A stretch of 64,000 nucleotides of DNA from Sphingomonas bisphenolicum (lineage in GTDB: Bacteria; Pseudomonadota; Alphaproteobacteria; Sphingomonadales; Sphingomonadaceae), in NCBI RefSeq assembly GCF_024349785.1, contig NZ_AP018817.1, positions 2,015,501-2,079,500 of the forward strand, written 5' to 3'. Position numbers and translations under genes: made by a program. Positions within the stretch are counted from its first letter, which is position 1; every line of letters starts with the position of its first letter. The notes beneath the pieces were generated by a model. The model was not told where the DNA came from. It was given only the letters and a program-made list of their open reading frames with translations, and did not search any database. Shown here piece by piece: positions 1 through 64,000 of the stretch.

Positions 1-39
1 GCCCTGACTCAATAACACCCGTTGGCCAGCCTGCCCGAG

Positions 40-131
40 GGCGCGAAATGGCTGCCCGCGATGCCGTGAAACGCGTGCCCGAGATCGCGCGAAATCACTG
101 CCCAACTTCCGCGAAATGCGCACTCACCGAT
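40..131. mobile_element. Putative end of an IS21-type insertion sequence (terminal repeats)
   Basis: Four copies of a roughly 22-bp motif follow one another: gcgaaatggctgcccgcg, gtgaaacgcgtgcccgag, gcgaaatcactgcccaac and gcgaaatgcgcactcacc. Multiple short repeats near the terminus are typical of IS21-family ends, and GCGAAAT/TGCGCACTC strings occur at such ends. No istA or istB gene is in the window; if this is an IS, its body lies off the left edge. The exact outer boundary and the target duplication cannot be seen. Confidence 0.4.
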
Positions 132-574
132 CCGAAGATGCTGACCCAAGGAAACAGATAGTCTCGGCAGTTGCCGAACCTCTGCTGCCTTTCGGGGCAG
201 GCGACTCCCCACACGTCTTCCGGCAGTGCATCGTGAGCCATGAATGGCGGCGAATAGCCGCATTGCGACCAACCGTTGTCGCGCCGCCCAACCGACAGCT
301 TTCGGCGTGAGCCGACATACCCAGCGCGGACTGGAACGGCGTATTCTGATCGACAGCTGGCGGAAAAGCGGAACGTCTGCTGCTGGGGATCGAAAATCAG
401 ACGCTGAACGTCCGGCAAGGGGCGACAGCTGCCGGAAAAACGGCCCGTCTGCAGTTGGGGATCGACAGTCGCGCGCCGAACCTCCGGCATGGGTCGTATC
501 GGCAGCATCTGTGCGTGGAGTAGAGCATCGGCCTGATCATAGAGCGGGTCTGACAGGATCGGCAAAGCCATTAC
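132..574. other. Noncoding stretch with an imperfect tandem repeat
   Basis: No convincing gene is seen; open frames here lack a ribosome site and family motifs. Two 67-bp units at 351-417 and 423-489 align well, sharing blocks such as cgacagctg, cggaaaa, ggggatcga and tccggca. A shorter related start lies near 293. A weaker echo of the same strings (ggatcgaaa, gagcgtccgaca) occurs at 32.8-32.9 kb, between rraA and the integrase, so this looks like a dispersed intergenic repeat rather than a gene remnant. Confidence 0.5.
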
Positions 575-1447
575 TCATGAGGCGGTCCGTTGCGCCGCAT
601 AAAAGCGCTCGGCGGATTCGATCGTATTCACCAGGAGCATGGTAACGGTCATCGGTCCCACGCCGCCCGGCACGGGGGTGATGTGCGAAGCCCGCCGGGA
701 CACGCCGGCGAAATCGACATCGCCGACGATCTTTCCGTCTTCCAGCCGGTTGATGCCGACATCGATGACCACCGCTCCCTTCTTGACCATCGGCGCGGTA
801 ATCAAACCAGGGACACCAGCCGCTACCACCAATATGTCGGCACCAATCGTGAACTGCGCGAGATCGCGCGCCTTGGCGTGGCAGATGGCGACTGTCGCGT
901 CGCGTGCCATCAGCATCAAGGCCATCGGCTTGCCCACGATATTGCTGGCACCGACGACCACGACATTCTGGCCCTCCACCGGGATGCCCTCATGCTCGAG
1001 CAGCTTTACGACGCCATAGGGGGTACAGGGGGAAAACACGGTGTTTCCCGTGACGAGGGCGCCCACATTGTAGAGGTGAAACCCATCGACGTCTTTTGAG
1101 GGGGCAATGGTCTCCAGAATCCGCGCCATGTCGATATGGGCAGGCAGCGGGAGCTGGACCAGGATGCCATGAACCGACGGGTCGGCGTTCAACCTGGTGA
1201 TAAGGTTCAACAGCTCTTCATTCTCGACCTTCTCGTGAAGGCGATGCGTGAACGAATGGATGCCTGCCGCCTCGCAGGCGCGGACTTTATTGCGGACGTA
1301 GACCGCCGATGCCGGATCATGTCCGACAAGAATCACCGCCAGGCCGGGCCTGATGCCCGTCCTCTCCTCAAACCGTCTGGTGCGGTCGGCGCATTCAGCC
1401 CGTATGACGGCCGCAATTGCGCGGCCATCGATGATCCTCGCAGTCAT
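575..1447 (-). CDS. folD: FolD bifunctional methylene-THF dehydrogenase / methenyl-THF cyclohydrolase
   Basis: A cytosolic enzyme that interconverts 5,10-methylene-THF, 5,10-methenyl-THF and 10-formyl-THF with NADP. The 290-aa length is normal for FolD. The catalytic-site Y-V-x-x-K (SAVYVRNKV, about residues 48-56), the GILVQLPLP block (about 94-102), the NADP-binding [12 protein letters not shown] stretch (about 162-173) and the C-terminal [10 protein letters not shown] (about 258-267) are all present. It is the last gene of a three-gene minus-strand operon after purU and the LigM-like demethylase, with only 21 bp separating it from the latter. This context suggests a copy dedicated to oxidising C1 units released by O-demethylation; a housekeeping folD may exist elsewhere. 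Confidence 0.93.
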
Positions 1448-1468
1448 ATCCGCACCACCCTTACCGCA

Positions 1469-2743
1469 TCAGACCTTGTGCATATCGACGCGACGATTGT
1501 CGGTCTTGTAGGGCGCGGCCGCCACGGTCGCCCTGACCGCCTTCTGGGGATGGCCCGGTTCGCCCCAGATCACGGTCACTTCGGTGCCGATTTCGGCGTG
1601 CGCGACGTCAATCACACAGAGCGAGAGCATCTGACGGAAATAATAGCTATAGCCCCGCGAGGTCGAAACGCCGACGCTTTCGTCGCCGATCCGGACGCTG
1701 TCGGCATACATGAACCCGCGCTGGTCGCGGGGCATTTCTATGAAATGATAGGGCTCACCCGATCGGAAAAGCGAGGCGTAGACGTCGACCACATCGTCGG
1801 CATTCCAGACCAGGGTGCGGATGACACGGCGCGGCTGGGCGACTTCGGCCTCCAGCGCCTCGCGCCCCAGAAAATCATGATCGAACTTGATATTCTTGCC
1901 CCATCCCAGTTCGACCGGGCTGCGATACCAGTCCGCGACATTGTCGGACTCGAAGCTGCCGGCGATGTTGAACGTCGAGGCGAAGGCAGGGAGGCCCGCC
2001 TTGAATTCGGCCAGATAGTCCTTGAGCTCCTCGTCGAAGATGGCGGGCAGATAGTCCGTGACGATGGTGGGGAAGCAGGCTTCGAGGTGGTTGATGAACG
2101 CGGCGCGTCCGCCAAGCTTGCGGATGCCGAATTCGGCGCCGGCCTCTACCACGGCGTCATAGACCGCCTGCGCATCTTCGGCAGGCCCCTGAAGTTCCCA
2201 GCCCGGCTCGCCGGACATGCCCTGACGCAGCGCGACCACCGGGCGGCCGGCAATGACGCAGTCGCCATTGCGCATGAACTTGATGTCGCGGATGGAGTCG
2301 CCGACCAGCTTTTCCATGACGGCGGCGGCCTTTGGGCCGGCGACTTGGAAGTTATAGCCTTCCTCCGGGATGGATTCGACCTGATAGGCGCCCCTCTTGA
2401 GCTGATAGTCGATCCAGAAGGTGCCGCGACCGAACAAGCGCACTTCATCCTCGGAAAGGCGCGTCAGTATCCCTTCGGCGATGACCTTGCCATGGCGCGT
2501 GGTGTGCGTGACATGCTTGGACTGGTCGATGTCGAACTTGGCGAAGCTGTTCACCGAAAAGTCCGAAAACAGCTTGAGGACGTCCGGCCCCTTGTAGCGG
2601 CGCTGCCACAGGAAGGACCAGTCGCCGATATAGCAATTGTCCTTCCAGGACATGCTCTCGTCGATCCAGTCGGTATATTCGGCAAGGCCCCAGCGCGTGG
2701 TGAAATAGCCTTCGGGGGTCTTGCGCATATCGGTGGGAATCAT
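1469..2743 (-). CDS. LigM/DesA-like tetrahydrofolate-dependent O-demethylase (GcvT-like aminomethyltransferase fold)
   Basis: Probably transfers the methyl of a methoxylated aromatic (vanillate, syringate or similar) to tetrahydrofolate. The 424-aa protein has the LigM/DesA layout: an N-terminal folate-binding GcvT domain (YNFQVAGPKA about residues 143-152, ALRQGMSGEPGWELQGP about 176-192), then KFDHDFLGREALE (about 285-297), a TLVWNADDVVDVYASLF block and a C-terminal barrel ending PYKTDNRRVDMHKV. The start at 2743 is preceded by GGAGAG at good spacing; the frame remains open further upstream but without a ribosome site. It sits between purU and folD, which fits a route of O-methyl to formate. 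The substrate cannot be told from sequence; related families also include DMSP and sarcosine demethylases. Confidence 0.8.
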   Translation of the reverse strand: MIPTDMRKTPEGYFTTRWGLAEYTDWIDESMSWKDNCYIGDWSFLWQRRYKGPDVLKLFSDFSVNSFAKFDIDQSKHVTHTTRHGKVIAEGILTRLSEDEVRLFGRGTFWIDYQLKRGAYQVESIPEEGYNFQVAGPKAAAVMEKLVGDSIRDIKFMRNGDCVIAGRPVVALRQGMSGEPGWELQGPAEDAQAVYDAVVEAGAEFGIRKLGGRAAFINHLEACFPTIVTDYLPAIFDEELKDYLAEFKAGLPAFASTFNIAGSFESDNVADWYRSPVELGWGKNIKFDHDFLGREALEAEVAQPRRVIRTLVWNADDVVDVYASLFRSGEPYHFIEMPRDQRGFMYADSVRIGDESVGVSTSRGYSYYFRQMLSLCVIDVAHAEIGTEVTVIWGEPGHPQKAVRATVAAAPYKTDNRRVDMHKV

Positions 2744-2765
2744 GGTCGCTCTCCGTGGAAAGGGG

Positions 2766-3635
2766 TCAGCCGGCGAACACGACGGTGCGGTGGCCGTTGA
2801 TGATGGCGCGGTCCTCCAGGAACAGCAGGACCGCGCGGGACAGGACGCGGCGCTCGATATCGCGGCCCTTGCGGACCAGATCGTCCGGCGTGTCATCATG
2901 GCTGACCCGTTCGACGTCCTGTTCGATGATCGGACCTTCGTCCAAATCCCCCGTCACGAAATGGGCGGTGGCGCCGATCAGCTTGACGCCGCGCGCATGC
3001 GCTTGGTGATAGGGCTTGGCGCCCTTGAAGCCGGGCAGGAAGCTGTGATGGATGTTGATGCAGCGGCCCGAAAGAAAGCTGGCGAGATCGTCCGACAGGA
3101 TCTGCATGTAGCGTGCGAGTATGATCAGGTCGGCACCGGTTTCGTCCACGATCGCCTTGATCTGCGCCTCCTGCTGGGGCTTGGTGTCCTTGGTGATCGG
3201 CAGGTGATGATAGGGGATGTCGCCGACATTGCTGACGGACAGGACATTGCGGGGATGGTTCGACACGATGCCGACGATGTCCATCGGCAGCTCGCCTAGG
3301 CGATAGCGATAGAGTAGATCGCCCAGACAGTGATCGAACTTCGACACCATGAGCAGCACGCGCTTCCTGCGCGACAGATCGCGAAGCGACCATTCCATGC
3401 CGAACTTTTCGGCGACGGGGCTGAAATGATAGGATAGGCGCGTCCCGGCTTCGGCGTCGGCGGTGAATTCGACCCGCATGAAGAAACGACCGCTTTCCAG
3501 ATCGTCAAACTGCCGCGCTTCAAGGATATTCGCGCCGCCCTCGAACAGGTTGGTCGCGACGCTTGCGACGATGCCTGGGACATCGCGGCAGGCGAGCGTC
3601 AGGACATAGCGAGGAGTGGCCAGATTCGAAGTCAT
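2766..3635 (-). CDS. purU: PurU formyltetrahydrofolate deformylase
   Basis: Hydrolyses 10-formyl-THF to THF and formate. The 289-aa protein has an N-terminal ACT domain ([19 protein letters not shown], about residues 9-27) and a C-terminal formyl-hydrolase domain with [21 protein letters not shown] (about 203-223) and the downstream GATAHFVT...DEGPIIEQ block that carries the catalytic Asp. The start at 3635 gives the standard N-terminus; the same frame runs much further upstream but antisense to the LysR gene, so that is not used. It is first in the purU, ligM-like, folD operon and would regenerate free THF while venting the methyl-derived carbon as formate. Confidence 0.92.
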
Positions 3636-3811
3636 ATCTTTTCCGTCTGCTCGACAGCCAAGGGGTGTCGCGTTTCCGATCCGTTGAAAGACGCGGGCTG
3701 CACCGGTCGATGATGCAGTGATTTTTCGCCGTGTGGCGACATCCTCATCCTCCTGCGCTTGCCGTGGCCTTATCGATGTTCGCCCGTCGTAGCGATCTTC
3801 ACGATATTGAG

Positions 3812-3834
3812 TATCTAAAAATTTATGATAGATA
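3812..3834. promoter_or_regulatory. Inverted repeat in the purU / LysR divergent promoter
   Basis: TATCT and AGATA arms are separated by 13 bp, in an AT-rich stretch between purU (start 3635) and the divergent LysR gene. A second small dyad (GATA-TTGAG-TATC) lies at 3803-3815. The position is typical for LysR autoregulation and target activation. This is inferred from position and symmetry only. Confidence 0.35.
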
Positions 3835-3842
3835 TTATTGGC

Positions 3843-4799
3843 ATGGATGATATCGTACGACTTGATCTGAACTTGCTGCTGCTGTTCGATGCGCTTCAGG
3901 AGGACATGAACCTGTCGGCATCCGCCAGGCGGTTGCGGATAAGCCAGCCGACCGCCAGCACCAGCCTTCAGAAGTTGAGGGCGTTTTTCGGCGACCAGCT
4001 GTTCGTAAGGACGGGACGAGGCATGAAACCGACCCCATTCGCCGAAAAGATTGCTGGTCCGGTCCGCCAGAGCCTCGATATCCTGCGCAGGGATGTCGTG
4101 CGTCGAACGCAGTTCGACCCCGCGACGAGTGACCGGGTGATCCGCATCACGACGTCCGACGTGGGGGTCATGATCTTCGTTCCCCCGCTGCTCGACGCGC
4201 TTCGAAAGGTCGCGCCATCTATGACCGTGCAGGTCGTCCCGGTGCCGCACGATGCGCTTGAAAAGGCGTTGGAGCAGAATGAGGTCGATGTGGCGATCGG
4301 CTATTTTCCAGACCTTACCGGGCCCAACATCATGACCCAGGCGCTGTTCGACCATATGTTCGCCTGCCTCGTCAGCGCGCATCATGCGACCATCACCGGG
4401 GCGCTGTCGCTGGAACAGTTTCTCGCGGCCGATCATATCGTGATCAATGAGCAGGGACGCAGCCAGGAATTGTTCGAAAGGCGTCTTCGCGAACTGGGGT
4501 TGAAGCGCAGGGTCCGGCTGCATCTACCGCATTTCATGAGCGTGCCGCAGCTCGTCGCGAGCAGCGACATGATCGCGACCGTCCCGATGTCGCTGGGCGT
4601 GTGGTATCAGCATGCCGGGATCCGGGTCTGTCCTACGCCCATCGAGAGCCCGTTGATCCAGCTGCGTCAATTCTGGCATCGACGCCTCAACGACGACCCG
4701 ATGGTGATATGGCTCCATCGGCTGCTTGCGGACCTTCTGATCGGCAAGGACCCGGCTCTGGCGTTTTCCGAAGGCTATTCCTCTTCCGATCACGCCTGA
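3843..4799 (+). CDS. LysR-family transcriptional regulator (NodD-like subgroup)
   Basis: The 318-aa protein starts with the standard helix-turn-helix: [14 protein letters not shown], then [35 protein letters not shown] (about residues 25-60), followed by a substrate-binding domain with [28 protein letters not shown] typical of the NodD/NahR/LinR-type branch. It is divergent from purU-ligM-folD and is the obvious candidate activator, with a methoxylated or hydroxylated aromatic as a likely co-inducer (inference). ATG at 3843 is preferred over ATG at 3825 because the latter lies inside the inverted repeat at 3812-3834; neither has a clear ribosome site. Confidence 0.88.
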
Positions 4800-4844
4800 T
4801 AGAAGGAGGGGGACCTGGTCGATGTTGCCTTCGGCATGTAAGGG

Positions 4845-6215
4845 TTAAACGACGACCGGCTTTTTGTGGGTCTCCGTGCCCAGGAATGTGAACGCGGCGG
4901 CGCCGATAGCGAAAAATCCGGCCATGATCAGGAAGCCTGGGGTCGTTGCCGCAGCGGTAGCGGCCGGCTTTACGACATTGCTTGTCCCTGCAAGGACCGC
5001 CAGCACCATCGGACCGCACACCTTCCCAAGCCCGCTCGCCACGTGGGAAACGGCTACGCCGCGGCCGGCGACCGTCACCGGGAAAATCTCAGCCGGGTGT
5101 GGCTGCAGATTGGCGAAGGCGCCATCGAAGAAAAGCGCCGCCAGAATGAGGCAGATGACGAACAGTTTGATGCCGAAAAGCTCTGACTGGGGGAACAGCG
5201 CCGCGATTGCGATCAGCACGGCAGCGCTGTAGCCTGCTATCTGCCCCGTCGTGAGCCGGCCCAACCGCTGGGATAGATAGGTAAACAGGAAACGCCCTGC
5301 CAGGCCGCTGACGCTGACGAGGACAAAGTAGCCGGCGGCCTTCTGCGGCGAGAGACCGAGCAGCATGGCGACCACGAGCGGACCCCACAGCAATATGCCC
5401 GCAACAGCCGCGGAGTGAAATCCGAATGAGAGAAGGCAGAAGGCAAATTGCCGTGGGAAATCGAGCAGGCGGAGCGGCTTGGCTTCGCCATCCGTCGGCG
5501 CAACGGCTGGTGCAGGCGCCGTGAAATGGTCGGGGGACAGGCTGAACAGGCTCGCTGCGGCGCGCACGGCATCGCGCGTGCGCCCCTTGGACGACAGCCA
5601 ACTGGGTGATTCCGGGATTAGCAGCCAGAAAGCGGGAACGAACAAAAGCGGTGCCAGGCAGAGAAAGGCCAGCCCACGCCAACCGAGCGGTTCGAACAGC
5701 AGGGTCATCGACAAAGGTGCCAGCACGAAGCCGATGCCGATCGGCACCATGCTAGCACTGGTCAGCACGGTACGCAGGCGCGTCGGCGTGAGTTCGACGA
5801 TCAAGGCAAATTGCGCGACGCCGCCGAAGCCATAGGCAAGTCCGACGAAGAAACGCAGCAGTGCGAAACTGACCCAGTCGCCATCGGCCACCAGCCCGAT
5901 CGCTGCAGCCGCGATGGGATAGAGGCTGGCCCCGATCAGCAGGATCCGCTTCCGACCGAACCGGTCAGCCAGCACACCGCCAGCCGCCGCACCCACCATC
6001 GCTCCGACGCTCGCGGTCAGCAGAAGCGCCGCCGACTGACCGAAACTGAGTTGCCACGCAGGCGCGATGGCGGACACGAGAAATCCGACGATGAAGAAAT
6101 CGAACAGTTCGAACGCGAGCGAAAGGCTGAGCGAGACGAAAACGACATAAAATCGTGTCCCGATCCTGCCCTGATCGATCAGCAGGGGCGATCCTGCGCT
6201 GGCTGAACTATGCAT
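4845..6215 (-). CDS. MFS transporter, aromatic-acid:H+ symporter type
   Basis: A 456-aa inner-membrane protein with twelve predicted hydrophobic segments. The loop 2-3 signature GGVLADRFGRKRILL (about residues 78-92) and the acidic ELFDF in helix 1 are as in aromatic-acid/sugar symporters. The start ATG at 6215 has AAGGGA eight bases upstream. It is the most distal gene of the minus-strand SDR fusion, GMC oxidoreductase, SDR series and most likely imports the substrate of this cluster or an aromatic acid intermediate. A separate promoter is possible, because a palindrome lies just upstream at 6289-6299. Confidence 0.85.
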   Translation of the reverse strand: MHSSASAGSPLLIDQGRIGTRFYVVFVSLSLSLAFELFDFFIVGFLVSAIAPAWQLSFGQSAALLLTASVGAMVGAAAGGVLADRFGRKRILLIGASLYPIAAAAIGLVADGDWVSFALLRFFVGLAYGFGGVAQFALIVELTPTRLRTVLTSASMVPIGIGFVLAPLSMTLLFEPLGWRGLAFLCLAPLLFVPAFWLLIPESPSWLSSKGRTRDAVRAAASLFSLSPDHFTAPAPAVAPTDGEAKPLRLLDFPRQFAFCLLSFGFHSAAVAGILLWGPLVVAMLLGLSPQKAAGYFVLVSVSGLAGRFLFTYLSQRLGRLTTGQIAGYSAAVLIAIAALFPQSELFGIKLFVICLILAALFFDGAFANLQPHPAEIFPVTVAGRGVAVSHVASGLGKVCGPMVLAVLAGTSNVVKPAATAAATTPGFLIMAGFFAIGAAAFTFLGTETHKKPVVV

Positions 6216-6288
6216 GATTGTCCCTTTCCCTAAACGTTCAACCTTGGGTATCGACGATCTGATTGCGGTCTTGGGTTAGATAGGACAT

Positions 6289-6299
6289 TTCGTAACGAA
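6289..6299. promoter_or_regulatory. Palindrome upstream of the MFS gene
   Basis: TTCGTAACGAA has perfect 5-bp arms around one base and sits three bases after the SDR stop and 74 bp before the MFS start. It could be an operator for the transporter. It does not match the TTCC-N7-GGAA sites found elsewhere in the cluster. Confidence 0.25.
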
Positions 6300-6301
6300 T
6301 G

Positions 6302-7090
6302 TTATCGAGGCCGCCTCTGTGCGAAATAGGCTTCACGATCTTCCGGCCCGTTGATCATCCAGCCGGCGTCCACCAGCAAATGGGTGCCGGTGCAGGCGGA
6401 GGAGGCATCTGAGCAGAAAAACAGAATGGGGCCGGCGATTTCCTCCGGACTGATCCATCGCTGCATCGCCGATTTCATCGGAATCGATTCATAGGCGTCG
6501 CGGCTGATCTTGTTCTTCATCTGGTCGGTCAAGATTGCGCCGGGCAGCACCGCGTTGACCCGGATGCCGTCAGACGCGAGTTCATAGGCGCAGTGCCGCG
6601 TGAGTCCCAGCAGGCCAGCCTTGGCTGCGGTGTAGCTGACACCGCTGTTAAGGGAGATACCCAGCGCGGCGAGGGATGCGACGATGACGATCGATCCGCC
6701 GCCTGTCCGGCGCAAAGCTGGTGTGGTAGCCTTGATCACGTTAAACGGGCCGGTCAGATTGAGGGCGATGGTGCGTTGCCAGTCTTCGGCGGTCATTGTG
6801 TCGATCGATCGCGGGAGGCCTCCCCCCGCGACATTGATGACCATGTCCAGCCGACCGAATTTCGTCTCGATCGCGGCGCAGGCTTCATCCATCGCCGCAA
6901 GATCGGTAACGTCTGCCAACAGCGGAAGTGTTTCAGGATAGCTGTCCCGGCACTGGTCCAGTCGTTCCGGGCTGTTGTCCACCAGAGCAAGACGTGCGCC
7001 GGCTTCAGCCAGCATCTGAGCCGTCGCGCCGCCGATCCCGCCTGCGCCGCCGGTGATGAGTGCGACCTTGCCTTCAAAATTCCTGATCAT
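6302..7090 (-). CDS. SDR-family NAD(P)-dependent oxidoreductase
   Basis: A classical short-chain dehydrogenase of 262 aa. The nucleotide-binding TGGAGGIGGATA (about residues 14-25) ends in a D (VDNS), which suggests NAD preference; NVAGG, the catalytic Ser in IVIVASLAALG and YTAAK (about 158-162) complete the active site. It follows the GMC oxidoreductase by 27 bp on the same strand. Likely role: oxidation or reduction of an alcohol/ketone in the cluster's pathway; the substrate is unknown. Confidence 0.88.
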   Translation of the reverse strand: MIRNFEGKVALITGGAGGIGGATAQMLAEAGARLALVDNSPERLDQCRDSYPETLPLLADVTDLAAMDEACAAIETKFGRLDMVINVAGGGLPRSIDTMTAEDWQRTIALNLTGPFNVIKATTPALRRTGGGSIVIVASLAALGISLNSGVSYTAAKAGLLGLTRHCAYELASDGIRVNAVLPGAILTDQMKNKISRDAYESIPMKSAMQRWISPEEIAGPILFFCSDASSACTGTHLLVDAGWMINGPEDREAYFAQRRPR

Positions 7091-7117
7091 GAGCCATTCA
7101 ACCCCGGAAAAACAATT

Positions 7118-8737
7118 TCATACCTCGTGCCGCGCAAGCGGGGACCGGCCCAGAACAAGGTCGGCCGCCTTCTCGCCGATCATCAGCGCCGGCGCATTGG
7201 TGTTGCCACCGATCGCCGAGGGAATGACGGAACAGTCCGCGACGCGCAGCCCCGCAATGCCCCGTACCCGAAGCTCCGGATCGACGACGGCCATCTCGCC
7301 GTGGCCCATCGCGCAGCTGCTCGTCTGATGCTGTCCGCAACTGACAATCGAGGCGATATAGGCGTCGAGTTCGGCGTCGCTCTGCACGGAGACGCCCGGC
7401 ATGATCTCGTCACCTGCAATTGCCCGCATCGCAGAGGTTTCGAACAAGGAGCGCGTCAGACGGACAGCCGTGCGCGCCAGGGCTCGATCCAGCTCGGTCG
7501 ACAGCAGGTTCAAGGCGATCCTTGGGGCGGCTATCGGATCGGCGTCGCTCACCGTCACCGATCCACGGCTTTCGGGACGCAGAATGAGCGATCCGGCGGT
7601 AAACTGATGGCCTGCACCCGGCTTGACCATAGGGAACCAGGGGCGCGCTTCGAACGAGGCTTCGGTCACCTGCATCTGCAGATCGGGAGCAGGGAGGTCC
7701 GATCGCGACTTGATAAAACCCTGTACGGCAAGCGGCATTCCGGCCATCGGACCAGTTCGCAGCAATTTCCAGCGCAGCGTCTGCACCATCAGCCGGTCGA
7801 TTCGCAATTCGTTCTCGAATGTCACCGGGCGGCTAGCATGATAGGTCTGCAGGAAAATCGGATGTTCCTGAAGATTCTGTCCGACGCCCGGAAGGTCGTG
7901 CACGACTTCGATCCCGGCCGTCCGCAATCCCTCCGCCGGACCGATGCCCGAAAGGAGCAGCAGGTGAGGCGAGTTCAGCGCGCCTGCCGAGAGGATAATT
8001 TCGCGCGCCGATATTGCCGTGCGCGGTTCATGTCCCAGCCGATATTCGACCCCGACCGCCCTGCCATCGCGAATGACGATCCGCGTCACCTGGGCATCGG
8101 CTTGTATCGTCAGATTGCTTCGTCCCCGTGCCGGCTCGATATATTCGCGCGCCGATCCGGAGCGGCGGCCATCGCGTATGGCGAAATCGGGTAGGCTGAA
8201 CCCCTCCTGTCGCGGGCCGTTGAAATCGTCCGTCTGATCGTAGCCGAGTTCCTGCGCTCCCCGGACGAAATGGGGATAGAGGGAGGGCTTTTTCGGAATC
8301 GCGCTGACACCGATTGGGCCGCGATCGCCATGATAGGGTGAAGCGCCTCGCCAATTGCTTTCGCATTTGCAAAAATAGGGCAGGACGTCCGCATAGCTCC
8401 AGCCTGGAATCTGCCAGCTGTCATAATCGTAGCGATGGCCCCGGATATACATCATGCCATTGATCGAAGAGCCGCCGCCAAGCTTTCGGCCGTGCATGAC
8501 ATCGATCCGGCGATTGTTCGCATAGGGTTCCGGCTCGGTGAGATGCCCCCATGTGTTACCGGGAGTGAAGGCAGTGCCGAGCCATGCGACGGGCATGTCG
8601 AAGGACATGCCTTTGGGAGCGCTGCCGGCTTCCAGGACCAGCACCCTGTTACGTGGATCTTCCGAAAGCCGGTTGGCGAGAACGCCGCCCGCCGAGCCTG
8701 CGCCGATGATGATGAAATCGAAATTGTCTGTTGTCAT
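7118..8737 (-). CDS. GMC-family FAD-dependent oxidoreductase (choline-dehydrogenase-like)
   Basis: A 539-aa flavoprotein. The N-terminal FAD motif FIIIGAGSAGGVLANRLSEDP (about residues 8-28), the GGSSINGMMYIRG block (about 87-99) and the GMC_C end with the catalytic pair region (QHQTSSCAMG about 473-482; SAIGGNTNAPALMIGEKAADLV about 507-528, giving the His/Asn pair) are intact. It oxidises a primary or secondary alcohol. It lies 8 bp after the SDR fusion and is surely cotranscribed with it. In Sphingobium SYK-6, GMC enzymes PhcC/PhcD oxidise side chains of lignin dimers, so an aromatic alcohol is a reasonable but unproven substrate. Confidence 0.9.
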   Translation of the reverse strand: MTTDNFDFIIIGAGSAGGVLANRLSEDPRNRVLVLEAGSAPKGMSFDMPVAWLGTAFTPGNTWGHLTEPEPYANNRRIDVMHGRKLGGGSSINGMMYIRGHRYDYDSWQIPGWSYADVLPYFCKCESNWRGASPYHGDRGPIGVSAIPKKPSLYPHFVRGAQELGYDQTDDFNGPRQEGFSLPDFAIRDGRRSGSAREYIEPARGRSNLTIQADAQVTRIVIRDGRAVGVEYRLGHEPRTAISAREIILSAGALNSPHLLLLSGIGPAEGLRTAGIEVVHDLPGVGQNLQEHPIFLQTYHASRPVTFENELRIDRLMVQTLRWKLLRTGPMAGMPLAVQGFIKSRSDLPAPDLQMQVTEASFEARPWFPMVKPGAGHQFTAGSLILRPESRGSVTVSDADPIAAPRIALNLLSTELDRALARTAVRLTRSLFETSAMRAIAGDEIMPGVSVQSDAELDAYIASIVSCGQHQTSSCAMGHGEMAVVDPELRVRGIAGLRVADCSVIPSAIGGNTNAPALMIGEKAADLVLGRSPLARHEV

Positions 8738-8745
8738 GTTCTGAC

Positions 8746-10263
8746 CTACCGGATTGCCTGAAGAAGCCCGCCGTCAACGACGAGATTCTGGCCGGAGATG
8801 TAGCTGGCTTTGCGACTGGCGAGAAAGGCGACTGCTTCAGCCACTTCTTCGGGACGGCCCAGCCGCGGCGTTGGAAATCCGCGCGCGATCCTGTCGCGGT
8901 CTTCCGCAGGCAAGCTGGAGAGCTGGTTCATCGGTGTGTCGATCGATCCCGGCGACACCAGATTTGCCCGGACCCCGTACATCCCCCATTCCAGCGAGAT
9001 CTGGGCGACCAACCTGTTGAGCGCGGCTTTGGTGGCGCTGTACATCGGCGCGCGCGCGTTGGCGAGAAAGCTGGCGATGGAGGACGTCGCGACCAGCGCA
9101 CCGCCCGAGGCGCGCAGATGCGGAAAAGCCGCAATGGCCATCCGCCAGGTCGCGCTCAGGTTGATCTCCACGATCTTCGCCCATTGCGCGTCCGGCGCTT
9201 CGAGCGCGGCATCTGTAATGCCGTAGCCCGCGTTGCTGAACAGCACGTCCAGTCCCCCGAAATGGGCGACCGCTTGTTTGACAAGCATAGGACCGATGTC
9301 GGGATCGCCCAGGTCGGCGACGAGGGAATGTGCATAGATGCCCTCCGCGGAGAGGGCGCGTGCCGCTTCGGCAAGGCGAGCCGGATCGATATCGGCCACC
9401 AGCACGTCCAGACCCTCTTGCCCCTGTTCTTTCGCAAGGCGTGCCAGCGCAAGCACGGACGCCTTGCCGATGCAGCCGGCGCCACCGGTCACGATGGCGC
9501 GCAGCCTCTGCCCCAGCGCCGGAGGCGGCGCGGGTTCAGGCGCGGATTGACCGATGGCCGCGAACAACGTGGCCGTGGGACCCGCGTTGACGGAACGGCC
9601 ATCCAGCGCAACTGTCGCGCCATTCATGCCCGCGGCAGCGGGGCTCATCAGAAACGCGATGACATTGGCGATCTCGTCTGCGGGCTCCTGCCCGAAAGCT
9701 GTGGGCGAAAGGGACAGCAGGTTTGCGCGGACGCCCTTGACGGCTGCTTCGGCAGCGAGACTGCGCACGAGATTATATTCCAGCGTCTTGGCGATCCCGA
9801 ACGATCCGCCCCCCGGCAGGCTTTCTCGCGCAGCGCGGGAACTGACGGCCACCAGGCCCCCCTTCAAAGCTTCCAGCCTGGGAATGCACTCTTGCGCGGT
9901 CTTCCATGTCGCGCGCGCATTCCAGTTAAGCCCCGCATCCCAGTCTGCCGATGACATGTCTTTCAGCAGCCCTGGGGCATAATTCTCGAACCACAGAACC
10001 ACACCGTCGAGCGGTTCGGCATCCAGCGCGCTAGCCAAGGCCTCGGCGGTGAGAATTTCGGGCGATATGGTCGCGCTGTCGCAGGGCATTACCCGGCTGA
10101 GCATCGCAGAGGTTTCGGCATCGCTCATCAGGAAACGGATCGCGCAATGCCGGCCAAGACGGCTGGCACTCTCGCGCAACGCCTCGGCGGTCGCTTTGGC
10201 ATCCTCGAAGGCCCACGTACCGATGATGGCGTAGCGGAGGGGGGAGGGGCGATCACTACTCAT
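8746..10263 (-). CDS. Two-domain SDR fusion with degenerate N-terminal domain
   Basis: A 505-aa protein with two SDR domains. The C-terminal half is a complete classical SDR: AIVTGGAGCIGKAS glycine motif (about residues 256-269), NAGYG, the catalytic Ser region TSSIASFL, YSATK and PGSIDTPMN. The N-terminal half has SDR-like order (AIIGTWAFED without the glycine motif; VSSRAARES; SFGIAK with Phe where the catalytic Tyr belongs; a GMNGATVALDGRSV end), so it is probably inactive. ATG at 10263 has GGGAAAG upstream and leaves the operator region free; ATG at 10287 lacks a ribosome site. First gene of the minus-strand operon with the GMC oxidoreductase. Confidence 0.85.
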   Translation of the reverse strand: MSSDRPSPLRYAIIGTWAFEDAKATAEALRESASRLGRHCAIRFLMSDAETSAMLSRVMPCDSATISPEILTAEALASALDAEPLDGVVLWFENYAPGLLKDMSSADWDAGLNWNARATWKTAQECIPRLEALKGGLVAVSSRAARESLPGGGSFGIAKTLEYNLVRSLAAEAAVKGVRANLLSLSPTAFGQEPADEIANVIAFLMSPAAAGMNGATVALDGRSVNAGPTATLFAAIGQSAPEPAPPPALGQRLRAIVTGGAGCIGKASVLALARLAKEQGQEGLDVLVADIDPARLAEAARALSAEGIYAHSLVADLGDPDIGPMLVKQAVAHFGGLDVLFSNAGYGITDAALEAPDAQWAKIVEINLSATWRMAIAAFPHLRASGGALVATSSIASFLANARAPMYSATKAALNRLVAQISLEWGMYGVRANLVSPGSIDTPMNQLSSLPAEDRDRIARGFPTPRLGRPEEVAEAVAFLASRKASYISGQNLVVDGGLLQAIR

Positions 10264-10286
10264 ATTCGCTTTCCCAAGGCCTTTCA

Positions 10287-10321
10287 TTCCGATATTAGAA
10301 AATATGTTCCATCAAACGGAA
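10287..10321. promoter_or_regulatory. Operator pair 1 (SDR fusion / iclR divergent promoter)
   Basis: TTCCATCAAACGGAA at 10307-10321 and the weaker TTCCGATATTAGAAA at 10287-10301, with centres exactly 20 bp apart. The same arrangement recurs in front of four other intergenic regions of this cluster. Because the IclR gene starts at 10408, the site is well placed for autoregulation and for control of the divergent operon. Confidence 0.65.
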
Positions 10322-10407
10322 TATACAGTCTTTGCAGAGGAGGCAAGAGCGCGGCTAGGAAAAAGCTTCTCACTCAGCGGAAAAACCGTCTAACAGACGG
10401 AGCGAAG

Positions 10408-11187
10408 ATGGAGGTATTGGAAATGCGGTCGGAAGGAACAGGTACGATCATTCGGGTCGTTCGGCTCATGCGGTGTCTGGCTGAGGCGCAAGGCGACATT
10501 TCCATTACTGATATCTCCCGCCAGCTCAATCTGGCGCCGAGCACCGTCCACCGCTTGCTCCAGCTGCTGCTGACCGAGGATATTGTCGCAAAGAGCAGCA
10601 CGCGCTCGCTTTACGGACCGGGGATGGAGTTGCTCCGGATTGCTGCGCTGCTTGCGAGCAAGATCCAGATCGGCGATGTGGCGCGCAATGTCATGCAAGG
10701 CGTATCAGAGCAGGCGCAGGAAGCGGTATTGCTGACCCAATTGTTGCCGCACGAACTTAAAGTGATGGTGACGGCGTCGGTCGCCTCGCCCCACCCCCTT
10801 CGTTATGACATCGATATGTTCCAACGTGGTTCGCTGCTTCGCGGCGCTACCGGACGCGCTATTCTAGCTTTCTTGGATGGCACGTTCATCGCCGAGATTT
10901 TTGACCGATTGTTGCAGGATGATAGCGATTCGACATTCGCAAACCGCGAGGACCAGCTCGCCGACCTCGCTGCAATACGGGCGCGAGGCTATGTCATCAC
11001 ACACGGACAGAAAGTGCCCGGCGCGGTGGGCATAGGAGCGCCTGTCTTCGATGGTCACAACAAAGTCGTGGCGGCTTTGTCGATCACCATGCCGGAACAG
11101 CGGTTTGCCGCCGCGCGTGCCGAGGAGCTGGCAAAAATCGTCGTCGATGGCGCGGCGGCTATCAGCAAGTTGCTCGGCCGGCGTTAG
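10408..11187 (+). CDS. IclR-family transcriptional regulator
   Basis: The 259-aa length is standard. The N-terminal winged helix (IIRVVRLMRCLAEAQGDISITDISRQLNLAPSTVHRLLQLLL, about residues 10-51) precedes an IclR effector domain (RGSLLRGATGRAILAFL about 145-161; GAVGIGAPVFDGHNKVVAALSITMPEQRF about 209-237). GGAG at 10399 supports ATG at 10408; the frame upstream runs through the divergent promoter. It is the only complete regulator inside the 4.8-25.5 kb cluster and is the prime candidate to bind the paired TTCC-N7-GGAA sites. Its 3' end overlaps the convergent M29 gene by 4 bp. Confidence 0.92.
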   Translation: MEVLEMRSEGTGTIIRVVRLMRCLAEAQGDISITDISRQLNLAPSTVHRLLQLLLTEDIVAKSSTRSLYGPGMELLRIAALLASKIQIGDVARNVMQGVSEQAQEAVLLTQLLPHELKVMVTASVASPHPLRYDIDMFQRGSLLRGATGRAILAFLDGTFIAEIFDRLLQDDSDSTFANREDQLADLAAIRARGYVITHGQKVPGAVGIGAPVFDGHNKVVAALSITMPEQRFAAARAEELAKIVVDGAAAISKLLGRR

Positions 11188-12215
11188 ACCCGTGCCGGGA
11201 TGTCGTTGCCGACACCCTCCTCATCGATCAGGATTTTGCCGTCGCGCGTCAGCAATTGCCCGTCGACGGAGACCTCCGGCTTGCTGATCACGCCCTCCAG
11301 GCGCAGCCGTGCATGGCAGGTGCCGCCCAGAGCGATCGTGTCGCCAAGTCCGATATGGACCGCGCCATACATCTTCTTGTCCGTCCGCATCTTGCCGGTC
11401 GGCGTTACCTTTGGATTGAGTCCAATGGCGATCTCCGCCGGGCAATTATAGTTGTTGTCGTCGGCGAAACGGGCGAGGATGTCTCGCCATATCTGTGCGC
11501 CGCGCCCGCCTTCGATAGAGATTGCGCGTCCATTCTTCACCTCGATCACGATCGGTTCATCCAGCAGGCCGGTGCTGTGCGCGGTCAGATCGAACACGAT
11601 CCTGCCATTCCCCGTGCCTTCCACCGGGCAGACATGCGCCTCGCCATCGGGAAAGGCGCAGCCGATGCCGCCTCCCGGGCGCATTTCCAGCGGCAGACCC
11701 GAAATTGATCGACCCGGCCTGTCCGTGATGCTGGCTGTGAGATTGGTCCCGTTCGGACATGTCACCGTGATGCTGTCGCCGCGCGTGTAGGTCTCGGCGA
11801 TTTTCAGGCCCAGTCGATTGAGTGCCGGATAATCGGCGCTGCCCGGGCCATCTTCGCCCAGCATGTCGGCGGACAATTCTTCCATCAGGATGAAGCGTTT
11901 GCGCTGATCGATAAACGCATCCGTCAGCTTGGCGTGGGCCATCGCTGTACTCGTGAGATAGATGCTGAGATCCGTCCTGGAATCCAGCGCGGCGTCGCAG
12001 ATGACGCCGGGCGGATTGGTCGAATGTGCCTCACGCGGGGTGATGACCGATACGATCGGTTCCATGCCCAGATCGACTGCCGCTCCCTGAAGCGCCGACC
12101 ACACCCGAGGATCGATGGCTGTGTCGGTTATGATGAGGACGCGCTCGCCTGCCTTCGCGTTGAGTTTGAGCGGCGTCTGAAGGACGCGGCGTAGCGACTG
12201 CTCGTCTATCGACAA
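11184..12215 (-). CDS. M29-type metalloprotein (aminopeptidase T / 2,5-dihydroxypyridine dioxygenase superfamily)
   Basis: A 343-aa protein with the family's metal-ligand region: AEIAIGLNPKV (Glu), then GAVHIGLGDT (His), then TCHARLRLEG (His). Annotation pipelines usually call such proteins leucyl aminopeptidase. The same fold and ligand set belong to NicX-type Fe(II) 2,5-dihydroxypyridine 5,6-dioxygenases. In a catabolic cluster with a Rieske oxygenase and a formamidase-like cyclase, a ring-opening or amidase role is at least as plausible as peptide cleavage. It has its own operator pair at 12282-12316 and overlaps the iclR stop tail to tail. Confidence 0.72.
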   Translation of the reverse strand: MSIDEQSLRRVLQTPLKLNAKAGERVLIITDTAIDPRVWSALQGAAVDLGMEPIVSVITPREAHSTNPPGVICDAALDSRTDLSIYLTSTAMAHAKLTDAFIDQRKRFILMEELSADMLGEDGPGSADYPALNRLGLKIAETYTRGDSITVTCPNGTNLTASITDRPGRSISGLPLEMRPGGGIGCAFPDGEAHVCPVEGTGNGRIVFDLTAHSTGLLDEPIVIEVKNGRAISIEGGRGAQIWRDILARFADDNNYNCPAEIAIGLNPKVTPTGKMRTDKKMYGAVHIGLGDTIALGGTCHARLRLEGVISKPEVSVDGQLLTRDGKILIDEEGVGNDIPARV

Positions 12216-12281
12216 TGGTGTTCCCCTAAAACTGCGTTTGACAGCCTATGTGATGCGTCTTGCCAATCTAAGCGGTGAAAA

Positions 12282-12316
12282 TACCACTTGGTAGAAGGCA
12301 ATTCCGACTACCGGAA
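12282..12316. promoter_or_regulatory. Operator pair 2 (upstream of the M29 gene)
   Basis: TTCCGACTACCGGAA at 12302-12316 (with flanking A and T, ATTCC/GGAAT arms) and the weaker TACCACTTGGTAGAA at 12282-12296; centres are 20 bp apart. It lies 67-101 bp upstream of the M29 start at 12215. Confidence 0.6.
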
Positions 12317-12409
12317 TAAATCATACGATGCGCATGTCAAGCGTCTTCCGGGACCTTGCTGTTTTTTACGATGGCAGAAGGTTAGAGGGCACATTCGCGC
12401 CGCATTGAG

Positions 12410-13711
12410 CTAGAGAAGATAGGCTCGAATCCGTGGGTGCAGATCCGCCTGCGCTAGCGCGGGGAAATCACGGTCGAAAGTCTCCGCATATCTGAGCAGA
12501 CAGTTGGTCGTTTTGGCCCGGAACGCCGTGTTAAACGTCGGATCGGCTGCGCTGCCCGGCATTATGTCCTGGACGATGCTGAGACTTTTCCCGCCGGCCG
12601 ATGTGACGTCGAGTGTCACATAGCCGTCATGCAGGCGCGTCCCGGATGACGTTTCGTTGGCCGAGACGTTGAATCGGCGCGCCAAGTCGAACAGGCGAGG
12701 CTCGCCGAAGCCTTTCGTGAGATGGCCGATGTCGAGTGTGCCGTCGCGCAGCGCAGCAGCGCAGCAATAGGGCGCGGAGAATGCGGCCTGCGTGCCATTG
12801 ACCGGCATGTCCGACAACAGGACGACATGGGACGCCGCCGGAAATGTGAGGATAAAGCGAACATCATCGTTGACGATCGCGTCGCCCATTATCCGCCTTG
12901 CCTCTAGAACGGCCGCGATGCCCCGATGGATCGCGAAACAGCAGGGATAGAATTTCGTCAACTGACGATCCGCCAGCGAAGGCGGCGCTATGGCGGCGAG
13001 GCCTTCTTCGGTCGGCCCATAATTGTTGCAGAAGCTCTCGCTCGTCAGGATCTCAGGGTTTCCCGTCAGGCCCAGAGCCGCCATATCCACCGCCCGCCGT
13101 GCCGCAAGTGCGGCAAATCCCGCATGCATCGCCTTTGCGTCCGAGCCGAAATTTCCCTGAAGGCCCGACATCTGCGACGCGGCGATGGCGACCGCGTTGG
13201 TCAGGTGTCGAGGCGATAACCGACGGTATCGCGCCAGACTTACCGTTGCGGCGATCGTGCCTATCGTAGAGGTGGCATGCCAGCCGCGTCTGTAGTGGTC
13301 AGGACCAAGCCAATCGGCGAGCATTCCCGCGGCGACCGTAGCCGTCAGAATTGCGTCTAGGAGGGCCTCTTCGTCTTGAGGCATGTTTTCCGCCAGAAGG
13401 ACGGGGACGACGATACAGCTCAGATGCGCGGAACTATATATATCCACGTCGTCGAAATCGAGCGCATGCGCCGCCATCGAATTGACGAAGACTGCGTCAT
13501 CGACGCTCCTGCGACCGATGCCATCCCACGATACCGCTAACGGGGAGGCAAGGACCGCATGATGTTCGGAAACCCGTCTCACGCTCGGCATGCAGTAGCC
13601 GGCCGCCGCCACCGCCAAGGTGTCGGCGATCGCTCGGGCTGCAATTTCCCGATCGTTCGCGGCGAAGGCGACGGTTGCGGCAGAGCGCAGTCGATCCATC
13701 ACGAGGTCCAT
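12410..13711 (-). CDS. MmgE/PrpD-family protein
   Basis: A 433-aa protein of the family that includes 2-methylcitrate dehydratase and cis-aconitate decarboxylase. Visible family blocks are AARAIADTLAVAAAG (near residue 25), VNSMAAHALDFDDVD, the GW HATSTIGTIAAT stretch with the conserved His, GLQGNFGSDAKAMHAGFAA and LTKFYPCCFAIHRGIAAVLEA. Likely a dehydratase, isomerase or decarboxylase on a di- or tricarboxylic-type intermediate. Start choice: ATG at 13711 is used; a TTG at 13747 would add 12 residues and cannot be excluded. It follows the cyclase gene by 64 bp and is probably last in the SnoaL, cyclase, PrpD operon. Confidence 0.8.
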   Translation of the reverse strand: MDLVMDRLRSAATVAFAANDREIAARAIADTLAVAAAGYCMPSVRRVSEHHAVLASPLAVSWDGIGRRSVDDAVFVNSMAAHALDFDDVDIYSSAHLSCIVVPVLLAENMPQDEEALLDAILTATVAAGMLADWLGPDHYRRGWHATSTIGTIAATVSLARYRRLSPRHLTNAVAIAASQMSGLQGNFGSDAKAMHAGFAALAARRAVDMAALGLTGNPEILTSESFCNNYGPTEEGLAAIAPPSLADRQLTKFYPCCFAIHRGIAAVLEARRIMGDAIVNDDVRFILTFPAASHVVLLSDMPVNGTQAAFSAPYCCAAALRDGTLDIGHLTKGFGEPRLFDLARRFNVSANETSSGTRLHDGYVTLDVTSAGGKSLSIVQDIMPGSAADPTFNTAFRAKTTNCLLRYAETFDRDFPALAQADLHPRIRAYLL

Positions 13712-13775
13712 GCCTCGCGTCCTTAGCAAACTGCCAAGGCTAGCCAATCGTTAAGTCGCTTAGCCGCACTGGCGT

Positions 13776-14507
13776 TTAATCGATGGCCCGCGCCATCGCG
13801 CGTGCGGGGCCGCCGTCAGCGCCCTGAATAGAGAGCGCGGCGAAGATCGCCTCGATACGTCGGCCCGACAGGGGCGCGAGATTGGTGACATGCTCGGCGA
13901 TCAAAATGCCTCGGCTAAGCAGAATGCGATGCACCGGATACGCGAAGCCTTTCGGCCGCAGCGCGGCGCCCAGATCCGGCGTGCTGAAATCCACACCGAG
14001 CATCTTGACGCCTCGCTCCACCAGCCAACTGGCGGCTTCCGCCGTCAAATAGGGGTGGTCCTCATAGTCATGATCGGCGATGCGCCGCCACCATCCCGTA
14101 TCCAGCAGGACAATGTCGCCCCGCCGGATTTCCGGCCCGGCGGCCGCCAGATCAGCTGCATCGATCGCCTCGTTGGGGCCCTTGTCAAGGCGCAGCACGA
14201 CGCCTGGTCCGTAAAGGCGTTCCAGCGGAATGTCCTCGAAGGCGGGGCCATCCAAAAGGAAATGACGTGGAGCGTCCACATGTGTGCCATGATGGCAGAC
14301 CATGCAGATTTCCGTGGCATTGCCGGGATAATCGGGCTGACTGTAGATACGCTCGATTCTCGGCTTCGGAAAAATCGGCGAGCGCGACAGGTCCTCGGTT
14401 ATGACATGCGACAGATCGGTCCAAGGTCCGTGACCTGTGATGTCGGGACGGGGGGCATCGCTCCATCCTATCCATATGTCGCTAGGCTGATGGTCATGCT
14501 GGCACAT
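13776..14507 (-). CDS. Cyclase-family metal-dependent hydrolase (kynurenine formamidase / isatin hydrolase fold)
   Basis: The 243-aa protein carries the PF04199 motif HGTHVDAPRHF (about residues 73-83), whose His and Asp residues bind the divalent metal, plus DTGWW and a later LGVDFSTPD. Family members hydrolyse cyclic amides or formamides (arylformamidase, isatin hydrolase) or act on polyketides. The neighbouring M29/NicX-like protein and ring oxygenase make hydrolysis of a ring-cleavage product a reasonable guess. A single-mismatch copy of the cluster's operator motif (TTCCGTCAAATGGGG, 14515-14529) lies just upstream of the start. Confidence 0.82.
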   Translation of the reverse strand: MCQHDHQPSDIWIGWSDAPRPDITGHGPWTDLSHVITEDLSRSPIFPKPRIERIYSQPDYPGNATEICMVCHHGTHVDAPRHFLLDGPAFEDIPLERLYGPGVVLRLDKGPNEAIDAADLAAAGPEIRRGDIVLLDTGWWRRIADHDYEDHPYLTAEAASWLVERGVKMLGVDFSTPDLGAALRPKGFAYPVHRILLSRGILIAEHVTNLAPLSGRRIEAIFAALSIQGADGGPARAMARAID

Positions 14508-14595
14508 CGAAACATTCCGTCAAATGGGGTTGTGGTCCGTGTGCGCTGCGTCACCAGATTTACGAGCGCGCGCACGAACGGCTACGTTAGTATGC

Positions 14596-15027
14596 TCAGC
14601 CCGGCCCATCGGGCAGTGCCAGAAACAGCTTGCGCGAAGCGAGTTTCCAACCGTCCGCCGTGCGACGCACCGTATCGAAATAATCACCACATCGCCATAC
14701 GCGCTTGGGCTCGCCATCGGGATCCATAACGGCAAAGGTGGCCATCGCGCAACGCAACCGGACCGTGTCGCCATCGACCGCCAATATCTTCAGATTGGTC
14801 CACAAATGCCGGGCGACGAAGCTGCGGTCGGCCGCACGGCCAGTGAATGTCGCCATCACGTCCTCACGCCCGTTGAGGGCGCCCATGCCTACGTCGAACG
14901 CGATATCGTCCGTGATCAGGCTATCGAACAGGGCCGGATCGCGGTCATCGACGGCGATGCTGACGTCCGTCAGCAAATCCTCGATGGCGATTCGATCCTG
15001 TGGGTTCAATGCGAGGCTGCTGGTCAT
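14596..15027 (-). CDS. SnoaL-like (NTF2-fold) protein
   Basis: A 143-aa protein of the nuclear-transport-factor-2 fold: an N-terminal helix (PQDRIAIEDLLTDVSIAVDDRDPALFDSLITDDIAFDV), HLWTNLKILAVDGDTVRLRC strands and a WRCGDYFDTVRRTADGWKLASRKLFL end. Such proteins serve as isomerases, dehydratases, hydroxylase partners or small ligand binders; the beta subunits of Rieske dioxygenases share the fold, but the true beta subunit is at 20.4 kb. ATG at 15027 is chosen because GGAGAGGA precedes it at ideal distance; an ATG eight codons upstream would bury that site. Confidence 0.75.
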   Translation of the reverse strand: MTSSLALNPQDRIAIEDLLTDVSIAVDDRDPALFDSLITDDIAFDVGMGALNGREDVMATFTGRAADRSFVARHLWTNLKILAVDGDTVRLRCAMATFAVMDPDGEPKRVWRCGDYFDTVRRTADGWKLASRKLFLALPDGPG

Positions 15028-15099
15028 GAACTGTTCCTCTCCTTTGGGCATGCATCAATGCGGCAGTAACAACTTTGATCTGTGAGTGATCCCATTTCA

Positions 15100-15134
15100 T
15101 TCTATACAACGGAAAAATATTCCGTATATAAGAA
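15100..15134. promoter_or_regulatory. Operator pair 3 (SnoaL / SDR divergent promoter)
   Basis: TTCTATACAACGGAA at 15100-15114 and TTCCGTATATAAGAA at 15120-15134, centres 20 bp apart. Each has one strong and one weaker half, in mirror arrangement. It sits midway between the divergent starts at 15027 and 15173. Confidence 0.65.
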
Positions 15135-15172
15135 TTTACTGACGAGGCGTGCAACTACGCAGTGGAGAGGAC

Positions 15173-16030
15173 ATGGCCCGCATCAATTTTCAGGATATGG
15201 TTGGCGTCGTTACCGGCGGCGCCTCCGGCATCGGCGAGGGATTGGCACAAGCCATGCGGGTGCGCGGAATGGATGTCGTCATTGCCGATCTGGATGCCGC
15301 CCGTGGACAATCTGCCGCAGACGCGATCGGTGCGCATTTTCATATGGTCGATGTCGCTGACGCGGGATCGGTTGCGACCCTTGCTGACTTCACGATGCGG
15401 CGTTTCGGTCGCGTGGATATGGTCTGCAACAATGCCGGGGTAGGTCCTGCCTCCAGTATCGCGGACATGACGCTCGACGACTGGCGCTGGATGCTCGACG
15501 TCAATCTGTGGGGCGTGATCCATGGCATACATGCCTTTCTCCCCCTGTTGCGGCAAGCCAAGCGCGGTTTCTTTCTCAACACGGCATCCTTGTCGGGCCT
15601 TGCGGCGCTGCCAGGGCGTGCCGGCTATGCAACAGCGAAGTTTGGCGTCGTCGCCCTGACCGAAGTTCTGGCGGCGGAAATGGCGCTGGAGGGCGCGAAC
15701 ATCACCGCCACCGTACTTTGCCCCGGTCCTACCCGGACGGGAATCGCCTTCGGCTCGCGCCACCGCAAGCTCGACGGACAGGCGACCGGCCTCAGGGATT
15801 TCGATCTTACCGGCGGCGGCGGCGTGCTTGCCGCCCATGAAGTCCGCTTTCTTGAACCACGAGAGGTCGCCGAACTCTGCTTTTCCGCGATGGAGCGGGG
15901 CGATCTCTATGTTCAAACCCATCCGGAACTGGCCAGTCGGGTTGTCGCCCGTCACCGGGAGATTGAAAAGTCGTTCGAAGCTGCCCTTCCGGCACGGTTG
16001 CCGAGGGAAATGTCACTGGGAGAGAATTGA
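15173..16030 (+). CDS. SDR-family oxidoreductase
   Basis: A 285-aa classical SDR: VVTGGASGIGEG (about residues 11-22), IADLDAA (Asp after strand 2, NAD type), CNNAGVGPAS, the catalytic Ser region NTASLSGLA and YATAK (about 159-163). GGAGAGG lies just upstream of ATG 15173. The stop abuts the start of the next SDR (TGA|ATG), so translation is coupled. The sister SDR downstream shares length and local wording (DWRWMLDVNLWGVIHGIH versus DWRWVFDVNFWGVVHGLN), so the two look like a tandem duplication. Confidence 0.88.
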   Translation: MARINFQDMVGVVTGGASGIGEGLAQAMRVRGMDVVIADLDAARGQSAADAIGAHFHMVDVADAGSVATLADFTMRRFGRVDMVCNNAGVGPASSIADMTLDDWRWMLDVNLWGVIHGIHAFLPLLRQAKRGFFLNTASLSGLAALPGRAGYATAKFGVVALTEVLAAEMALEGANITATVLCPGPTRTGIAFGSRHRKLDGQATGLRDFDLTGGGGVLAAHEVRFLEPREVAELCFSAMERGDLYVQTHPELASRVVARHREIEKSFEAALPARLPREMSLGEN

Positions 16031-16888
16031 ATGAAGATCGACAACTTCAACGATCGGGTCGCCGTCATCACCGGCGGTGCAGCGGGCATCGGCAGGGCGC
16101 TGGCGGAATTGTTGCAGGAAGGCGGTGCCACGGTCGTTATCGCGGACCTCCCTGGTGAAACGTTGGATGCGACGGCGCTCGATCTCGGCATCACGGCGAT
16201 CGCCTGCGACGTGAGCGATGCGACGGCGATGGATTCGCTAGCCGCTCAAGTGATGCAGCGCCATGGGAAGGTCGACCTGCTCTTTAACAATGCGGGCGTG
16301 GGATTCCAGCAAAGCCTCTACAAAATGTCGCTCCGCGACTGGCGCTGGGTGTTCGACGTCAATTTCTGGGGTGTCGTGCATGGACTGAACAGCTTTCTTC
16401 CTCACCTCACGACGAACCCGGACGGTGCCTATGTCGTGAATACGGCTTCGTTGCTAAGCCTGTACACAAACTCCGCGCTGGCGGCCTACGCCGCTTCCAA
16501 ATATGCTGTGCTGGCGGTGACGGAGACATTGGCGCGGGAAATGGAATTGACCGACGGAAAGGTGGGCGTCACCGCTTTCTGTCCCGGACCGATCCAGACC
16601 ACTATCTATGGCAGTCTCGACCGGCGTGACCAGCGCTATGGACCGCCGCCGACCAGCGACGCCACGGACGATCCGGTGATGAAGGCTTTAGGCCACATCA
16701 TGGATGCAAAGCGGATGTCCGCCCGCGATGCAGCGCAGATCGCCTTGGATGCGGTTCGCAATGGCAGGTTTTGGGCCATTACACACCCGGAATATACACA
16801 GCAGATCGCCCCGGAGCATGACGCGCTGATGGCGGAAATAGAACGCCAGCGCTCCTCGCAAGCGCTCTCTAAAGCTCCCCTAGCCTGA
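16031..16888 (+). CDS. SDR-family oxidoreductase (paralogue of the preceding gene)
   Basis: A 285-aa classical SDR with VITGGAAGIGRA (about residues 11-22), IADLPGE, FNNAGVGFQQ, the active-site Ser in NTASLLSLY and YAASK (about 157-161). The start codon directly follows the stop of the previous gene. It resembles that gene strongly in the middle region but diverges in the C-terminal substrate loop (YGSLDRRDQRYGPPPTSD), suggesting a duplicated pair with different substrates or stereochemistry. Confidence 0.88.
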   Translation: MKIDNFNDRVAVITGGAAGIGRALAELLQEGGATVVIADLPGETLDATALDLGITAIACDVSDATAMDSLAAQVMQRHGKVDLLFNNAGVGFQQSLYKMSLRDWRWVFDVNFWGVVHGLNSFLPHLTTNPDGAYVVNTASLLSLYTNSALAAYAASKYAVLAVTETLAREMELTDGKVGVTAFCPGPIQTTIYGSLDRRDQRYGPPPTSDATDDPVMKALGHIMDAKRMSARDAAQIALDAVRNGRFWAITHPEYTQQIAPEHDALMAEIERQRSSQALSKAPLA

Positions 16889-16898
16889 AAGAAAGCCG

Positions 16899-17765
16899 AT
16901 GACTGTAACGATGATCGAATCGTTCCGCTGTGGGATCGGCGAGGGCGTACTGTGGGACGAGAGGGAGCAGCGGGTTTATGCGGTCGATATCTTGGCGCGC
17001 CAGATCGTGCGATATGATCCGATCGCTGGCAGCGCGGAGCGGTTCGATGTCGGAGAAATCATCGGTTCTATGGCGCTGCGTGAAACAGGAGGCGCCGTGC
17101 TCGGCTTGGCGACCGGCGTTTCGCTCTTTGACTTCGACAGCGGCGAAGCGCGGCTCCTGGTCGATGTGGAACCGGAAGATCGGTCCCTGCTGCTAACAGA
17201 AGGTAAAGCCGATCCCGCAGGCCGCTTTGTGGTCTCCAGTTTCGCGATGGCGATGAGAGAACCGGTAGGGTCATTCTTCGCAATCGGTCGCGACGGCGGA
17301 GCTACGCGATTGCGCGGAGGAGTGACGGTGCCGAACGGTTTGGCTTGGTCGCCCGATGGCAAGACCATCTATTTCGCCGACAGCGCTCGCAACGCGGTCT
17401 TCGCCGCAGACTATGATCTCGAGCGCGGCCTATTGTCCAACGAGAGGCTTTTTGCCGAAACAGCGGCGCTCGGTGGCATCCCAGATGGAGCAACCGTCGA
17501 TTCCGAAGGCAATTATTGGGTAACGATCTGTCAGGCAGGGCAGGTCGCCTGCTTTGACGACAGGGGAAAGCTGGTTCGCTCGATTGAACTTCCCTGCAAA
17601 TGGGTTTCCAGCCTGGCTTTCGGAGGAGCCGGTCTTGATCGGCTATTCGTCACGAGCCTTGATCCTTCGCTGATGAATATGGGCAGTGATCCCTTGGGCG
17701 GCCATATGTTCGTGATCGACGAGATCGACGCGACAGGCCTCGGCGCGACCCGGACTCTTCTCTGA
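16899..17765 (+). CDS. SMP-30/gluconolactonase-family lactonase
   Basis: A 288-aa six-bladed beta-propeller hydrolase. Family blocks: GEGVLWDER (metal-binding Glu, about residue 14), VPNGLAWSPDGKTIYFADSA (metal-binding Asn, about 146) and GIPDGATVDSEGNYWV (about 198-213, with the catalytic Asp). It hydrolyses sugar or other lactones with a divalent metal. Ten bases separate it from the second SDR, so SDR, SDR, lactonase form an operon; an SDR-made lactone opened by this enzyme would be a natural pairing. Confidence 0.88.
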   Translation: MTVTMIESFRCGIGEGVLWDEREQRVYAVDILARQIVRYDPIAGSAERFDVGEIIGSMALRETGGAVLGLATGVSLFDFDSGEARLLVDVEPEDRSLLLTEGKADPAGRFVVSSFAMAMREPVGSFFAIGRDGGATRLRGGVTVPNGLAWSPDGKTIYFADSARNAVFAADYDLERGLLSNERLFAETAALGGIPDGATVDSEGNYWVTICQAGQVACFDDRGKLVRSIELPCKWVSSLAFGGAGLDRLFVTSLDPSLMNMGSDPLGGHMFVIDEIDATGLGATRTLL

Positions 17766-17884
17766 GGCCTCGGCTTATGTGCGGTATCGGCTTGCGGAAA
17801 GCAGAAGGCAATCGGAGCCTGAAGCCGCTGCAGGCCAAGAAGATTCCCTGCCGGCGGTGGCTAGGGTTGCCATCAGGCGGCGTT

Positions 17885-17919
17885 GTGCTATAAACGGAAA
17901 ATAATTCTATTCAATGGAA
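17885..17919. promoter_or_regulatory. Operator pair 4 (upstream of the esterase / Rieske operon)
   Basis: TTCTATTCAATGGAA at 17905-17919 and GTGCTATAAACGGAA at 17885-17899 (one good half), centres 20 bp apart. It lies 34-68 bp before the chosen start of the beta-lactamase-fold gene. Confidence 0.6.
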
Positions 17920-17952
17920 TTCGCAATGATCGAGATTGGGAGCGGTGCCACG

Positions 17953-19089
17953 ATGAGCGTTCAGGGTCGGTGCGACGAACGATTTGCGCACGTCCGCGAT
18001 ATTTTTGAAAAATCTTTCGAGGATGGTGAAGAAGTCGGCGCGGCCGTTTCCGTCATTATTGAAGGCGAAACCGTCGTAGATATGTGGGGCGGCTATCAGG
18101 ACGCGGCGAAAACGCGCCCGTGGCATGAAGACACGATCGTGTGCTGCATGTCTTCCTCGAAGGGCGTAACAGCGATCTGCTTCATGATGGCGGTCGATCG
18201 CGGGCTGATCGACATCCATGCGCCGGTCGCCCGATATTGGCCGGAATTCGCGCAGAACGGAAAAGCGGATCTGCCCATCCGTTTCGTCCTCGATCACCGC
18301 GCCGGACTACCCTATATCGAGGAGCTGGGGCCGGGCACGCTCTATGATTATGACGCCGTGATTGCGCAGTTGGCGAAGCAGAAGCCACTCTGGGAGCCCG
18401 GTACGGTCGCGGCCTATCATGTCATTTCGCAGGGCTTCCTGCTTGGCGAGATATTGCGTCGCACCACCGGCATGAAAGTCGGCGAATTCTTCCGTTCGCA
18501 GGTCGCCGAGCCGCTGGGTATCGATTATCATCTCGGATTGAGGCCGGACGAAAGCGCGCGTTGCGCTGATTTTCTGGTTCCGCCTGACGTCTTCGCCGGC
18601 CGCCACTCGCCCGAGCCCACTGTGATGAGTCTGGGCTTCGCGCAATTCCCCGACCAGCCGATGGATATCGTGCTCAATGCACCCGAATGGCGTGTCGCCG
18701 AGGTGGCGAGCGGCAGCGGCCACGGCAATGCGCGGGCGCTCGCCCGGCTGTGGAGCGCAGTTGCCAATGGCGGCACGCTGGATGGCGTTCGCCTGATGTC
18801 CGAAAAGGCTGTCAGGCTGCTGGGAACGATGCAGCATGAAGAGGTCGAGCAGCGGGCGAACAAGGTGTATCGCCAAGGACTGGGGCTGTTGCTCAACTCG
18901 CCGCCGACGATGGGGTTCGGTCCCAATCCGGATTCCTTTGGCCATGGAGGCGTCGGCGGGTCGCTCGGCTTCGTCGATCCCGCGCGGCGGCTGAGCTACG
19001 GTTATACCCCCAACCGGATGCACAATACGCTGGCCGCCGGCCCTCGCGCCGATCGGTTGGTCGAGGCGACCTTTGCCTGCACTCCCTGA
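17953..19089 (+). CDS. Serine hydrolase of the beta-lactamase / family VIII esterase fold
   Basis: A 378-aa protein, probably an esterase like EstB. The catalytic S-x-x-K is in CMSSSKGVT (near residue 75), the tyrosine motif is in AAYHVISQGFLLGEI (near residue 155) and the third box is FGHGGVGGS (near residue 330), HGG in place of KTG as in esterases. No signal peptide is seen, so it acts in the cytoplasm. The start at 17953 has GGGAG upstream; an upstream ATG (17914) overlaps the operator and one at 17926 lacks a ribosome site. It heads the operon with the Rieske oxygenase and probably removes an ester group from the substrate or an intermediate. Confidence 0.82.
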   Translation: MSVQGRCDERFAHVRDIFEKSFEDGEEVGAAVSVIIEGETVVDMWGGYQDAAKTRPWHEDTIVCCMSSSKGVTAICFMMAVDRGLIDIHAPVARYWPEFAQNGKADLPIRFVLDHRAGLPYIEELGPGTLYDYDAVIAQLAKQKPLWEPGTVAAYHVISQGFLLGEILRRTTGMKVGEFFRSQVAEPLGIDYHLGLRPDESARCADFLVPPDVFAGRHSPEPTVMSLGFAQFPDQPMDIVLNAPEWRVAEVASGSGHGNARALARLWSAVANGGTLDGVRLMSEKAVRLLGTMQHEEVEQRANKVYRQGLGLLLNSPPTMGFGPNPDSFGHGGVGGSLGFVDPARRLSYGYTPNRMHNTLAAGPRADRLVEATFACTP

Positions 19090-19136
19090 TCCACGAGGCT
19101 TCGGGCGCCCCCCACTATAGTATGAAGGAGAAGGTG

Positions 19137-20435
19137 ATGCTGGCGCAGGAAACAATGGCGCGGTCTTTCGATCCCGCTGAATTTGTGAAGGGCGACGAAG
19201 TCCACCGGGACGTTTACGCCAGTCCCGAGATTTTCGAGCTTGAGATGAACCGGCTGTTCGCCAGGAGCTGGCTGCTGGTGGGTCACGAAAGTCAGGTGAC
19301 AAAGGCAGGCGATTACTATCTGACCAGCGTAGCTACCCGGCCGACAATCATTGTGCGGGATGCCTCCGGCGCGGTCCACGCTTTTCTCAATTCCTGTCCG
19401 CACCGCGGTGCGCCGCTGCGCACGGACGCGCGTGGTAACACGCCGCGTTTCGTATGCCCCTATCACAGTTGGACGTTCAAGACCGACGGTACGCTCGCCG
19501 GCATGCCGCTGCGGTCGGAATATGGCGCGGACTTCGACTGGGAAGGCCACTGCCTGCACAAGGTAGGGGAAGTCGCCATATATCGTGGCTTCCTGTTTGT
19601 CAGCGCGGCGCCGGTCACGGATCTGGAGACTTTTCTCGGCGATTTTGCAGGGGCCTTCGACGATTTTGTCGACCGGGCACCCGACGGCGAGATCGAAGCG
19701 CAGCCCATCGTCCAGCGGCACGTCTATCGCGGCAACTGGAAACTCTATCTGGAAAATCTCAACGACGCGCTGCACTTCACCTCGACACACGCCTCGGCCG
19801 CCACGGCGCTTCAGATGGTCGAGGACAAGAGCCGCCTGTCGCCGGAAATGATGCTGGGTGCGATCAATCCCACGCCCAATCAGATGCGCGACCACACCTT
19901 CGTCAAATATTATCCGTTCGGCCACAGCTACACGGGCGGCGCGCCGCAACTGGGCGGCGCGAAGGTGGGGCCGGGCGATCCGGTGTTTGATGCCGTGGCC
20001 GCGCGGCGCGGTGAGGATGAAGCACAACGCGTGATCGGCACAAGCCGTCACATCTCGCTCCTCTACCCCTCCGCCAGCGTGAATGCGCGAATGAGCACGA
20101 TCCGCATCGTCCGTCCGATCGCGGTGGACCGCACCGAAATCGTCGCGTTGCTGTTCAAGCTGAAGGGGGCGCCGGAATCGGTGTACAAGACGACCGTATT
20201 CTACAACTGGGCGTCGGGATCGCCGAGTTCGTTTGCGCTCGCAGACGATATTGAAATGTTCGAGCGGCTTCAGCGCACATATCGCGATGACAGCCGGCGG
20301 TGGAGTTCAGTGCACAGGGGAAGCCACGACGAGACGCAGCGTGATGGTCAGGAGGTGAGCATCACGGGAACGAGCGAGGCCTATATCAAGAATCAATTCG
20401 ATGCTTGGGGTGCATTGATGCGTGAGGAGGCGTGA
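19137..20435 (+). CDS. Rieske non-heme iron ring-hydroxylating oxygenase, alpha subunit
   Basis: A 432-aa catalytic subunit. The Rieske [2Fe-2S] ligands are CPH (C87, H89) and CPYH (C107, H110). The mononuclear iron site follows in GNWKLYLENLNDALHFTSTHAS (two His), with an Asp probably in ALADDIEMFE. ATG at 19137 is preceded by AAGGAG, which the alternative ATG at 19122 would overlap. The beta subunit begins 2 bp after the stop. It likely dihydroxylates an aromatic ring. No ferredoxin or reductase gene is in the window, so electron partners must come from elsewhere. Confidence 0.92.
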   Translation: MLAQETMARSFDPAEFVKGDEVHRDVYASPEIFELEMNRLFARSWLLVGHESQVTKAGDYYLTSVATRPTIIVRDASGAVHAFLNSCPHRGAPLRTDARGNTPRFVCPYHSWTFKTDGTLAGMPLRSEYGADFDWEGHCLHKVGEVAIYRGFLFVSAAPVTDLETFLGDFAGAFDDFVDRAPDGEIEAQPIVQRHVYRGNWKLYLENLNDALHFTSTHASAATALQMVEDKSRLSPEMMLGAINPTPNQMRDHTFVKYYPFGHSYTGGAPQLGGAKVGPGDPVFDAVAARRGEDEAQRVIGTSRHISLLYPSASVNARMSTIRIVRPIAVDRTEIVALLFKLKGAPESVYKTTVFYNWASGSPSSFALADDIEMFERLQRTYRDDSRRWSSVHRGSHDETQRDGQEVSITGTSEAYIKNQFDAWGALMREEA

Positions 20436-20437
20436 TC

Positions 20438-20938
20438 ATGGATACGATGACCATGAGTAAGGTGGAGGCCGTCAGCAATTTTTTATATGGCGAGGCCCAA
20501 CTTCTGGACGACAAACGGTTTCACGAATGGCTCGCCCTCTTCGACGATGACGGCTATTATTGGGTTCCGGTCGATCCGCAGAGCGAAGAACGCCTGGCAA
20601 GCCCTTCCATCTTCGACGCGGACAAGCCTTTTCTGGAGATCATCGTCAATCGCTTGTACCTCGACACGGCCTATTCCTTCCTGCCCGCGCCGCGATGCTG
20701 TCGCTTCGTCTCCAATATTACGATCCTTAATGACCGTCAGGGTGTGATATCGGTCCGCTCGAAGCTCCTTTATGATGAATATCGGACTTTGGAAGCGGCC
20801 CCCGACGATCATCGCAGCCTTGCAGGGACGGTGCATCATGAACTGGCGCGGAAGAACGACGGGTTCGTCATCCTCTCAAAACGGGTTGATCTGATCCAGT
20901 CCGCCGCCGCGCTCAGCGCCATTTCAGCACCGATCTGA
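20438..20938 (+). CDS. Ring-hydroxylating dioxygenase beta subunit
   Basis: A 166-aa protein of the NTF2 fold, normal for dioxygenase beta subunits (FLYGEAQLLDDKRFHEWLALFDDDGYYWVP; VNRLYLDTAYSFLPAPRCCRFVSNITI). It has a structural role with the alpha subunit in an A3B3 complex. GAGGAGG seven bases before ATG 20438 decides the start; a GTG at 20432 overlapping the alpha stop is less likely. Confidence 0.9.
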   Translation: MDTMTMSKVEAVSNFLYGEAQLLDDKRFHEWLALFDDDGYYWVPVDPQSEERLASPSIFDADKPFLEIIVNRLYLDTAYSFLPAPRCCRFVSNITILNDRQGVISVRSKLLYDEYRTLEAAPDDHRSLAGTVHHELARKNDGFVILSKRVDLIQSAAALSAISAPI

Positions 20939-20953
20939 AGCACGCGGCGAACG

Positions 20954-21694
20954 ATGCGTTTCAACGGCAAGACGGTCCTGATTACCGGTGGAGGATCGGG
21001 CATCGGGGCGGCGACGGCGCGAAAATTTGCCGATCATGGCGCGCAAGTGGCGATCGCAGATATCGACATGGGCGCAGCGGAGGCCGTCGCTGCGACCATG
21101 TCGGGCAAGGCAAGCGCGGTGCAGGTCGATGTCACCGACCCCGCATCGGTCAATGCCATGGTGCAACATGTTGTTGACCGCTTTGGCCGCCTAGACTGCG
21201 CCTTCAACAATGCAGGCATTGGCGGGGCCCACAAGACTATTTTCGAACTCGATCATGACGAATGGCGACGGACGATCGACGTCAATCTTTCCAGCGTCTT
21301 TCATTGCCTGAAGGCCGAGGCCGAGGCCATGCGCGACCGTGGCGGTGCTATCGTCAATACCGCATCTGTCTCCGGCATCATCGCTACGCCCAGAGGCACG
21401 GAATATTGTGCGGCCAAGCATGGGGTAGTGGGTCTGACGAAGTCCGCTGCGCTCGACCTCATATCCCATGGCATCCGTGTGAACGCCGTTTGTCCAGGTG
21501 CGACCGATACGCGCCTATTGGCCCGCGCCATGGGAAACACTGTTCTCGCCGATCACCTCAAGTCGATGATCCCGATAGGCAGGATCGCCCACCCGGATGA
21601 AATCGCGAATCTGGTGCTGTTCCTGGCGTCGGACGAGGCAAGCTATGTGGTCGGGCAATGCATCGCCGTCGATGGCGGCGCCATCGTCCAGTAG
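20954..21694 (+). CDS. SDR-family dehydrogenase, probable dihydrodiol dehydrogenase partner
   Basis: A 246-aa classical SDR: LITGGGSGIGAATA (about residues 8-21), ADIDMGAA, FNNAGIGG, the catalytic Ser in NTASVSGII, YCAAK (about 153-157), PGATDTRLL and a VGQCIAVDGGAIVQ end. It is 15 bp after the dioxygenase beta subunit, so it is the best candidate for rearomatising the cis-diol to a catechol; a secondary alcohol elsewhere in the molecule is the alternative. Confidence 0.88.
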   Translation: MRFNGKTVLITGGGSGIGAATARKFADHGAQVAIADIDMGAAEAVAATMSGKASAVQVDVTDPASVNAMVQHVVDRFGRLDCAFNNAGIGGAHKTIFELDHDEWRRTIDVNLSSVFHCLKAEAEAMRDRGGAIVNTASVSGIIATPRGTEYCAAKHGVVGLTKSAALDLISHGIRVNAVCPGATDTRLLARAMGNTVLADHLKSMIPIGRIAHPDEIANLVLFLASDEASYVVGQCIAVDGGAIVQ

Positions 21695-21781
21695 GCACAG
21701 CCATGCCGGCGTCGAGTTCGATCTCATTATCTTGCGGTGCGCTACGAGAACCAGCCGCCCAGACGGCCGGCTCTTTCGCTA

Positions 21782-22957
21782 TTACAGGGCCTTTAGTCTG
21801 ATGGGCGAGTATCCAAAACCCGTCGTCACATTATTCATCAGAATAGTGGCTTCGCCTGCGGCCTCGATTTCGGACACCTGCGCGAGCAGGGCACCTATCA
21901 GCGCCTCATATTCCAGACGAGCCAGGCTCTGGCCGATGCATGTATGAATTCCGAAACCGAAGGCGAGATGGCCGGTGGCCTTGCGATACGGATCGAACTC
22001 GTCGGGCCTCTCCCAGTGACGCGGATCGCGCCCTGCTGCCGCTATGCCAAGCGCGATCTGGTCGCCTTTGGCGATGGCTATGCCCTCGATCTCGCAATCC
22101 TCAGCCGCGACGCGATTGCTGTATCGGCCGGGTGGATACATGCGCAGAGCTTCCTCGAAGGCGTTACGGCGGATTGCGGGGTCATCTAGGGCTCGCCAAT
22201 GCTGCGGATTGCGCGCTATCAGCGTGAGGAAATTGGTCAGCGCCAAGATTGTCGTATCGAACCCGGCAAAGAGAACGGTCTGGACCAGCAGAGCGGCGTC
22301 TTCCTCGCTGACTTTTCCCTGATCGGCCAGCATGTAGATCTGTTCTGCCATCCCATCTGGCGTCACGCTCGAGCGAGCGCAGCTTGTCTGAAGCCAACCA
22401 AAGCCTGGTCCCGCCTTTTCCATCGCGGCTGCGGTCCGGGCATTCCCGGTTCCGAACGCGTTAAGCACAGCTTGGCCGATCGTAATCAGCTGATCACGCC
22501 CTTCGGCCGGTAGGCCGAGCAGGTCGGGAAAGGCCTTCAGAATAAATCTGCCGGCCAATTTGGCGGCATCGATTTCGCGCTCATCCAATGCCTCTGCAAC
22601 CATAAGGCGGGCAACGGAATCGAACTGCTCTTTCGCGCGCATCATTGCCGCAGGGGAAAACACAGGCGTGATGGCGGCACGCGCCTCGCCATGCTTGGGC
22701 GGATCATCGCCCAGCAGGATGGGTAGGGCAATCGAGGCGCTGGAGTTGAACGGGTTCGCCTTGGACGAAAACAGCTTCGGATTGCCGTAGACCTTTTTCG
22801 CTGCGCGATGCTGCCCCACGAACCAGCTTTCATATTGCGAAACCCATACGGCTGGTCCGGCTTCACGCATCTGGCCATCGAACGCATGCGCGTTTGCAAC
22901 GGACTCGTCTGAAAACAGGTCGTGATCAAAAGTGGCGTACGCGATCTGAGTGCTCAT
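21782..22957 (-). CDS. Cytochrome P450
   Basis: A 391-aa soluble bacterial P450. Heme-binding FGFGIHTCIGQ (Cys about 340), I-helix AGFDTTILALTNF (oxygen-activation AG-x-DTT, near residue 235), the ExxR helix EEALRMYP and RDPRHWERPDEFDPYR before the heme loop are all intact. No ferredoxin lies next to it. It is divergent from the TonB receptor, and the region between them holds two operator pairs. Likely hydroxylates or O-dealkylates the imported compound. Confidence 0.92.
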   Translation of the reverse strand: MSTQIAYATFDHDLFSDESVANAHAFDGQMREAGPAVWVSQYESWFVGQHRAAKKVYGNPKLFSSKANPFNSSASIALPILLGDDPPKHGEARAAITPVFSPAAMMRAKEQFDSVARLMVAEALDEREIDAAKLAGRFILKAFPDLLGLPAEGRDQLITIGQAVLNAFGTGNARTAAAMEKAGPGFGWLQTSCARSSVTPDGMAEQIYMLADQGKVSEEDAALLVQTVLFAGFDTTILALTNFLTLIARNPQHWRALDDPAIRRNAFEEALRMYPPGRYSNRVAAEDCEIEGIAIAKGDQIALGIAAAGRDPRHWERPDEFDPYRKATGHLAFGFGIHTCIGQSLARLEYEALIGALLAQVSEIEAAGEATILMNNVTTGFGYSPIRLKAL

Positions 22958-22983
22958 ACCTGCCTACTCGGATAAAGGATGAC

Positions 22984-23018
22984 TCTAGATAAACGGAAAA
23001 TCATATCGATCAACGGAA
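22984..23018. promoter_or_regulatory. Operator pair 5 (P450 side of the P450 / TonB-receptor promoter)
   Basis: TCTAGATAAACGGAA at 22984-22998 and TATCGATCAACGGAA at 23004-23018; each has one strong GGAA half, with centres 20 bp apart. It lies 27-61 bp upstream of the P450 start. Confidence 0.55.
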
Positions 23019-23034
23019 TTATTCTGATTGAAAA

Positions 23035-23069
23035 TTCCATTAAATGGAATAGCATTTTTTTTAGTGGAA
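23035..23069. promoter_or_regulatory. Operator pair 6 (TonB-receptor side)
   Basis: TTCCATTAAATGGAA at 23035-23049 is a perfect palindrome and the best site in the window; TTTTTTTTAGTGGAA at 23055-23069 is its weak partner 20 bp away. A further half-site in inverse orientation, TTCCGTTTATC, is at 23081-23091. Confidence 0.65.
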
Positions 23070-23247
23070 TATCGATCCTGTTCCGTTTATCACGCCATCA
23101 ATCGCTGCGGTGAATCCGGAAAGTTCGGAGGCAACGGCGAGTGCGATGAGATGATGCCATCACCGAGCCCTTGGTAGCGGTGTGTGTGGACCAAAGCGTC
23201 GCAGGGTTGAAAAGACAATGACGCATCGGGAAGGGGGTGCTTTGACA

Positions 23248-25545
23248 ATGAAAAAGCTATCGATATTGCTGACGGGGGCTGCCATGTGCGCTGTGAGCGC
23301 CGCACATGCGCAAGATGCGGCGCCTCAGATGGCCACTAGCTCCTCGGCAAGCGAAGGCTTGCCCGACATCGTCGTGACAGCGCAGAAGCGCGCGCAGACC
23401 TTGCAGGAAGTTCCGGTGTCGGTTGCTGTCATCAGCGCGGATTCGCTGCGCGAGGACCGGATAACCACGGTGACGGGGCTGGCGACCGCCGTGCCCAATC
23501 TGGCGGTGTCGGCAACGCCGTTCCAGCCCTTCGTCGCCATTCGTGGCCTCGGCTCTGGCGGTGGCAGCCGCGCGCTTGAACAGTCCGTTGCCACCTATAT
23601 CGACGGTGTCTATGCCGGTCGCCCGAACCAGTTCCTCAACCCCTATTTCGATGTTGAGCGCGTTGAAGTAGTGCGTGGACCCCAGGGCGTGCTGTTCGGC
23701 ATCAACGCGAATGCCGGCGGCATCAACATCGTCAACAAAAAGGCCGATACTGGGAAATTTGAAGGGTATGTCTCGGCGGGATACGAATTCGCCAATCAGG
23801 GCTATAATTTCGAAGGTGGCGTGTCCGTTCCGGTCTCGCCGACGTTGGGCCTGCGGGTCGCGGGGCGGATTGGTCGCGACGGCGCCTATCTGGACAATCT
23901 CGTTTCCGGCAAGGAAGACGGTCAGGAAGATCATGAGATCGGCCGGGCGATCCTGAGCTGGCGGCCCGATAGCCCGTTCAAAGCCGATCTGGGCTATGAA
24001 TATAGCAGCAGCGACCGACAAGGCACCACGTTCCAGAGCGCCTATGTCGTTCCTGGCGTGTTCGATCCGGTCGAGGACGGGGATGTGGATTACGATCACA
24101 CTACACCGGCGGGTAGTCCCAACCGCACCAAAATCAAGTCGCACAATGTGTCGCTCAATATGTCTTATGACACGGACATCGGCACATTCTCGTCATCAAC
24201 TGGCTATTCCGCCTTCAAATATTCGCAGTCGCTCACGCCGCCGGGAACCGCCTTCGTGGGGACCGTTTATGCGGATGAGAAGTTCAAGCAATTCTACCAG
24301 GAAGTCAGGCTCGCCTCCTCCGACAAGGGGGCGTTCCAATATATTGTGGGCGGAACCTACCTTCATCAAAGCGACTCCATTCCGCAGGGTCTGGACGTCA
24401 GCTTTGCCGCGTTCGGAGCGCCAGGACTGACGTCCGCCGTACGCAATGATTTCCAACTCAAGAACGACACGATCGCCGCCTTTGTGCAGGGCACTTACAA
24501 ATTCACGCCCGAACTCTCGTTAACGGCCGGCGTGCGTTATTCAACGGTCAAGAAGGACGTCGATTACACGATCTCCGCAGCCAGCTTCGGTGATCCGCTG
24601 ACGGGCTATACATTCAATCCGATGAGCGCGGTGCTCAACGGGAATTTTGGTTGGATGACCTATGTCAATCCAGCGGATCCTTCGACCGTAAGGCCCACTT
24701 TCATCAGTCGTTCGCGCCGTTTCAACGCGTGGAACCCCTCCGTCAGCGTGAACTGGGAGTTCAGCCGGCGGCTTTCCGCCTATGCGAGCTTCACCACCGG
24801 CACCAAGTCCGGCGGCTTCAACGACCAGGAGAAATCCGGCCTTGTTCCGGAAAACGGGTTTGTGACCGATCCTTTCGCATTCAACTCGGAAAAGGCCAGG
24901 AACGTCGAAGCCGGCTTCAAGTTCGCTGGTCCACGCGCCCGATTCAACGCGGCGGTGTTCCATTCCAAATATAAGGACATGCAGGTGTCGCAGCCGATCG
25001 GCAACGGCGTTGTGACCAGCAATGCCGGTTCGGCGCACGCGACCGGTGTGGAACTTGACGCGCAGGTCCTGGTTGCTGATGGCCTGACCTTGAGCGGCGA
25101 TTTTGCCTATGTCGATGGCAAATATGACGACTTCCCGGGCGCTGGCTGCATTCCTGGCGTTCCATGCAATCCGGCGACGACAAACGGTGCCGGCGGGACG
25201 CTGATCGGTTTGCCCAAGGTCACCGGTAGCGCGCGCGCTGTATATGAGGTCAACATCAGCGGAGACCTCAATCTTCGGCTCCAGGGGCGCGCCTATTATA
25301 ATGACGGCGCGCAATGGACAGCCGTGCATGATCCGAAGACGCGCACGCCCAGTTACTGGACTTTTGATGCGGGTGTAACCCTGGCACAGGATGACAAGGG
25401 ATGGTCGCTCTCGCTGCTCGGCAAGAATCTGAGCAATGAGGTTGTGCAGGGTTACCTTCTTCCGGCACTCTCGCCTGTATTCGGCTATCAGGTGGTGGTA
25501 TCGCCGGGGCGGCAGTTCTTCCTGGATCTACGCTACACCTTCTAA
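23248..25545 (+). CDS. TonB-dependent outer-membrane receptor
   Basis: A 765-aa outer-membrane transporter. A signal peptide (MKKLSILLTGAAMCAVSAAHA) is followed by the TonB box DIVVTAQKR (near residue 37), a plug domain (QEVPVSVAVISADSL; VAIRGLGSGGG; YIDGVYAGRP; VEVVRGPQGVLFG) and a 22-strand-type barrel ending in Phe (FFLDLRYTF). ATG at 23248 gives a clean signal peptide; upstream ATGs at 23182 and 23218 would not. Sphingomonads use such receptors for uptake of bulky aromatics, so it probably imports this cluster's substrate across the outer membrane. Confidence 0.93.
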   Translation: MKKLSILLTGAAMCAVSAAHAQDAAPQMATSSSASEGLPDIVVTAQKRAQTLQEVPVSVAVISADSLREDRITTVTGLATAVPNLAVSATPFQPFVAIRGLGSGGGSRALEQSVATYIDGVYAGRPNQFLNPYFDVERVEVVRGPQGVLFGINANAGGINIVNKKADTGKFEGYVSAGYEFANQGYNFEGGVSVPVSPTLGLRVAGRIGRDGAYLDNLVSGKEDGQEDHEIGRAILSWRPDSPFKADLGYEYSSSDRQGTTFQSAYVVPGVFDPVEDGDVDYDHTTPAGSPNRTKIKSHNVSLNMSYDTDIGTFSSSTGYSAFKYSQSLTPPGTAFVGTVYADEKFKQFYQEVRLASSDKGAFQYIVGGTYLHQSDSIPQGLDVSFAAFGAPGLTSAVRNDFQLKNDTIAAFVQGTYKFTPELSLTAGVRYSTVKKDVDYTISAASFGDPLTGYTFNPMSAVLNGNFGWMTYVNPADPSTVRPTFISRSRRFNAWNPSVSVNWEFSRRLSAYASFTTGTKSGGFNDQEKSGLVPENGFVTDPFAFNSEKARNVEAGFKFAGPRARFNAAVFHSKYKDMQVSQPIGNGVVTSNAGSAHATGVELDAQVLVADGLTLSGDFAYVDGKYDDFPGAGCIPGVPCNPATTNGAGGTLIGLPKVTGSARAVYEVNISGDLNLRLQGRAYYNDGAQWTAVHDPKTRTPSYWTFDAGVTLAQDDKGWSLSLLGKNLSNEVVQGYLLPALSPVFGYQVVVSPGRQFFLDLRYTF

Positions 25546-25568
25546 AACAGAAGCTATTTTCATGGGGT

Positions 25569-25588
25569 CGCAAACGGAGGCGTTTGCG
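25569..25588 (+). terminator. Hairpin after the TonB receptor
   Basis: Perfect 8-bp stem CGCAAACG / CGTTTGCG with GAGG loop, 24 bp after the receptor stop. The following stretch (gctcctttgcttc) has only a weak T-run. Confidence 0.6.
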
Positions 25589-25639
25589 GCTCCTTTGCTT
25601 CAGACGTAATCGACGATGAAAGAGGCTTTTGCAGCTTAG

Positions 25640-26159
25640 CTCGTCAGACTATCTGTAAGCCTGTGTTGCCGGCGGCAACACAGCCAGAGAGCTTCACTTT
25701 GACCTCGCTCCCTTGGATAAGCGGGGCATGCTTCTTCAGCACGAGGGGCCGCAGCTGGCCAGCCGCATCGCCTCGATCGATCAACTCGCGACCCTTCTCG
25801 CCCTTTCGATGACCGAAGACGTCGACAGCATTGAATGGCATCTGGAAACAGACGCCGGGGAGAAGCGGATCATGCCGACCGCACCTCGGCTTGGCTGCGC
25901 TGACATGGCTGCCGTGCGCACTGCGGCGATCGCCGGTCTCCTCGTCACGATCTTGCCCGATCATATCTGTCGTGAGGCCCTGTCGCAGGGCCCGCTCATG
26001 CGGGCCTTAGCCGCTTGGCGCGGGCCGCAGGGCATCGTCCACCTGGTTTTTACAACACGCCCCGGGTTGCCGCCGGCGGTGCGCGCGCTCATCGATCATC
26101 TCGCGGCCGGTTTCCTGAAGGCAGTCGCTGGCGGCTGGCCCCGGGCCCCGATCATCTAA
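25640..26159 (+). pseudogene. Remnant of a LysR-type regulator (effector domain only)
   Basis: The frame from about 25713 to 26159 reads like the C-terminal half of a LysR effector domain: WHLETDAGEKRIMP, LGCADMAAVRTAAIAGLLVTILPDHICREALSQGPLMRALAAW and RPGLPPAVRALIDHLAAGF. The preceding segment (PESFTLTSLPWISG, from about 25665) continues the same domain in another frame, which implies a frameshift. No helix-turn-helix is found upstream; the gene is cut off by the receptor's terminator. It most likely lost its N-terminus by deletion. Whether an ATG at 25713 makes a stable fragment is unknown. Confidence 0.6.
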
Positions 26160-26398
26160 CAGCGATCTGGGACACGTTTGCCGAGCTTATCGTTCACTGC
26201 CTCAATGAGTGAATGCCAAACTGAGTATGTCGGTGTTGACGAACAGAAGCCCAAGAGAGCGCGAACCCGCTTTTTGAAACGCTTCATCATGTCGTCAGAC
26301 AGTAAGCGCGAAATCCGCGCACCTGTTCGGTTGAGTGATGTGGTGTGAAGGATGTGTACTCTCAACCGGTTCATGCTTCAGGTGCTTCTGCTCGGACC
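26160..26398. other. Intergenic spacer without a recognised feature
   Basis: Between the LysR remnant and the end of the MFS gene. No supported gene, tRNA or clear hairpin is seen. Together with the pseudogene it separates the large IclR-linked cluster from the GntR-linked cluster. Confidence 0.4.
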
Positions 26399-27718
26399 CT
26401 ATTGCCGCCGCTGGGCTCGTCCGATCAGCAGCGTGGTGATGCTGCCGATCATGGTCAGCGTCGCGAGCGGGATGAGCGCCATCGGGAAGCTTCCGGTCTG
26501 GTCCTTGATATAGCCCAGCACCGATGTCGCGCCGCCCGTGCCCAGATGGGCGATGGTGTTGATGGCGGCTACGCCTGCCGCCGCCATGCTGGGCGGCAGC
26601 GTCTCGGTGGAGAGCGCCCAGAACGGCCCCTTGATTGCATAGTTGCCCAGCAGCACCAGCGTCAGCAGGATCATCGTCACGACCAGCGATCCCGTCAGCA
26701 AGGTCGCGAACAGGCTGCCGGAAGTCAGAGCTAGCGGAATCGCGGTCGACCAGATGCGCTCGCCCGTCTTGTCGGCAATCCGGCCCCAGACGATCATGAA
26801 AATGGCGGCGATGCCGAACGGGATCATGTTGAGCAGGCCGGTTTCCCAAGTGGTCAGTCCAAAGGATTTCAGGATCTGTGGCTGCCAGATCGACAGCGCG
26901 TTGCTGGTTGCCGAACTGCCGCAATAGACCACCGCCAACGCCCACACCTTGCCGTTGGTAAGCGTGCGCCACACCGAACCGGGCTTGGCGGTGCCCGGCG
27001 CATGCTCGCTCGCCAGCGTATCGCTCAGCCAGCCCCGCTCTTCCTCATTAAGGAACGTTGCGTCCTTCGGGCGGCTGGGCAGAAGAAACAAAGCGGCAAG
27101 GCCCAGCATTACGGCGGGCAGCGATTCCAGGATGAACACCCACTGCCAGCCGGCAAAGCCCGCCATGCCGTCGAGCGAGAGCAGCAACGCCGAAATGGGT
27201 GAACCAAGAAAGTTCGACAGCGGGATTGCAACCATGAAGGTGGCGACAATCCGGGCGCGATAGGCGCGCGGGAACCATTGGGCCAGATACAGCACGGCGC
27301 CGGGGAAGAAGCCCGCCTCCGCCGCGCCCAGCAGGAAGCGCAGGGTATAAAAGCTCCACGCCCCGCTGACAAACGCCATGCCGATGCCGACCATGCCCCA
27401 AGTGATCATGATCCGCGCAATCCACACCCGCGCGCCGAACTTTTCCATCGCCACGTTGCTGGGCACTTCGAACAGCACATAGGCGATGAAGAACAGGCTG
27501 CCGCCGATGCCGAAGGCGGTTTGTGAAAGGCCGACGTCCGCGTTCATGGTCAGTGCCGCGAAGCCGATATTCACTCGGTCCACATAGGCGATGAAATAGC
27601 ACAGGATCAGGAAGGGGACGATCCGCCATGCGACCTTGCGCATGGTCTGCTTTTCGATTTCGCTCACGACAATTGGGCGGTCGGCGGGTTGCCCGTCGGC
27701 TACGATGGGAATGGTCAT
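26399..27718 (-). CDS. MFS transporter, anion:cation symporter (ACS) type
   Basis: A 439-aa inner-membrane protein. MRKVAWRIVPFLILCYFIAYVDRVNIGFAALTMN (about residues 25-58) is the hallmark of the ACS group that imports phthalate, tartrate, hexuronates and similar carboxylates; YVLFEVPSNVAMEKFGARVWIARI follows, and twelve hydrophobic segments are present. It is 32 bp after the porin on the same strand and closes the GntR-linked cluster. Probable role: uptake of an organic acid produced or admitted by the porin and exported hydrolase. Confidence 0.88.
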   Translation of the reverse strand: MTIPIVADGQPADRPIVVSEIEKQTMRKVAWRIVPFLILCYFIAYVDRVNIGFAALTMNADVGLSQTAFGIGGSLFFIAYVLFEVPSNVAMEKFGARVWIARIMITWGMVGIGMAFVSGAWSFYTLRFLLGAAEAGFFPGAVLYLAQWFPRAYRARIVATFMVAIPLSNFLGSPISALLLSLDGMAGFAGWQWVFILESLPAVMLGLAALFLLPSRPKDATFLNEEERGWLSDTLASEHAPGTAKPGSVWRTLTNGKVWALAVVYCGSSATSNALSIWQPQILKSFGLTTWETGLLNMIPFGIAAIFMIVWGRIADKTGERIWSTAIPLALTSGSLFATLLTGSLVVTMILLTLVLLGNYAIKGPFWALSTETLPPSMAAAGVAAINTIAHLGTGGATSVLGYIKDQTGSFPMALIPLATLTMIGSITTLLIGRAQRRQ

Positions 27719-27750
27719 CGGCTTTCCTTTGTGGGGGAAGGGTCATGAAA

Positions 27751-29250
27751 TCAGAAGGAGACGGCGACGCGGCCGACGAGGGTATCGCCGGTGTCCGTAC
27801 CGGCATATGCTCCGGCGCGGTTCTCCGTGCGCCAGTGGATCCAGTTGGGGGTCAGCCGTACCCAGTCGAGCAGATACCAGTTCAGGCCGAGCGTCGTGGA
27901 ATAGCCATCGCCGCCCAGCAGCCCGGAATAGCTTACGCGGTCGTAGCGTGCGGCGATCTCCAGTGCCCCCCAGCCACCGTCGGTGACGGGGTTCAGCACG
28001 CGCGGCTTGGACCATACGCCACCGCGCGCCACATAGGGCGGCTTCTCCCCGGTGAGATAATAGCCGGTGCCGATGGATCCGGCGCGCACGCCGACTTGGC
28101 GGCCGCCGGCGCTCTCGCGCGCCCAAACGTCACGCTCGCCATATTCGCCGAACATCCAGAAGCTTTTATAGACGCCGCCCAGTTCCAGCCCGAAGGCCTC
28201 GCCATGATCGGGGCTGAGCAGGTTCGACGCCTGAATGGTGATGAGTTCGTTGAACCGCCCGCCGATCCGCGTGGACAGGGGGATGCTGGCAAGACCGCTG
28301 GAGAAATCCTCGCGATAGCCCCAGGCACCCAGATGTACGATTGCATCTTTGTTGCGCCACGGGTTCCAGTGGACCCGGCCGGTCAGCGTGGTGCTGTCGT
28401 CAAAACTGCCATTGGTGCTGGCTTCGTTACCGTCCAGCTGCACGGCGGCGTGCCAGGTCTTTCCATAGACCCGGGCCATGGCGCCGAGGCCGAACGATCC
28501 TTTGCGCGGGGCAGTGGCGAGCGCGGTTGCATTGCGCTCCAGAAAGGGCTGGCTGTCGGAGCTGGATGCGCCCTCCATAGACCGATCGGTCAGCCGGTTG
28601 CCGAGCGAGAGTTCGTAGGTGTTGGCGCCCCATTTTTTGGTGAAGGACAGGTAAGCGCCACGCAATGCCGCCTGATTGTCGGTCAGGTCGAATTCCACCT
28701 GATAGCCGATCATGTCGCCCAGCTTGCCCTCGACGCCCAGCCGGATCGCGCGCGCTTTGGTTCCGGTGATGTTGCGTCGGTCGAAGCCGGAGCCGAAGCT
28801 GGTCGTCGTGTCGAACAGCATGCGCCCGCGCAGCCGCATGGCGGACCGTCCGTCGGCGCTGGTGATCTGCGGCAGGCCCTTTGCCCAGTCGAACGTCTCG
28901 TCAGGTTCGTTGGCGGCCTGCGACGGCGATGGCGCGGTGAGCGGATCGGACGCGGGCCGCAGCGCCGCATTGCCCGCCGGCAAAGCGCGCAGCCGCTCCA
29001 GCCGGTCAAGCCGCGTCTCCACGACCGGCTTGGCCTTCGCCACTTCAGCCGCCGTGGAAGCGGTGTGCTGCACCACGGGCTCCAGCGCGGCGAGGCGCCG
29101 TTCGAGCGCGTCGATCCGCGCCTGCTGGGCCGCCAGCGCTGCGGCCTGATCCCGTACCAGTTGCTCCATCGAGGCAGGCGTCGTTTGCGCCGCCGCAGGA
29201 ATAGCGGGCAGCAGAAGGAGTGCGGCGGTGGCCGCCTTGTGCAGGGACAT
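27751..29250 (-). CDS. Outer-membrane porin, OprO/OprP (phosphate-selective porin) family
   Basis: The 499-aa precursor starts with a signal peptide (MSLHKAATAALLLLPAIPAAAQ), then a short coiled-coil (MEQLVRDQAAALAAQQARIDALERRLAALEP, about residues 28-58), then a beta-barrel with RMRGRMLFDT-like strands and a C-terminal Phe (LVGRVAVSF). Its ATG overlaps the stop of the hydrolase gene (TGATG), indicating coupled translation. Family members pass anions; in a catabolic cluster this one more likely admits an organic acid than phosphate. Confidence 0.88.
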   Translation of the reverse strand: MSLHKAATAALLLLPAIPAAAQTTPASMEQLVRDQAAALAAQQARIDALERRLAALEPVVQHTASTAAEVAKAKPVVETRLDRLERLRALPAGNAALRPASDPLTAPSPSQAANEPDETFDWAKGLPQITSADGRSAMRLRGRMLFDTTTSFGSGFDRRNITGTKARAIRLGVEGKLGDMIGYQVEFDLTDNQAALRGAYLSFTKKWGANTYELSLGNRLTDRSMEGASSSDSQPFLERNATALATAPRKGSFGLGAMARVYGKTWHAAVQLDGNEASTNGSFDDSTTLTGRVHWNPWRNKDAIVHLGAWGYREDFSSGLASIPLSTRIGGRFNELITIQASNLLSPDHGEAFGLELGGVYKSFWMFGEYGERDVWARESAGGRQVGVRAGSIGTGYYLTGEKPPYVARGGVWSKPRVLNPVTDGGWGALEIAARYDRVSYSGLLGGDGYSTTLGLNWYLLDWVRLTPNWIHWRTENRAGAYAGTDTGDTLVGRVAVSF

Positions 29251-30134
29251 CAACGCACCTTGGGCGTATCGAACCCGAACAGGCGGGCTGGCGTGGTGGA
29301 CAGGATAGTTGCGCGCTGACCGGCGTCGGGCACCCAATGGTCGAGCGCGCGGCGGCAGGCTTTCGCATCGGCCTGCGCTTCGAACTGGGTGTGTGGCCAG
29401 TCGCTGCCCCATAACAGGCGTTCAGGGCCGAAGGCATCGAGCAGCAGGGGCGCGGCCGCATCGGCGAGGTCGCTTCCCACGCGATATGGCGCTGACAGCT
29501 TCACATAGGCCTTCCCGCTGCGTGCGGTGGTCAGCAGATAGCGAAAGCCCGGATCGTCGATACCCAGAGCGGCATCGGGCCGACCGAAATGGTCGATCAC
29601 TACCGGAGCGCCGCTGGCGAGCAGCGCCGGCATCAGCCGGGGCAGGCGTGCCGCCTCGCACTGCACCTCGACTTGCCAGCCGAGCTCCGCGACCGCGTCC
29701 ATATGCCGGCGCCATTCGGGCGCGTCCAGATCCGGATCGTTGCGGCCGATCAGGTTGAGCCTGACGCCCGCGATGCCGGCTTTCCCCAGCCGCGCCATCT
29801 CAGCCGACGCCGTCTCGCGAGGCAGGGCGACGATGCCGCGCAGCATGCCCTTATTGCGGGCGATCACGGCCAGAAGATAGCTGTTATCGAAGCCCAAGAA
29901 ACTGGGCTGGATCAGAACGCCTCGCGCCATCCCGTTACCCCGCAGCATGGCGAGATAATCATGCGGGGTCGCGTTATAGTCGACGGTGTAGCGGCGGCGT
30001 TCAGCAACCGGCAGGTCGCGCCGGAAGACATGGGCATGGGTATCGATGGTCGGTTTTTCCCGGAAGATGCCGCCGAAGGACGGCGATGCGGCGAGCGCGG
30101 CGGCGCCCTGAAGGAAAGTACGGCGGGCAATCAT
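29250..30134 (-). CDS. Tat-exported amidohydrolase, 2-pyrone-4,6-dicarboxylate lactonase (LigI)-like
   Basis: A 294-aa TIM-barrel hydrolase. The N-terminus MIARRTFLQGAAALAAS fits a twin-arginine signal (RRTFLQ). The metal/lactonase motifs follow: DTHAHVF (about residues 31-37), GVRLNLIG, PVVIDHFGRPD and LLWGSDWPHTQFE (about 242-254). Cytoplasmic LigI and related lactonases share this pattern but normally lack an export signal. It overlaps the upstream MFS gene by ATGA and the porin by TGATG. A periplasmic lactone or ester hydrolase feeding the two MFS carriers is the likely role. Confidence 0.82.
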   Translation of the reverse strand: MIARRTFLQGAAALAASPSFGGIFREKPTIDTHAHVFRRDLPVAERRRYTVDYNATPHDYLAMLRGNGMARGVLIQPSFLGFDNSYLLAVIARNKGMLRGIVALPRETASAEMARLGKAGIAGVRLNLIGRNDPDLDAPEWRRHMDAVAELGWQVEVQCEAARLPRLMPALLASGAPVVIDHFGRPDAALGIDDPGFRYLLTTARSGKAYVKLSAPYRVGSDLADAAAPLLLDAFGPERLLWGSDWPHTQFEAQADAKACRRALDHWVPDAGQRATILSTTPARLFGFDTPKVR

Positions 30135-31354
30135 GACATATGCTCTTCGATGAGGCTGGCATCGCGCGTCTCGGGTAGGAACGGCAGGATGAGGAGAACC
30201 AGACCGTAGCTGGAGGCGGCAACGATGCCGACCAGCTGATCGAGCGGCAGCATGGCGGAGGCCCAACCGATCAGGCCGGGCAACAGAGCCGACGCCAGCC
30301 GGCCGCCATTATAAGCAAAACCCACGCTGGCGCCGCGAATGGGCGCGGGAAACATTTCGGCGAACCAGCTGCCCAGCACGGCTGGCGTGCCCCCGGCGGC
30401 AAAACCGACCGGCAGGGCCAGCAGCAAGGTCGCAACCGGGCCATTGTCGGTCAAGGCAAACAGCAGGGCGAAGAACGCCGAACAGAAGGCGAAGAGCGCG
30501 ATGATGGGCTTGCGCCCAATATGGTCGGCCAGATGGCCAGCGACGATGCATCCGGCCGCAAAGGCGGCGGTCATGACCAGCAGAGCGAACCCGGTCATCA
30601 CGGGCGGATAGAGGCGGATCGTTCGCAAAAGCGTGGGTAGCCAGGTGAACAGGCTGTGAAAGCCGCCATGGGCGCCGAGGCCGATCAACGAACTCAGGAG
30701 AAGCCGGCGGCGAAGCGACATGCCATGGGAAGGGCTGGCTGTGCCGGACCGTGCGCCCACGAACGCGACCGGCTCGGCCGGCAAGCGCCTGCGCAGCCAG
30801 AACACCAGAGCAGCCGGCAGGATGCCCATCAGGAACATGACGCGCCAGGCGATCTCGGGTGCCAGCCAGAAGGTCGCCGCCAGATAGACCATCACCGCGC
30901 CGGCCCATCCTACCGACCATGCGCTCTGCATGAATCCCAGGAACAGGCCGCGGCGCTTGGCCGGTGCGACTTCCGCCATCATCACGGCACCGACTGACCA
31001 TTCCGCGCCGAAGCCCAGGCCCTGAGCGCCTTTGAGCATCGTCAGCTGCCATGGCGCCGACACGAACGCCGCGCCGAAGGTCGCTAGCGTGACCAGCAGG
31101 ATCGCGCCCGTCAAAACCCGCACCCGGCCAAAGCGATCGGCCAGATAGCCGCCGATTGGACCGCCGATCGCGGCGCAGCCCAGCGCCAAAGAGATGATCG
31201 ACCCCGCGTCCTGTGGACTGAGATGCCAGCTTGCCAACAGCAGGGGAAGGGCGAGGCCAAAAAGCTGATAGTCGAACGCGTCGGTCGCCCAGCCGCCAAA
31301 GCTGGCGATGGCCACCGTCCTTCTATTCTGCCCGGGTTTGAAACCCTCCACCAT
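30131..31354 (-). CDS. MFS transporter, aromatic-acid/metabolite:H+ symporter type
   Basis: A 407-aa inner-membrane protein: RTVAIASFGGWATDAFDYQLFGLALPLLL (helix 1 with DxFD), GGYLADRFGRVRVL loop signature, twelve hydrophobic segments. ATG at 31354 has AGGAG at ideal distance, which lies inside the longer alternative from 31375; the latter would also overlap the GntR operator. First gene of the MFS, hydrolase, porin, MFS operon. Confidence 0.87.
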   Translation of the reverse strand: MVEGFKPGQNRRTVAIASFGGWATDAFDYQLFGLALPLLLASWHLSPQDAGSIISLALGCAAIGGPIGGYLADRFGRVRVLTGAILLVTLATFGAAFVSAPWQLTMLKGAQGLGFGAEWSVGAVMMAEVAPAKRRGLFLGFMQSAWSVGWAGAVMVYLAATFWLAPEIAWRVMFLMGILPAALVFWLRRRLPAEPVAFVGARSGTASPSHGMSLRRRLLLSSLIGLGAHGGFHSLFTWLPTLLRTIRLYPPVMTGFALLVMTAAFAAGCIVAGHLADHIGRKPIIALFAFCSAFFALLFALTDNGPVATLLLALPVGFAAGGTPAVLGSWFAEMFPAPIRGASVGFAYNGGRLASALLPGLIGWASAMLPLDQLVGIVAASSYGLVLLILPFLPETRDASLIEEHMS

Positions 31355-31369
31355 CACCTTCTCTCCTAT

Positions 31370-31385
31370 AGTCATCTATATGACT
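31370..31385. promoter_or_regulatory. GntR operator A (MFS-hydrolase-porin operon)
   Basis: AGTCATCTATATGACT has 6-bp arms AGTCAT/ATGACT. It lies 16 bp upstream of the MFS start and just after the gntR stop. It matches the operator at 32640-32655 over GTCATCTA-ATGA. Confidence 0.65.
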
Positions 31386-31412
31386 CAGTGAAAAGCTATT
31401 TGTCAAATCCGT

Positions 31413-32138
31413 TTAATGAACGTCCACCTCATAAACGAACTGGTCGGCCAGACCGTGGGATATGCGCCATTCCAGCGGCATGTCGGCATGGTCGATCGCC
31501 AGTCTTTCCATCCGCACGACCATCGCGCCCGTGGCGGCTCCCAAATCCAGCGCGATATCCGGACTTGCGGTTTCGACGCGCAGCCGCTCCCTGGCGCGCG
31601 CGACGATTCGCCCAAAATGCTGCTCATAGGCCGGGTAGAGAAGCGGCATCAGTTGCTCGACCTCCATGTCCAGGATAGGGCCGAACAGGCGAGCGGATAG
31701 CCAGATTTCCTCGCGCAGCAACACCCGCCCCTCATCCATCCGCAAGCGGATCATGCGGACGGCGTTGTCCTTGCGACCAAGACCAAGCTTGGCGCGGGTT
31801 TCGACGGAAGGCGTTTCGAGCGAACGGGACAGAATCCGACTTTCGGGGATGACCGGCCGGCTGTCGCCGGTGCCGAGGCGAAAGAAGCGGAAGAGCGACG
31901 TACTGAAATCAGCGCGTCGCACGAACATGCCGCGGCCATGCGCCCGCTCGATCAGACCGTCATTGGCCAGTTCATCGACCGCACGCCGGACGGTACCAAT
32001 CGCGACGCCATAGCTGCTCGACAGTTCCGCCTCAGTCGCGATGGCGTCTCCTGCCCTCCATTCGCCCTTGGCGATTCGGGCGGCGATATCGTCGCGGATC
32101 TGCTGGTAACGGGGAAGACGCGGATCGACCTTGGTCAT
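31413..32138 (-). CDS. GntR-family regulator (HutC type, UTRA domain)
   Basis: The 241-aa protein begins with a GntR winged helix: LPRYQQIRDDIAARIAKGEWRAGDAIATEAELSSSYGVAIGTVRRAVDELANDGLIERAHGRGMFV (about residues 8-73). A UTRA effector domain follows (VRMIRLRMDEGRVLLREEIWLS; PLLYPAYEQHFG; MVVRMERLAID). Its ATG overlaps the rraA stop (ATGA). Two near-identical palindromes flank the gene, one before rraA and one before the MFS operon, so it probably represses both units until an aromatic or dicarboxylic ligand binds. Confidence 0.9.
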   Translation of the reverse strand: MTKVDPRLPRYQQIRDDIAARIAKGEWRAGDAIATEAELSSSYGVAIGTVRRAVDELANDGLIERAHGRGMFVRRADFSTSLFRFFRLGTGDSRPVIPESRILSRSLETPSVETRAKLGLGRKDNAVRMIRLRMDEGRVLLREEIWLSARLFGPILDMEVEQLMPLLYPAYEQHFGRIVARARERLRVETASPDIALDLGAATGAMVVRMERLAIDHADMPLEWRISHGLADQFVYEVDVH

Positions 32139-32626
32139 GCGGCGGCCTCATCCTCCAGCGTTGGCGTCAGGATCAAGATGCCGTCGGCGTCCGCAAAGAC
32201 CTGGTCCGCCGGCATGATCGTGACGCCGCCGATTTCAATCGGGATGTCGACCTCTCCCACACCTTGTCGCACCGACTTGCGCGGGGTGGTGCCTAACGCC
32301 TTCACGCCGATGTCCATGGTCGCCAATGCGGCCCTGTCCCGCACTGCGCCCAGGATGATGATCCCTTCCCATCCATTGTCGACAGCATTCTGCGCGATCA
32401 TGTCGCCCAGAAGAGCGCAGCGCAGGCTGCTGCCGCCGTCCACCACCAGGATTTTGCCCGTGCCGGGCTTGGCCGCGAGGCTCTTGACGACACTGTTGTC
32501 CTCATGACAGCGCGCTGTGACGGCTATCCCTGAAAAAGCGGCGCGCCCGCCAAAATCGACAAGCTGGACGTCGGGCACCCGTGCCTGCGCTTCGTGGCGA
32601 TCATACAGATCACAGGTCGCGATCAT
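32135..32626 (-). CDS. RraA-family protein, possible 4-hydroxy-4-methyl-2-oxoglutarate/CHA aldolase
   Basis: A 163-aa protein with ATCDLYDRH near the N-terminus, GDMIAQNAVDNGWEGIIILGAVRD (about residues 86-109) with the conserved Arg-Asp, then DIGVKALGTTPRKSVRQGVGEVDIPIEIGG and ADADGILIL. RraA-like folds include the RNase E inhibitor and class II pyruvate aldolases of the LigK/HMG aldolase type; the R-D pair for metal and pyruvate is present. In a cluster with a LigI-like lactonase the aldolase reading is favoured, but this 163-aa form is shorter than LigK. Confidence 0.78.
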   Translation of the reverse strand: MIATCDLYDRHEAQARVPDVQLVDFGGRAAFSGIAVTARCHEDNSVVKSLAAKPGTGKILVVDGGSSLRCALLGDMIAQNAVDNGWEGIIILGAVRDRAALATMDIGVKALGTTPRKSVRQGVGEVDIPIEIGGVTIMPADQVFADADGILILTPTLEDEAAA

Positions 32627-32639
32627 CTCAGGCTCCTTA

Positions 32640-32655
32640 AGTCATCTAGATGATC
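32640..32655. promoter_or_regulatory. GntR operator B (rraA-gntR promoter)
   Basis: AGTCATCTAGATGATC contains the perfect palindrome TCATCTAGATGA and lies 13 bp before the rraA start. Same core as the site at 31370-31385. Confidence 0.65.
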
Positions 32656-32960
32656 CGATTAGCGAAGATACGTCTGCAAAGCCAGTGGCCGCTGGGGCAG
32701 GCAGGCCGGAAGATAAGGGCAATTTTGCGATTGCAGTTCCGGCAGAATCTGCTTTGAGGCTCGATCGTGGAACGGCGTATCTTGGTCGGACTGGTGCCGA
32801 CATAGCGGACGGTAGGCAGTTGGGCAGCGGAAATTGATCGTTGAGCGTCCGACATGGTTCGAGTGTTGCCGAAATAGCTGCCGGTTCGCTCCTGTGGATC
32901 GAAATGGTGGTGCTGAGTGCCCCAGAAGGTCCGACAGCGGTGGGTGGTATGTCGATACCT
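32656..32960. other. Intergenic region between rraA and the integrase
   Basis: No gene with a ribosome site or family motif is seen. Short strings (ggatcgaaa; gagcgtccgaca) echo the repeat at 351-489, suggesting a dispersed sphingomonad intergenic repeat. Confidence 0.4.
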
Positions 32961-32961
32961 T

Positions 32962-32978
32962 AAGGCGGTCACCGCCTT
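32962..32978 (-). terminator. Hairpin at the integrase 3' end
   Basis: AAGGCGGT-C-ACCGCCTT is a perfect 8-bp stem that straddles the integrase stop codon. There is little T-run after it, so termination strength is uncertain. Confidence 0.45.
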
Positions 32979-34180
32979 GGCGTGTTGGCTAAGATGGTCA
33001 TTATATGATCATTCCACACCCTCAGCGCTTCCCGCTTTTCTTCTCGCCAATCATGCCGCTGATAGATGCCGGCGACCCCGGATCGGGCACTCCCGACATG
33101 ATTAAGTACGGCCTCGGTAACTTCGAAGCGGACACCCAGCCGCTGAAAGCCGGTGGCCAGGGTTCTTCGGAGATCATGAAGGCGCCACGGGGGCAGGGGA
33201 TCGCCGCCATCGACACCAATCAATTTATCGAGCTTCTTCTTCTCTTTTGCGTACGCAGTGAAGCCTGCGCCACTCGATGTCGGGAAAACCCTCCCCTGTC
33301 GGGGCCACCGCTCGCTTCGCGAGACGCGATCAAGTTCTGCCACTGCCAGATCGTTGAGCGGGATGCTGGTGGGCTCACCATTTTTCGTGCGGTCGCCCGA
33401 CAGCGTCAGTTCCCGCTGATCTTGGTCAAGTTCGTCCCAATGAAGCCCTGCAATTTCCTCTCTCCGCTGCCCGGTGGTAATTAGGAGGCGAACGATCGGA
33501 CCAAAGCAACGGTGACACTTTAAGGCTTGCGGCCAGATTCGTCTCAGTTCTTCGTCCGAAAGCCATCGCTCTCTCGGTTTGACCGGCGGCGGAGTTTCCA
33601 TGCCTTCCATGGGGCTCCGCTCGATATCTCCTCTGCTCACTGCCCATTTGAATAGGCGTCGGAGAACCGCGAAGACATTGCGGCGGTTTGCCACCTGTTC
33701 CACGGGCATTTTGTCGAAGACGTCCACCACATCTGCCCGCGTGATTGTCGGCAAGGCTTTGTTACGAAGGTGCGGTTTGATGTGAAGGCTGAAAGAGCGT
33801 GTGACCATCGTCTTCCAACCTTTGCCCTTGCAACTCGCGGCAAAGCGATCGGCGTAGTTCGAAAACGCCAGATCGACTGCCTCGCGCCGACGCTGCTTGT
33901 CGGATTCTACGGGATCAACTCCTTGAGCCACCAGAAGAAGCATGCGGGTGGCTTCCTCGCGCGCGGTGGAAGGCGTCCATGGAGAGCCATGCGTCCCAAT
34001 CGTATATCGCCGTGTCTTGGCCTCTCGTCCGCCCATCCGATATTGAACAACGTAGGAGGCGGATCCACGCGACGTGGTCTTCAGCCCGAAGCCCCTCAAA
34101 TCCTCGTCCCATAAGAAGCCATCGACGGCTGCTGCTAGCAGCGCATCCAGCGTGCGTTTGGTGATCCTTCCGGTAGCCAT
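32969..34180 (-). CDS. Tyrosine recombinase, P4-type prophage/island integrase
   Basis: The 403-aa protein has the DUF4102-like N-terminal arm-binding domain (ITKRTLDALL...GFGLKTTSRGSASYVVQYRMGG), a SAM-like core-binding domain (about residues 105-190) and the catalytic domain with Arg in TTGQRREEIAGLHW, HDLRRT, LNHVG and the nucleophile Tyr in AGIYQRHDW (near residue 377). All catalytic residues are intact. Its 5' end faces trmB across a 129-bp spacer. It probably mobilised or still serves the catabolic island to its left. Confidence 0.92.
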   Translation of the reverse strand: MATGRITKRTLDALLAAAVDGFLWDEDLRGFGLKTTSRGSASYVVQYRMGGREAKTRRYTIGTHGSPWTPSTAREEATRMLLLVAQGVDPVESDKQRRREAVDLAFSNYADRFAASCKGKGWKTMVTRSFSLHIKPHLRNKALPTITRADVVDVFDKMPVEQVANRRNVFAVLRRLFKWAVSRGDIERSPMEGMETPPPVKPRERWLSDEELRRIWPQALKCHRCFGPIVRLLITTGQRREEIAGLHWDELDQDQRELTLSGDRTKNGEPTSIPLNDLAVAELDRVSRSERWPRQGRVFPTSSGAGFTAYAKEKKKLDKLIGVDGGDPLPPWRLHDLRRTLATGFQRLGVRFEVTEAVLNHVGSARSGVAGIYQRHDWREEKREALRVWNDHIMTILANTPRR

Positions 34181-34309
34181 GACGATACCTCAGGTACCAT
34201 AAAAGTAATCACCCAGCAATCACCGTGAAGGAAACGGTGGGCTATCGTAGCGTAGCATGGCGTAGATAAGGCACTGAAAAATATCAATTATATAAGATAC
34301 TGCGTTGAT
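34181..34309. other. Spacer between integrase and trmB; candidate attachment-site region
   Basis: AT-rich relative to its surroundings, with repeated cgtag steps (ctatcgtagcgtagcatggcgtag at about 34240). No tRNA gene is visible. Junctions of islands with P4-type integrases lie close to the int gene, so the crossover site may be here or in the trmB 3' end; a matching repeat would be at the far left end, outside or at the edge of the window. Confidence 0.3.
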
Positions 34310-35005
34310 CTATTTGCGCCGGTAGCGGAAGTACCAGACCTCATGGCCGATACGCCGGGCCTTCGCCTCGTAGCGGGTTTCGGGCCAGCCACCGGGACGG
34401 GTCTGGAAATCCCTGGGCTCGCTGGCAAGCCATTCGAAGTCGGGATGGCCGTTCATCACCATGAGCGCCCAGCGCAGATAGACCGGATGATCGGTGCCGA
34501 AGCGAAACTCGCCACCGGGCTTGAGCTTCTTCGCGATCATCGCGACCGGGCCGGGATTCATCATCCGCCGCTTGGCATGGCGCGCCTTGGGCCAGGGATC
34601 GGGATGGAGCAGATAGACGAAGCTGAGCGTGCCGTCGGGGATGCGGCTCAGCACCTGGAGCGCATCGCCCATGTGGAGGCGGACATTGCCCAGCGCCTGG
34701 TCGCGGACATGGCCGAGCGCGGTGACGACGCCGTTGAGGAAGGGTTCGGCGCCGATGAAGCCATGGTCGGGCAGCATGTCGGCGCGATGGGCCATATGTT
34801 CGCCGCCGCCGAAGCCGATCTCGAAATGGAGCGGCCGGTCATAGCCAAACAGGCCCGCGGCGGTGATTTCGCCGTCTTCCGGCACCGAGATGGCGGGGAG
34901 CAGGGTGTCGACCAGTTCCTGCTGCCCCTGGCGCAGCTTGTGCCCGGACTGGCGGCCATATAGGCGGTTGAGGGTCGTGGGATCGCCGGATTTATGCGCT
35001 GTCAT
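34310..35005 (-). CDS. trmB: TrmB tRNA (guanine-N7)-methyltransferase
   Basis: A 231-aa SAM-dependent enzyme that methylates G46 of tRNA. The SAM motif HFEIGFGGGEHMAHRA (about residues 55-70), GAEPFLNGVV, MGDALQVL, the family signature LLHPDPWPKARHAKRRMM (about 131-148) and FGTDHPVYLRWAL (about 171-183) are all seen. Core gene; with it the sequence returns to housekeeping content after the island. Confidence 0.94.
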   Translation of the reverse strand: MTAHKSGDPTTLNRLYGRQSGHKLRQGQQELVDTLLPAISVPEDGEITAAGLFGYDRPLHFEIGFGGGEHMAHRADMLPDHGFIGAEPFLNGVVTALGHVRDQALGNVRLHMGDALQVLSRIPDGTLSFVYLLHPDPWPKARHAKRRMMNPGPVAMIAKKLKPGGEFRFGTDHPVYLRWALMVMNGHPDFEWLASEPRDFQTRPGGWPETRYEAKARRIGHEVWYFRYRRK

Positions 35006-35357
35006 GGGACGCGCCGATAGCGGGACGGGATGGGGAGGGCAAGCGGGGTTGCTGGGGAAGGGGCGGGAAAGCCTTGGGCCAGCCGATCTGCTGCATCATC
35101 CGGTCCACGGCGGTGTCGAGCTGGGACGCATCATAGACGGTGAGGTCATGCGCAGCTTTACCACCCATTCGTCCAGCGCGACCGCCAGAGCCAATGATGT
35201 GATACGCATGAACCTGTCCCCTCCCGAACCCCTTCTGTGCAGGCAGGGTAGCGGGAAGGGACAGAATAACAAGCAGTTGGCGGCAAACGCTGAGGAGGGG
35301 CGTCGCCGGTTTCGGCGGGACATGGCTCAAAGCCGCCCGCCGCCTTCGTTCGTCAGG
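35006..35357. other. Intergenic region; possible decayed or very short gene
   Basis: A minus-strand frame from ATG 35210 with GGGAGGGG upstream encodes only about 37 residues (MRITSLALAVALDEWVVK...), while a neighbouring frame continues AHDLTVYDASQLDTAVDRMM. This could be a frameshifted small gene or chance. No other feature is seen. Confidence 0.25.
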
Positions 35358-35537
35358 TCATTTGCACTTGATGAAACGGCCCTTGGCATCCTTGCAGACG
35401 GCCTTTTTCACGGGCGGTTTGGGGGCGCATTTGACGAACTTGCCCTTCGCGTCCTTGCAGGGGGCGGCAGATGCAGGAGCAACATTGCCGGCGATCAGAG
35501 CGAGGCCGAGGAGGGCTGTGGCAACCATCTTTGTCAT
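35358..35537 (-). CDS. Small secreted protein with duplicated CKDAKG[KR]F[VI]KC motif
   Basis: A 59-aa precursor. A signal peptide (MTKMVATALLGLALIAGNVAPASA, cleavage near residue 24-25) leaves a 34-residue mature peptide made of two near-identical units, CKDAKGKFVKC and CKDAKGRFIKC, joined by APKPPVKKAV. Four cysteines in a periplasmic, very basic peptide suggest disulfides or metal binding. AGAGG precedes the ATG. I do not know a function; small proteins of this pattern recur in sphingomonads as hypotheticals. Confidence 0.75.
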   Translation of the reverse strand: MTKMVATALLGLALIAGNVAPASAAPCKDAKGKFVKCAPKPPVKKAVCKDAKGRFIKCK

Positions 35538-35667
35538 TGAAAGCCTCTTTGGGGAGAGGTGCCGGGTCCGACAGGGGTGGCGAACCCGACAAGGGCGGTA
35601 TGGGCCGGGAGGGACCGCTTTCCTAGTGAACTTTTCGTCATCTTATGGACAGGTGGCGAGGACGCGG

Positions 35668-35703
35668 AAAGGGCGCCGAAGCATGGTGCTTCGACGCCCT
35701 TTT
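35668..35703. terminator. Strong bidirectional terminator downstream of metK
   Basis: AAAGGGCGCCGAAGCA / TGCTTCGACGCCCTTT forms a 16-bp stem with one mismatch and a 4-base loop, with A- and T-runs on the two sides. It would end metK transcripts and shield the small secreted protein gene. Confidence 0.75.
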
Positions 35704-35846
35704 GGGATTGGATGATATTTTGGAAGATACACCCCCTCTCCTTCAGGGGTGGGGCAGCGAACTTGGTTCGGCGAAGTCGGACCTGGTCGCAGCGGGGTGG
35801 GAGTGTGGCTCCAATAGTGCGCCTGGACGACAGCCCCCACCCCCTA
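35704..35846. other. Spacer between terminator and metK hairpin
   Basis: GC-rich noncoding sequence; no gene or RNA is recognised. Confidence 0.4.
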
Positions 35847-35868
35847 CCCCTCCCTTAAAGGGGAGGGG
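35847..35868 (-). terminator. Hairpin directly after metK
   Basis: CCCCTCCC-TTAAA-GGGGAGGGG, 10 bp after the metK stop. It resembles the stem of the dispersed CTCCCC-type repeats of this genome; no T-run follows on the metK strand, so it may act as an RNA 3'-end stabiliser. Confidence 0.45.
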
Positions 35869-35877
35869 CTAAACAGG

Positions 35878-37077
35878 TCAGGCCAGCGCGGCCTTGAGGG
35901 CGTCGACCAGATCGGTCTTTTCCCAGGGGAAATAGTCGCCGTCGGGGGTGCGGCCGAAATGGCCGTAGGCGGCGGTCTTCTGGTAGATCGGCTTGTTGAG
36001 GCCCAGATGGGTGCGGATGCCCTTGGGCGTCAGGCGCACCAGCGTCGGCAGGACGGCTTCGATCGCCGAAGCCTCGACGGTGCCGGTGCCGTGCAGGTCG
36101 ACATAGAGCGAGAGCGGCTCGGCAACGCCGATGGCGTAGCTGAGCTGGATCGTGCAGCGACGGGCGAGGCCCGCGGCGACGATGTTCTTCGCCAGATAGC
36201 GGGTGATGTAGGCGGCCGAGCGGTCGACCTTGGTCGGGTCTTTGCCGCTGAACGCGCCGCCGCCATGGGGCGATGCGCCGCCATAGGTGTCGACGATGAT
36301 CTTGCGACCGGTGAGGCCGGCGTCGCCGTCGGGGCCGCCGATTTCGAACAGGCCGGTCGGGTTGACGTAGATGGCTTCATCGCCCGGCAGCCAGCCTTCG
36401 GGCAGGATGTCGGCCATGACGCCCTTGACATAGGCGCGCAGTTCGGCGCGGCTGTCATCATTGTCCATGCCTGCGGCATGCTGGGTCGAGACGACGAGGG
36501 CGGTGGCGCGGACCGGCTTTTCATCGATATATTCGAGCGTCACCTGGCTCTTGGCGTCGGGTTCCAGGAAAGGCACGACCTTGCCATGGCGGTCGGCGGC
36601 CATGCGCTCCAGTATCTTGTGGCTGTAATAGAGGGTGGCGGGCATGAGGTCGGGCGTTTCGTCCGACGCATAGCCGAACATGATGCCCTGATCGCCGGCG
36701 CCTTCGTCCTTGTTGCCGCTTTCATCGACGCCCTGCGCGATGTGCGCGGACTGGCCGTGGAGGTTGTTTTCGAAGCGAAAGGTCTGCCAGTGGAAGCCGT
36801 CCTGCTCGTAGCCGATGCGCTTGACCGTTTCGCGGACGGTGGCTTCGATCTCTTCCTGCGCGCCGGGCGCCCAGGCGCCATTTTCATAGACGCCCTTGCA
36901 GCGGATTTCGCCGGCCAGGACGACCAGTTGGGTCGTGGTCAGGGTTTCGCACGCGATGCGGGCTTCGGGGTCTTTCGACAGGAACAGATCGACGATCGAG
37001 TCGGAAATCTGGTCCGCGACCTTGTCGGGATGGCCTTCGGAAACGGATTCCGACGTGAAGAGGAATTGGTTACGCAT
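35878..37077 (-). CDS. metK: S-adenosylmethionine synthetase
   Basis: The 399-aa cytosolic enzyme makes SAM from methionine and ATP. Intact signatures: [20 protein letters not shown] (about residues 6-25), [12 protein letters not shown] (about 123-134) and the P-loop-like [19 protein letters not shown] (about 264-282). ATG at 37077 gives the normal N-terminus; the frame is open 12 codons further but without need. An inverted repeat with SahR-like wording lies upstream at 37109-37130. The SAM supply also serves trmB in the neighbourhood, though the link is loose. Confidence 0.96.
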
Positions 37078-37108
37078 GGGACTCCCGTAAGACATGGGCG
37101 GACGAAAG

Positions 37109-37130
37109 GACATAAAGAAAACTTTATGTC
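37109..37130. promoter_or_regulatory. Perfect palindrome upstream of metK (candidate SahR-type operator)
   Basis: GACATAAAG-AAAA-CTTTATGTC: perfect 9-bp arms, 31 bp before the metK start and 4 bp after the lnt stop. ArsR-family SahR sites upstream of methionine/SAM-cycle genes in Proteobacteria have similar ATAAAG/CTTTAT wording, from memory. It could also act as an RNA hairpin ending lnt. No SAM riboswitch fits in the 57-bp gap. Confidence 0.5.
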
Positions 37131-37134
37131 GCTA

Positions 37135-38787
37135 TTAGCTTTTGCCTCGGCGGATGGCAATGGCCGCGCCGAGCAGGATGAGCATCAGCAGGCCGGGCGC
37201 CCAGTTGCCGAGCCGCGCGAAGAGCGGGGGGGATAGCGCGGGAGGCAGGCCGGAGTCGAGGAAACCGGCGCGGTTGAGGCCGAGCGCGTGGACGACATGG
37301 CCGCGCGCATCGATGATCGCCGAGACGCCGGTCGGGGTGGAGCGGATGATGGGGATGCCTTCCTCGATCGCGCGCAGGCGGGCTTGCGCCAAATGCTGGA
37401 CCGGCCCCCAACTGCCGAACCAGGCGTCGTTGGAGGGGTTGAAGAGAAAGGCCGGGCGGTTGGCGGCGTCGATGACATGGCCCGAGAAAATGATCTCGTA
37501 GCAAATCTGGACTCCCATTTTCAGTTCCGGACGGCCGAGCGTGGCGGGCAGGGGCAGGCTTTGCGGGCCGGGGCCGGGCCAGAAATCGGCGTCGCCGGGG
37601 ACGAGGCGGGAGAGACCGAGGGGCTGGAGCAGCGACCGCATCGGCAGATATTCGCCATAGGGCACCAGATGGGCCTTGTCATAGCGGCCGAGCAGCCGCG
37701 CATCGGGGGTGACGATGAACAGGCTGTTATTGGCGCCGGCCAGTTTGGATTCGCCCATCGGGCTGTCCGGGTCGGGCTTGAAATAGACCTTGGTCGCGCC
37801 GGTCATCAGCAGGTCGCCGGGGCCGAGCAGCCCGGCGAGGCGCGCGCGCCAGTCGGGTTCCATGTCGAGATAGGCGGGGATGGCGGCTTCGGGCCAGAAG
37901 ATCAGCCGCGGGGCCGGGCGCGGCGTGCCGGACAGGGCCGCGAGGGTGCGGAAATGCGCTTCTTCCAGTTGCGGCGAATATTTTTCGTCCTGGCCGATAT
38001 TGGGCTGGACCACGCGGATGCGGGGCGCGCCTGGGGGCGTAGCCGGAGCGGGCGAGAGGAGACCCCAGAGCGCCAGGGCGGCAAGGGGCGCGGCGATCGT
38101 GGCGGCCGGGCGGAACTGGCGGCGGAGGGCGAGGCGCAGGGCGGCGGCGGCGAGGATCGTCAGCGCGCCCAGGCCATAGGTGCCGATCAGGGTGGCGGTG
38201 ATGGCGATGCCGGTGGGCAGGAGCGTGGCGCCGAGCGGGTTCCAGGCGAAGCCCGTGAAGAGGGTCGCGCGGAGATATTCGGTGGCGAGCCAGGTGGCGG
38301 CGAGGAGGATGGTGAAGGTCGCGCTTGTGCGCACCTCGCCGCGACTAGGCGGCTGAGCCGCCAAATCTCGTTGCCCTTGGCCGGAGTCACGTGCCTCCCC
38401 CCAATGCTTGCGGGAGGGGAGTTTGTGATTGAGCCACCATGCGCCCAGAGTCGCGAGGCCGGGATAGACGGCGAGGTAGAGCGACAGCAGGACCACCGCG
38501 CCATAGCCGAACCAGTGCGGCATCGAATCCTGGAAAGTGAAGGCGTGGGCGATCCAGTTGAGGCCCAGGGTGAAATGGCCGACGCCGAACAGCCAGCCGC
38601 GGGTGAAGGCGGCGCGGCGGTCGGGCGCGCGCTCGATCAGGATGATGAGCGCTGCGAGGCAGGCAAGGGTGACGGGCCAGAGGTCGAGCGGGGCGAAGCC
38701 GGTGGCGGAGAGGAGGCCCGCCAGCAGCGCGGCCAGTTTCGGCCGGGCCGAGAAGGCGGCGATGAGCGCAGCGAATGGGGCGCGCAT
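37135..38787 (-). CDS. lnt: Apolipoprotein N-acyltransferase
   Basis: A 550-aa inner-membrane enzyme that N-acylates lipoproteins. N-terminal membrane segments (about residues 1-230) precede a carbon-nitrogen hydrolase domain with the catalytic triad in FWPEAAIPAYL (Glu), a Lys within the TKVYFK region or RYDKAHLVPYGEYLP, and VQICYEIIF (Cys). One feature is unusual: about 33 residues (KLPSRKHWGEARDSGQ..., about residues 122-155) are encoded by a palindromic repeat with GGCGGC-TGA-GCCGCC, inserted in frame between membrane segments. ATG at 38787 is used; the frame continues upstream into the YqaA-type gene. Confidence 0.92.
   Translation of the reverse strand: MRAPFAALIAAFSARPKLAALLAGLLSATGFAPLDLWPVTLACLAALIILIERAPDRRAAFTRGWLFGVGHFTLGLNWIAHAFTFQDSMPHWFGYGAVVLLSLYLAVYPGLATLGAWWLNHKLPSRKHWGEARDSGQGQRDLAAQPPSRGEVRTSATFTILLAATWLATEYLRATLFTGFAWNPLGATLLPTGIAITATLIGTYGLGALTILAAAALRLALRRQFRPAATIAAPLAALALWGLLSPAPATPPGAPRIRVVQPNIGQDEKYSPQLEEAHFRTLAALSGTPRPAPRLIFWPEAAIPAYLDMEPDWRARLAGLLGPGDLLMTGATKVYFKPDPDSPMGESKLAGANNSLFIVTPDARLLGRYDKAHLVPYGEYLPMRSLLQPLGLSRLVPGDADFWPGPGPQSLPLPATLGRPELKMGVQICYEIIFSGHVIDAANRPAFLFNPSNDAWFGSWGPVQHLAQARLRAIEEGIPIIRSTPTGVSAIIDARGHVVHALGLNRAGFLDSGLPPALSPPLFARLGNWAPGLLMLILLGAAIAIRRGKS
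38325..38424. repeat. Palindromic repeat inserted in frame in lnt
   Basis: About 100 bp with a perfect GGCGGC-TGA-GCCGCC stem (38348-38362) and a CCTCCCCcc...GGGAGGGG arm (38394-38421). The wording tAGGCGGCnnnGCCGCCAA also occurs in the GTA repeat at 50.1 kb. It contributes in-frame codons to lnt without stops. Confidence 0.55.
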
Positions 38788-38792
38788 GGGCG

Positions 38793-39431
38793 TTATCGGC
38801 CGATCGTCGCCATGGTGGCGTGGCTGCACCTGTCGTCCTTCTTGCCGCCGCCGGTCAGCATCGAGGCGGCGATGAACCCGCCGACGATCAGCACCAGGAA
38901 GAGCGCGGAAAGAAGGGCCAGATATTTCTCGATAAAGGCTTTGATCGGGCGGCCGAATTTCCAGAACAGGAAGCCAACCAGCATGAACTGGAAGGCGCGG
39001 CTGACGATGCTGGCCCAGAGGAAGGTGAACAGCGACAACCCGACGAAGCCCGCCGTGATGGTGATGAGCTTGAACGGGATGGGCGTCGCGCCCTTGATGA
39101 GAATGATTTCCGCGCCGTAATCGCGCAAATAGCAGGCCGCGACCGGGAATTTGGCGGTGAGGCCGAGCGCGGAGAGGATTTGCTGGCCGACGGCTTCATA
39201 GAGGAAATGGCCGATGGCGTAGCCCAGCAGGCCGCCCAGCACCGAGGCCAGGGTGCAGATGAACCCGAAGCGGATCGCCTTTTCCGGGCGTGCCAGGCAC
39301 ATCAGGCCGAGCAGCGGATGGGGCGGGATCGGGAAGAAGCTCGATTCCATGAAGCTGATGGCGAAAAGCCAGCGTTCGGCGTGGCGGTGCGCGGCCTTGG
39401 CCAGCGTCCATTGGTAGAGCCTGGTAAGCAT
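38793..39431 (-). CDS. YqaA-family (DedA/SNARE-associated-like) membrane protein
   Basis: A 212-aa protein with about five hydrophobic segments. FMESSFFPIPPHPLLGLMCLARPEKAIRFGF (about residues 27-57) is the re-entrant-loop signature of YqaA proteins, and KGATPIPFKLITITAGFVG (about 113-131) is the second conserved block. Family members are linked to membrane integrity and lipid carrier flipping. Five bases separate it from lnt, so they are cotranscribed. Confidence 0.88.
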   Translation of the reverse strand: MLTRLYQWTLAKAAHRHAERWLFAISFMESSFFPIPPHPLLGLMCLARPEKAIRFGFICTLASVLGGLLGYAIGHFLYEAVGQQILSALGLTAKFPVAACYLRDYGAEIILIKGATPIPFKLITITAGFVGLSLFTFLWASIVSRAFQFMLVGFLFWKFGRPIKAFIEKYLALLSALFLVLIVGGFIAASMLTGGGKKDDRCSHATMATIGR

Positions 39432-39442
39432 CGATCGCGGAC

Positions 39443-39964
39443 CTAGCCGAGTTCGTTTCGGGTCGCCAGCGCTTTCGCCAGCACCGTCATCGCGAGCGGC
39501 GGATCGAGCGGAATCGGAAAGGGGCGCGTCTCGCCGGTCGGGGCATAGCCGCGGCGTTGATACCAGGCGATCAGTTCGGTGCGGCTGTCGATCACGGTCA
39601 TTTCCATGAGGCGAGTGGCGAAGAGGCGGGCGGCATGATCCTCCGCCGCGGCGATGAGGCGACGGCCAAGGCCGCCGGCCTGGCGCGCCGGATCGATGCA
39701 GAGCAGGCCGAGATAGGCGATGCCGTCGCCTTTATCGGTGATCTGGACGCAGCCGATCGGCATTTCCCCCGCATCCAGCGCGACCACCAGCCGTTCGGCA
39801 GGACTGGCGAGGATCGTGCGAAGTGTATCGAGGCTGGTGCGCGGGCCGCTGAGCAAGTCGGATTCGAAGGTCCAGCCGGCGCGGGCGGCGTCGCCGCGAT
39901 AGGCGCGCTCGATCACGGGGTGGAGCAGGGGAAGGTCGGCGGGGGTGGCGAAGCGGATGTCCAT
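39443..39964 (-). CDS. GNAT-family N-acetyltransferase
   Basis: A 173-aa protein: MDIRFATPADLPLLHPVIERAYRG start, strand AYLGLLCIDPARQAGGLGRRLIAAAEDHA (acetyl-CoA loop Q/R-x-x-G-x-G/A near residues 94-103) and WYQRRGYAPTGETRPFPI end. The substrate is unknown; the closest small-molecule GNATs act on amines. It is 11 bp upstream of the YqaA-type gene, so likely first of the GNAT, yqaA, lnt operon. Confidence 0.87.
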   Translation of the reverse strand: MDIRFATPADLPLLHPVIERAYRGDAARAGWTFESDLLSGPRTSLDTLRTILASPAERLVVALDAGEMPIGCVQITDKGDGIAYLGLLCIDPARQAGGLGRRLIAAAEDHAARLFATRLMEMTVIDSRTELIAWYQRRGYAPTGETRPFPIPLDPPLAMTVLAKALATRNELG

Positions 39965-40062
39965 GGCGGGGCTTTAACGAGGCGGCGATCGCTTGTGCAG
40001 AGGCTTTGGGCAGCTTGATCGGACGGCGCGGACGCATAATATGGTGGCAAAGGAGAGACGAT

Positions 40063-40305
40063 ATGCAGGGCATGGGCGAGGGCGGTTGTCCCTTTACCTT
40101 CAACACCGATCCCGCGACCTTCAAGGTCGGCGATCCGGTCAGTTACCGGGTGACGGGGAGCCTGGACGGTTTTCCCTTCGCCGGCGTGTTGCTGGAAGTG
40201 CATGACGATCATGTCGTGCTGACCAGCGACGAGGACGACAAGACGAGCCGGATGCGCGCGACGCGGGAAAGCCGGCCGGTGGTGCGCGAAGAGGATGTGT
40301 GTTGA
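40063..40305 (+). CDS. Conserved hypothetical protein, 80 aa
   Basis: Not recognised. A small acidic cytosolic protein with FKVGDPVSYRVTGSLDGFPFAGVLLEVHDDHVVLTS, which looks like a small beta-barrel (SH3-like) fold. AAGGAGAG precedes ATG 40063. Divergent from the GNAT gene. Confidence 0.65.
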   Translation: MQGMGEGGCPFTFNTDPATFKVGDPVSYRVTGSLDGFPFAGVLLEVHDDHVVLTSDEDDKTSRMRATRESRPVVREEDVC

Positions 40306-40320
40306 TGGACGCATAGCGGC

Positions 40321-40436
40321 GGCCTGCCGGCCTACGGGTTGGCCTGCGCCTCCGGCCTGCCGGCCTACGGGTTGGCCTGCGCCTCCGGCCTGCCGGCCTA
40401 CGGATTAGCTTGCGCCTCCGGCCTGCCGGCCTACGG
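40321..40436. repeat. 33-bp tandem repeat, 3.5 copies
   Basis: Units start at 40321, 40354, 40387 and 40420 (partial). The first two are identical; the third has a few changes; each contains ggcctgccggcctacgg, itself palindromic in ggcc-tgc-cggcc. Located between two plus-strand genes. No spacers, so not a CRISPR array. Confidence 0.85.
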
Positions 40437-40499
40437 CGTTGACTGTACGGTGCCGTCTGGGCATGGACTTACCCATAGAGTCCTGTTTGGTCGGCGCGT

Positions 40500-41378
40500 T
40501 TGACATTGACTTCCATTTTCCGGGTTCCTGCGATTTCGTGGGACAAGGTGCGGCAGCGCGCGGGCGGCATGGCGTTCGCGCTGGTGCTGAACCTGCTGCT
40601 ACTGCTCGCGCTGTTCACCCTGTCGCCGAAGATGGAGCCGCCGCGCGTCGACGACCGCTTGCCGGTGACGTTCGACGTGGAGACGGGGCAGAAGACCGAT
40701 CAGCAGCAGGCTAAGGCCGAGAAGGCGGAGAAGCGGGAGCAGACCAAGGCCGCGCCGCAGAAACAGGCCGACCCGGTCGTCCGCCCGCCGATCCCGGTCG
40801 AGAAGCCGGCCCAGCAGCCGCCGTCGCCCTTCCCCTTCCTGACGCTGAACCGCGAGCAGATGGCGTCGGCCGATATCGGCAACATGCCCAAGGGCGCGCA
40901 GGGGGCAGGGCAGGGCAAGGGCGATAGTGCGGCGGTGGCCGGGCCGGGCGAAGGGCCGGGCGGGGTGCAGTTGTTCGAGGCGGAATGGTATCGGCGGCCG
41001 ACCCATGCGGAACTGTCGACCTACCTGCCGTCCAATGCGCCGGCGCAGGGCTATGGCCTGGTCGCGTGCAAGACGGTCGACCATTATCATGTCGAAAATT
41101 GCCAGACGCTGGGCGAGTCCCCGCTGGGATCGGGCTTCGCCAAGGCGGTGCGGCTGGCGGCCTGGCAGTTCCTGGTGATGCCGCCGCGGGTCAACGGCAA
41201 GCAGATGGTGGGTAGCTGGGTGCGGATACGGATCGACTACACCCGGACGATGGTGCCGGCCGGAGCCGGGCCTGGGGCCAGCGCCGGGTCAGGGGCCGGA
41301 TCTGGCTATGACGCCGGGTCTGGATCGACGCCCGAGCCGAAGAGGCTTGCACCGGGGGTCGCCGGGCCGCAATTCTGA
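40500..41378 (+). CDS. TonB-like cell-envelope protein
   Basis: A protein of up to 292 aa with one N-terminal membrane helix (MAFALVLNLLLLLALFTLSP), a Lys/Gln/Pro-rich periplasmic linker (QQQAKAEKAEKREQTKAAPQKQ...EKPAQQPPSPFP) and a folded C-terminal domain with YGLVACKTVDHYHVENCQTLGESPLGSGFAKAVRLAAWQFLVMPP resembling a TonB_C module, then a Gly/Ala/Ser-rich tail. The start is unsure: TTG 40500 is used; ATG 40569 lies right at the membrane helix. Confidence 0.7.
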   Translation: MTLTSIFRVPAISWDKVRQRAGGMAFALVLNLLLLLALFTLSPKMEPPRVDDRLPVTFDVETGQKTDQQQAKAEKAEKREQTKAAPQKQADPVVRPPIPVEKPAQQPPSPFPFLTLNREQMASADIGNMPKGAQGAGQGKGDSAAVAGPGEGPGGVQLFEAEWYRRPTHAELSTYLPSNAPAQGYGLVACKTVDHYHVENCQTLGESPLGSGFAKAVRLAAWQFLVMPPRVNGKQMVGSWVRIRIDYTRTMVPAGAGPGASAGSGAGSGYDAGSGSTPEPKRLAPGVAGPQF

Positions 41379-41471
41379 TAGTAGCCAATTGCGCGCGAGC
41401 GGATCGCGCGGCCATGTTCGTCCGCTCCTAGAGACGGGGTTCCGATGGCGGGACGAATGATGGAGGCGGCA

Positions 41472-42098
41472 ATGCGGGTTGCGATTTTGACCTTTGACGG
41501 GTTCAACGAACTGGACAGTTTCGTGGCGCTGGCGTTGCTCAACCGGGTGCCGGGCTGGCGCGCGGAGATGTGCGGGCCGGGCGAGACGCTGACGTCGATG
41601 AACGGCGTGCGGGTCGATGTGCAGCAGCCGCTGGAATTTGCGGGCGAGGCCGATATCGTGCTGGTCGGCAGCGGGGTGAGGACGCTCGACATGGCGGCCG
41701 ATGAAGCGCTGATGGCGCGGATCGCGCTGGACCCCCGTCGGCAGATCATCGGCGCGCAATGTTCGGGCGCGCTGATCCTGGCGAAGTTGGGGCTGATCGG
41801 CGACCTGCCCGCCTGCACCGACGTAACCAGCAAGCCCTGGGTGATCGCGGCCGGGGTGCGGGTGATCGACGCGCCGTTCGTGGCGCATGGATCGGTCGCG
41901 ACCGCGGGCGGATGCATGGCGGCCCAATATCTGAGCGCCTGGGCGATCGCGCGAGGCGTGGGAATGGCGTGCGGGGGCGAGGCGGCGGCGCGCGCGGTGA
42001 TCGACTATGTCGCGCCGGTGGGCGAGAAGGCGGAGACGGTCGCGCGGGTGATGGGCGTCGTGGCGCCCTATCTGGAGCCGGCTGCTTTGCCCGCATAA
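41472..42098 (+). CDS. DJ-1/PfpI-family protein
   Basis: A 208-aa glutamine amidotransferase-like protein: RVAILTFDGFNELDSFVALALLNR (acidic residue), IVLVGSGVRT and the nucleophile elbow GAQCSGALILAKLGL (Cys near residue 98), then HGSVATAGGCMAAQYLSAW. GGAGG before ATG 41472 decides the start. The role may be glyoxalase, isonitrile hydratase-like or redox stress; not determinable. It precedes the glutathione transferase gene by about 70 bp. Confidence 0.82.
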   Translation: MRVAILTFDGFNELDSFVALALLNRVPGWRAEMCGPGETLTSMNGVRVDVQQPLEFAGEADIVLVGSGVRTLDMAADEALMARIALDPRRQIIGAQCSGALILAKLGLIGDLPACTDVTSKPWVIAAGVRVIDAPFVAHGSVATAGGCMAAQYLSAWAIARGVGMACGGEAAARAVIDYVAPVGEKAETVARVMGVVAPYLEPAALPA

Positions 42099-42166
42099 AA
42101 TAGTTGCATATCGCTACTGGATTGGCAGGATGCGGCCACCGACCCGATGACAGGAGGAGAGACGAT

Positions 42167-42814
42167 ATGATTATCCATGGCGCGCGGCCATCGCCCTTTG
42201 TGCGCAAAGTCATTGTCTTCGCCGCGGAAAAGGGGATCGCGGTCGAAGTGCAGGCGGCCGGGTTCGGCCGGGGGGCGGATGCGTATCTGAAGGGATCGCC
42301 CTTCGGCAAGATACCGGCGCTGGAGGATGGCGATTTCCTGCTGTGCGATTCGACCGCGATCATCACCTATATGGATGCCTTGCGCCCCGGCGAGGAGATG
42401 ATCCCGGCCGAACCCAAGGCGCGGGCCAGAACCATCTGGTATGAGGAGTTCGGCGATACGGTGGTGCAGCCGATCGGGCAGAAGATCTTCTTCAACCGCG
42501 CGGTCGCGAAACGGCTGAAGCGCGAACCGGACCTGGCTGCGGCGGACCAGGCCGAGGCCGGGGAGATGCCGGCCATCTATGATTATCTGGAGGGCGTGCT
42601 GCCCGAAAGCGGCTGGCTGGTGGCGGATCGCTTCACCCTGGCGGACCTGGCTGCGGCGTGCCCGATCATCAACGTCGGCTATGTATCGGACGGCCTGAGC
42701 GCGGATCGCTGGCCCAGGGCGGCGGCGTGGCTGGATCGGGTCAAGGCGCGGCCGAGCGTGGCGGAGGCGCTGGCGCTGGAAGCGCCGATGGTTCAGCCCA
42801 TGATAGAAAAATAA
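42167..42814 (+). CDS. Glutathione S-transferase
   Basis: A 215-aa protein with an N-terminal thioredoxin-fold domain (IIHGARPSPFVRKVIVFAAEKGI; SPFGKIPALEDGDFLLCDSTAIITYMDA, where the cis-Pro and the Glu/Asp-Ser for glutathione are seen) and an all-helical C-terminal domain (WLVADRFTLADLAAACPIINVGY). GGAGAG precedes ATG 42167. Confidence 0.88.
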   Translation: MIIHGARPSPFVRKVIVFAAEKGIAVEVQAAGFGRGADAYLKGSPFGKIPALEDGDFLLCDSTAIITYMDALRPGEEMIPAEPKARARTIWYEEFGDTVVQPIGQKIFFNRAVAKRLKREPDLAAADQAEAGEMPAIYDYLEGVLPESGWLVADRFTLADLAAACPIINVGYVSDGLSADRWPRAAAWLDRVKARPSVAEALALEAPMVQPMIEK

Positions 42815-42905
42815 CCTATATGGAACATTTCTGTTGACATCGTCACGCTGATCTGGCAGAGATTGGGACAGTGGAAAAATGTGAGTCGCCAAGGCGGCTT
42901 TGGTG
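42815..42905. promoter_or_regulatory. Upstream region of the GTA cluster, candidate promoter
   Basis: TTGACA at 42834-42839 is a good -35, but the sequence 17 bp on (CAGAGA) is a poor -10. A terminator follows at 42906. GTA promoters in other alphaproteobacteria depend on the GafA regulator; no specific site could be recognised. Confidence 0.3.
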
Positions 42906-42936
42906 AAGGGGCTGATCCGAAAGGGTCGGCCCCTTT
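42906..42936 (+). terminator. Terminator/attenuator ahead of GTA gp1
   Basis: AAGGGGCTGATCC / GGGTCGGCCCCTT with GAAA loop and a TTTT tail. It ends 31 bp before gp1 and would limit read-through from the GST gene or attenuate the GTA operon. Confidence 0.7.
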
Positions 42937-42966
42937 TGCGTGGCGTGGGCGACGGGGGGAGCGGGC

Positions 42967-43512
42967 ATGGGGGAGCAGACGGGCACGCAGGCGAGGCTGG
43001 TGGCGCGGCGCCAGCGCGTTGGCGGGGCTGTGCGGGCGCAGAAGGGCAAGGCGCGCAAGGATGGCTGGACCAAAGCGAAGGAGCGGTTGTTCCTGGAAAC
43101 GCTGGCAGAGACCTGCAATGCCAGCGAGGCGGCGCGGGCGGCGGGCCTGTGCCGGGCGAGCGCCTATCGCCGGCGGCAGGGCGACGCGGGTTTCGCCCGC
43201 GCCTGGGACGAGGCGCTGGACGTGGGCTATGCCGAGATCGAGGCGCTGCTGATGCGCGAAGTGCTGTTCGGGAGCGAGGTCGAGGAGTTGACGCTGGATG
43301 GCGAAGGCGCGGTGAAGGGGCGCAAGATCAAGCGTACGCGCAACCTGACGGTGGCGCTGCGGCTGTTGACGCTGCACCGCGACCGGATGGAGAAGCGCCG
43401 CGCGGGCGCCGGGCCGGGTGAGGCGGGGCGGCCCGACAGCCCCGACGCGATCGCGCGGGTGAAGGATGTGCTGGGCGCGATCCGGCGACGGCGGGCGGTG
43501 GTGGAGGCGTGA
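42967..43512 (+). CDS. GTA gp1-like protein (small terminase-like, DNA-binding)
   Basis: A 181-aa basic protein. The central part (WTKAKERLFLETLAETCNASEAARAAGLCRASAYRRRQGDAGFARAWDEAL, about residues 35-86) is a helix-turn-helix like those of phage small terminases and RcGTA gp1, which recruits DNA for headful packaging. A basic C-terminus (AIRRRRAVVEA) ends it. GGGGGAGC upstream supports ATG 42967. First gene of the GTA cluster; it is separated from the large terminase by 3.4 kb of host-type genes. Confidence 0.8.
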   Translation: MGEQTGTQARLVARRQRVGGAVRAQKGKARKDGWTKAKERLFLETLAETCNASEAARAAGLCRASAYRRRQGDAGFARAWDEALDVGYAEIEALLMREVLFGSEVEELTLDGEGAVKGRKIKRTRNLTVALRLLTLHRDRMEKRRAGAGPGEAGRPDSPDAIARVKDVLGAIRRRRAVVEA

Positions 43513-43755
43513 TGGGCGGCGGCCGGAGGCGGGATAAGGGGCCGCGTTCGACCAATGTCTAATCAACGCCATGCGGGCGGGGCCGTTATGGGAGATGGAG
43601 CCCGGCCTGACCGTCCCCACTGCCGGGCTTCCACCTTTTCTGCTGCTGGATTGGATGGTGCGGCCGGCTGTGGCGCGTGTTGCGAGTGTTTCTCATCCGG
43701 AACAAAATATTGCCGGGGTCCGTTCGGTGACGCACATAATGTGCAGGAGAGTGAC

Positions 43756-44043
43756 ATGGTTGAAGTGCGCAACGATCCCTATGACGATCGCGTCGTCGTG
43801 AAGAAAAGCAGCGGCGGTCGCACGATCGCGATCGTCCTGATTCTGGCGCTGGCCGTGGTCGGCGTGCTGTTCGCCACCGGATTCTGGAAAGCCGATGTGA
43901 GCGGCGGCAATATGCCCGAAGTCAGCGTGAAGGGGGGCGACCTGCCCAAGGTCGACGTCGATTCCAAGGCTGTCGTGGTCGGCACCAAGAAGGAAACGAT
44001 CGACGTTCCGACCGTGGGCGTGAAGGATAATGGCGAGAAGTGA
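43756..44043 (+). CDS. Small single-pass membrane protein, unknown function
   Basis: A 95-aa protein: a charged N-terminus (MVEVRNDPYDDRVVVKKSSGGR), one membrane helix (TIAIVLILALAVVGVLFATGF) and an outside domain of Val/Asp/Lys repeats (MPEVSVKGGDLPKVDVDSKAVVVGTKKETIDVPTVGV). CAGGAGAG precedes ATG 43756. A strong terminator follows. Not a GTA gene by any visible sign. Confidence 0.75.
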   Translation: MVEVRNDPYDDRVVVKKSSGGRTIAIVLILALAVVGVLFATGFWKADVSGGNMPEVSVKGGDLPKVDVDSKAVVVGTKKETIDVPTVGVKDNGEK

Positions 44044-44070
44044 TCGTCCCCGTGCCGCGGTGAATGACGC

Positions 44071-44104
44071 AAAGGCTCTTCCTGCGTGCAGGGGGAGCCT
44101 TTTT
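44071..44104 (+). terminator. Intrinsic terminator
   Basis: AAAGGCTC-TTCCTGC / GCAGG..GAGCCTTT stem followed by a T-run, 28 bp after the small membrane protein gene. Confidence 0.8.
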
Positions 44105-44168
44105 GCATGGATTGATTTGCCGGACGCGCGGGCGCAGAGGGATGGCGGATGATGCGGCGGAGGACGGA

Positions 44169-44501
44169 ATGGCGATGCGGCGGTTGATAATGGTTGGTCT
44201 GTGCTGTGCGCTGGCCGCTTGCGGTGATGGCAGCGGCGACCGGGTGGTCGCGGACAACCGCCAAGAACCGGAAACCGGCGCGACGGCGCAGGTATCGAAG
44301 CTGGACGACGGGCTGCGCAACGGCGTGTTCGAGAAGGCGATCCGGGCGAGCGGGGCGGCCTGCCCGAGCGTAACCGCGTCGGAGCGCGCCGAGATCAGTC
44401 CTGGCGTGCGCGGATGGAAGGCGCAGTGCGACAACGGCAGCGCGCATCTGATCCAGATATTGAGCGACGGCACCGCCAAGGTGACGAGCCGGACGCATTG
44501 A
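44169..44501 (+). CDS. Putative lipoprotein, unknown function
   Basis: A 110-aa precursor. MAMRRLIMVGLCCALAACGDGSGD is a lipoprotein signal with lipobox LAAC (Cys about residue 18). The mature part has LRNGVFEKAIRASGAACPSVTASERAE and a C-terminal WKAQCDNGSAHLIQILSDGTAKVT, with two further cysteines. GGAGG precedes ATG 44169. Confidence 0.75.
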   Translation: MAMRRLIMVGLCCALAACGDGSGDRVVADNRQEPETGATAQVSKLDDGLRNGVFEKAIRASGAACPSVTASERAEISPGVRGWKAQCDNGSAHLIQILSDGTAKVTSRTH

Positions 44502-44544
44502 GTTGGAATTTTCGGGTGGGGGGTGGAGCGATCCGATGGGCCGC

Positions 44545-44622
44545 TCCCCCTCTCCCGGCTTCGACCAGGCAGCAGGCTGCCAAGTCTTCGCAGCCCTCTC
44601 CCCCGAAGGGGAGAGGGTTTTT
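44545..44622 (+). repeat. GTA-region palindromic repeat, copy 1
   Basis: Contains GGCAGC-AG-GCTGCC (44568-44581) and CCCTCTCCCC-cgaa-GGGGAGAGGG plus a T-run. It lies between two convergent genes and acts as a terminator. Related copies are at 50.1, 52.4, 53.2, 54.5 and 59.5 kb. Confidence 0.75.
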
Positions 44623-44629
44623 TGTTGGC

Positions 44630-45316
44630 TCAGTTCGTCTTGATTTCGAGCGACGGGTCGACCAGCGAGGTCTTGGTCGCTGCCGGGGTTGCCGCGGCCG
44701 GGGCGACGGCGGGCGTTGCGACCGGAACAGCAGCGGGCGTGGCGACCGGCGCGGGCGCGACGGCGGCGGCGAAGGCGACGCTGACATCTTCATCGAGGAA
44801 GGCGGTGACGGGCGCGCCGAGCGGGATGCGGGCGCTGGTGCCGGTGGTGATGAAGCCTGCGATCGGTACGAAGGCGATGGCGGCGACGACGCCGGCGGTG
44901 CCGGTCGTCCCCTTGTCATCGAAGCTGCCGGTCAGGCGGATCTGGTTGCCATTGGCGCGGACGTAGAGGATGCGGCCGTTGATGCGGCCGGACTTGCCCC
45001 ACATGCCCTTGTTGCGGACGTCGGTGATTTCGCCGGTGACCGGGCTGCCGGCCGGGATCACGGTCTGGCCGTTCAGCGTTATGGTTTCGGCGACTTCGAG
45101 CTGGACGCGCTGGCCGATGCGCAGCTTCTTGCCCTCGGTCGTCAGGGCTTCGGACATTTTGAGCGGGATCTGCATACCGGCGCGCAGGACGTTGCCGCCG
45201 GGCGCAGCGACGATGGTGGCGACCGGCGCGGCAGGCGCGGTCGTGACCTGAGCAAAGACGGATGGCGCGCAGGCGCAGGCGATCACGCCCACAAGGGCGC
45301 TGGCAACGAACTTCAT
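44630..45316 (-). CDS. Secreted/periplasmic protein, TrbI-like barrel, unknown function
   Basis: A 228-aa precursor with signal peptide (MKFVASALVGVIACACAPSVFA). The mature part has VLRAGMQIPLKMSEALTTEGKKLRIGQRVQLEVAETITLNGQTVIPAGSPVTGEITDVRNKG, the pattern of a beta-barrel found in TrbI/VirB10-like and related envelope proteins, and an Ala/Pro/Thr/Val-rich low-complexity tail (about residues 180-215). ATG 45316 gives the clean signal peptide. Opposite strand to the GTA genes; a host gene inside the cluster. Confidence 0.75.
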   Translation of the reverse strand: MKFVASALVGVIACACAPSVFAQVTTAPAAPVATIVAAPGGNVLRAGMQIPLKMSEALTTEGKKLRIGQRVQLEVAETITLNGQTVIPAGSPVTGEITDVRNKGMWGKSGRINGRILYVRANGNQIRLTGSFDDKGTTGTAGVVAAIAFVPIAGFITTGTSARIPLGAPVTAFLDEDVSVAFAAAVAPAPVATPAAVPVATPAVAPAAATPAATKTSLVDPSLEIKTN

Positions 45317-45494
45317 GTGTAAAACCCCCACGTAAAAGACTCAGTTCGCCCCCGAACTGAGGATGCACAGGTGCAATCGCGCGGGGTCTGTCGTCAAGGG
45401 GATAAATATTTGATCTATAGTGATGTTTATTGTGCGGCTGCGAGAATTTCGCGGGGCGCTTTACAGGCGTGCAACAGGCGGTAGACCAGAGCGC

Positions 45495-46823
45495 ATGACA
45501 AAGATGATGTTTTTGACCGCCGCCGCCGCCGTCGCGCTGTTTCCCCTATCGGCCATGGCGCAGACCGTTCCGCCGAGCCGGGCGCCCGATCCGGCGCGGA
45601 TGAAGGCGACGGTGGAGACATTGGTCGGCTTCGGCACGCGGCATACGCTGTCGTCGGCGACCGACGCCAGGCGCGGGATCGGCGCGGCGCGGCGGTGGGG
45701 CGCGGCGGAATTTGCGAAGATCGCCAAGGGCTGCGGCGGCTGTTTGACGGTGGAGACGGTGGCGGATCGCTTTACCGGGCCGCGGGCGCCCGATGGGGTG
45801 GAAGTGGTCGATGTGCTGGCGATCCAGAAGGGGACGGGCGATCCGACCCAGGTCGTGATCGTCGCCGGGCATATCGACAGCCGCGTGACCGATGTCATGA
45901 ACGTAACCAGCGATGCGCCGGGCGCGAACGACAATGCATCGGGCACGGCGCTGGTGATCGAGGCGGCGCGGGTTCTGGCAGGCGAAAAGTTCGACGGGAC
46001 GATCGTCTATGCGCTGCTCTCGGGCGAGGAGCAGGGGCTGTGGGGCGGCAAGCTGCTGGCGGCGACGGCCAAGGCGCGCGGCTGGCAGGTGCGGGCGATG
46101 CTGAACAACGATATCGTCGGCAATACGATCGGTCAGAACGGACATGTCGTGGCCGACCGGGTGCGGGTCTTTTCAGAGGGTATCCGGGCGGGCGACGACG
46201 CCAAGGCGAGCGCGACGCGGCGGGCCCTCGGCGGCGAGGATGACGGGCCGTCGCGGGCGCTGGCGAAAAAGATCGACGGGATCGCGGAGGCCAATCCGCA
46301 GATTGGGCTGGATGTGTTCGCGGTGCGGCGCTTCGATCGCTTTGGGCGGGGCGGGGATCATTCGCCCTTCCTGGACCTGGGCTTTCCCGCGGTGCGCTTT
46401 TCGGTGGGGATCGAAAATTACGACCGGCAGCATCAGGATCTGCGGACGGAAAATGGTCGCGTCTATGGCGATACGGTCGAGGGAATGGACTTTCCCTATC
46501 TGGCGAAGGTGACCGCCTTGAACGTCGCGGCGTTGCGGCAACTGGCGGATGCACCGGCCGCGCCGGCGAGCGTGTCGCTGGACGGGGCGCTGTCGATGGA
46601 TACGCGGGTATATTGGGACGCGGTGCCGGGGGCGGCGGGGTATAAGGTCTATTGGCGGCGGGCCGATGCGCAGGACTGGACCGACAGTCGCGTCGTGACG
46701 GGAACGACCGAGACGGTGCTGAAGGATATCGTGGTGGACGATCATTTCATCGGCGTGGCGGCGGTGGCGAAGGATGGGGCGGAAAGCCTGGTGACCTTCG
46801 GCGGGATGGCGCCGCGGAAATAA
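45495..46823 (+). CDS. M28-family zinc peptidase, secreted
   Basis: A 442-aa precursor with a signal peptide (MTKMMFLTAAAAVALFPLSAMA). The di-zinc site is visible: VIVAGHIDSR (His, Asp), PGANDNASGTA (bridging Asp), LLSGEEQGLWGG (Glu-Glu), MLNNDIVGN (Asp) and RGGDHSPFLDLG (His). The C-terminal 90 residues look like a fibronectin-III-type domain (WDAVPGAAGYKVYWRRADAQDWTDSRVVTG). It degrades peptides in the periplasm or outside. Located between gp1 and the large terminase, with no obvious packaging role. Confidence 0.88.
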   Translation: MTKMMFLTAAAAVALFPLSAMAQTVPPSRAPDPARMKATVETLVGFGTRHTLSSATDARRGIGAARRWGAAEFAKIAKGCGGCLTVETVADRFTGPRAPDGVEVVDVLAIQKGTGDPTQVVIVAGHIDSRVTDVMNVTSDAPGANDNASGTALVIEAARVLAGEKFDGTIVYALLSGEEQGLWGGKLLAATAKARGWQVRAMLNNDIVGNTIGQNGHVVADRVRVFSEGIRAGDDAKASATRRALGGEDDGPSRALAKKIDGIAEANPQIGLDVFAVRRFDRFGRGGDHSPFLDLGFPAVRFSVGIENYDRQHQDLRTENGRVYGDTVEGMDFPYLAKVTALNVAALRQLADAPAAPASVSLDGALSMDTRVYWDAVPGAAGYKVYWRRADAQDWTDSRVVTGTTETVLKDIVVDDHFIGVAAVAKDGAESLVTFGGMAPRK

Positions 46824-46847
46824 TCGGGTTCACGAAAATATCTTTGG

Positions 46848-46872
46848 AAGGCCGCTTTCGGGCGGCCTTTTT
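46848..46872 (+). terminator. Terminator between peptidase and large terminase
   Basis: AAGGCCGC-TTTCGG-GCGGCCTT with TTTTT tail, 25 bp after the peptidase stop and 37 bp before the terminase start. Confidence 0.8.
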
Positions 46873-46908
46873 CATGTCCTGGCGCGGCGGATATTGCAGG
46901 GGAGCGCG

Positions 46909-48234
46909 ATGGCGGTTTCGGATCAGGTTTTTCTGGCGAGGGACGATGGGCGGTCCAGGGCGGCGATATTGCGGCGGCTGGATGCGGCGTCGGCGGCGTT
47001 GCTGGCGCATGAGTGGGAATATCTGGCCCGGCCGGGGCAATTGCCGCCGCCGGGCGACTGGCGCATCTGGCTGATGATGGCGGGGCGCGGGTTCGGCAAG
47101 ACGCGGGCCGGGGCGGAATGGGTGCGAGGGATTGCCGAGGGTGATCCGCAGGCGCGGATCGCGCTGGTCGGCGCGACGCTGGGCGAGGCGCGCAGCGTGA
47201 TGGTGGAAGGGGCGTCGGGCCTGCTGGCGATCGCGCCCTGGTGGAACCGGCCGGCCTATGCCCCCGCGCTGCGCAAGCTGACCTGGCCCAATGGCGCGGT
47301 GGCGACATTGTTCGGCGCGGCCGAGCCGGAGGGGCTGCGCGGGCCGCAGTTCAGCCATGGCTGGGCCGACGAGATCGCGAAATGGGCGGGCGGCGAGGCG
47401 GCCTGGCATAATCTGATGATGGGATTGCGGCTGGGGACAAGGCCGCAGGTGCTGGCGACGACGACGCCGCGGCCGGTGCCGCTGGTGCGGGCGCTGGTGG
47501 CGCAGGCCAAAGACGATGGGAGCGACGATGTGATCGTGACGCGGGGGCGGACGGCGGAGAATGCGGCGCATCTGGCGGACGGCTTCGTCGACGCCATGGC
47601 GGCGAGCTATGGGGGCACGCGGCTGGGGCGGCAGGAACTGGACGGCGAACTGATCGAGGAGGTGGAGGGCGCTTTGTGGAGCCGCGACCTGATCGAGCGG
47701 TGCCGGGTGGCGCATGTGCCGGGCGCGCTGGGCCGGGTGGTGGTGGCGGTCGATCCGCCGGCGTCGGCGGGCGGGGACGCCTGCGGCATCGTGGTGGCGG
47801 GGGTCGGCGGCGACGGGCGCGCCTATGTGATCGCCGATGCGAGCGTTGCGGGCCAGTCGCCCGAAGGCTGGGCGCGGGCGGTCGCGGCGGCGGCTTTGGT
47901 CCATGACGCGGATCGCGTGGTGGCCGAGGCCAATAATGGCGGGGCGATGGTGGAAAGCGTGCTGCGCGCGGCGGAGGCGGCGATGCCGGTGAAGCTGGTC
48001 CATGCGAGCCGGGGCAAGGTGGCGCGGGCCGAGCCGGTGGCGGCGCTCTATGAAGCGGGGCGGGTGATGCACCGCGGGGCTTTCCCCGCGCTGGAGGACC
48101 AGATGTGCGGGCTGATCGCGGGAGGTGGCTATGTCGGGCCGGGGCGATCGCCGGATCGCGCCGATGCGCTGGTGTGGGCGCTGAGCGAGTTGATGCTGGG
48201 GAAAAGGGGCGAGGCGCGGGTGCGGGGGATGTGA
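46909..48234 (+). CDS. GTA large terminase (gp2)
   Basis: The 441-aa packaging motor. Walker A is MMAGRGFGKTRAGAEW (about residues 56-71), an acidic motor pair is in HGWADEIAKW, and TTTPRP(V)PLVR is the coupling motif. The C-terminal RNase H-like nuclease starts with VVVAVDPPASAGGDACGIVVAG (first catalytic Asp) and ends with PDRADALVWALSELML. ATG 46909 has AGGGGAGC upstream. The length and wording are as in the Terminase_6 proteins of RcGTA-like clusters. Confidence 0.93.
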   Translation: MAVSDQVFLARDDGRSRAAILRRLDAASAALLAHEWEYLARPGQLPPPGDWRIWLMMAGRGFGKTRAGAEWVRGIAEGDPQARIALVGATLGEARSVMVEGASGLLAIAPWWNRPAYAPALRKLTWPNGAVATLFGAAEPEGLRGPQFSHGWADEIAKWAGGEAAWHNLMMGLRLGTRPQVLATTTPRPVPLVRALVAQAKDDGSDDVIVTRGRTAENAAHLADGFVDAMAASYGGTRLGRQELDGELIEEVEGALWSRDLIERCRVAHVPGALGRVVVAVDPPASAGGDACGIVVAGVGGDGRAYVIADASVAGQSPEGWARAVAAAALVHDADRVVAEANNGGAMVESVLRAAEAAMPVKLVHASRGKVARAEPVAALYEAGRVMHRGAFPALEDQMCGLIAGGGYVGPGRSPDRADALVWALSELMLGKRGEARVRGM

Positions 48235-48347
48235 GGGGGATTGGGTGGATTTCGGACTGGCGGGTTTTGGGGAGATGACCAGCGATAGCGTACGCTGAGC
48301 GAAGAAAAATCGTCCGGCAACAATCGCCCCAGTTGCGGACATCCGAC

Positions 48348-48716
48348 TTACCGACGATCGCGTGTTACCGTGAGGGCGTCTTCTATCTCCCAAGCGTCGC
48401 TTCGGCGTACAATCCGGGCCACGGTGTGAGCATCTCTGCTCCAATACCGAACTATAAACGCGCAATTGATAGTAGCTGGATTTTCCGGAAGATCGTTGGA
48501 CAAGGTGTCACTGCACAACACGTCGGAAATTCGCTTTATGCGTTCCGAATGGACCAGAACAACGCTACTCGGATCGTCTTGTGCCGCTTGGTTAGCGACT
48601 GCCTGAACCACCGCGCCATCGCGTTTACGAACTGCGGCCAATAGTTGTTGATCGGTCGGGCAGAGCGTCGGCGCAGCGCAGCGGCTTAAACTCGCCAAGA
48701 TCAATAGAGCGATCAA
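48348..48716 (-). CDS. Putative exported/lipoprotein-like hypothetical protein (TTG start)
   Basis: A 122-aa frame on the minus strand with a short hydrophobic N-terminus (MIALLILASLSRCAAPTLC) ending in a Cys that could be a lipobox variant. The start is TTG at 48716 with AAGGA about 8 bases upstream; no ATG fits. The C-terminal part, CAFIVRYWSRDAHTVARIVRRSDAWEIEDAL, looks like a small NTF2- or cystatin-like fold. Base composition is visibly less GC-rich than the GTA genes on both sides, so it may be a recent arrival. Confidence 0.5.
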   Translation of the reverse strand: MIALLILASLSRCAAPTLCPTDQQLLAAVRKRDGAVVQAVANQAAQDDPSSVVLVHSERIKRISDVLCSDTLSNDLPENPATINCAFIVRYWSRDAHTVARIVRRSDAWEIEDALTVTRDRR

Positions 48717-49005
48717 TGTCGTGTCCTTCTAAACGACCATAACACTACCAAAATGAATGGCAGCTTCCTACCCGATTTCGTCATTCAGCGTTCCACCTGC
48801 CATCTGAATAAGTGGCCGGTTTCAAGGGCGGGGATAAGCTGGCGGAGGGACCAAAAATGGTCGTTTGCGGACTGCTCACTCCTGTCTGGATCGCGATTCT
48901 ATCAGTTTTGATATGATACCTTTATTTTCGGGCGGGCGTCGCTACATCGGGGCGTCATGCGCCGGGGTTAGGCTGGCGCGGCTTTATTGATGAGGACGTC
49001 GCCCT
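48717..49005. other. Intergenic region, no gene seen
   Basis: Low-GC stretch between the TTG-start gene and the nitroreductase, for example atttcgtcattcagcgttcc and tatcagttttgatatgatacc. It would carry the promoters of both genes; no clear elements are recognised. Confidence 0.4.
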
Positions 49006-49638
49006 ATGCTGATCGACCGTTTGAACTGGCGCTATGCCACCAAGAAGATGAACCCGGACAAGGTCGTGCCGGAAGACAGGCTGGAGCGCATCCTGGAAGC
49101 GGTGCGGCTGGCGCCGACGTCGAGCGGGTTGCAGCAGTTCGAGGTGATCGTCGTCACCAACAGGGCCGTGCGCGAGAAGATCCGGGCGATCGCCTGGGAT
49201 CAGGCGCAGGTGGTCGATGCGTCGCACCTGATCGTCTTTGCCGCGTGGGACAATTATACGCCCGAGCGGATCAACCATATGTTCGATCTGGTCAATGACG
49301 AGCGCGGTTTCAGGAATGAGGGCTGGGAAGCCTATCGGCAGCAGTTGCTGGGCAGCTATCCCCAGCGCGACGCCCAGACCAATTTCGAACATGCTGCGCG
49401 GCAGGCCTATGTCGGGCTGGGCATCGCCCTGACCGCCGCGGCGTTTGAGGCGGTGGACGCGACGCCGATGGAGGGTTTCGATCCCGATGCGCTGGACGCG
49501 ATCCTGGACCTGCGCGCGCGGGGCCTGCGTTCTGTGGTGATGATGCCGCTGGGCTATCGCGCGGACGAGGGCGACTGGCTGGTGAATCTGAAGAAGGTGC
49601 GGCGGGCGACCGCGGATTTCGTGTCGCGCGTGGATTGA
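49006..49638 (+). CDS. Nitroreductase-family NAD(P)H-dependent flavoprotein
   Basis: A 210-aa FMN enzyme of the NfsB/NfnB type: LNWRYATKKMNPDKVVPEDRLERILEAVRLAPTSSGLQQFEVIVV (FMN-binding Arg and Ser near residues 8 and 38), HLIVFAAWDNYTPERI, then AYVGLGIALTAAAFEAVDATPMEGFDPDAL and VVMMPLGYRADEGDWLVNLKKVRR. It reduces nitroaromatics, quinones or flavins. A host gene located between the GTA terminase and portal. Confidence 0.88.
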   Translation: MLIDRLNWRYATKKMNPDKVVPEDRLERILEAVRLAPTSSGLQQFEVIVVTNRAVREKIRAIAWDQAQVVDASHLIVFAAWDNYTPERINHMFDLVNDERGFRNEGWEAYRQQLLGSYPQRDAQTNFEHAARQAYVGLGIALTAAAFEAVDATPMEGFDPDALDAILDLRARGLRSVVMMPLGYRADEGDWLVNLKKVRRATADFVSRVD

Positions 49639-49723
49639 GGCGGGCTTCGCTTCGACCGCTGGGGAACCGGCTGTCGGGGCGGTTCGTTCTGGCGCCATCA
49701 TGATTACAGATGGAGTGAGTGCG

Positions 49724-50062
49724 ATGAAGATGGCCAAAATCCTGGCGGCCGTCGTTGGCGTGTCGGTGGCGGCGTCTCCGGTGCTGGCGGCGAGCCTCAA
49801 TAGCAAGGACCGGGCGCGAGTGGCGCGCGCGGCGCCGCGCGACCGCGACGATGTGCGCTACTGCCTGCTGAAGGGCAAGAAGGGCCGCGACAAGGGTACG
49901 GTGATCGGTGCGGCCGGCGGCGCGGGCGTCGGCGTGCTGGCGGGCGGCAGCCTGGGCGAGACATTGCTGGCGGGGGCGGCGGGCGCCGTCGCGGGCCGGG
50001 TGATCGGCAAGAGCGAAGGCACGAACAGCGCATGCGACCGGGTGCTGGCGCGGAACCGGTAA
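49724..50062 (+). CDS. Secreted glycine-zipper protein
   Basis: A 112-aa precursor: signal peptide MKMAKILAAVVGVSVAASPVLA, then a basic stretch, then a glycine zipper (GTVIGAAGGAGVGVLAGGSLGETLLAGAAGAVAGRVIGK, about residues 62-100) that can insert in or associate with membranes. Two cysteines (CLLKGKKG; SACDRVL). Function unknown; related sphingomonad proteins are called glycine zipper domain-containing. Confidence 0.75.
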   Translation: MKMAKILAAVVGVSVAASPVLAASLNSKDRARVARAAPRDRDDVRYCLLKGKKGRDKGTVIGAAGGAGVGVLAGGSLGETLLAGAAGAVAGRVIGKSEGTNSACDRVLARNR

Positions 50063-50090
50063 AGGTCGGGCCTAAAAGGGTGGCCTAGGC

Positions 50091-50167
50091 CCCCTCTCAC
50101 AGTTTCGGTAGGCGGCCTTGCCGCCAACCTTCACTAGCCCTCTCCCCCGGCGGGGAGAGGGTTTTTG
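50091..50167 (+). repeat. GTA-region palindromic repeat, copy 2
   Basis: TAGGCGGC-CTT-GCCGCC and CCCTCTCCCC-cggc-GGGGAGAGGG followed by TTTTT. It ends 18 bp before the portal gene. Confidence 0.75.
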
Positions 50168-50184
50168 CGTTTGGGGACATATCG

Positions 50185-51312
50185 ATGAAATGGTTCGGGA
50201 CGAAGGCGGCCGCATCGAGCGATGCGCGGCCGGTGCTGGCGCGCGCCTGGGGATCGGGTGCGGTGGCGCTGGGGGAATGGCCGGCCAGTTATGAGGCGCA
50301 GTTGCGGGCGGGGGTGATGGGCAATCCGGTGGCGCAGCGGGCGATGCGGCTGGTGTCGGAGGGTGCGGGCGCCTGCGCCCTGAAAGTGCGCGGGGTGGAG
50401 AATGCGGGCCGCGTGCTGGCGCTGGTCGGGCGGGCGTCGGCAGGGCAGGGGCTGGTCGAGACGCTGGCCTGCCACCTGCTGCTGCACGGCAATGCCTATG
50501 TGCAGCTGATGGCCGGGGCGGACGGGATGCCGGCCGAGCTGTTCGCGCTGCGGCCCGAACGGGTGAGCGTGGAGGCCGATGCGCGCGGATGGCCTGCGGC
50601 GTACCTGTATCGGGTGGGGGAGAGCGTGACGCGGCTGACGCCCGAAGACGGCGCGGGGCGGACCAACGTGCTGCACATCAAGGCGTTGCATCCGCTGGAC
50701 GATCATTATGGGCTGGGCTGCGTGGGCGCGGCGGCGGGCGCGGTGGCGATCCACAATGCGGCATGTGTGTGGAACAAGGCGCTACTCGACAATGCGGCGC
50801 GGCCAAGCGGGGCGATGGTCTATGATCCGGGCGACGGATCGGTGCTGAGCCCTGAGCAGTTCGAGCGGGTGAAGCGCGAGATGGAGGTGGCCTTTGCCGG
50901 TGCGGCCAATGCCGGGCGGCCGATGCTGCTGGAGGGGGGGCTGAGCTGGAAGGCGATGAGCCTGACCCCGGCGGAGATGGATTTCGTGGGGCTGAAGGCG
51001 GCGGCGGCGCGGGAGATCGCGCTGGCCTTCGGCGTGCCGCCTATGCTGATGGGGCTGCCCGGCGACAATAGCTACGCCAATTATCGCGAGGCGAACAAGG
51101 CGCTGTGGCGGCAGGCGATATTGCCGCTGGTGGCGAAGATTTGCGGGGCGCTGGCCCAGGGGCTGGACGATTGGTGGCCGGGGCTGGGGATCGAGGCGGA
51201 CCTGGATGCCGTGCCGGCGCTGTCGGACGAGCGCGCGGCGCTGTGGGAGCGGGTGGTGGCGGCGGATTTCCTGAGCGCCGAGGAAAAGAAGGCGATGCTG
51301 GGGATCGGTTAG
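50185..51312 (+). CDS. GTA portal protein (gp3), HK97 family
   Basis: A 375-aa portal subunit. Typical blocks are NPVAQRAMRLVSEGAGACALKV (near residue 48), LACHLLLHGNAYVQLM, FALRPERVSVE, NVLHIKALHPLDDHYGLGCVGAAAGAVAIHNAA (about 155-187), GAMVYDP and the helix stretch FVGLKAAAAREIALAFGVPPMLMGLPGDNSYANYREANKALWRQAILPL. It forms the dodecameric DNA channel at the capsid vertex. The order terminase, portal, protease, capsid is retained. Confidence 0.93.
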   Translation: MKWFGTKAAASSDARPVLARAWGSGAVALGEWPASYEAQLRAGVMGNPVAQRAMRLVSEGAGACALKVRGVENAGRVLALVGRASAGQGLVETLACHLLLHGNAYVQLMAGADGMPAELFALRPERVSVEADARGWPAAYLYRVGESVTRLTPEDGAGRTNVLHIKALHPLDDHYGLGCVGAAAGAVAIHNAACVWNKALLDNAARPSGAMVYDPGDGSVLSPEQFERVKREMEVAFAGAANAGRPMLLEGGLSWKAMSLTPAEMDFVGLKAAAAREIALAFGVPPMLMGLPGDNSYANYREANKALWRQAILPLVAKICGALAQGLDDWWPGLGIEADLDAVPALSDERAALWERVVAADFLSAEEKKAMLGIG

Positions 51313-51449
51313 CGCTGGCAGGCGGCGACGGTTTGCGACCATCGCCCGCCGCTGTCGAGGCATTGGTCCTGGGCGAGCCAGTCGCTTTGCCAGAGGCAGG
51401 CGGTGACGGCGATCATGACCAGCCCGGCGGTCAGGATGAACGCCTTCAT
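51309..51449 (-). CDS. Microprotein, 46 aa, CLDSGGRW motif
   Basis: Minus strand, antisense to the GTA direction. A membrane/signal helix (MKAFILTAGLVMIAVTACLW) is followed by QSDWLAQDQCLDSGGRWSQTVAACQR. The C-x3-GGRW-x5-C pattern is shared with its upstream neighbour. The stop overlaps the portal stop; the start overlaps the neighbour's stop (ATGA). Too short for family assignment, but the shared motif and coupled junction argue that it is real. Confidence 0.6.
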   Translation of the reverse strand: MKAFILTAGLVMIAVTACLWQSDWLAQDQCLDSGGRWSQTVAACQR

Positions 51450-51613
51450 GACGGGCGGGCGAGGCTGTCGAGGCGGCAGAAGCCGGTTTCGCCGTTCCAG
51501 CGGCCGCCCTGAATCAGGCAATCGCCGGCGCGGAACAGGCCGACATGCCAGGCGACGGCGCCCAGGACAGCCAGAACCAACAGGATCAGAATTTTGCGAG
51601 GCGTGCGTTTCAT
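51446..51613 (-). CDS. Microprotein, 55 aa, CLIQGGRW motif
   Basis: Minus strand. MKRTPRKILILLVLAVLGAVAWHVGLF is a positive-inside membrane helix, then RAGDCLIQGGRWNGETGFCRLDSLARPS. The C-x3-GGRW-x4/5-C pattern is like the adjacent 46-aa protein, so the two look like ancient paralogues. Both would place a small disulfide-bonded tail outside the inner membrane. Function unknown. Confidence 0.6.
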   Translation of the reverse strand: MKRTPRKILILLVLAVLGAVAWHVGLFRAGDCLIQGGRWNGETGFCRLDSLARPS

Positions 51614-51659
51614 GCGCGCCCCAATAGGCATGGGCGGTCCCCATGGGAAGGCGGGATAT

Positions 51660-51992
51660 ATGAAACAGGATGGCGACATGCTGGCGCGGCTGGTGGCGCA
51701 GGCCGAGGGCGCGCCGGGCGGTTTGGGGGGCGGGGCGGACATGGTGATGATCCGTGCGCTGATCGAGGAGGCGAGCGAGCTGGGCGCGGGACGGGCGCTG
51801 GAGCGGCTGGGACTGGCGGATCGTCGCGCCGAGGGCGATATGCGCGAGTTGCGCGAATTGCTGTCCGCCTGGCGCGACGCGAAGAAGGCGGCGCGCGGGG
51901 CGGTGATCGGCTGGGCGGTGCGGATTATGATGGCGCTGCTGCTGCTGGGGATCGCGGTGAAGGTGGGGTTGCTGGGGCTGGTCAAGGCATGA
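51660..51992 (+). CDS. DUF6127-like GTA-associated membrane protein
   Basis: A 110-aa protein: MKQDGDMLARLVAQAEG, GADMVMIRALIEEASELGAGRALERLGLADRRAEGDMRELRELLSAWRDAKKAARGAVIGW and a C-terminal membrane helix (IMMALLLLGIAVKVGLLGLV). I recall this pattern as DUF6127, found beside the prohead protease in sphingomonad GTA clusters; this is memory, not a search. Its stop overlaps the protease start (ATGA). Confidence 0.65.
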   Translation: MKQDGDMLARLVAQAEGAPGGLGGGADMVMIRALIEEASELGAGRALERLGLADRRAEGDMRELRELLSAWRDAKKAARGAVIGWAVRIMMALLLLGIAVKVGLLGLVKA

Positions 51993-52393
51993 GCGCGGGC
52001 GACATACGCTTTGCCGGCTATGCGGCGATCTTCGATCGGGTGGACCGGGGCGGGGATGTGGTGCGGGCGGGCGCATTCGGGGCGATCGATGCGGCGGGCG
52101 TGCCGCTGTTGTGGCAGCATGGGCCGGGCAGCGTGATCGGCCGGATCGAGACGGCGCGGGAAGATGGGCGCGGGCTGCGGGTGATCGGGCGCGTGTCGCA
52201 GCGGACCGCGGCGGGGCGCGAGGCGGCGGCGGCGCTGAAGGCCGGGGCGCTGGACGGGCTGTCGTTCGGATATCGGGTGCGCGAGGCGCGGGGCGCACGG
52301 CCGCGCGAACTGCTGGGGCTGGAACTGGTGGAGGTGAGTCTGGTGACGCATCCGATGCAGGATCTGGCGCGGGTGATTGGGGTGGAGGGGTAG
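51989..52393 (+). CDS. GTA prohead protease (gp4), HK97 / S78 family
   Basis: A 134-aa short-form serine protease that matures the capsid. IRFAGYAAIFDRVDRGGDVVRAGAF (about residues 6-30), VPLLWQHGPGSVIGRI with the catalytic His (QHG), GALDGLSFGYRV with the catalytic Ser and LELVEVSLVTHPMQDLARV are diagnostic. Overlaps the DUF6127-like gene by 4 bp. Confidence 0.92.
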   Translation: MSAGDIRFAGYAAIFDRVDRGGDVVRAGAFGAIDAAGVPLLWQHGPGSVIGRIETAREDGRGLRVIGRVSQRTAAGREAAAALKAGALDGLSFGYRVREARGARPRELLGLELVEVSLVTHPMQDLARVIGVEG

Positions 52394-52401
52394 CGCTGCT
52401 G

Positions 52402-52477
52402 TCCCCTCATCCAACTGCGCCTAGCCCGCGAGCGGGCAAGGCTGCGTATTCTTGCCCCCCGAGGGAGAAGGGTTTCA
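52402..52477 (+). repeat. GTA-region palindromic repeat, copy 3
   Basis: CCAACTGCGCCTAGCCCGCGAGCGGGCAAGGCTGCGTATTC wording, then CCCCCCGAGGGAGAAGGGTTT. It is 8 bp after the protease stop. A degraded second hairpin, so weak as a terminator. Confidence 0.65.
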
Positions 52478-52647
52478 GGTGACGCCTAGCCATTGCAGCC
52501 CGTTCGGTAGCGGGTCGGCGCTATAGTCGAGTTGCAGGACGGGGCGGCGTCGGAGGCGTGGAGGATGGATGCGATCAGTAGCTTGGTATGGGACAATGTT
52601 CGCTTCACATCCATCCGCCAAATCCGAGATCGCAAAATGGAGTAGCT

Positions 52648-53172
52648 ATGGACGCGGACGTACAGCCAACCAGTATGGGCGACATTATGTGGCGTGGCTG
52701 CCTGATATTGTTGATCCTACCCTTGGTCCTCATGCTCGGTTTCTGCGGCTGGGTACGATGGGAGTCGCCCAGAGGTGCGTTGCCGCCCGAAGTTGAATGG
52801 GATGAGATTATAGCCTTTGGCGAAGATTTTGGGTTGCGGGATGGCTGCGGTTTTGGCGCCTACCATATTTCGCCAGAAACGAGCCTGCGTTTCGTGGAAG
52901 GACGGGACTTGCCTGTTGGTTGGTATCGAACGCCATTGCCGATGGAAGACGGTCAATATGCCTATGTCGGGCCGGATCGAAAGCGGATTACGCTTTATGC
53001 GCATCATGGAACGACGTGCGCGTCCAAGAAGGGAAAGAGATTGGGCTTGCCCGACCGCTATCAGCGGGCGCTGCGCGGGCCGGGCAACTGGTATAGGATT
53101 TCCAACCATGGTGAAGGGCTAATAGTGGTTTCTCCCAAGGAGGCACTGGCTTGGTATCTCTATTTCGGCTGA
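52648..53172 (+). CDS. Hypothetical membrane-anchored protein
   Basis: A protein of about 174 aa: MWRGCLILLILPLVLMLGFCGWVRW is a membrane anchor near the N-terminus; the rest (LPPEVEWDEIIAFGEDFGLRDGCGFGAYHISPETSLRFVEGRD; YAYVGPDRKRITLYAHHGTTC) is an outside domain, unrecognised. GC is lower than in flanking GTA genes, and it splits the otherwise tight protease-capsid pair, so it looks acquired. The start is uncertain (ATG 52648 chosen; ATG 52675 possible). Confidence 0.65.
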   Translation: MDADVQPTSMGDIMWRGCLILLILPLVLMLGFCGWVRWESPRGALPPEVEWDEIIAFGEDFGLRDGCGFGAYHISPETSLRFVEGRDLPVGWYRTPLPMEDGQYAYVGPDRKRITLYAHHGTTCASKKGKRLGLPDRYQRALRGPGNWYRISNHGEGLIVVSPKEALAWYLYFG

Positions 53173-53200
53173 GCCAATGATGGGATGATGGAGGGGAGCT

Positions 53201-53274
53201 TTCCCCTCTCCAACTTCGCCTGACCGGCTGCGCCGGTAAGGCTTCGTATCCTCTCCCCCAAGGGGCGAGGATTT
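53201..53274 (+). repeat. GTA-region palindromic repeat, copy 4
   Basis: CCAACTTCGCCTGACCGGCTGCGCCGGTAAGGCTTCGTATCC wording with ACCGGC-TGC-GCCGGT stem, then CTCCCCCAAGGGGCGAGGATTTT. Confidence 0.7.
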
Positions 53275-53278
53275 TGCA

Positions 53279-53307
53279 GGGCAGTCCGTCGGGGCCGCCC
53301 TTTTTTG
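53279..53307 (+). terminator. Hairpin with T-run just before the capsid gene
   Basis: GGGCAGTCC...GGGGCCGCCC followed by TTTTTT, one mismatch in the stem, 12 bp before the major capsid start. It would shut off read-through from the hypothetical gene, implying a separate capsid promoter or antitermination. Confidence 0.55.
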
Positions 53308-53318
53308 TGGAGACGGGC

Positions 53319-54446
53319 ATGACGGATCAGGTGACGGACGCACTGGAAGCGCGGTTCGATGCGGTGGTGCAGGGGGAGCGGATCGATGGACTGGAGGGGG
53401 AGATTGCGGCGCTGAAGGGGGCTTTGCTGGCCGCGCAGCGACCGGCGCTGGATGGCGTGAAGGGCGGGGCGGTAGACCCGGCGCGGGCGGCGTTCGTCGA
53501 TCGCTATCTGCGACAGGGTCATGAGGCGGGGGTCGAGCTGAAGAGCTTTTCCGGCGCTTCCGGCGCGGCGGGCGGCTATGCGGTGCCGCGCGAGATCGAC
53601 CAGTTGATCGGATCGACGCTCAAGGCCATTTCGCCGATCCGGTCGATCGCCAATGTGGTGCGCACCGGGACTGCGGGCTATCGCAAGCTGGTGAGCGCGG
53701 GCGGCATCGTGTCGGGATGGGCCAGCGAGACCGGCGCGCGGGCCGAGACGGGGACGCCGAGCTTCAACGCGATCGCGCCGCCCAGTGGCGAGCTATACGC
53801 CAATCCGGCGGCGAGTCAGGCGATGCTGGACGATGCGCAGTTCGATGTCGAAGCCTGGCTGGCGAGCGAGATCGGGCGCGAGTTTGCGGTGGCGGAGGGC
53901 GCGGCCTTCGTCAACGGCAACGGGACGAACAAGCCCAAGGGCTTTTTGACTTATACCACCACAAATGAGGCCGACAGCGTGCGCGCGTTCGGATCGCTGC
54001 AATATGTGGCGTCGGGCGCGGCGGGCGCCTTTGCCGCGTCGAACCCGCAGGACAAGCTGATCGATCTGGTCCAGAGCCTGCGCGCGCCTTATCGCCAGGG
54101 GGCGAGCTTCGTGATGAACAGCGCCACGCTGGCGGCGGTGCGCAAGATGAAGACGACCGACGGCGCCTTCATCTGGCAGCCGGGGTTGGCGGGTGGACAG
54201 CCCGCCACGCTGCTGGGCTATCCGGTGGTCGAGGCGGAGGACATGCCCGATATCGCCGCCAACAGCCTGTCGATCGCCTTCGGCAATTTCCAGGCCGGCT
54301 ATGTCATCGCCGAACGCAGCGAGACGAGCATCCTGCGCGATCCGTTCAGCAACAAGCCGTTCGTGCATTTCTACGCCGTCAAGCGGATCGGCGGCGCGGT
54401 GGCCAACAGCGAGGCGATCAAGCTGATGAAGTTCGCCGCTTCGTAA
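53319..54446 (+). CDS. GTA major capsid protein (gp5), HK97 family
   Basis: A 375-aa capsid precursor. The N-terminal helical delta/scaffold part (MTDQVTDALEARFDAVVQGERIDGLEGEIAALKGALLAAQRPALDG) is removed by the protease; the mature HK97 fold follows (KSFSGASGAAGGYAVPREIDQLIGSTLKAISPIRSIANVVRTGTAGYRKLV; EIGREFAVAEGAAFVNGNGTNKPKGFLTY; FVMNSATLAAVRKMKTTDGAFIWQP; GYPVVEAEDMPDIAANSLSIAFGNF). A perfect terminator lies 94 bp downstream, so it is probably the most abundant GTA transcript. Confidence 0.94.
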   Translation: MTDQVTDALEARFDAVVQGERIDGLEGEIAALKGALLAAQRPALDGVKGGAVDPARAAFVDRYLRQGHEAGVELKSFSGASGAAGGYAVPREIDQLIGSTLKAISPIRSIANVVRTGTAGYRKLVSAGGIVSGWASETGARAETGTPSFNAIAPPSGELYANPAASQAMLDDAQFDVEAWLASEIGREFAVAEGAAFVNGNGTNKPKGFLTYTTTNEADSVRAFGSLQYVASGAAGAFAASNPQDKLIDLVQSLRAPYRQGASFVMNSATLAAVRKMKTTDGAFIWQPGLAGGQPATLLGYPVVEAEDMPDIAANSLSIAFGNFQAGYVIAERSETSILRDPFSNKPFVHFYAVKRIGGAVANSEAIKLMKFAAS

Positions 54447-54464
54447 AGATTGAGGGGGCGTTGT

Positions 54465-54540
54465 TCCCCCTCTTCCAACTTTGCCTGGGCAGCAAGCTGC
54501 CAAGGCTTCGTATCCTTGTCCCCCGTGGGGAGACGGTTTT
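54465..54540 (+). repeat. GTA-region palindromic repeat, copy 5
   Basis: TTCCAACTTTGCCTGGGCAGCAAGCTGCCAAGGCTTCGTATCC wording with GGCAGC-AA-GCTGCC stem, then TCCCCC-gt-GGGGAGA and T-run. It is immediately followed by a second hairpin. Confidence 0.75.
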
Positions 54541-54570
54541 GGGGCAGCGTTTTGACGCTGCCCCTTTTTT
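54541..54570 (+). terminator. Perfect intrinsic terminator after the capsid gene
   Basis: GGGGCAGCGT-TTTG-ACGCTGCCCC with TTTTTT: perfect 10-bp GC-rich stem and six T residues. It lies between the capsid gene and the tail fibre start at 54585. Confidence 0.9.
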
Positions 54571-54584
54571 GTGAGGGGGTGGGC

Positions 54585-56576
54585 GTGGCGATCACGGAAC
54601 TGGAGATGGCGGACCTGGTGCGCGAGACGTGCCATGCAGGCGGCGAGGGGCCGCTGGCGCTGGGCGGCGCACTGCCCGGCTATCGCGCCTTTGCCGCGGC
54701 GCTCAATCCCGGCGCGACCTTTCCCTATGTCATCCAAGGGGTAGCCGATTCCGGTCAATGGGAAGCCGGCGTCGGCGCGATCGATGGCGAGGGCAGGCTG
54801 GTACGCACGCCACAGGCATCGTCGGCAGGCGGCGGCGCGGTGGATTTCGTCGCGGGCGAGAAGCATGTCGGGTTGGCGCTGCACGCGGGCTGGGTCGCGC
54901 AGGTCAACGAGCATGACCATGGGCTGGACGAGGTTGCCGGGTTGACGGCGGCGCTGGCGGGCAAGCAGGCGGCGAACGGCGAATTGAGCGCGATCGCGGC
55001 GCTGGCGACCAGCGGATTCGGGCGCGGCGTGCTGACTCTGGGCGACGGCGCGGCGTTCCGATCCTATATCGGGGCGGGCACATCGTCCGCGGACGGTACG
55101 GTGACGGCGGTGGCGGCGGGCAGCGGCATGGCGTTCGCGACGATCGGGGCGGCGGGCAGCGTGACGCTGGGGACGCCGTCGAGCGTCACGCTGGGATCGA
55201 CCAATGGCGTGGGGGCGGGTACGCACAGCCATGCCTTCGCACCCGGCGGGACCAGCGCACAATATCTGCGTGGCGACGGGTCGCTGGCCACCTTTCCCAC
55301 GGGCAGCGCGCTCAGCACGGTGGACGACAGCAATGTCACGCTGACCCTGGGCGGCGGGCCGGGGAATGCGCTGCTGAACGCGACGTCGATCAGCGTCGGC
55401 TGGTCGGGCCAGTTGCCGGTGGCGCGGGGCGGGACCGGGGTGGCGAGCCTCACCGGCTATGTGAAGGGCAACGGCGCGGCGGCGTTGAGCGCCAGCGCGA
55501 CGATCCCCAGCACGGACATTAGCGGATTGGGCACGATGGCGGGCCAGAGCGCGGGTGCGGTCGCCATCACCGGCGGGATGGCGAGCCTGGCGTCGTTGAG
55601 CGTCGCGCCGGCATCGGGTCCGGCCAATGCGGCGATCAATGCGGCGAACGGTCAAAGCGCCAGCCTGTCGCTGTACACGGCGGGCGTGGAAATGTGGCGG
55701 GTCGAGCGCACCGCGACGGCGAACGGCGGCAGCAATGCCGGGTCCGACTTCGCCCTGCGCCGCATGGACGACAGCGGTGCGCTGCTGGGCACGGCGATAA
55801 GCGTGTCGCGCGCGACCGGCGCTATGACGATCGGCAGCGTCACCAGCAGCGGCGCCAGCGCCGCGGTGATTTCCGCCGTGCGCACGGGGAGCGCGGTCAA
55901 TTGCGACTATGTCGCGCAGACGACGGCCGGCGCCATCTATTTCGGCAATGCCGATGGCAGCAAATTCGCCGTCGGCCCCAGCAACAACCTGGCGACCACG
56001 CCTTTCCTGTCCGCCAGCGCGACCATCTGCGCCATCGGCGCGTCGGTCGAAACGACTTTCGCCGGGCCGGGGCGGCCGGTTGCGGACAATATGACCGGCT
56101 GGGGCAGCGCGTCCTTCCGCTGGTCCACCATTTATGCCGGTAGCGGGACGATCAACACGTCCGACGCGCGGAGCAAATGCGATGTCGGGTCTGTCGAGGC
56201 AATATTGATCGACGCATGGGGCGCGGTCGGCTGGCGGCGCTATCGCTTCGTCGAGGCGGTGGCGGAGAAGGGCGATGCCGCGCGCTGGCATCTGGGGCTG
56301 GTGGCGCAGCAGGTGCGCGATGCTATCGATGCGCGGCTGGGCGACGGCGCGGCGGTGCGATGGGGGCTGTTGTGCCACGATAGCTGGGACGCAGAGCCGG
56401 AGGAGCGGGCGGAGGACGGCACGCTGGTTCGTGCGGCGCGCGACGCCGGGGATCGCTGGGGCCTGCGCTACGACGAATGTTTGGCGCTGGAAGCGCTGTG
56501 GCAGCGGCGCGCGATCGCGGGGCTGGCGGCGCGTCTGGATGCCCTGGAAGCGGGAGGCGGCCATGCTGGCGGGTGA
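54585..56576 (+). CDS. GTA-associated tail fibre with C-terminal S74 intramolecular chaperone
   Basis: A 663-aa protein starting at GTG 54585 (GAGGGGGTGGGC upstream; no ATG fits). The N-terminus FPYVIQGVADSGQWEAGVGAIDGEGRLVRTP (about residues 47-77) resembles virion-attachment domains of lambdoid-type fibres. The middle is a Gly/Ser/Thr/Ala-rich beta-helical shaft. The C-terminal 150 residues are a Peptidase_S74 domain: WSTIYAGSGTINTSDARSKCDVG (cleavage Ser-Asp), RRYRFVEAVAEKGDAARWHLGLVAQQVRDAID. S74 chaperones trimerise and self-cleave. An adaptor gene follows. It likely gives the particle its surface-binding specificity. Confidence 0.82.
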   Translation: MAITELEMADLVRETCHAGGEGPLALGGALPGYRAFAAALNPGATFPYVIQGVADSGQWEAGVGAIDGEGRLVRTPQASSAGGGAVDFVAGEKHVGLALHAGWVAQVNEHDHGLDEVAGLTAALAGKQAANGELSAIAALATSGFGRGVLTLGDGAAFRSYIGAGTSSADGTVTAVAAGSGMAFATIGAAGSVTLGTPSSVTLGSTNGVGAGTHSHAFAPGGTSAQYLRGDGSLATFPTGSALSTVDDSNVTLTLGGGPGNALLNATSISVGWSGQLPVARGGTGVASLTGYVKGNGAAALSASATIPSTDISGLGTMAGQSAGAVAITGGMASLASLSVAPASGPANAAINAANGQSASLSLYTAGVEMWRVERTATANGGSNAGSDFALRRMDDSGALLGTAISVSRATGAMTIGSVTSSGASAAVISAVRTGSAVNCDYVAQTTAGAIYFGNADGSKFAVGPSNNLATTPFLSASATICAIGASVETTFAGPGRPVADNMTGWGSASFRWSTIYAGSGTINTSDARSKCDVGSVEAILIDAWGAVGWRRYRFVEAVAEKGDAARWHLGLVAQQVRDAIDARLGDGAAVRWGLLCHDSWDAEPEERAEDGTLVRAARDAGDRWGLRYDECLALEALWQRRAIAGLAARLDALEAGGGHAGG

Positions 56577-56724
56577 GGCGATCGGCGCGGGCGCGCTGGG
56601 CATGGTGCGGGTGGCGGCGCCGGGACCGTGGCGCTGGGGCATCCGCCCGGGGCAGGCCGCGCGCATCGCCGCGCGGGACGGGGCGATGCGGCCCGAGCGG
56701 GACAAGGGGAGCAAGGTCCGATGA
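56563..56724 (+). CDS. Small protein, 53 aa, between fibre and adaptor
   Basis: MLAGEAIGAGALGMVRVAAPGPWRWGIRPGQAARIAARDGAMRPERDKGSKVR. It overlaps the fibre's end and the next start (ATGA), and GGAGG precedes its ATG at 56563. Basic, no known domain. The coupled junctions suggest it is translated with the fibre; it could be a fibre assembly helper (inference). Confidence 0.6.
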   Translation: MLAGEAIGAGALGMVRVAAPGPWRWGIRPGQAARIAARDGAMRPERDKGSKVR

Positions 56725-56999
56725 GCCTATATGTCAAAGACCCGCAGGCGCGGGTGGATCATGCGATCGACTGGTCCGCCTATCTGGCGGAGCAGAGCCT
56801 GGTCGCCAGCCTGTGGACGGTGACGCCGGAGGAGGCGGGCGGGCTGATGGTGGAAGCTGACGCCTTCGAGGCGCAGCGCAGCACGGTGCGGCTGGGCGGC
56901 GGCGTGGTGGGGCGCATCTATCGGCTGACCAACCGCGTCACCCTGTCCGACGGGCAGGTGGACGAGCGGTCGGTGACGATGCGGGTGGAGGAGCGCTGA
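56721..56999 (+). CDS. Phage fiber-tail adaptor-like protein
   Basis: A 92-aa protein: YVKDPQARVDHAIDWSAYLAEQSLVASLWTVTPEEAGGLMVEADAF, then an Ig-like half VRLGGGVVGRIYRLTNRVTLSDGQVDERSVTMRVEER. This is the pattern of the small phage fiber-tail adaptor family found next to head-tail connectors. It would link the fibre to the tail or head. Confidence 0.72.
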   Translation: MSLYVKDPQARVDHAIDWSAYLAEQSLVASLWTVTPEEAGGLMVEADAFEAQRSTVRLGGGVVGRIYRLTNRVTLSDGQVDERSVTMRVEER

Positions 57000-57001
57000 A
57001 G

Positions 57002-57535
57002 ATGGTGGAAGAGAGCGAAAGCGGGGCGCTGGCGGCATCGCTGGCGGAGCTGAAGGCCTATTTGCGGATCGAGACGGGCGCGGAGGACGCGGTGCTGGCC
57101 GGCCTGTTGCGCAGCGCGGCGGCGCTGTGCGAGCAGTTTATAGGCCAGTGGCTGATCGCACGAGCCGCGCGCGAGACGGTTGCAGGGGACGGGGGCTGGC
57201 AAAGGCTGTCGGCGCGGCCGGTAGCGGCCATAGAAGCGGTCGAGGCGGTGAATGCCGACGGGATGCCCGAACTGCTGCCGGTAGATGCTTATGCGATCGA
57301 CATCGATGCGACGGGCGACGGGTGGGTGCGGTCGACCCGCGCCGGTGACGGACGGCGGCTGGCGGTGCGATACCGGGCGGGGCTGGCGGCGGAACTGAAT
57401 GGCCTGCCCGAAGCGCTGCGGCAGGGGATCGTGCGGCTGGCGGCAGAGCATTTCGTGGCGCGCGGCGGTGAAAGCGCGCCGCCGGCCGTGGTGAGCGCGC
57501 TGTGGCGGCCGTTCCGGCGGATGCGGCTGGCATGA
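57002..57535 (+). CDS. GTA head-tail connector protein (gp6-like)
   Basis: A 177-aa protein of the phage gp6 / phiE125 gp8 family: LAELKAYLRIETGAEDAVLAGLLRSAAALCEQFIGQWLI (N-terminal helices, about residues 14-52), then AVRYRAGLAAELNGLPEALRQGIVRLAAEHFVARGG and PPAVVSALWRPFRRMRL. It binds below the portal. Its stop overlaps the gp7-like start. Confidence 0.85.
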   Translation: MVEESESGALAASLAELKAYLRIETGAEDAVLAGLLRSAAALCEQFIGQWLIARAARETVAGDGGWQRLSARPVAAIEAVEAVNADGMPELLPVDAYAIDIDATGDGWVRSTRAGDGRRLAVRYRAGLAAELNGLPEALRQGIVRLAAEHFVARGGESAPPAVVSALWRPFRRMRLA

Positions 57536-57723
57536 GGGCCCGGCTGGTCGCGCTGGCCGAGACGCGAGCGGCGCACCGGCGGGCGCGGATACTCGCAGCG
57601 CTGGAAGAGGTCGGCGTGGCGGCGGTGATCGACGGCGACGCGGTGCGGGCGTCCGCGCCGGGACTGGCGCGGCGATGGTGGCGCGATCTGGCGCTGCGGG
57701 ATGCGGGGAGGGACGGGTTATGA
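57532..57723 (+). CDS. GTA gp7-like small head-tail protein
   Basis: A 63-aa helical basic protein: MRARLVALAETRAAHRRARILAALEEVGVAAVIDGDAVRASAPGLARRWWRDLALRDAGRDGL. Position and ATGA overlaps on both sides match gp7, the head-tail joining gene of GTA clusters. The sequence alone would not identify it. Confidence 0.65.
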   Translation: MRARLVALAETRAAHRRARILAALEEVGVAAVIDGDAVRASAPGLARRWWRDLALRDAGRDGL

Positions 57724-58124
57724 GCGCGGAAGTGGCGGTACGCGCGGCGGTGATCGCCGCTTTGCGGGCGGACGGCGCGTTGATGGACGGGCTGAACGGC
57801 CTGTATGACGGCGAGCCGGGACGGGCGAGCGCGCCCTATGGCCATGTCGGCGAGTGTATCGGCGCGGACTGGGGCGGCAAGGATGTCGAGGGACGCGAAT
57901 TGCGGCTGACCATAGGCTTGCGGATCGCGAATGAGACGCCGGCGCGGCTGGCGGATTTGATCGGGCGGATCGATCCGGCGATCGGCCAGGCACAGGTGCA
58001 GGACGGGTGGCGCGTCGTCAGCGCGCGGCTGGTCCGGTCGCGCGTCGCGCGCGACCAAGGAAAGCCGCCCGCGGGATGGCGGGCGGTGATCGACTATCGG
58101 TTGCGGGCAGCGCGGGAGGGGTGA
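57720..58124 (+). CDS. GTA gp8-like tail terminator, DUF3168
   Basis: A 134-aa protein: VRAAVIAALRADGALMDGLNGLYDGEPGRASAPYGHVGECIGADWGGKDVEGRELRLTIGLRIANETPARLADLIGRI, a clear DUF3168 pattern (dynamic range of short helix, G-x-Y-D, then tail-terminator strands). It caps the tail tube end. Overlaps gp7 by ATGA. Confidence 0.88.
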   Translation: MSAEVAVRAAVIAALRADGALMDGLNGLYDGEPGRASAPYGHVGECIGADWGGKDVEGRELRLTIGLRIANETPARLADLIGRIDPAIGQAQVQDGWRVVSARLVRSRVARDQGKPPAGWRAVIDYRLRAAREG

Positions 58125-58142
58125 TGCCCCTCCCGATGGGGG

Positions 58143-58466
58143 TCAGCCCGGACGGCTGCTTTCTTCATATTCGCCGGTGATCTTGTCGACATATTCGGAA
58201 ATCTGATCGTCGGCGTCGCTATTGGCGGCGGCGTCCGACATCTTGTCGGCCTTGTCCGATGCGACGATGGCGGCGCGGAACGCGGCTTCCTTGTCGGCGC
58301 AGGCTTTTTTCATCTCGGCCTGGAAATCGCCGACCGGCAATTTCTTTTCCAGGGCCGGCTGGACCTGGGCGCTGAGGCATTTGGAAAAATCCTTGCGCCC
58401 CGCGCCGACGGCGTCAGCGGAAGGGGCGGCGGCCAGCATCATCACGAGCGAAGCGGCAACAATCAT
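58143..58466 (-). CDS. Secreted protein, unknown, antisense within the GTA cluster
   Basis: A 107-aa precursor: signal peptide MIVAASLVMMLAAAPSADA, then KDFSKCLSAQVQPALEKKLPVGDFQAEMKKACADKEAAFRAAIVASDKADKMSDAAANSDADDQISEYVDKITGEYEESSRP, a helical acidic domain with two Cys. GGAGAGG precedes its ATG at 58466. Host-type gene between gp8 and gp9. Confidence 0.75.
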   Translation of the reverse strand: MIVAASLVMMLAAAPSADAVGAGRKDFSKCLSAQVQPALEKKLPVGDFQAEMKKACADKEAAFRAAIVASDKADKMSDAAANSDADDQISEYVDKITGEYEESSRPG

Positions 58467-58602
58467 AGAAACCTCTCCATAGCGGCGTCTTCACGCTGCG
58501 ACCGGATGGTCGAATGCCATCCGAGTCTCTTATTTTTTCGCGATTTTCCGGGCGGTGGCAGGGTGCTTGCCGCGTCGGGGTCGCTTGGCTGGAGAATGCG
58601 CC

Positions 58603-59010
58603 ATGGGCGTCGAAAAGGGAAGTGCGTTTCTGTTGAAAGTGGGCGACGGAAACATGCCTGCAACATATGCGACGGTGGCCGGGATGCGGACCACCCAGTT
58701 GTCGGTAAATGGCGAGGCGGTGAACATCACCAGCAAGGATAGCGGCGGCTGGCGCGAATTGCTGTCGGGGGCGGGCGTGCGGTCGGTCAGCGTATCGGCG
58801 GCGGGGCTGTTCACCGGCTCTGCGGCGGAAGTGCGCATCCGCAACCATGCGCTGTCAGGCACGATCGAGGATTATGAGCTGAGCTTCGAGAGCGGCGAGC
58901 GGATGCGCGGGCGCTTCCTGGTCACGCGGCTGGACTATGCCGGCGACTATAATGGCGAGCGCAACTATGCGCTGAGCCTGGAAAGCAGCGGCGCGGTGGT
59001 GAGCGAATGA
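58603..59010 (+). CDS. GTA major tail protein (gp9), TP901-1 family
   Basis: A 135-aa tail-tube subunit: KGSAFLLKVGDGNMPATYATVAGMRTTQLSVNGEAVNITSKDSGGWRELLSGAGVRSVSVSAAGLFTGSAAE (about residues 5-76) and LTS-like C-terminal strands (FLVTRLDYAGDYNGERNYALSLESSGAV). Diagnostic of TP901-1-type major tail proteins of GTAs. Stop overlaps gp10 (ATGA). Confidence 0.92.
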   Translation: MGVEKGSAFLLKVGDGNMPATYATVAGMRTTQLSVNGEAVNITSKDSGGWRELLSGAGVRSVSVSAAGLFTGSAAEVRIRNHALSGTIEDYELSFESGERMRGRFLVTRLDYAGDYNGERNYALSLESSGAVVSE

Positions 59011-59333
59011 GCGGGGTGGCGAACCTGGAGCGGCCAAATCCTGAAAGAGGCGAGGCGGCGCTGGCGCTGGGCGGCGAGACCCTGGCGCTGCGGCCCAGTT
59101 TCGGCGCGCTGGTGGCGGCGGAGGCGGAACTGGGGCCGTTGTTCGATCTGGTCGAGCGGGCGGCGGACGGGAAATTGTCGCTGGCCGACCTGGTGGCTTT
59201 GTTCTGGCATTGCCTGGTCGATCGCGAGGCGGTGAGCCGCGAGGCGCTGGGCGAGGCGATCGTCGCGGTCGGGCTGGCAAAGGTGACGCCTGTGCTGAAA
59301 GCCGTTTTGCAGCAGATATTGGCGGGGAAGTGA
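59007..59333 (+). CDS. GTA gp10-family tail protein
   Basis: A 108-aa protein: EAALALGGETLALRPSFGALVAAEAELGPLFDLVERAADGKLSLADLVALFWHCL is the GTA-gp10 (DUF3356-type) pattern; the rest is helical. It works in tail assembly with the chaperone that follows, with which it overlaps (GTGA). Confidence 0.88.
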   Translation: MSGVANLERPNPERGEAALALGGETLALRPSFGALVAAEAELGPLFDLVERAADGKLSLADLVALFWHCLVDREAVSREALGEAIVAVGLAKVTPVLKAVLQQILAGK

Positions 59334-59527
59334 CGCGCTTTGCCGAGGCCGCGGGGCGGCTGGCGGGGGTGGCCGGATGGCTGCTGGGCTGGCGGCCGGA
59401 CGAGTTCTGGCGCGCGACCCCGGCGGAATTGGCGGCGGTGCTGCGCGCGGCGCGGAGCGAGGAGGAACCGGACGGCGGCGTGGATGGGGGGGAGTTGGCG
59501 CGGTTGATGGGGGCGATGCCGGATTAG
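59330..59527 (+). CDS. Phage tail assembly chaperone (GTA, rcc01693-like)
   Basis: A 65-aa protein from GTG 59330, overlapping the gp10 stop. TRFAEAAGRLAGVAGWLLGWRPDEFWRATPAELAAVLRAA is the family pattern (W-x-P-x-E-F-W-x-x-T-x-A-E). It guides the tape measure during tail assembly. Confidence 0.85.
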   Translation: MTRFAEAAGRLAGVAGWLLGWRPDEFWRATPAELAAVLRAARSEEEPDGGVDGGELARLMGAMPD

Positions 59528-59537
59528 GTCTGGCGTG

Positions 59538-59626
59538 AGTCCCGCTCTTCCAACTTCGCCTAAGCCCGGGCTTCGCCGGGGGAGGCTTCGTATCCTTCTC
59601 CCCCACGGGGAGAAGGTTGTTTTTTA
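59538..59626 (+). repeat. GTA-region palindromic repeat, copy 6
   Basis: CTTCCAACTTCGCCTAAGCCCGGGCTTCGCCGGGGGAGGCTTCGTATCC wording, then CTTCTCCCCC-ac-GGGGAGAAGG and TTGTTTTTT. It sits between the tail chaperone and gp11, where other GTA genes are normally contiguous. Confidence 0.75.
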
Positions 59627-59639
59627 TGGGGAGGCGCTG

Positions 59640-60203
59640 GTGGACGAGGAAATCGAGACGCTGGTGGTGCGGGTGCGGGCCGATACGCAGGGGCTGAGCC
59701 GCGATGTCGAGGCGATGCGGGCGGGACTGGAAGGGCCGCTCGGCGATGGGGCGGACCGGGCCGGGCGGCGGATCGAACAGGGGCTGATGCGGGCGGTGCG
59801 GACCGGCAAGTTCGGGTTCGAGGATTTGCGCCGGATCGCCGTCAGCGTGCTGGACGAGATTGCGGCGAGCGCCTTGCGGTCGGCCGTGGGCGGCGGGAGC
59901 GGTGGGGGCGGGCTGGCGAGCTTGGGCGCGTCGCTGCTGACGTCGGCATTAGGGTTGCCGGGACGGGCGACGGGCGGGCCGGTGGCGCCGGGGCGGGCCT
60001 ATATGGTCGGCGAGCGCGGACCGGAGATGTTCGTGCCGACGAGCAGCGGACAGGTGGTCGCGCAGGGTGGTTTTGGGGGCGGCGGCGCGCGGGACGTGCG
60101 GGTGAGTATCGCGGTCAATGGGCGCGGTGGAGAGAGCGAGCCGCGCTTGCTGGCGCGCAGCGCGCGGCAGGTGGCGCGGGCAGTGAAGGGGGCGCTGGGC
60201 TGA
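59640..60203 (+). CDS. GTA gp11-like short tail tape measure protein
   Basis: A 187-aa protein from GTG 59640 (GGGGAGG upstream): DEEIETLVVRVRADTQGLSRDVEAMRAGLEGPLGDGADRAGRRIEQGLMRAVRTGKFGFEDLRRIAVSVLDEIAASALR (helical), a Gly-rich bend, then PGRATGGPVAPGRAYMVGERGPEMFVPTSSGQVV, the classic tape-measure end. The short length fits the short GTA tail. An earlier in-frame ATG (59535) would translate the repeat and is rejected. Confidence 0.85.
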   Translation: MDEEIETLVVRVRADTQGLSRDVEAMRAGLEGPLGDGADRAGRRIEQGLMRAVRTGKFGFEDLRRIAVSVLDEIAASALRSAVGGGSGGGGLASLGASLLTSALGLPGRATGGPVAPGRAYMVGERGPEMFVPTSSGQVVAQGGFGGGGARDVRVSIAVNGRGGESEPRLLARSARQVARAVKGALG

Positions 60204-62533
60204 TGGGCAGGATCGAACATTGGCTGGCAGATGCGCGGCGGGGACAGGAGACGCGCTGGATCAAGCGCTTCGCCGCGACGCACTGGACCGTCAATTTCCC
60301 GCGGCCGATGATGGCGAGCGTGGTGACGAGCGCGCCCGACGCATTGCGGGTGGATGCGGTCTTTTACGGGTCGGGCGATCTGGCGGGGCTGATCTGGGAT
60401 GCGGCGGACCAGTGGAGCCATCCGTTGCTGGCCTATGACACGGACCGGGACTTTCGCGACTGTGTGCTGTCGTTCCGCTGGCGCAGCGGCGGCGTGCGGA
60501 CATTGGACGAGACGCATGGACCGACGCTGACGATCGAGGGGCGGGACGAATACGGCCATCCGCGCGCCTGGTATGTGCGGTTGTGGAACTATGCCAATGG
60601 TACGCCGGAAGATGCTGTCATCAGGCTGGATTTTTCCAGCTTGGCGGGCGGCTACCTGCTGCCCGACGAAAGCGATCCGGTGTGGGCGGGCGATGTGGAC
60701 CGCATGTTCATTTCGCTGGTGCCGCCCGGCTATGACGAGGGCGTTACGCCCTTTGCCGGGCCGCAAGAGGGGTGGGCGGAACTGAGCGAGATCGCCTGCG
60801 ACGGGGCGGGATCGATGCTGACGATCGGCGACGCGATGCTGCCCGAACATGGACTGTCGATGGCGACCGGCTATGACGATTGTTTCAACCAGACGCCCGA
60901 GCGCGTGGTGGGCGCGATCCATGCGCTGGGCTATCGCGGGGCGATCAACCATTATGTCGGAATGAGCCATTATTTCCGGCTGGAGCGGCTGGGCGAGGGA
61001 CTTTACGTCAGTCTGGCGGGTGGCGTGCTGAATGCGCCCTGCGCGGCCTGGCACCGGGATTTTGCAGAACGGGCGAAGGCGCTGGGGTTCGGCGTCATCT
61101 GGTCGCTATCCTATGAATTGTTCGATGCGCATTGCTGGAACGACTGGAAGCAACGGGCGGAAAATGGCGATCCGGCGCTGACCGGATGGTCGCCGCCATC
61201 GACATTGCTGTCGCCGGCCCATGGCGGGGCGATGGGCTATTTGCAGCAGGTAGCGGGAGCCTTTGTTTCCATCGGGTTGGAAGCGGACTTGCCGATCCTG
61301 TTTCAGGTCGGTGAACCCTGGTGGTGGGTGATGCCGGGCGACGGGCGGATATGCCTGTATGACGATGCGGCGCGGGCGGCGCTGGGCGGCAGTCCGGTGT
61401 CGATCTTGGATGTGCGGGGCGCGCTGGACGCGGCGCAATGCGCGTTGCTGGATGCGGCGGGGGCCTTGCTGGCGGCGTCGACGGCGGCGCTGTGCGCGGC
61501 GGTCAAGGCCGTAGCGCCGGGGGCAGTGACGCATTTGCTGGCCTATCTGCCGACCATATTGGACCCGCGCGCGCCGGAGGCCAAGCGGGCGAACATGCCG
61601 GTGGGGTGGGCGACGCCCGCTTTCGATGTGCTGCAACTGGAGGATTATGACTGGGTGACCGAGGGGCGGCCGGGGCTGACCGCGCGGGGCGTGGAACTGG
61701 CGACGGCGCGGCTGGGCTATCCGATCGAAGAGCAGCATTATTTGTCGGGCTTCGTGCTGTTGCCCGAACAGGCGGCGCAATGGCGGGATATCGTGGCAGC
61801 GGCGCAGGCGGCGGTGGCGCGGGGGACGGCGCAGACCTTCATCTGGGCGCTGCCGCAAGTCTGTCGCGACGGCTTCACCTGCTTCAGCATCGATGGGGAG
61901 GATGATGTGCAAGCCTTTGACGATATAGTGTTTCCGTTCGCCATCGGGCGGGAGGCGAGCCTGTCGCCGGCCTTTTCGACGCAGATCGTCGAAAGCCCGT
62001 CCGGCCATGAGCGGCGCAGCAGCGACTGGGCCGATGCGCGCCTGTCGTTCGACGCCGGGCCGGGGGTACGATCCGAGGCGGATATCGCCGCGCTGATCGC
62101 TTTCTTTCGGGCGCGGCGCGGGGCGGCGCGGGGGTTCCGCTTCACCGATCCCTATGACGATCGCAGCGGCGCGCCGGGTGTCGCGCCTTTGCCGATCGAC
62201 CAGCGGCTGGGGATCGGCGACGGGGTGCGGGCGACGTTCCAGTTGATGCGCCATTATGGCGTGGGCGAGGAGGCGCAGGCACGGGTCATCACCCGGCCGG
62301 TGGCGGGGAGCATCAGGGTGGCGGCCGACGGGGTCGAACTGACCGAGGGGTGGAGCCATGCGGGGCTGGGCGTGATCGCGTTCGATGACGCGCCCGATGC
62401 CGGTGTGGTGCTGAGCGCTGGTTATCGTTTCGACGTGCCGGTGCGCTTTGCCGAGGACCGGCTGGATATCAACCGGGCGACCTTCGCCGCAGGGGAAGCG
62501 CCGTCGGTGCCGCTGGTGGAGATACGCGAATGA
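60203..62533 (+). CDS. GTA gp12-like distal tail protein with large N-terminal extension (DUF2460 at the C-terminus)
   Basis: A 776-aa protein. The last 200 residues (SLSPAFSTQIVESPSGHERRSSDWADARLSFDAGPGVRSEADIAALIAFFRARRGAARGFRFTDPYD) are DUF2460, the distal tail protein RcGTA gp12, which is about 200 aa alone. The first 560 residues are extra: FPRPMMASVV, an extended beta section and a TIM-barrel-like part (GYDDCFNQTPERVVGAIHALGYRGAINHYVGMSHYF; VIWSLSYELFDAHCWNDWKQ; QLEDYDWVTEGR). RefSeq names such proteins non-contractile tail sheath, from memory. TGATG junction with gp11. Confidence 0.85.
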   Translation: MGRIEHWLADARRGQETRWIKRFAATHWTVNFPRPMMASVVTSAPDALRVDAVFYGSGDLAGLIWDAADQWSHPLLAYDTDRDFRDCVLSFRWRSGGVRTLDETHGPTLTIEGRDEYGHPRAWYVRLWNYANGTPEDAVIRLDFSSLAGGYLLPDESDPVWAGDVDRMFISLVPPGYDEGVTPFAGPQEGWAELSEIACDGAGSMLTIGDAMLPEHGLSMATGYDDCFNQTPERVVGAIHALGYRGAINHYVGMSHYFRLERLGEGLYVSLAGGVLNAPCAAWHRDFAERAKALGFGVIWSLSYELFDAHCWNDWKQRAENGDPALTGWSPPSTLLSPAHGGAMGYLQQVAGAFVSIGLEADLPILFQVGEPWWWVMPGDGRICLYDDAARAALGGSPVSILDVRGALDAAQCALLDAAGALLAASTAALCAAVKAVAPGAVTHLLAYLPTILDPRAPEAKRANMPVGWATPAFDVLQLEDYDWVTEGRPGLTARGVELATARLGYPIEEQHYLSGFVLLPEQAAQWRDIVAAAQAAVARGTAQTFIWALPQVCRDGFTCFSIDGEDDVQAFDDIVFPFAIGREASLSPAFSTQIVESPSGHERRSSDWADARLSFDAGPGVRSEADIAALIAFFRARRGAARGFRFTDPYDDRSGAPGVAPLPIDQRLGIGDGVRATFQLMRHYGVGEEAQARVITRPVAGSIRVAADGVELTEGWSHAGLGVIAFDDAPDAGVVLSAGYRFDVPVRFAEDRLDINRATFAAGEAPSVPLVEIRE

Positions 62534-63369
62534 GCGATGTCGAGAGGCTAAGCCAGCCGCTTAATACGCTGGCCTTTTGCTGGCGGATCGAGCGGCGGGA
62601 CGGGGTGACGATCGGGCTGACCAGCCATGACCGGGATCTGGACATAGGCGGGCTGACCTATCGCGCCGCGCCGGGGATGACGCCGTCGGCGGTGCGCAAC
62701 GGGATCGGGCTGGACGGCGAGGATAGCGATGTCGCAGGCGCGCTGTCGAGCGATGCGATCGGCGAGGCGGACCTGATGGCGGGGCGCTGGGACGGGGCGG
62801 CGCTGGAATTGCGGCTGACGCAGTGGGAGGTTTTGGGGGAGGCTTTGGGAGAGGAAGCGGGCGCGCTGTGGCTGTTGCTGGCGCGGGGCGAGATCGGCGC
62901 GGTGGCGCGCAAGGGCGGGGCGTTTACGGCCGAATTGCTGGGCGCGGCGGCGGTGCTGAGCGGGCCGGTGACGCCGTCGACCTCGCCCGATTGCCGGGCA
63001 AGGCTGGGCGACGCGGCGTGCCGGGTCGATATGGCCGGGCGTCGGCGGATCGTAGCAGTAGGGAGCGTCGATGACGTCGATGTGGCGGTCGGCGGATTGG
63101 CGGCGGGAGCCTATGCGTTCGGCGCGTTGCGCTGGCTGACCGGGGCCAATGCGGGGCTGACGCAGGCGGTGGTCGACAATGGCGCGGACGGGCTGGTGCT
63201 GGCCGATCCGCCGGCCTTTGCGGTGACGGCGGGGACGTTGGCGTTGCTGACCGAAGGGTGCGACCGGCAATTGGCGACCTGTGCGGCGCGGTTCGGCAAC
63301 GCGCTCAATTTCCGTGGAGAACCCTATTTGCCGGGGATGGACCTTTTGACCCGCTATCCCGGCGCATGA
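62530..63369 (+). CDS. GTA gp13-like hub protein, DUF2163
   Basis: A 279-aa protein: an N-terminal FCWRIERRDGVTIGLTSHDRDLDIGGLTYRAAPGMTPSA is the DUF2163 pattern, and the C-terminal half has STSPDCRARLGDAACRVDM...EGCDRQLATCAARFGNALNFRGEPYLPGMDLLTRYPG with four cysteines spaced as in the iron-sulfur-like site of RcGTA gp13. It forms the tail hub. ATGA overlap with gp12 and gp14. Confidence 0.9.
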   Translation: MSDVERLSQPLNTLAFCWRIERRDGVTIGLTSHDRDLDIGGLTYRAAPGMTPSAVRNGIGLDGEDSDVAGALSSDAIGEADLMAGRWDGAALELRLTQWEVLGEALGEEAGALWLLLARGEIGAVARKGGAFTAELLGAAAVLSGPVTPSTSPDCRARLGDAACRVDMAGRRRIVAVGSVDDVDVAVGGLAAGAYAFGALRWLTGANAGLTQAVVDNGADGLVLADPPAFAVTAGTLALLTEGCDRQLATCAARFGNALNFRGEPYLPGMDLLTRYPGA

Positions 63370-63734
63370 GCGGGGTAGTCGAGCGCGCGCGGGCGCTGGT
63401 CGGCGTGCCGTTTCGGCTGCACGGGCGCGGTCGCGCGGGGCTGGATTGCGTCGGGCTGGCGGCGCTGGCGATGGGGCGGGAAGCGCATTGCGCCTATGGG
63501 CTGCGCAGTGGCGATATCGGGCGGGCGGAAGGCTGGCTGCGGGCGGCGGGGTTGCGGCCGGTGGAGATTGGGGAGCCGGGCGACCTGGCGCTGGTGCGAC
63601 CGGGGCCGTTGCAACTGCATCTGATGATCGGAACCGGGGCGGGGTTCATCCATGCCCATGCGGGAATCGGGCGGGTGGTGGAGATGCCGGGCGCGTCGCC
63701 ATGGCCGGTGATCGGGTGGTGGCGGGCAGCATGA
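63366..63734 (+). CDS. GTA gp14-like NlpC/P60 cell-wall peptidase
   Basis: A 122-aa protein: ARALVGVPFRLHGRGRAGLDCVGLAALA (catalytic Cys near residue 28), GDLALVRPGPLQLHLMIGTGAGFIHAHAGIGRVVEM (catalytic His). It cleaves host peptidoglycan peptides so that the tail can inject DNA. Overlaps gp13 by 4 bp. Confidence 0.9.
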   Translation: MSGVVERARALVGVPFRLHGRGRAGLDCVGLAALAMGREAHCAYGLRSGDIGRAEGWLRAAGLRPVEIGEPGDLALVRPGPLQLHLMIGTGAGFIHAHAGIGRVVEMPGASPWPVIGWWRAA

Positions 63735-63788
63735 AGTCGCGCGCGCATTGTTTCTCGACGGCGCTCGAAACGAACGGAGGCTAATATT

Positions 63789-64000
63789 ATGGCGACGGTG
63801 GTGCTGACGGCGGTGGGGACCGTGCTGGGCGGGCCGATCGGCGCTGCGATCGGCGCGGTGATCGGCAATGTCATCGACAATCAGATATTGTTCAAGCCCA
63901 AGGGACGCGAGGGCGCGCGGCTTGCCGACCTGCAATTGCAGACGTCGAGCTATGGCACGCAAGTCCCAAAGCTGTTCGGGACGATGCGGGTGGCGGGGAC
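63789..64000 (+). CDS. GTA gp15-like host-specificity/megatron protein, partial (cut by window end)
   Basis: Only the first 70 residues are in the window: MATVVLTAVGTVLGGPIGAAI, then GAVIGNVIDNQILFKPKGREGARLADLQLQTSSYGTQVPKLFGTMRVAG. The YGTQVPKLFGTMRVAG block is the start of the GTA TIM-barrel/host specificity protein (over 1,200 aa in RcGTA). The coding frame is open at the right edge. Confidence 0.85.
   Translation, partial: MATVVLTAVGTVLGGPIGAAIGAVIGNVIDNQILFKPKGREGARLADLQLQTSSYGTQVPKLFGTMRVAG

Follow-up and report, generated by a model that had tools for sequence, protein, structure and literature searches.

IclR-family operators and their described relatives

Operators of IclR group 1, subgroup WTT-11-AAW, follow the consensus WTTYCRYW3RYGRAAW, and tandem sites with 18–22 bp (mainly 19–21 bp) between centers are predicted for 94 IclR groups (Suvorova and Gelfand, 2021, PMC8222616, main passages). 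The window analyzed here, 64,000 nucleotides of the Sphingomonas bisphenolicum genome, contains six pairs of sites of this kind: all 12 half sites fit the consensus at 13–17 of 17 positions, and the distance between centers, 20 bp in every pair, lies inside the published range. Neither the regulator encoded in the window nor its gene cluster was encountered in the main passages of that paper.

Three other systems offer partial parallels. TtgV of Pseudomonas putida (PDB 2xrn/2xro) belongs to the same family (profile match E 7.4e-15), and its tetramer on a long operator provides a model for cooperative binding (PMC8222616, main passages); TtgV, however, controls efflux pumps. PcaU, PobR and HmgR are IclR-family regulators of aromatic catabolism with more than one dimer-type box, but in the same passages their sites are described as a palindrome with a single half site outside it, built of GTNCG-type boxes, whereas the window has two whole TTCCR-type palindromes. 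PheR of Sphingobium SHPJ-2, an IclR protein with a 44-bp footprint, represses a gene cluster for aromatic catabolism and is released by the substrate; it differs in its stated core, GCAACG, and in that the passages of PMC13273656 used here describe one footprinted operon promoter and no tandem pair.

Predicted operator pairs in the gene cluster

The six pairs consist of imperfect 15-bp palindromes of the TTCCRT-N3-AYGGAA type (Table 1). Their sites start at 10287/10307, 12282/12302, 15100/15120, 17885/17905, 22984/23004 and 23035/23055, where an earlier note on this DNA had placed them, with the constant 20-bp step that it had claimed. The 15-mer proposed in that note is a loose motif: an exact match to TTCCRTNNAACGGAA occurs at 10307 only. 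All six pairs lie entirely in non-coding DNA, which makes up 6.2% of positions 4845–25545 in our gene models (several of whose start codons are off by 1–29 bases from the listed starts, with no pair touched). By coordinate arithmetic, site centers are 31–114 bp upstream of the likely starts, the exception being the TonB receptor (186–206 bp). The pairs precede the genes named in the note. For the esterase, the start of the ORF (17914) sits within pair 4 and has to be corrected; translation more likely begins at 17953, an ATG in the same frame.

Table 1. Genes and predicted operator pairs of the cluster, in window coordinates
Feature	Position	Strand	Remarks
MFS transporter	4845..6215	-	Resembles aromatic acid/H+ symporters but scores under the cut-off for them
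SDR	6302..7090	-	55–57% identical to SDR beside Roseomonas iclR
GMC oxidoreductase	7118..8737	-	
SDR-SDR fusion	8746..10263	-	Two SDR stretches; ORF to 10287
Operator pair 1	10287..10321		Between divergent SDR-SDR fusion gene and iclR
IclR-family regulator (HTH_IclR + IclR_C)	10408..11187	+	Only regulator among 18 genes scanned, 4.8–25.5 kb
M29-like protein	11184..12215	-	Profile relation to 2,5-dihydroxypyridine dioxygenase 7cn3
Operator pair 2	12282..12316		Upstream of M29-like gene; weakest of six; missed by relatives-only model R2
MmgE/PrpD protein	12410..13747	-	
PF04199 cyclase	13776..14507	-	Solved relatives include metal-dependent hydrolases, kynurenine formamidase, isatin hydrolase
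SnoaL-like protein	14596..15027	-	ORF to 15051
Operator pair 3	15100..15134		Between divergent SnoaL-cyclase-PrpD and SDR-SDR-lactonase genes
SDR	15173..16030	+	ORF from 15149
SDR	16031..16888	+	
SMP-30/gluconolactonase-type protein	16899..17765	+	
Operator pair 4	17885..17919		Precedes esterase-Rieske-SDR genes; -10-like TATAAA at 17889-17894 overlapped by first site
Beta-lactamase-fold esterase	17953..19089	+	Nearest solved: carboxylesterase 5gmx
Rieske oxygenase alpha subunit	19122..20435	+	
Rieske oxygenase beta subunit	20432..20938	+	
SDR	20954..21694	+	
Cytochrome P450	21782..22957	-	Solved relatives mostly CYP199 type
Operator pair 5	22984..23018		Adjoins P450 start
Operator pair 6	23035..23069		P450/TonB-receptor intergenic region, shared with pair 5; 51 bp from pair 5
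TonB-dependent receptor	23248..25545	+	Likely start 23248; ORF 23182-25545

Single 15-mers with up to three mismatches are barely enriched in the window (28 matches against a shuffle mean of 18.1, with 28 reached in 2 of 100 shuffles), and this weak enrichment was rejected as standalone evidence; the significance resides in the pairing. With leave-one-out weight matrices, the held-out pair ranked first in 6/6 cases against about 63,400 window positions, not counting the stretches up to 60 bp from a training pair. Scored against the published IclR consensus WTTYCRYWWWRYGRAAW, derived without any use of the window sequence, the six pairs reach 27–32 of 34, and the best of all other pairs at spacing 20 scores 25. 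Requiring at least 13 of 17 in both halves leaves exactly the six operator pairs at spacing 20 and 0–2 pairs at each other spacing from 12 to 60. At a lower threshold (sum of at least 24) spacing 20 is not singled out; sharper thresholds do single it out. In 200 shuffles within 100-bp blocks, 20-bp pairs scoring at least 27 averaged 0.02, with a maximum of 1.

A chance resemblance to the motif, produced by AT-rich promoters against a GC-rich genomic background, would agree with the behavior of the single 15-mers and with the AT-rich setting of the pairs. It is already contradicted by the leave-one-out ranking, by the excess of six pairs over local shuffles that preserve AT-richness, and by the genome scan described below, and we attach practically no weight to it.

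Occurrence of the sites in the genome and in other bacteria

A random spread of sites over the genome, named in the earlier note as speaking against its proposal, was looked for: a model of the six pairs (R1) matched only these six places in the 5.2-Mb genome at E<=10, an outcome in favor of the note. A second model (R2) was trained on other bacteria, with 10 sites found next to IclR relatives at 7 loci; sites of L003, L004, L034, L041, L043, L045 and L046 were excluded from it, having another spacing, a diverged TCCC/GGGA form or a weak second half. R2 recovered five of the six pairs, missing that of the M29-like gene, and gave no match outside the cluster among the 150 of 485 first-look candidates that were scored; its training sites were first indicated by R1 or its matrix, so R2 is not fully independent.

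None of 60 related genomes carries the site at E<=0.01, including G034, whose locus L004 has a weaker match, and no close phylogenetic footprint is therefore available. Of the 17 nearest IclR loci (L031-L047), R1 matched 10 at E<=0.1. At that threshold it also matched one of the 13 more distant loci (L048-L060) and one of the seven (L003-L009) that come from genomes of the same genus or order. The other seven nearest loci (L033, L035, L038, L040, L042, L044, L047) gave no R1 match at E<=10, yet L035 has sites by weight matrix. A Salipiger plasmid also matched R1, while the Neorhizobium match in the same search is the L037 site again.

Beside IclR relatives 36–43% identical to the window protein (Roseomonas, Neorhizobium, Aminobacter, Salipiger), tandem sites precede homologs of cluster genes. 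In Roseomonas (L031, L032, L035), a tandem site lies before a PrpD homolog (38%). Before an M29 homolog (64–65%) there is a strong palindrome whose 20-bp partner is weak; both the tandem site and this palindrome appear as conserved blocks in promoter alignments. In Salipiger, a pair directly precedes an M29-ALDH-GMC-P450-lactonase-SDR gene series. L039 and L041 have other neighbors (CoA transferases, xanthine dehydrogenase family), and the site still accompanies the IclR gene. At the same-genus loci L003 and L004, the pair immediately upstream of iclR has a spacing of 21 bp; no site was found at the Variovorax locus L063 (IclR 34% identical). After removal of L048, L049, L050, L056 and L057 (GC below the 0.55 cut), the remaining eight far-group loci also have 20-bp pairs (5), some adjoining the IclR gene; part of the 21-bp pair counts are shifted readings of 20-bp pairs. 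These far-group pairs support a family-wide trait over one special to this clade.

The predicted regulator and its regulon

The note had named an IclR-type protein as the one complete regulator in the middle of the cluster, and the product of 10408-11187 indeed contains both family domains above curated cut-offs (PF09339, 47.2 bits against 22; PF01614, 89.7 bits against 24). Its relatives include two IclR proteins of 78% and 68% identity (P0002, P0003). Confinement of the pairs to the cluster, their recurrence beside IclR relatives, and the published site type and spacing make the local IclR regulon envisaged in the note the best reading: the six pairs are very probably tandem operators through which this protein controls the surrounding genes.

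LysR regulators also bind two neighboring dyads across about 50 bp, and a lysR gene (3825-4799) adjoins the cluster. Two consensus sites of at least 13/17 lie upstream of it, but 50 bp apart (3674), and neither a 20-bp pair nor an R1 match precedes the gene. Binding of the pairs by this or another regulator is very improbable, given the recurrence of the site with IclR genes across differing neighborhoods and its agreement with the published IclR subgroup consensus (PMC8222616, main passages).

For the IclR protein, each 15-bp palindrome would take one dimer, and the 20-bp step would set two dimers on the same DNA face, so that cooperative binding as a tetramer is possible. The protein would control its own gene and seven catabolic or uptake transcription units, as delimited by gene order, from 4.8 to 25.5 kb. 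All eighteen genes may be switched on together to degrade one compound.

The predicted regulator is most likely a repressor that a substrate or intermediate of the pathway would release; the effector is probably an aromatic acid or related heterocycle. PcaU and PobR are IclR-family activators. Together with HmgR, these two have related three-box sites (PMC8222616, main passages). The centers of pairs 1, 2 and 3 are 74–114 bp ahead of the starts of iclR, M29 and SnoaL, which leaves space enough for activation. Recruitment of polymerase from the tandem sites once the effector is present is nevertheless unlikely, since the first esterase site covers the -10-like element (10 of 12 promoter match, equaled in 1% of shuffles, the best of eight promoters tried) and the TonB-receptor site lies over a -35/-10-like spacer (equaled in 28% of shuffles). 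Both overlaps are compatible with repression and the other six promoters are uninformative; of the eight promoters tested, one with a -10/-35 overlap carries the case for this sign of control. In the promoter/terminator scan, promoter matches were at chance level (4 against 4.6), and in a looser search the esterase promoter alone stood out, one of eight.

Pathway and substrate

The M29-like protein falls below the Peptidase M29 threshold (PF02073, 19 bits against 27). It is related to NicX by profile (A4 against 7cn3, E 2.6e-13; E only 0.1 with the single sequence) but lacks the C-terminal H-x-D, which we take to be a metal-ligand motif (NicX CHLDIPL, window LRLEGVI); among nine aligned sequences, H-I-D occurs in archaeal L064 only. 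A search of 396 further genomes from the same bacterial family did not find this gene at E<=1e-40.

The Rieske match 7yls/8h2t, presumably IadD/E, prompted the idea of a possible auxin-type (IAA) pathway. Auxin loci are MarR-controlled, as a reference title in PMC10374108 indicates; the codes 7yls and 8h2t are absent from that paper. The Salipiger and haloarchaeal neighborhoods were examined and do not settle the substrate, and no such cluster or pathway was found described in titles and abstract openings of open-licence PMC. Tentatively, and with the odds somewhat against it, the regulon could mark an undescribed catabolic pathway built on a recurring alphaproteobacterial IclR/M29-like/PrpD core whose partners vary; its M29-like enzyme, having lost the NicX H-x-D, would perform a new ring- or lactam-processing step, and the IclR protein would sense the substrate of the pathway.

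As regulation, the system is of a described kind and no surprise: this kind of operator is already known for the IclR family, and what is new is an uncharacterized catabolic cluster as its example. Seventeen uncharacterized genes are tied to one regulator through a precise predicted operator. The predicted operator makes the substrate findable, as any compound that frees these fragments from the IclR protein would be expected to be either the substrate itself or an intermediate, and the operator model aids the search for sister clusters in other bacteria.

Candidate Operator Pairs in the Window

Six tandem pairs of 15-bp palindromes, with centers 20 bp apart, were found at the coordinates that an earlier note had proposed. 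They share the layout TTCC-N7-GGAA-like, N5, TTCC-N7-GGAA-like, and all six are non-coding along their whole length in a surrounding stretch that is 6.2% non-coding according to our gene models. The GC content is 63.9% over the 64-kb window, and the genome comprises 5.2 Mb. The single 15-mer described in the earlier note is present at these sites but is kept only loosely and is barely enriched on its own: with up to three mismatches it gave 28 matches vs. 18.1 expected, and 2 of 100 shuffles yielded as many.

Candidate operators and other features (positions in the window unless a locus is named)
Feature	Position	Strand	Remark
Operator pair	10287/10307		
Operator pair	12282/12302		before the M29-like gene
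Operator pair	15100/15120		
Operator pair	17885/17905		
Operator pair	22984/23004		P450/TonB-receptor intergenic region
Operator pair	23035/23055		
Unpaired site	10368-10382		iclR leader
Inverted repeat	10386-10400		CCGTC..GACGG
Two consensus sites	3674-3738		upstream of lysR
IclR gene	10408-11187	+	
M29-like gene	11184-12215	-	
Two SDR stretches	8746-10263		one open frame
Variovorax tandem sites	L034 4832-4963, 7626-7660		TCCC/GGGA form
Same-genus 21-bp pairs	L003 2318-2353, L004 1347-1382		

When a matrix was built from five pairs, the held-out pair ranked first among about 63,400 window positions in all six trials, whether or not the matrix was symmetrised; the ranking omitted everything up to 60 bp from a training pair. 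The same pairs were retrieved with WTTYCRYW3RYGRAAW, a published consensus for a subgroup of IclR sites, derived independently of the window sequence: at spacing 20 they are the top six in the window (27–32 of 34; next best 25). With at least 13/17 in both halves, exactly these six occur at spacing 20, and 0–2 pairs at each other spacing from 12 to 60. Shuffling in 100-bp blocks, which preserves the AT-richness of promoters, gave a mean of 0.02 pairs and a maximum of 1 (n = 200).

Single sites were also observed. An unpaired one in the iclR leader (15/17 to the consensus) begins 61 bp past site 10307 and is followed by an inverted repeat, and two sites upstream of lysR, each at least 13/17, lie 50 bp apart.

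A whole-genome scan with a 45-column profile model built on the six pairs (R1) returned nine rows at E ≤ 10, all at the six places, three of these on both strands. Because R1 was trained on the pairs themselves, a second model (R2) was built from other bacteria only, using 10 sites from seven loci beside IclR relatives, on both strands. Among the 150 of 485 candidates scored, it gave 10 rows at E ≤ 10, recovering all but one of the six pairs, four of them on both strands; a weak row (E 6.5) overlaps the second half of the first pair in the P450/TonB-receptor region, and the pair before the M29-like gene was missed at this threshold. The independence of R2 from the window pairs is good but not complete, owing to the number of candidates scored and to the fact that R1 or its matrix had led to the training sites. 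The observation of six 20-bp pairs is confirmed.

The IclR Protein and Related Loci

The IclR protein is the sole regulator recognized by Pfam among the 18 genes scanned at 4.8–25.5 kb. Its nearest relatives in a set of 5.8 billion proteins are 78, 68, and 60% identical, followed by values of at most 57%. A reference-genome scan yielded 30 loci with IclR proteins 24–43% identical. R1 rows at E ≤ 0.1 were obtained in 10 of the 17 nearest loci (L031–L047), one of 13 further loci and one of seven same-genus or same-order loci.

Three Roseomonas loci carry a tandem site upstream of a PrpD homologue (38%). Upstream of an M29 homologue (64–65%) in these loci lies a strong palindrome whose 20-bp partner is weak; promoter alignments show both site blocks to be conserved, and in one of the three loci (L035) the sites were found by matrix and alignment, with no R1 row. 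A pair on a Salipiger plasmid (16/17 in both halves) stops 18 bp short of the M29 homologue (60%) that heads the run M29-ALDH-GMC-P450-lactonase-SDR-TRAP transporter, with an IclR gene (36%) past its far end. In Aminobacter (L036) the pair is followed by OCD-PrpD-M29-DctPQM-iclR, and Neorhizobium (L037) shows a like arrangement as far as the pair, PrpD, M29, and iclR are concerned. Loci L039 and L041 keep the pair despite different cargo, such as CoA transferases or xanthine dehydrogenase family genes. IclR is the one gene found common to the site-bearing loci.

By the published consensus alone, 20 IclR loci contain 12 pairs at distance 20, five at 21, some of them shifted readings of 20-bp pairs, and 0–4 at the remaining distances from 12 to 60; eight more distant loci contain five at 20 vs. 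0–2 elsewhere. Since the peak appears in both near and more distant loci, 20-bp pairing is a family-wide trait.

Two variants were noted. Beside a Variovorax IclR relative (42%), TCCC/GGGA replaces TTCC/GGAA, possibly a specificity shift that lends itself to comparison with recognition-helix residues. Same-genus IclR relatives (32–35% identical) have 21-bp pairs directly upstream of their own genes.

Proposed Regulation

Two dimers would occupy one helix face, two turns apart, an arrangement proposed for 94 IclR groups with 18–22 bp tandem sites by Suvorova and Gelfand (2021; PMC8222616). Via six pairs, the IclR protein would control eight starts: the SDR-SDR/GMC/SDR/MFS genes, iclR itself, the M29-like gene, SnoaL-cyclase-PrpD, SDR-SDR-lactonase, esterase-Rieske-SDR, P450, and the TonB receptor. 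Such a local regulon, predicted from sequence, is well supported. Repression is tentatively preferred, since PMC13273656 describes IclR regulators of aromatic catabolism as typically repressors and the first palindrome at the esterase promoter overlies TATAAA, with TTGCCA 16 bp upstream, an overlap that concerns one of the eight promoters. The overlap at the TonB-receptor promoter is equalled by 28% of shuffles, and the remaining promoters gave no useful signal.

Predicted Pathway and Its Distribution

Among solved structures the P450 is closest to the putative P450 2fr7 (E 9.8e-69), with CYP199-type entries next. Ring-hydroxylating oxygenases head the solved relatives of the Rieske oxygenase: 7yls/8h2t and 9o71 lead (E 1.5e-85), and phenylpropionate/cinnamate and phthalate dioxygenases come after them. 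Solved relatives are carboxylesterases for the esterase and regucalcin/SMP-30 for the lactonase-type protein; those of the cyclase comprise metal-dependent hydrolases, kynurenine formamidase, and isatin hydrolase. Together with the profile match of the M29-like protein described below, these relatives are consistent with an aromatic or heteroaromatic ester or acid as the substrate, which may be taken up via the TonB receptor. In the SDR-SDR frame, the better-scoring stretch spans about residues 264–508.

A profile search relates the M29-like protein to 2,5-dihydroxypyridine dioxygenase (NicX). Because this protein scores under the Pfam M29 cut-off and, unlike NicX, lacks H-x-D at the aligned place, we would not label it as either an aminopeptidase or a dioxygenase. 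Homologues at L031–L033, L035–L037, and L065 are likewise NicX-related without the C-terminal H-x-D, and some of this set are recorded as aminopeptidase. A haloarchaeal relative (L064, 40% identical) keeps H-x-D and has NTF2-like, SDR, and PrpD genes nearby.

Under stricter filters, the operator was found at E ≤ 0.01 in none of 60 related genomes, including G034, whose locus L004 has a weaker R1 row. The M29-like gene was absent from the same number of related genomes at E ≤ 1e-30 and, at E ≤ 1e-40, occurred only in the window's own genome among 397 drawn from the family. The cluster looks acquired.

This type of regulation has already been described, and the cluster is very probably a further case of it; the main value of the finding is a handle on the predicted pathway.
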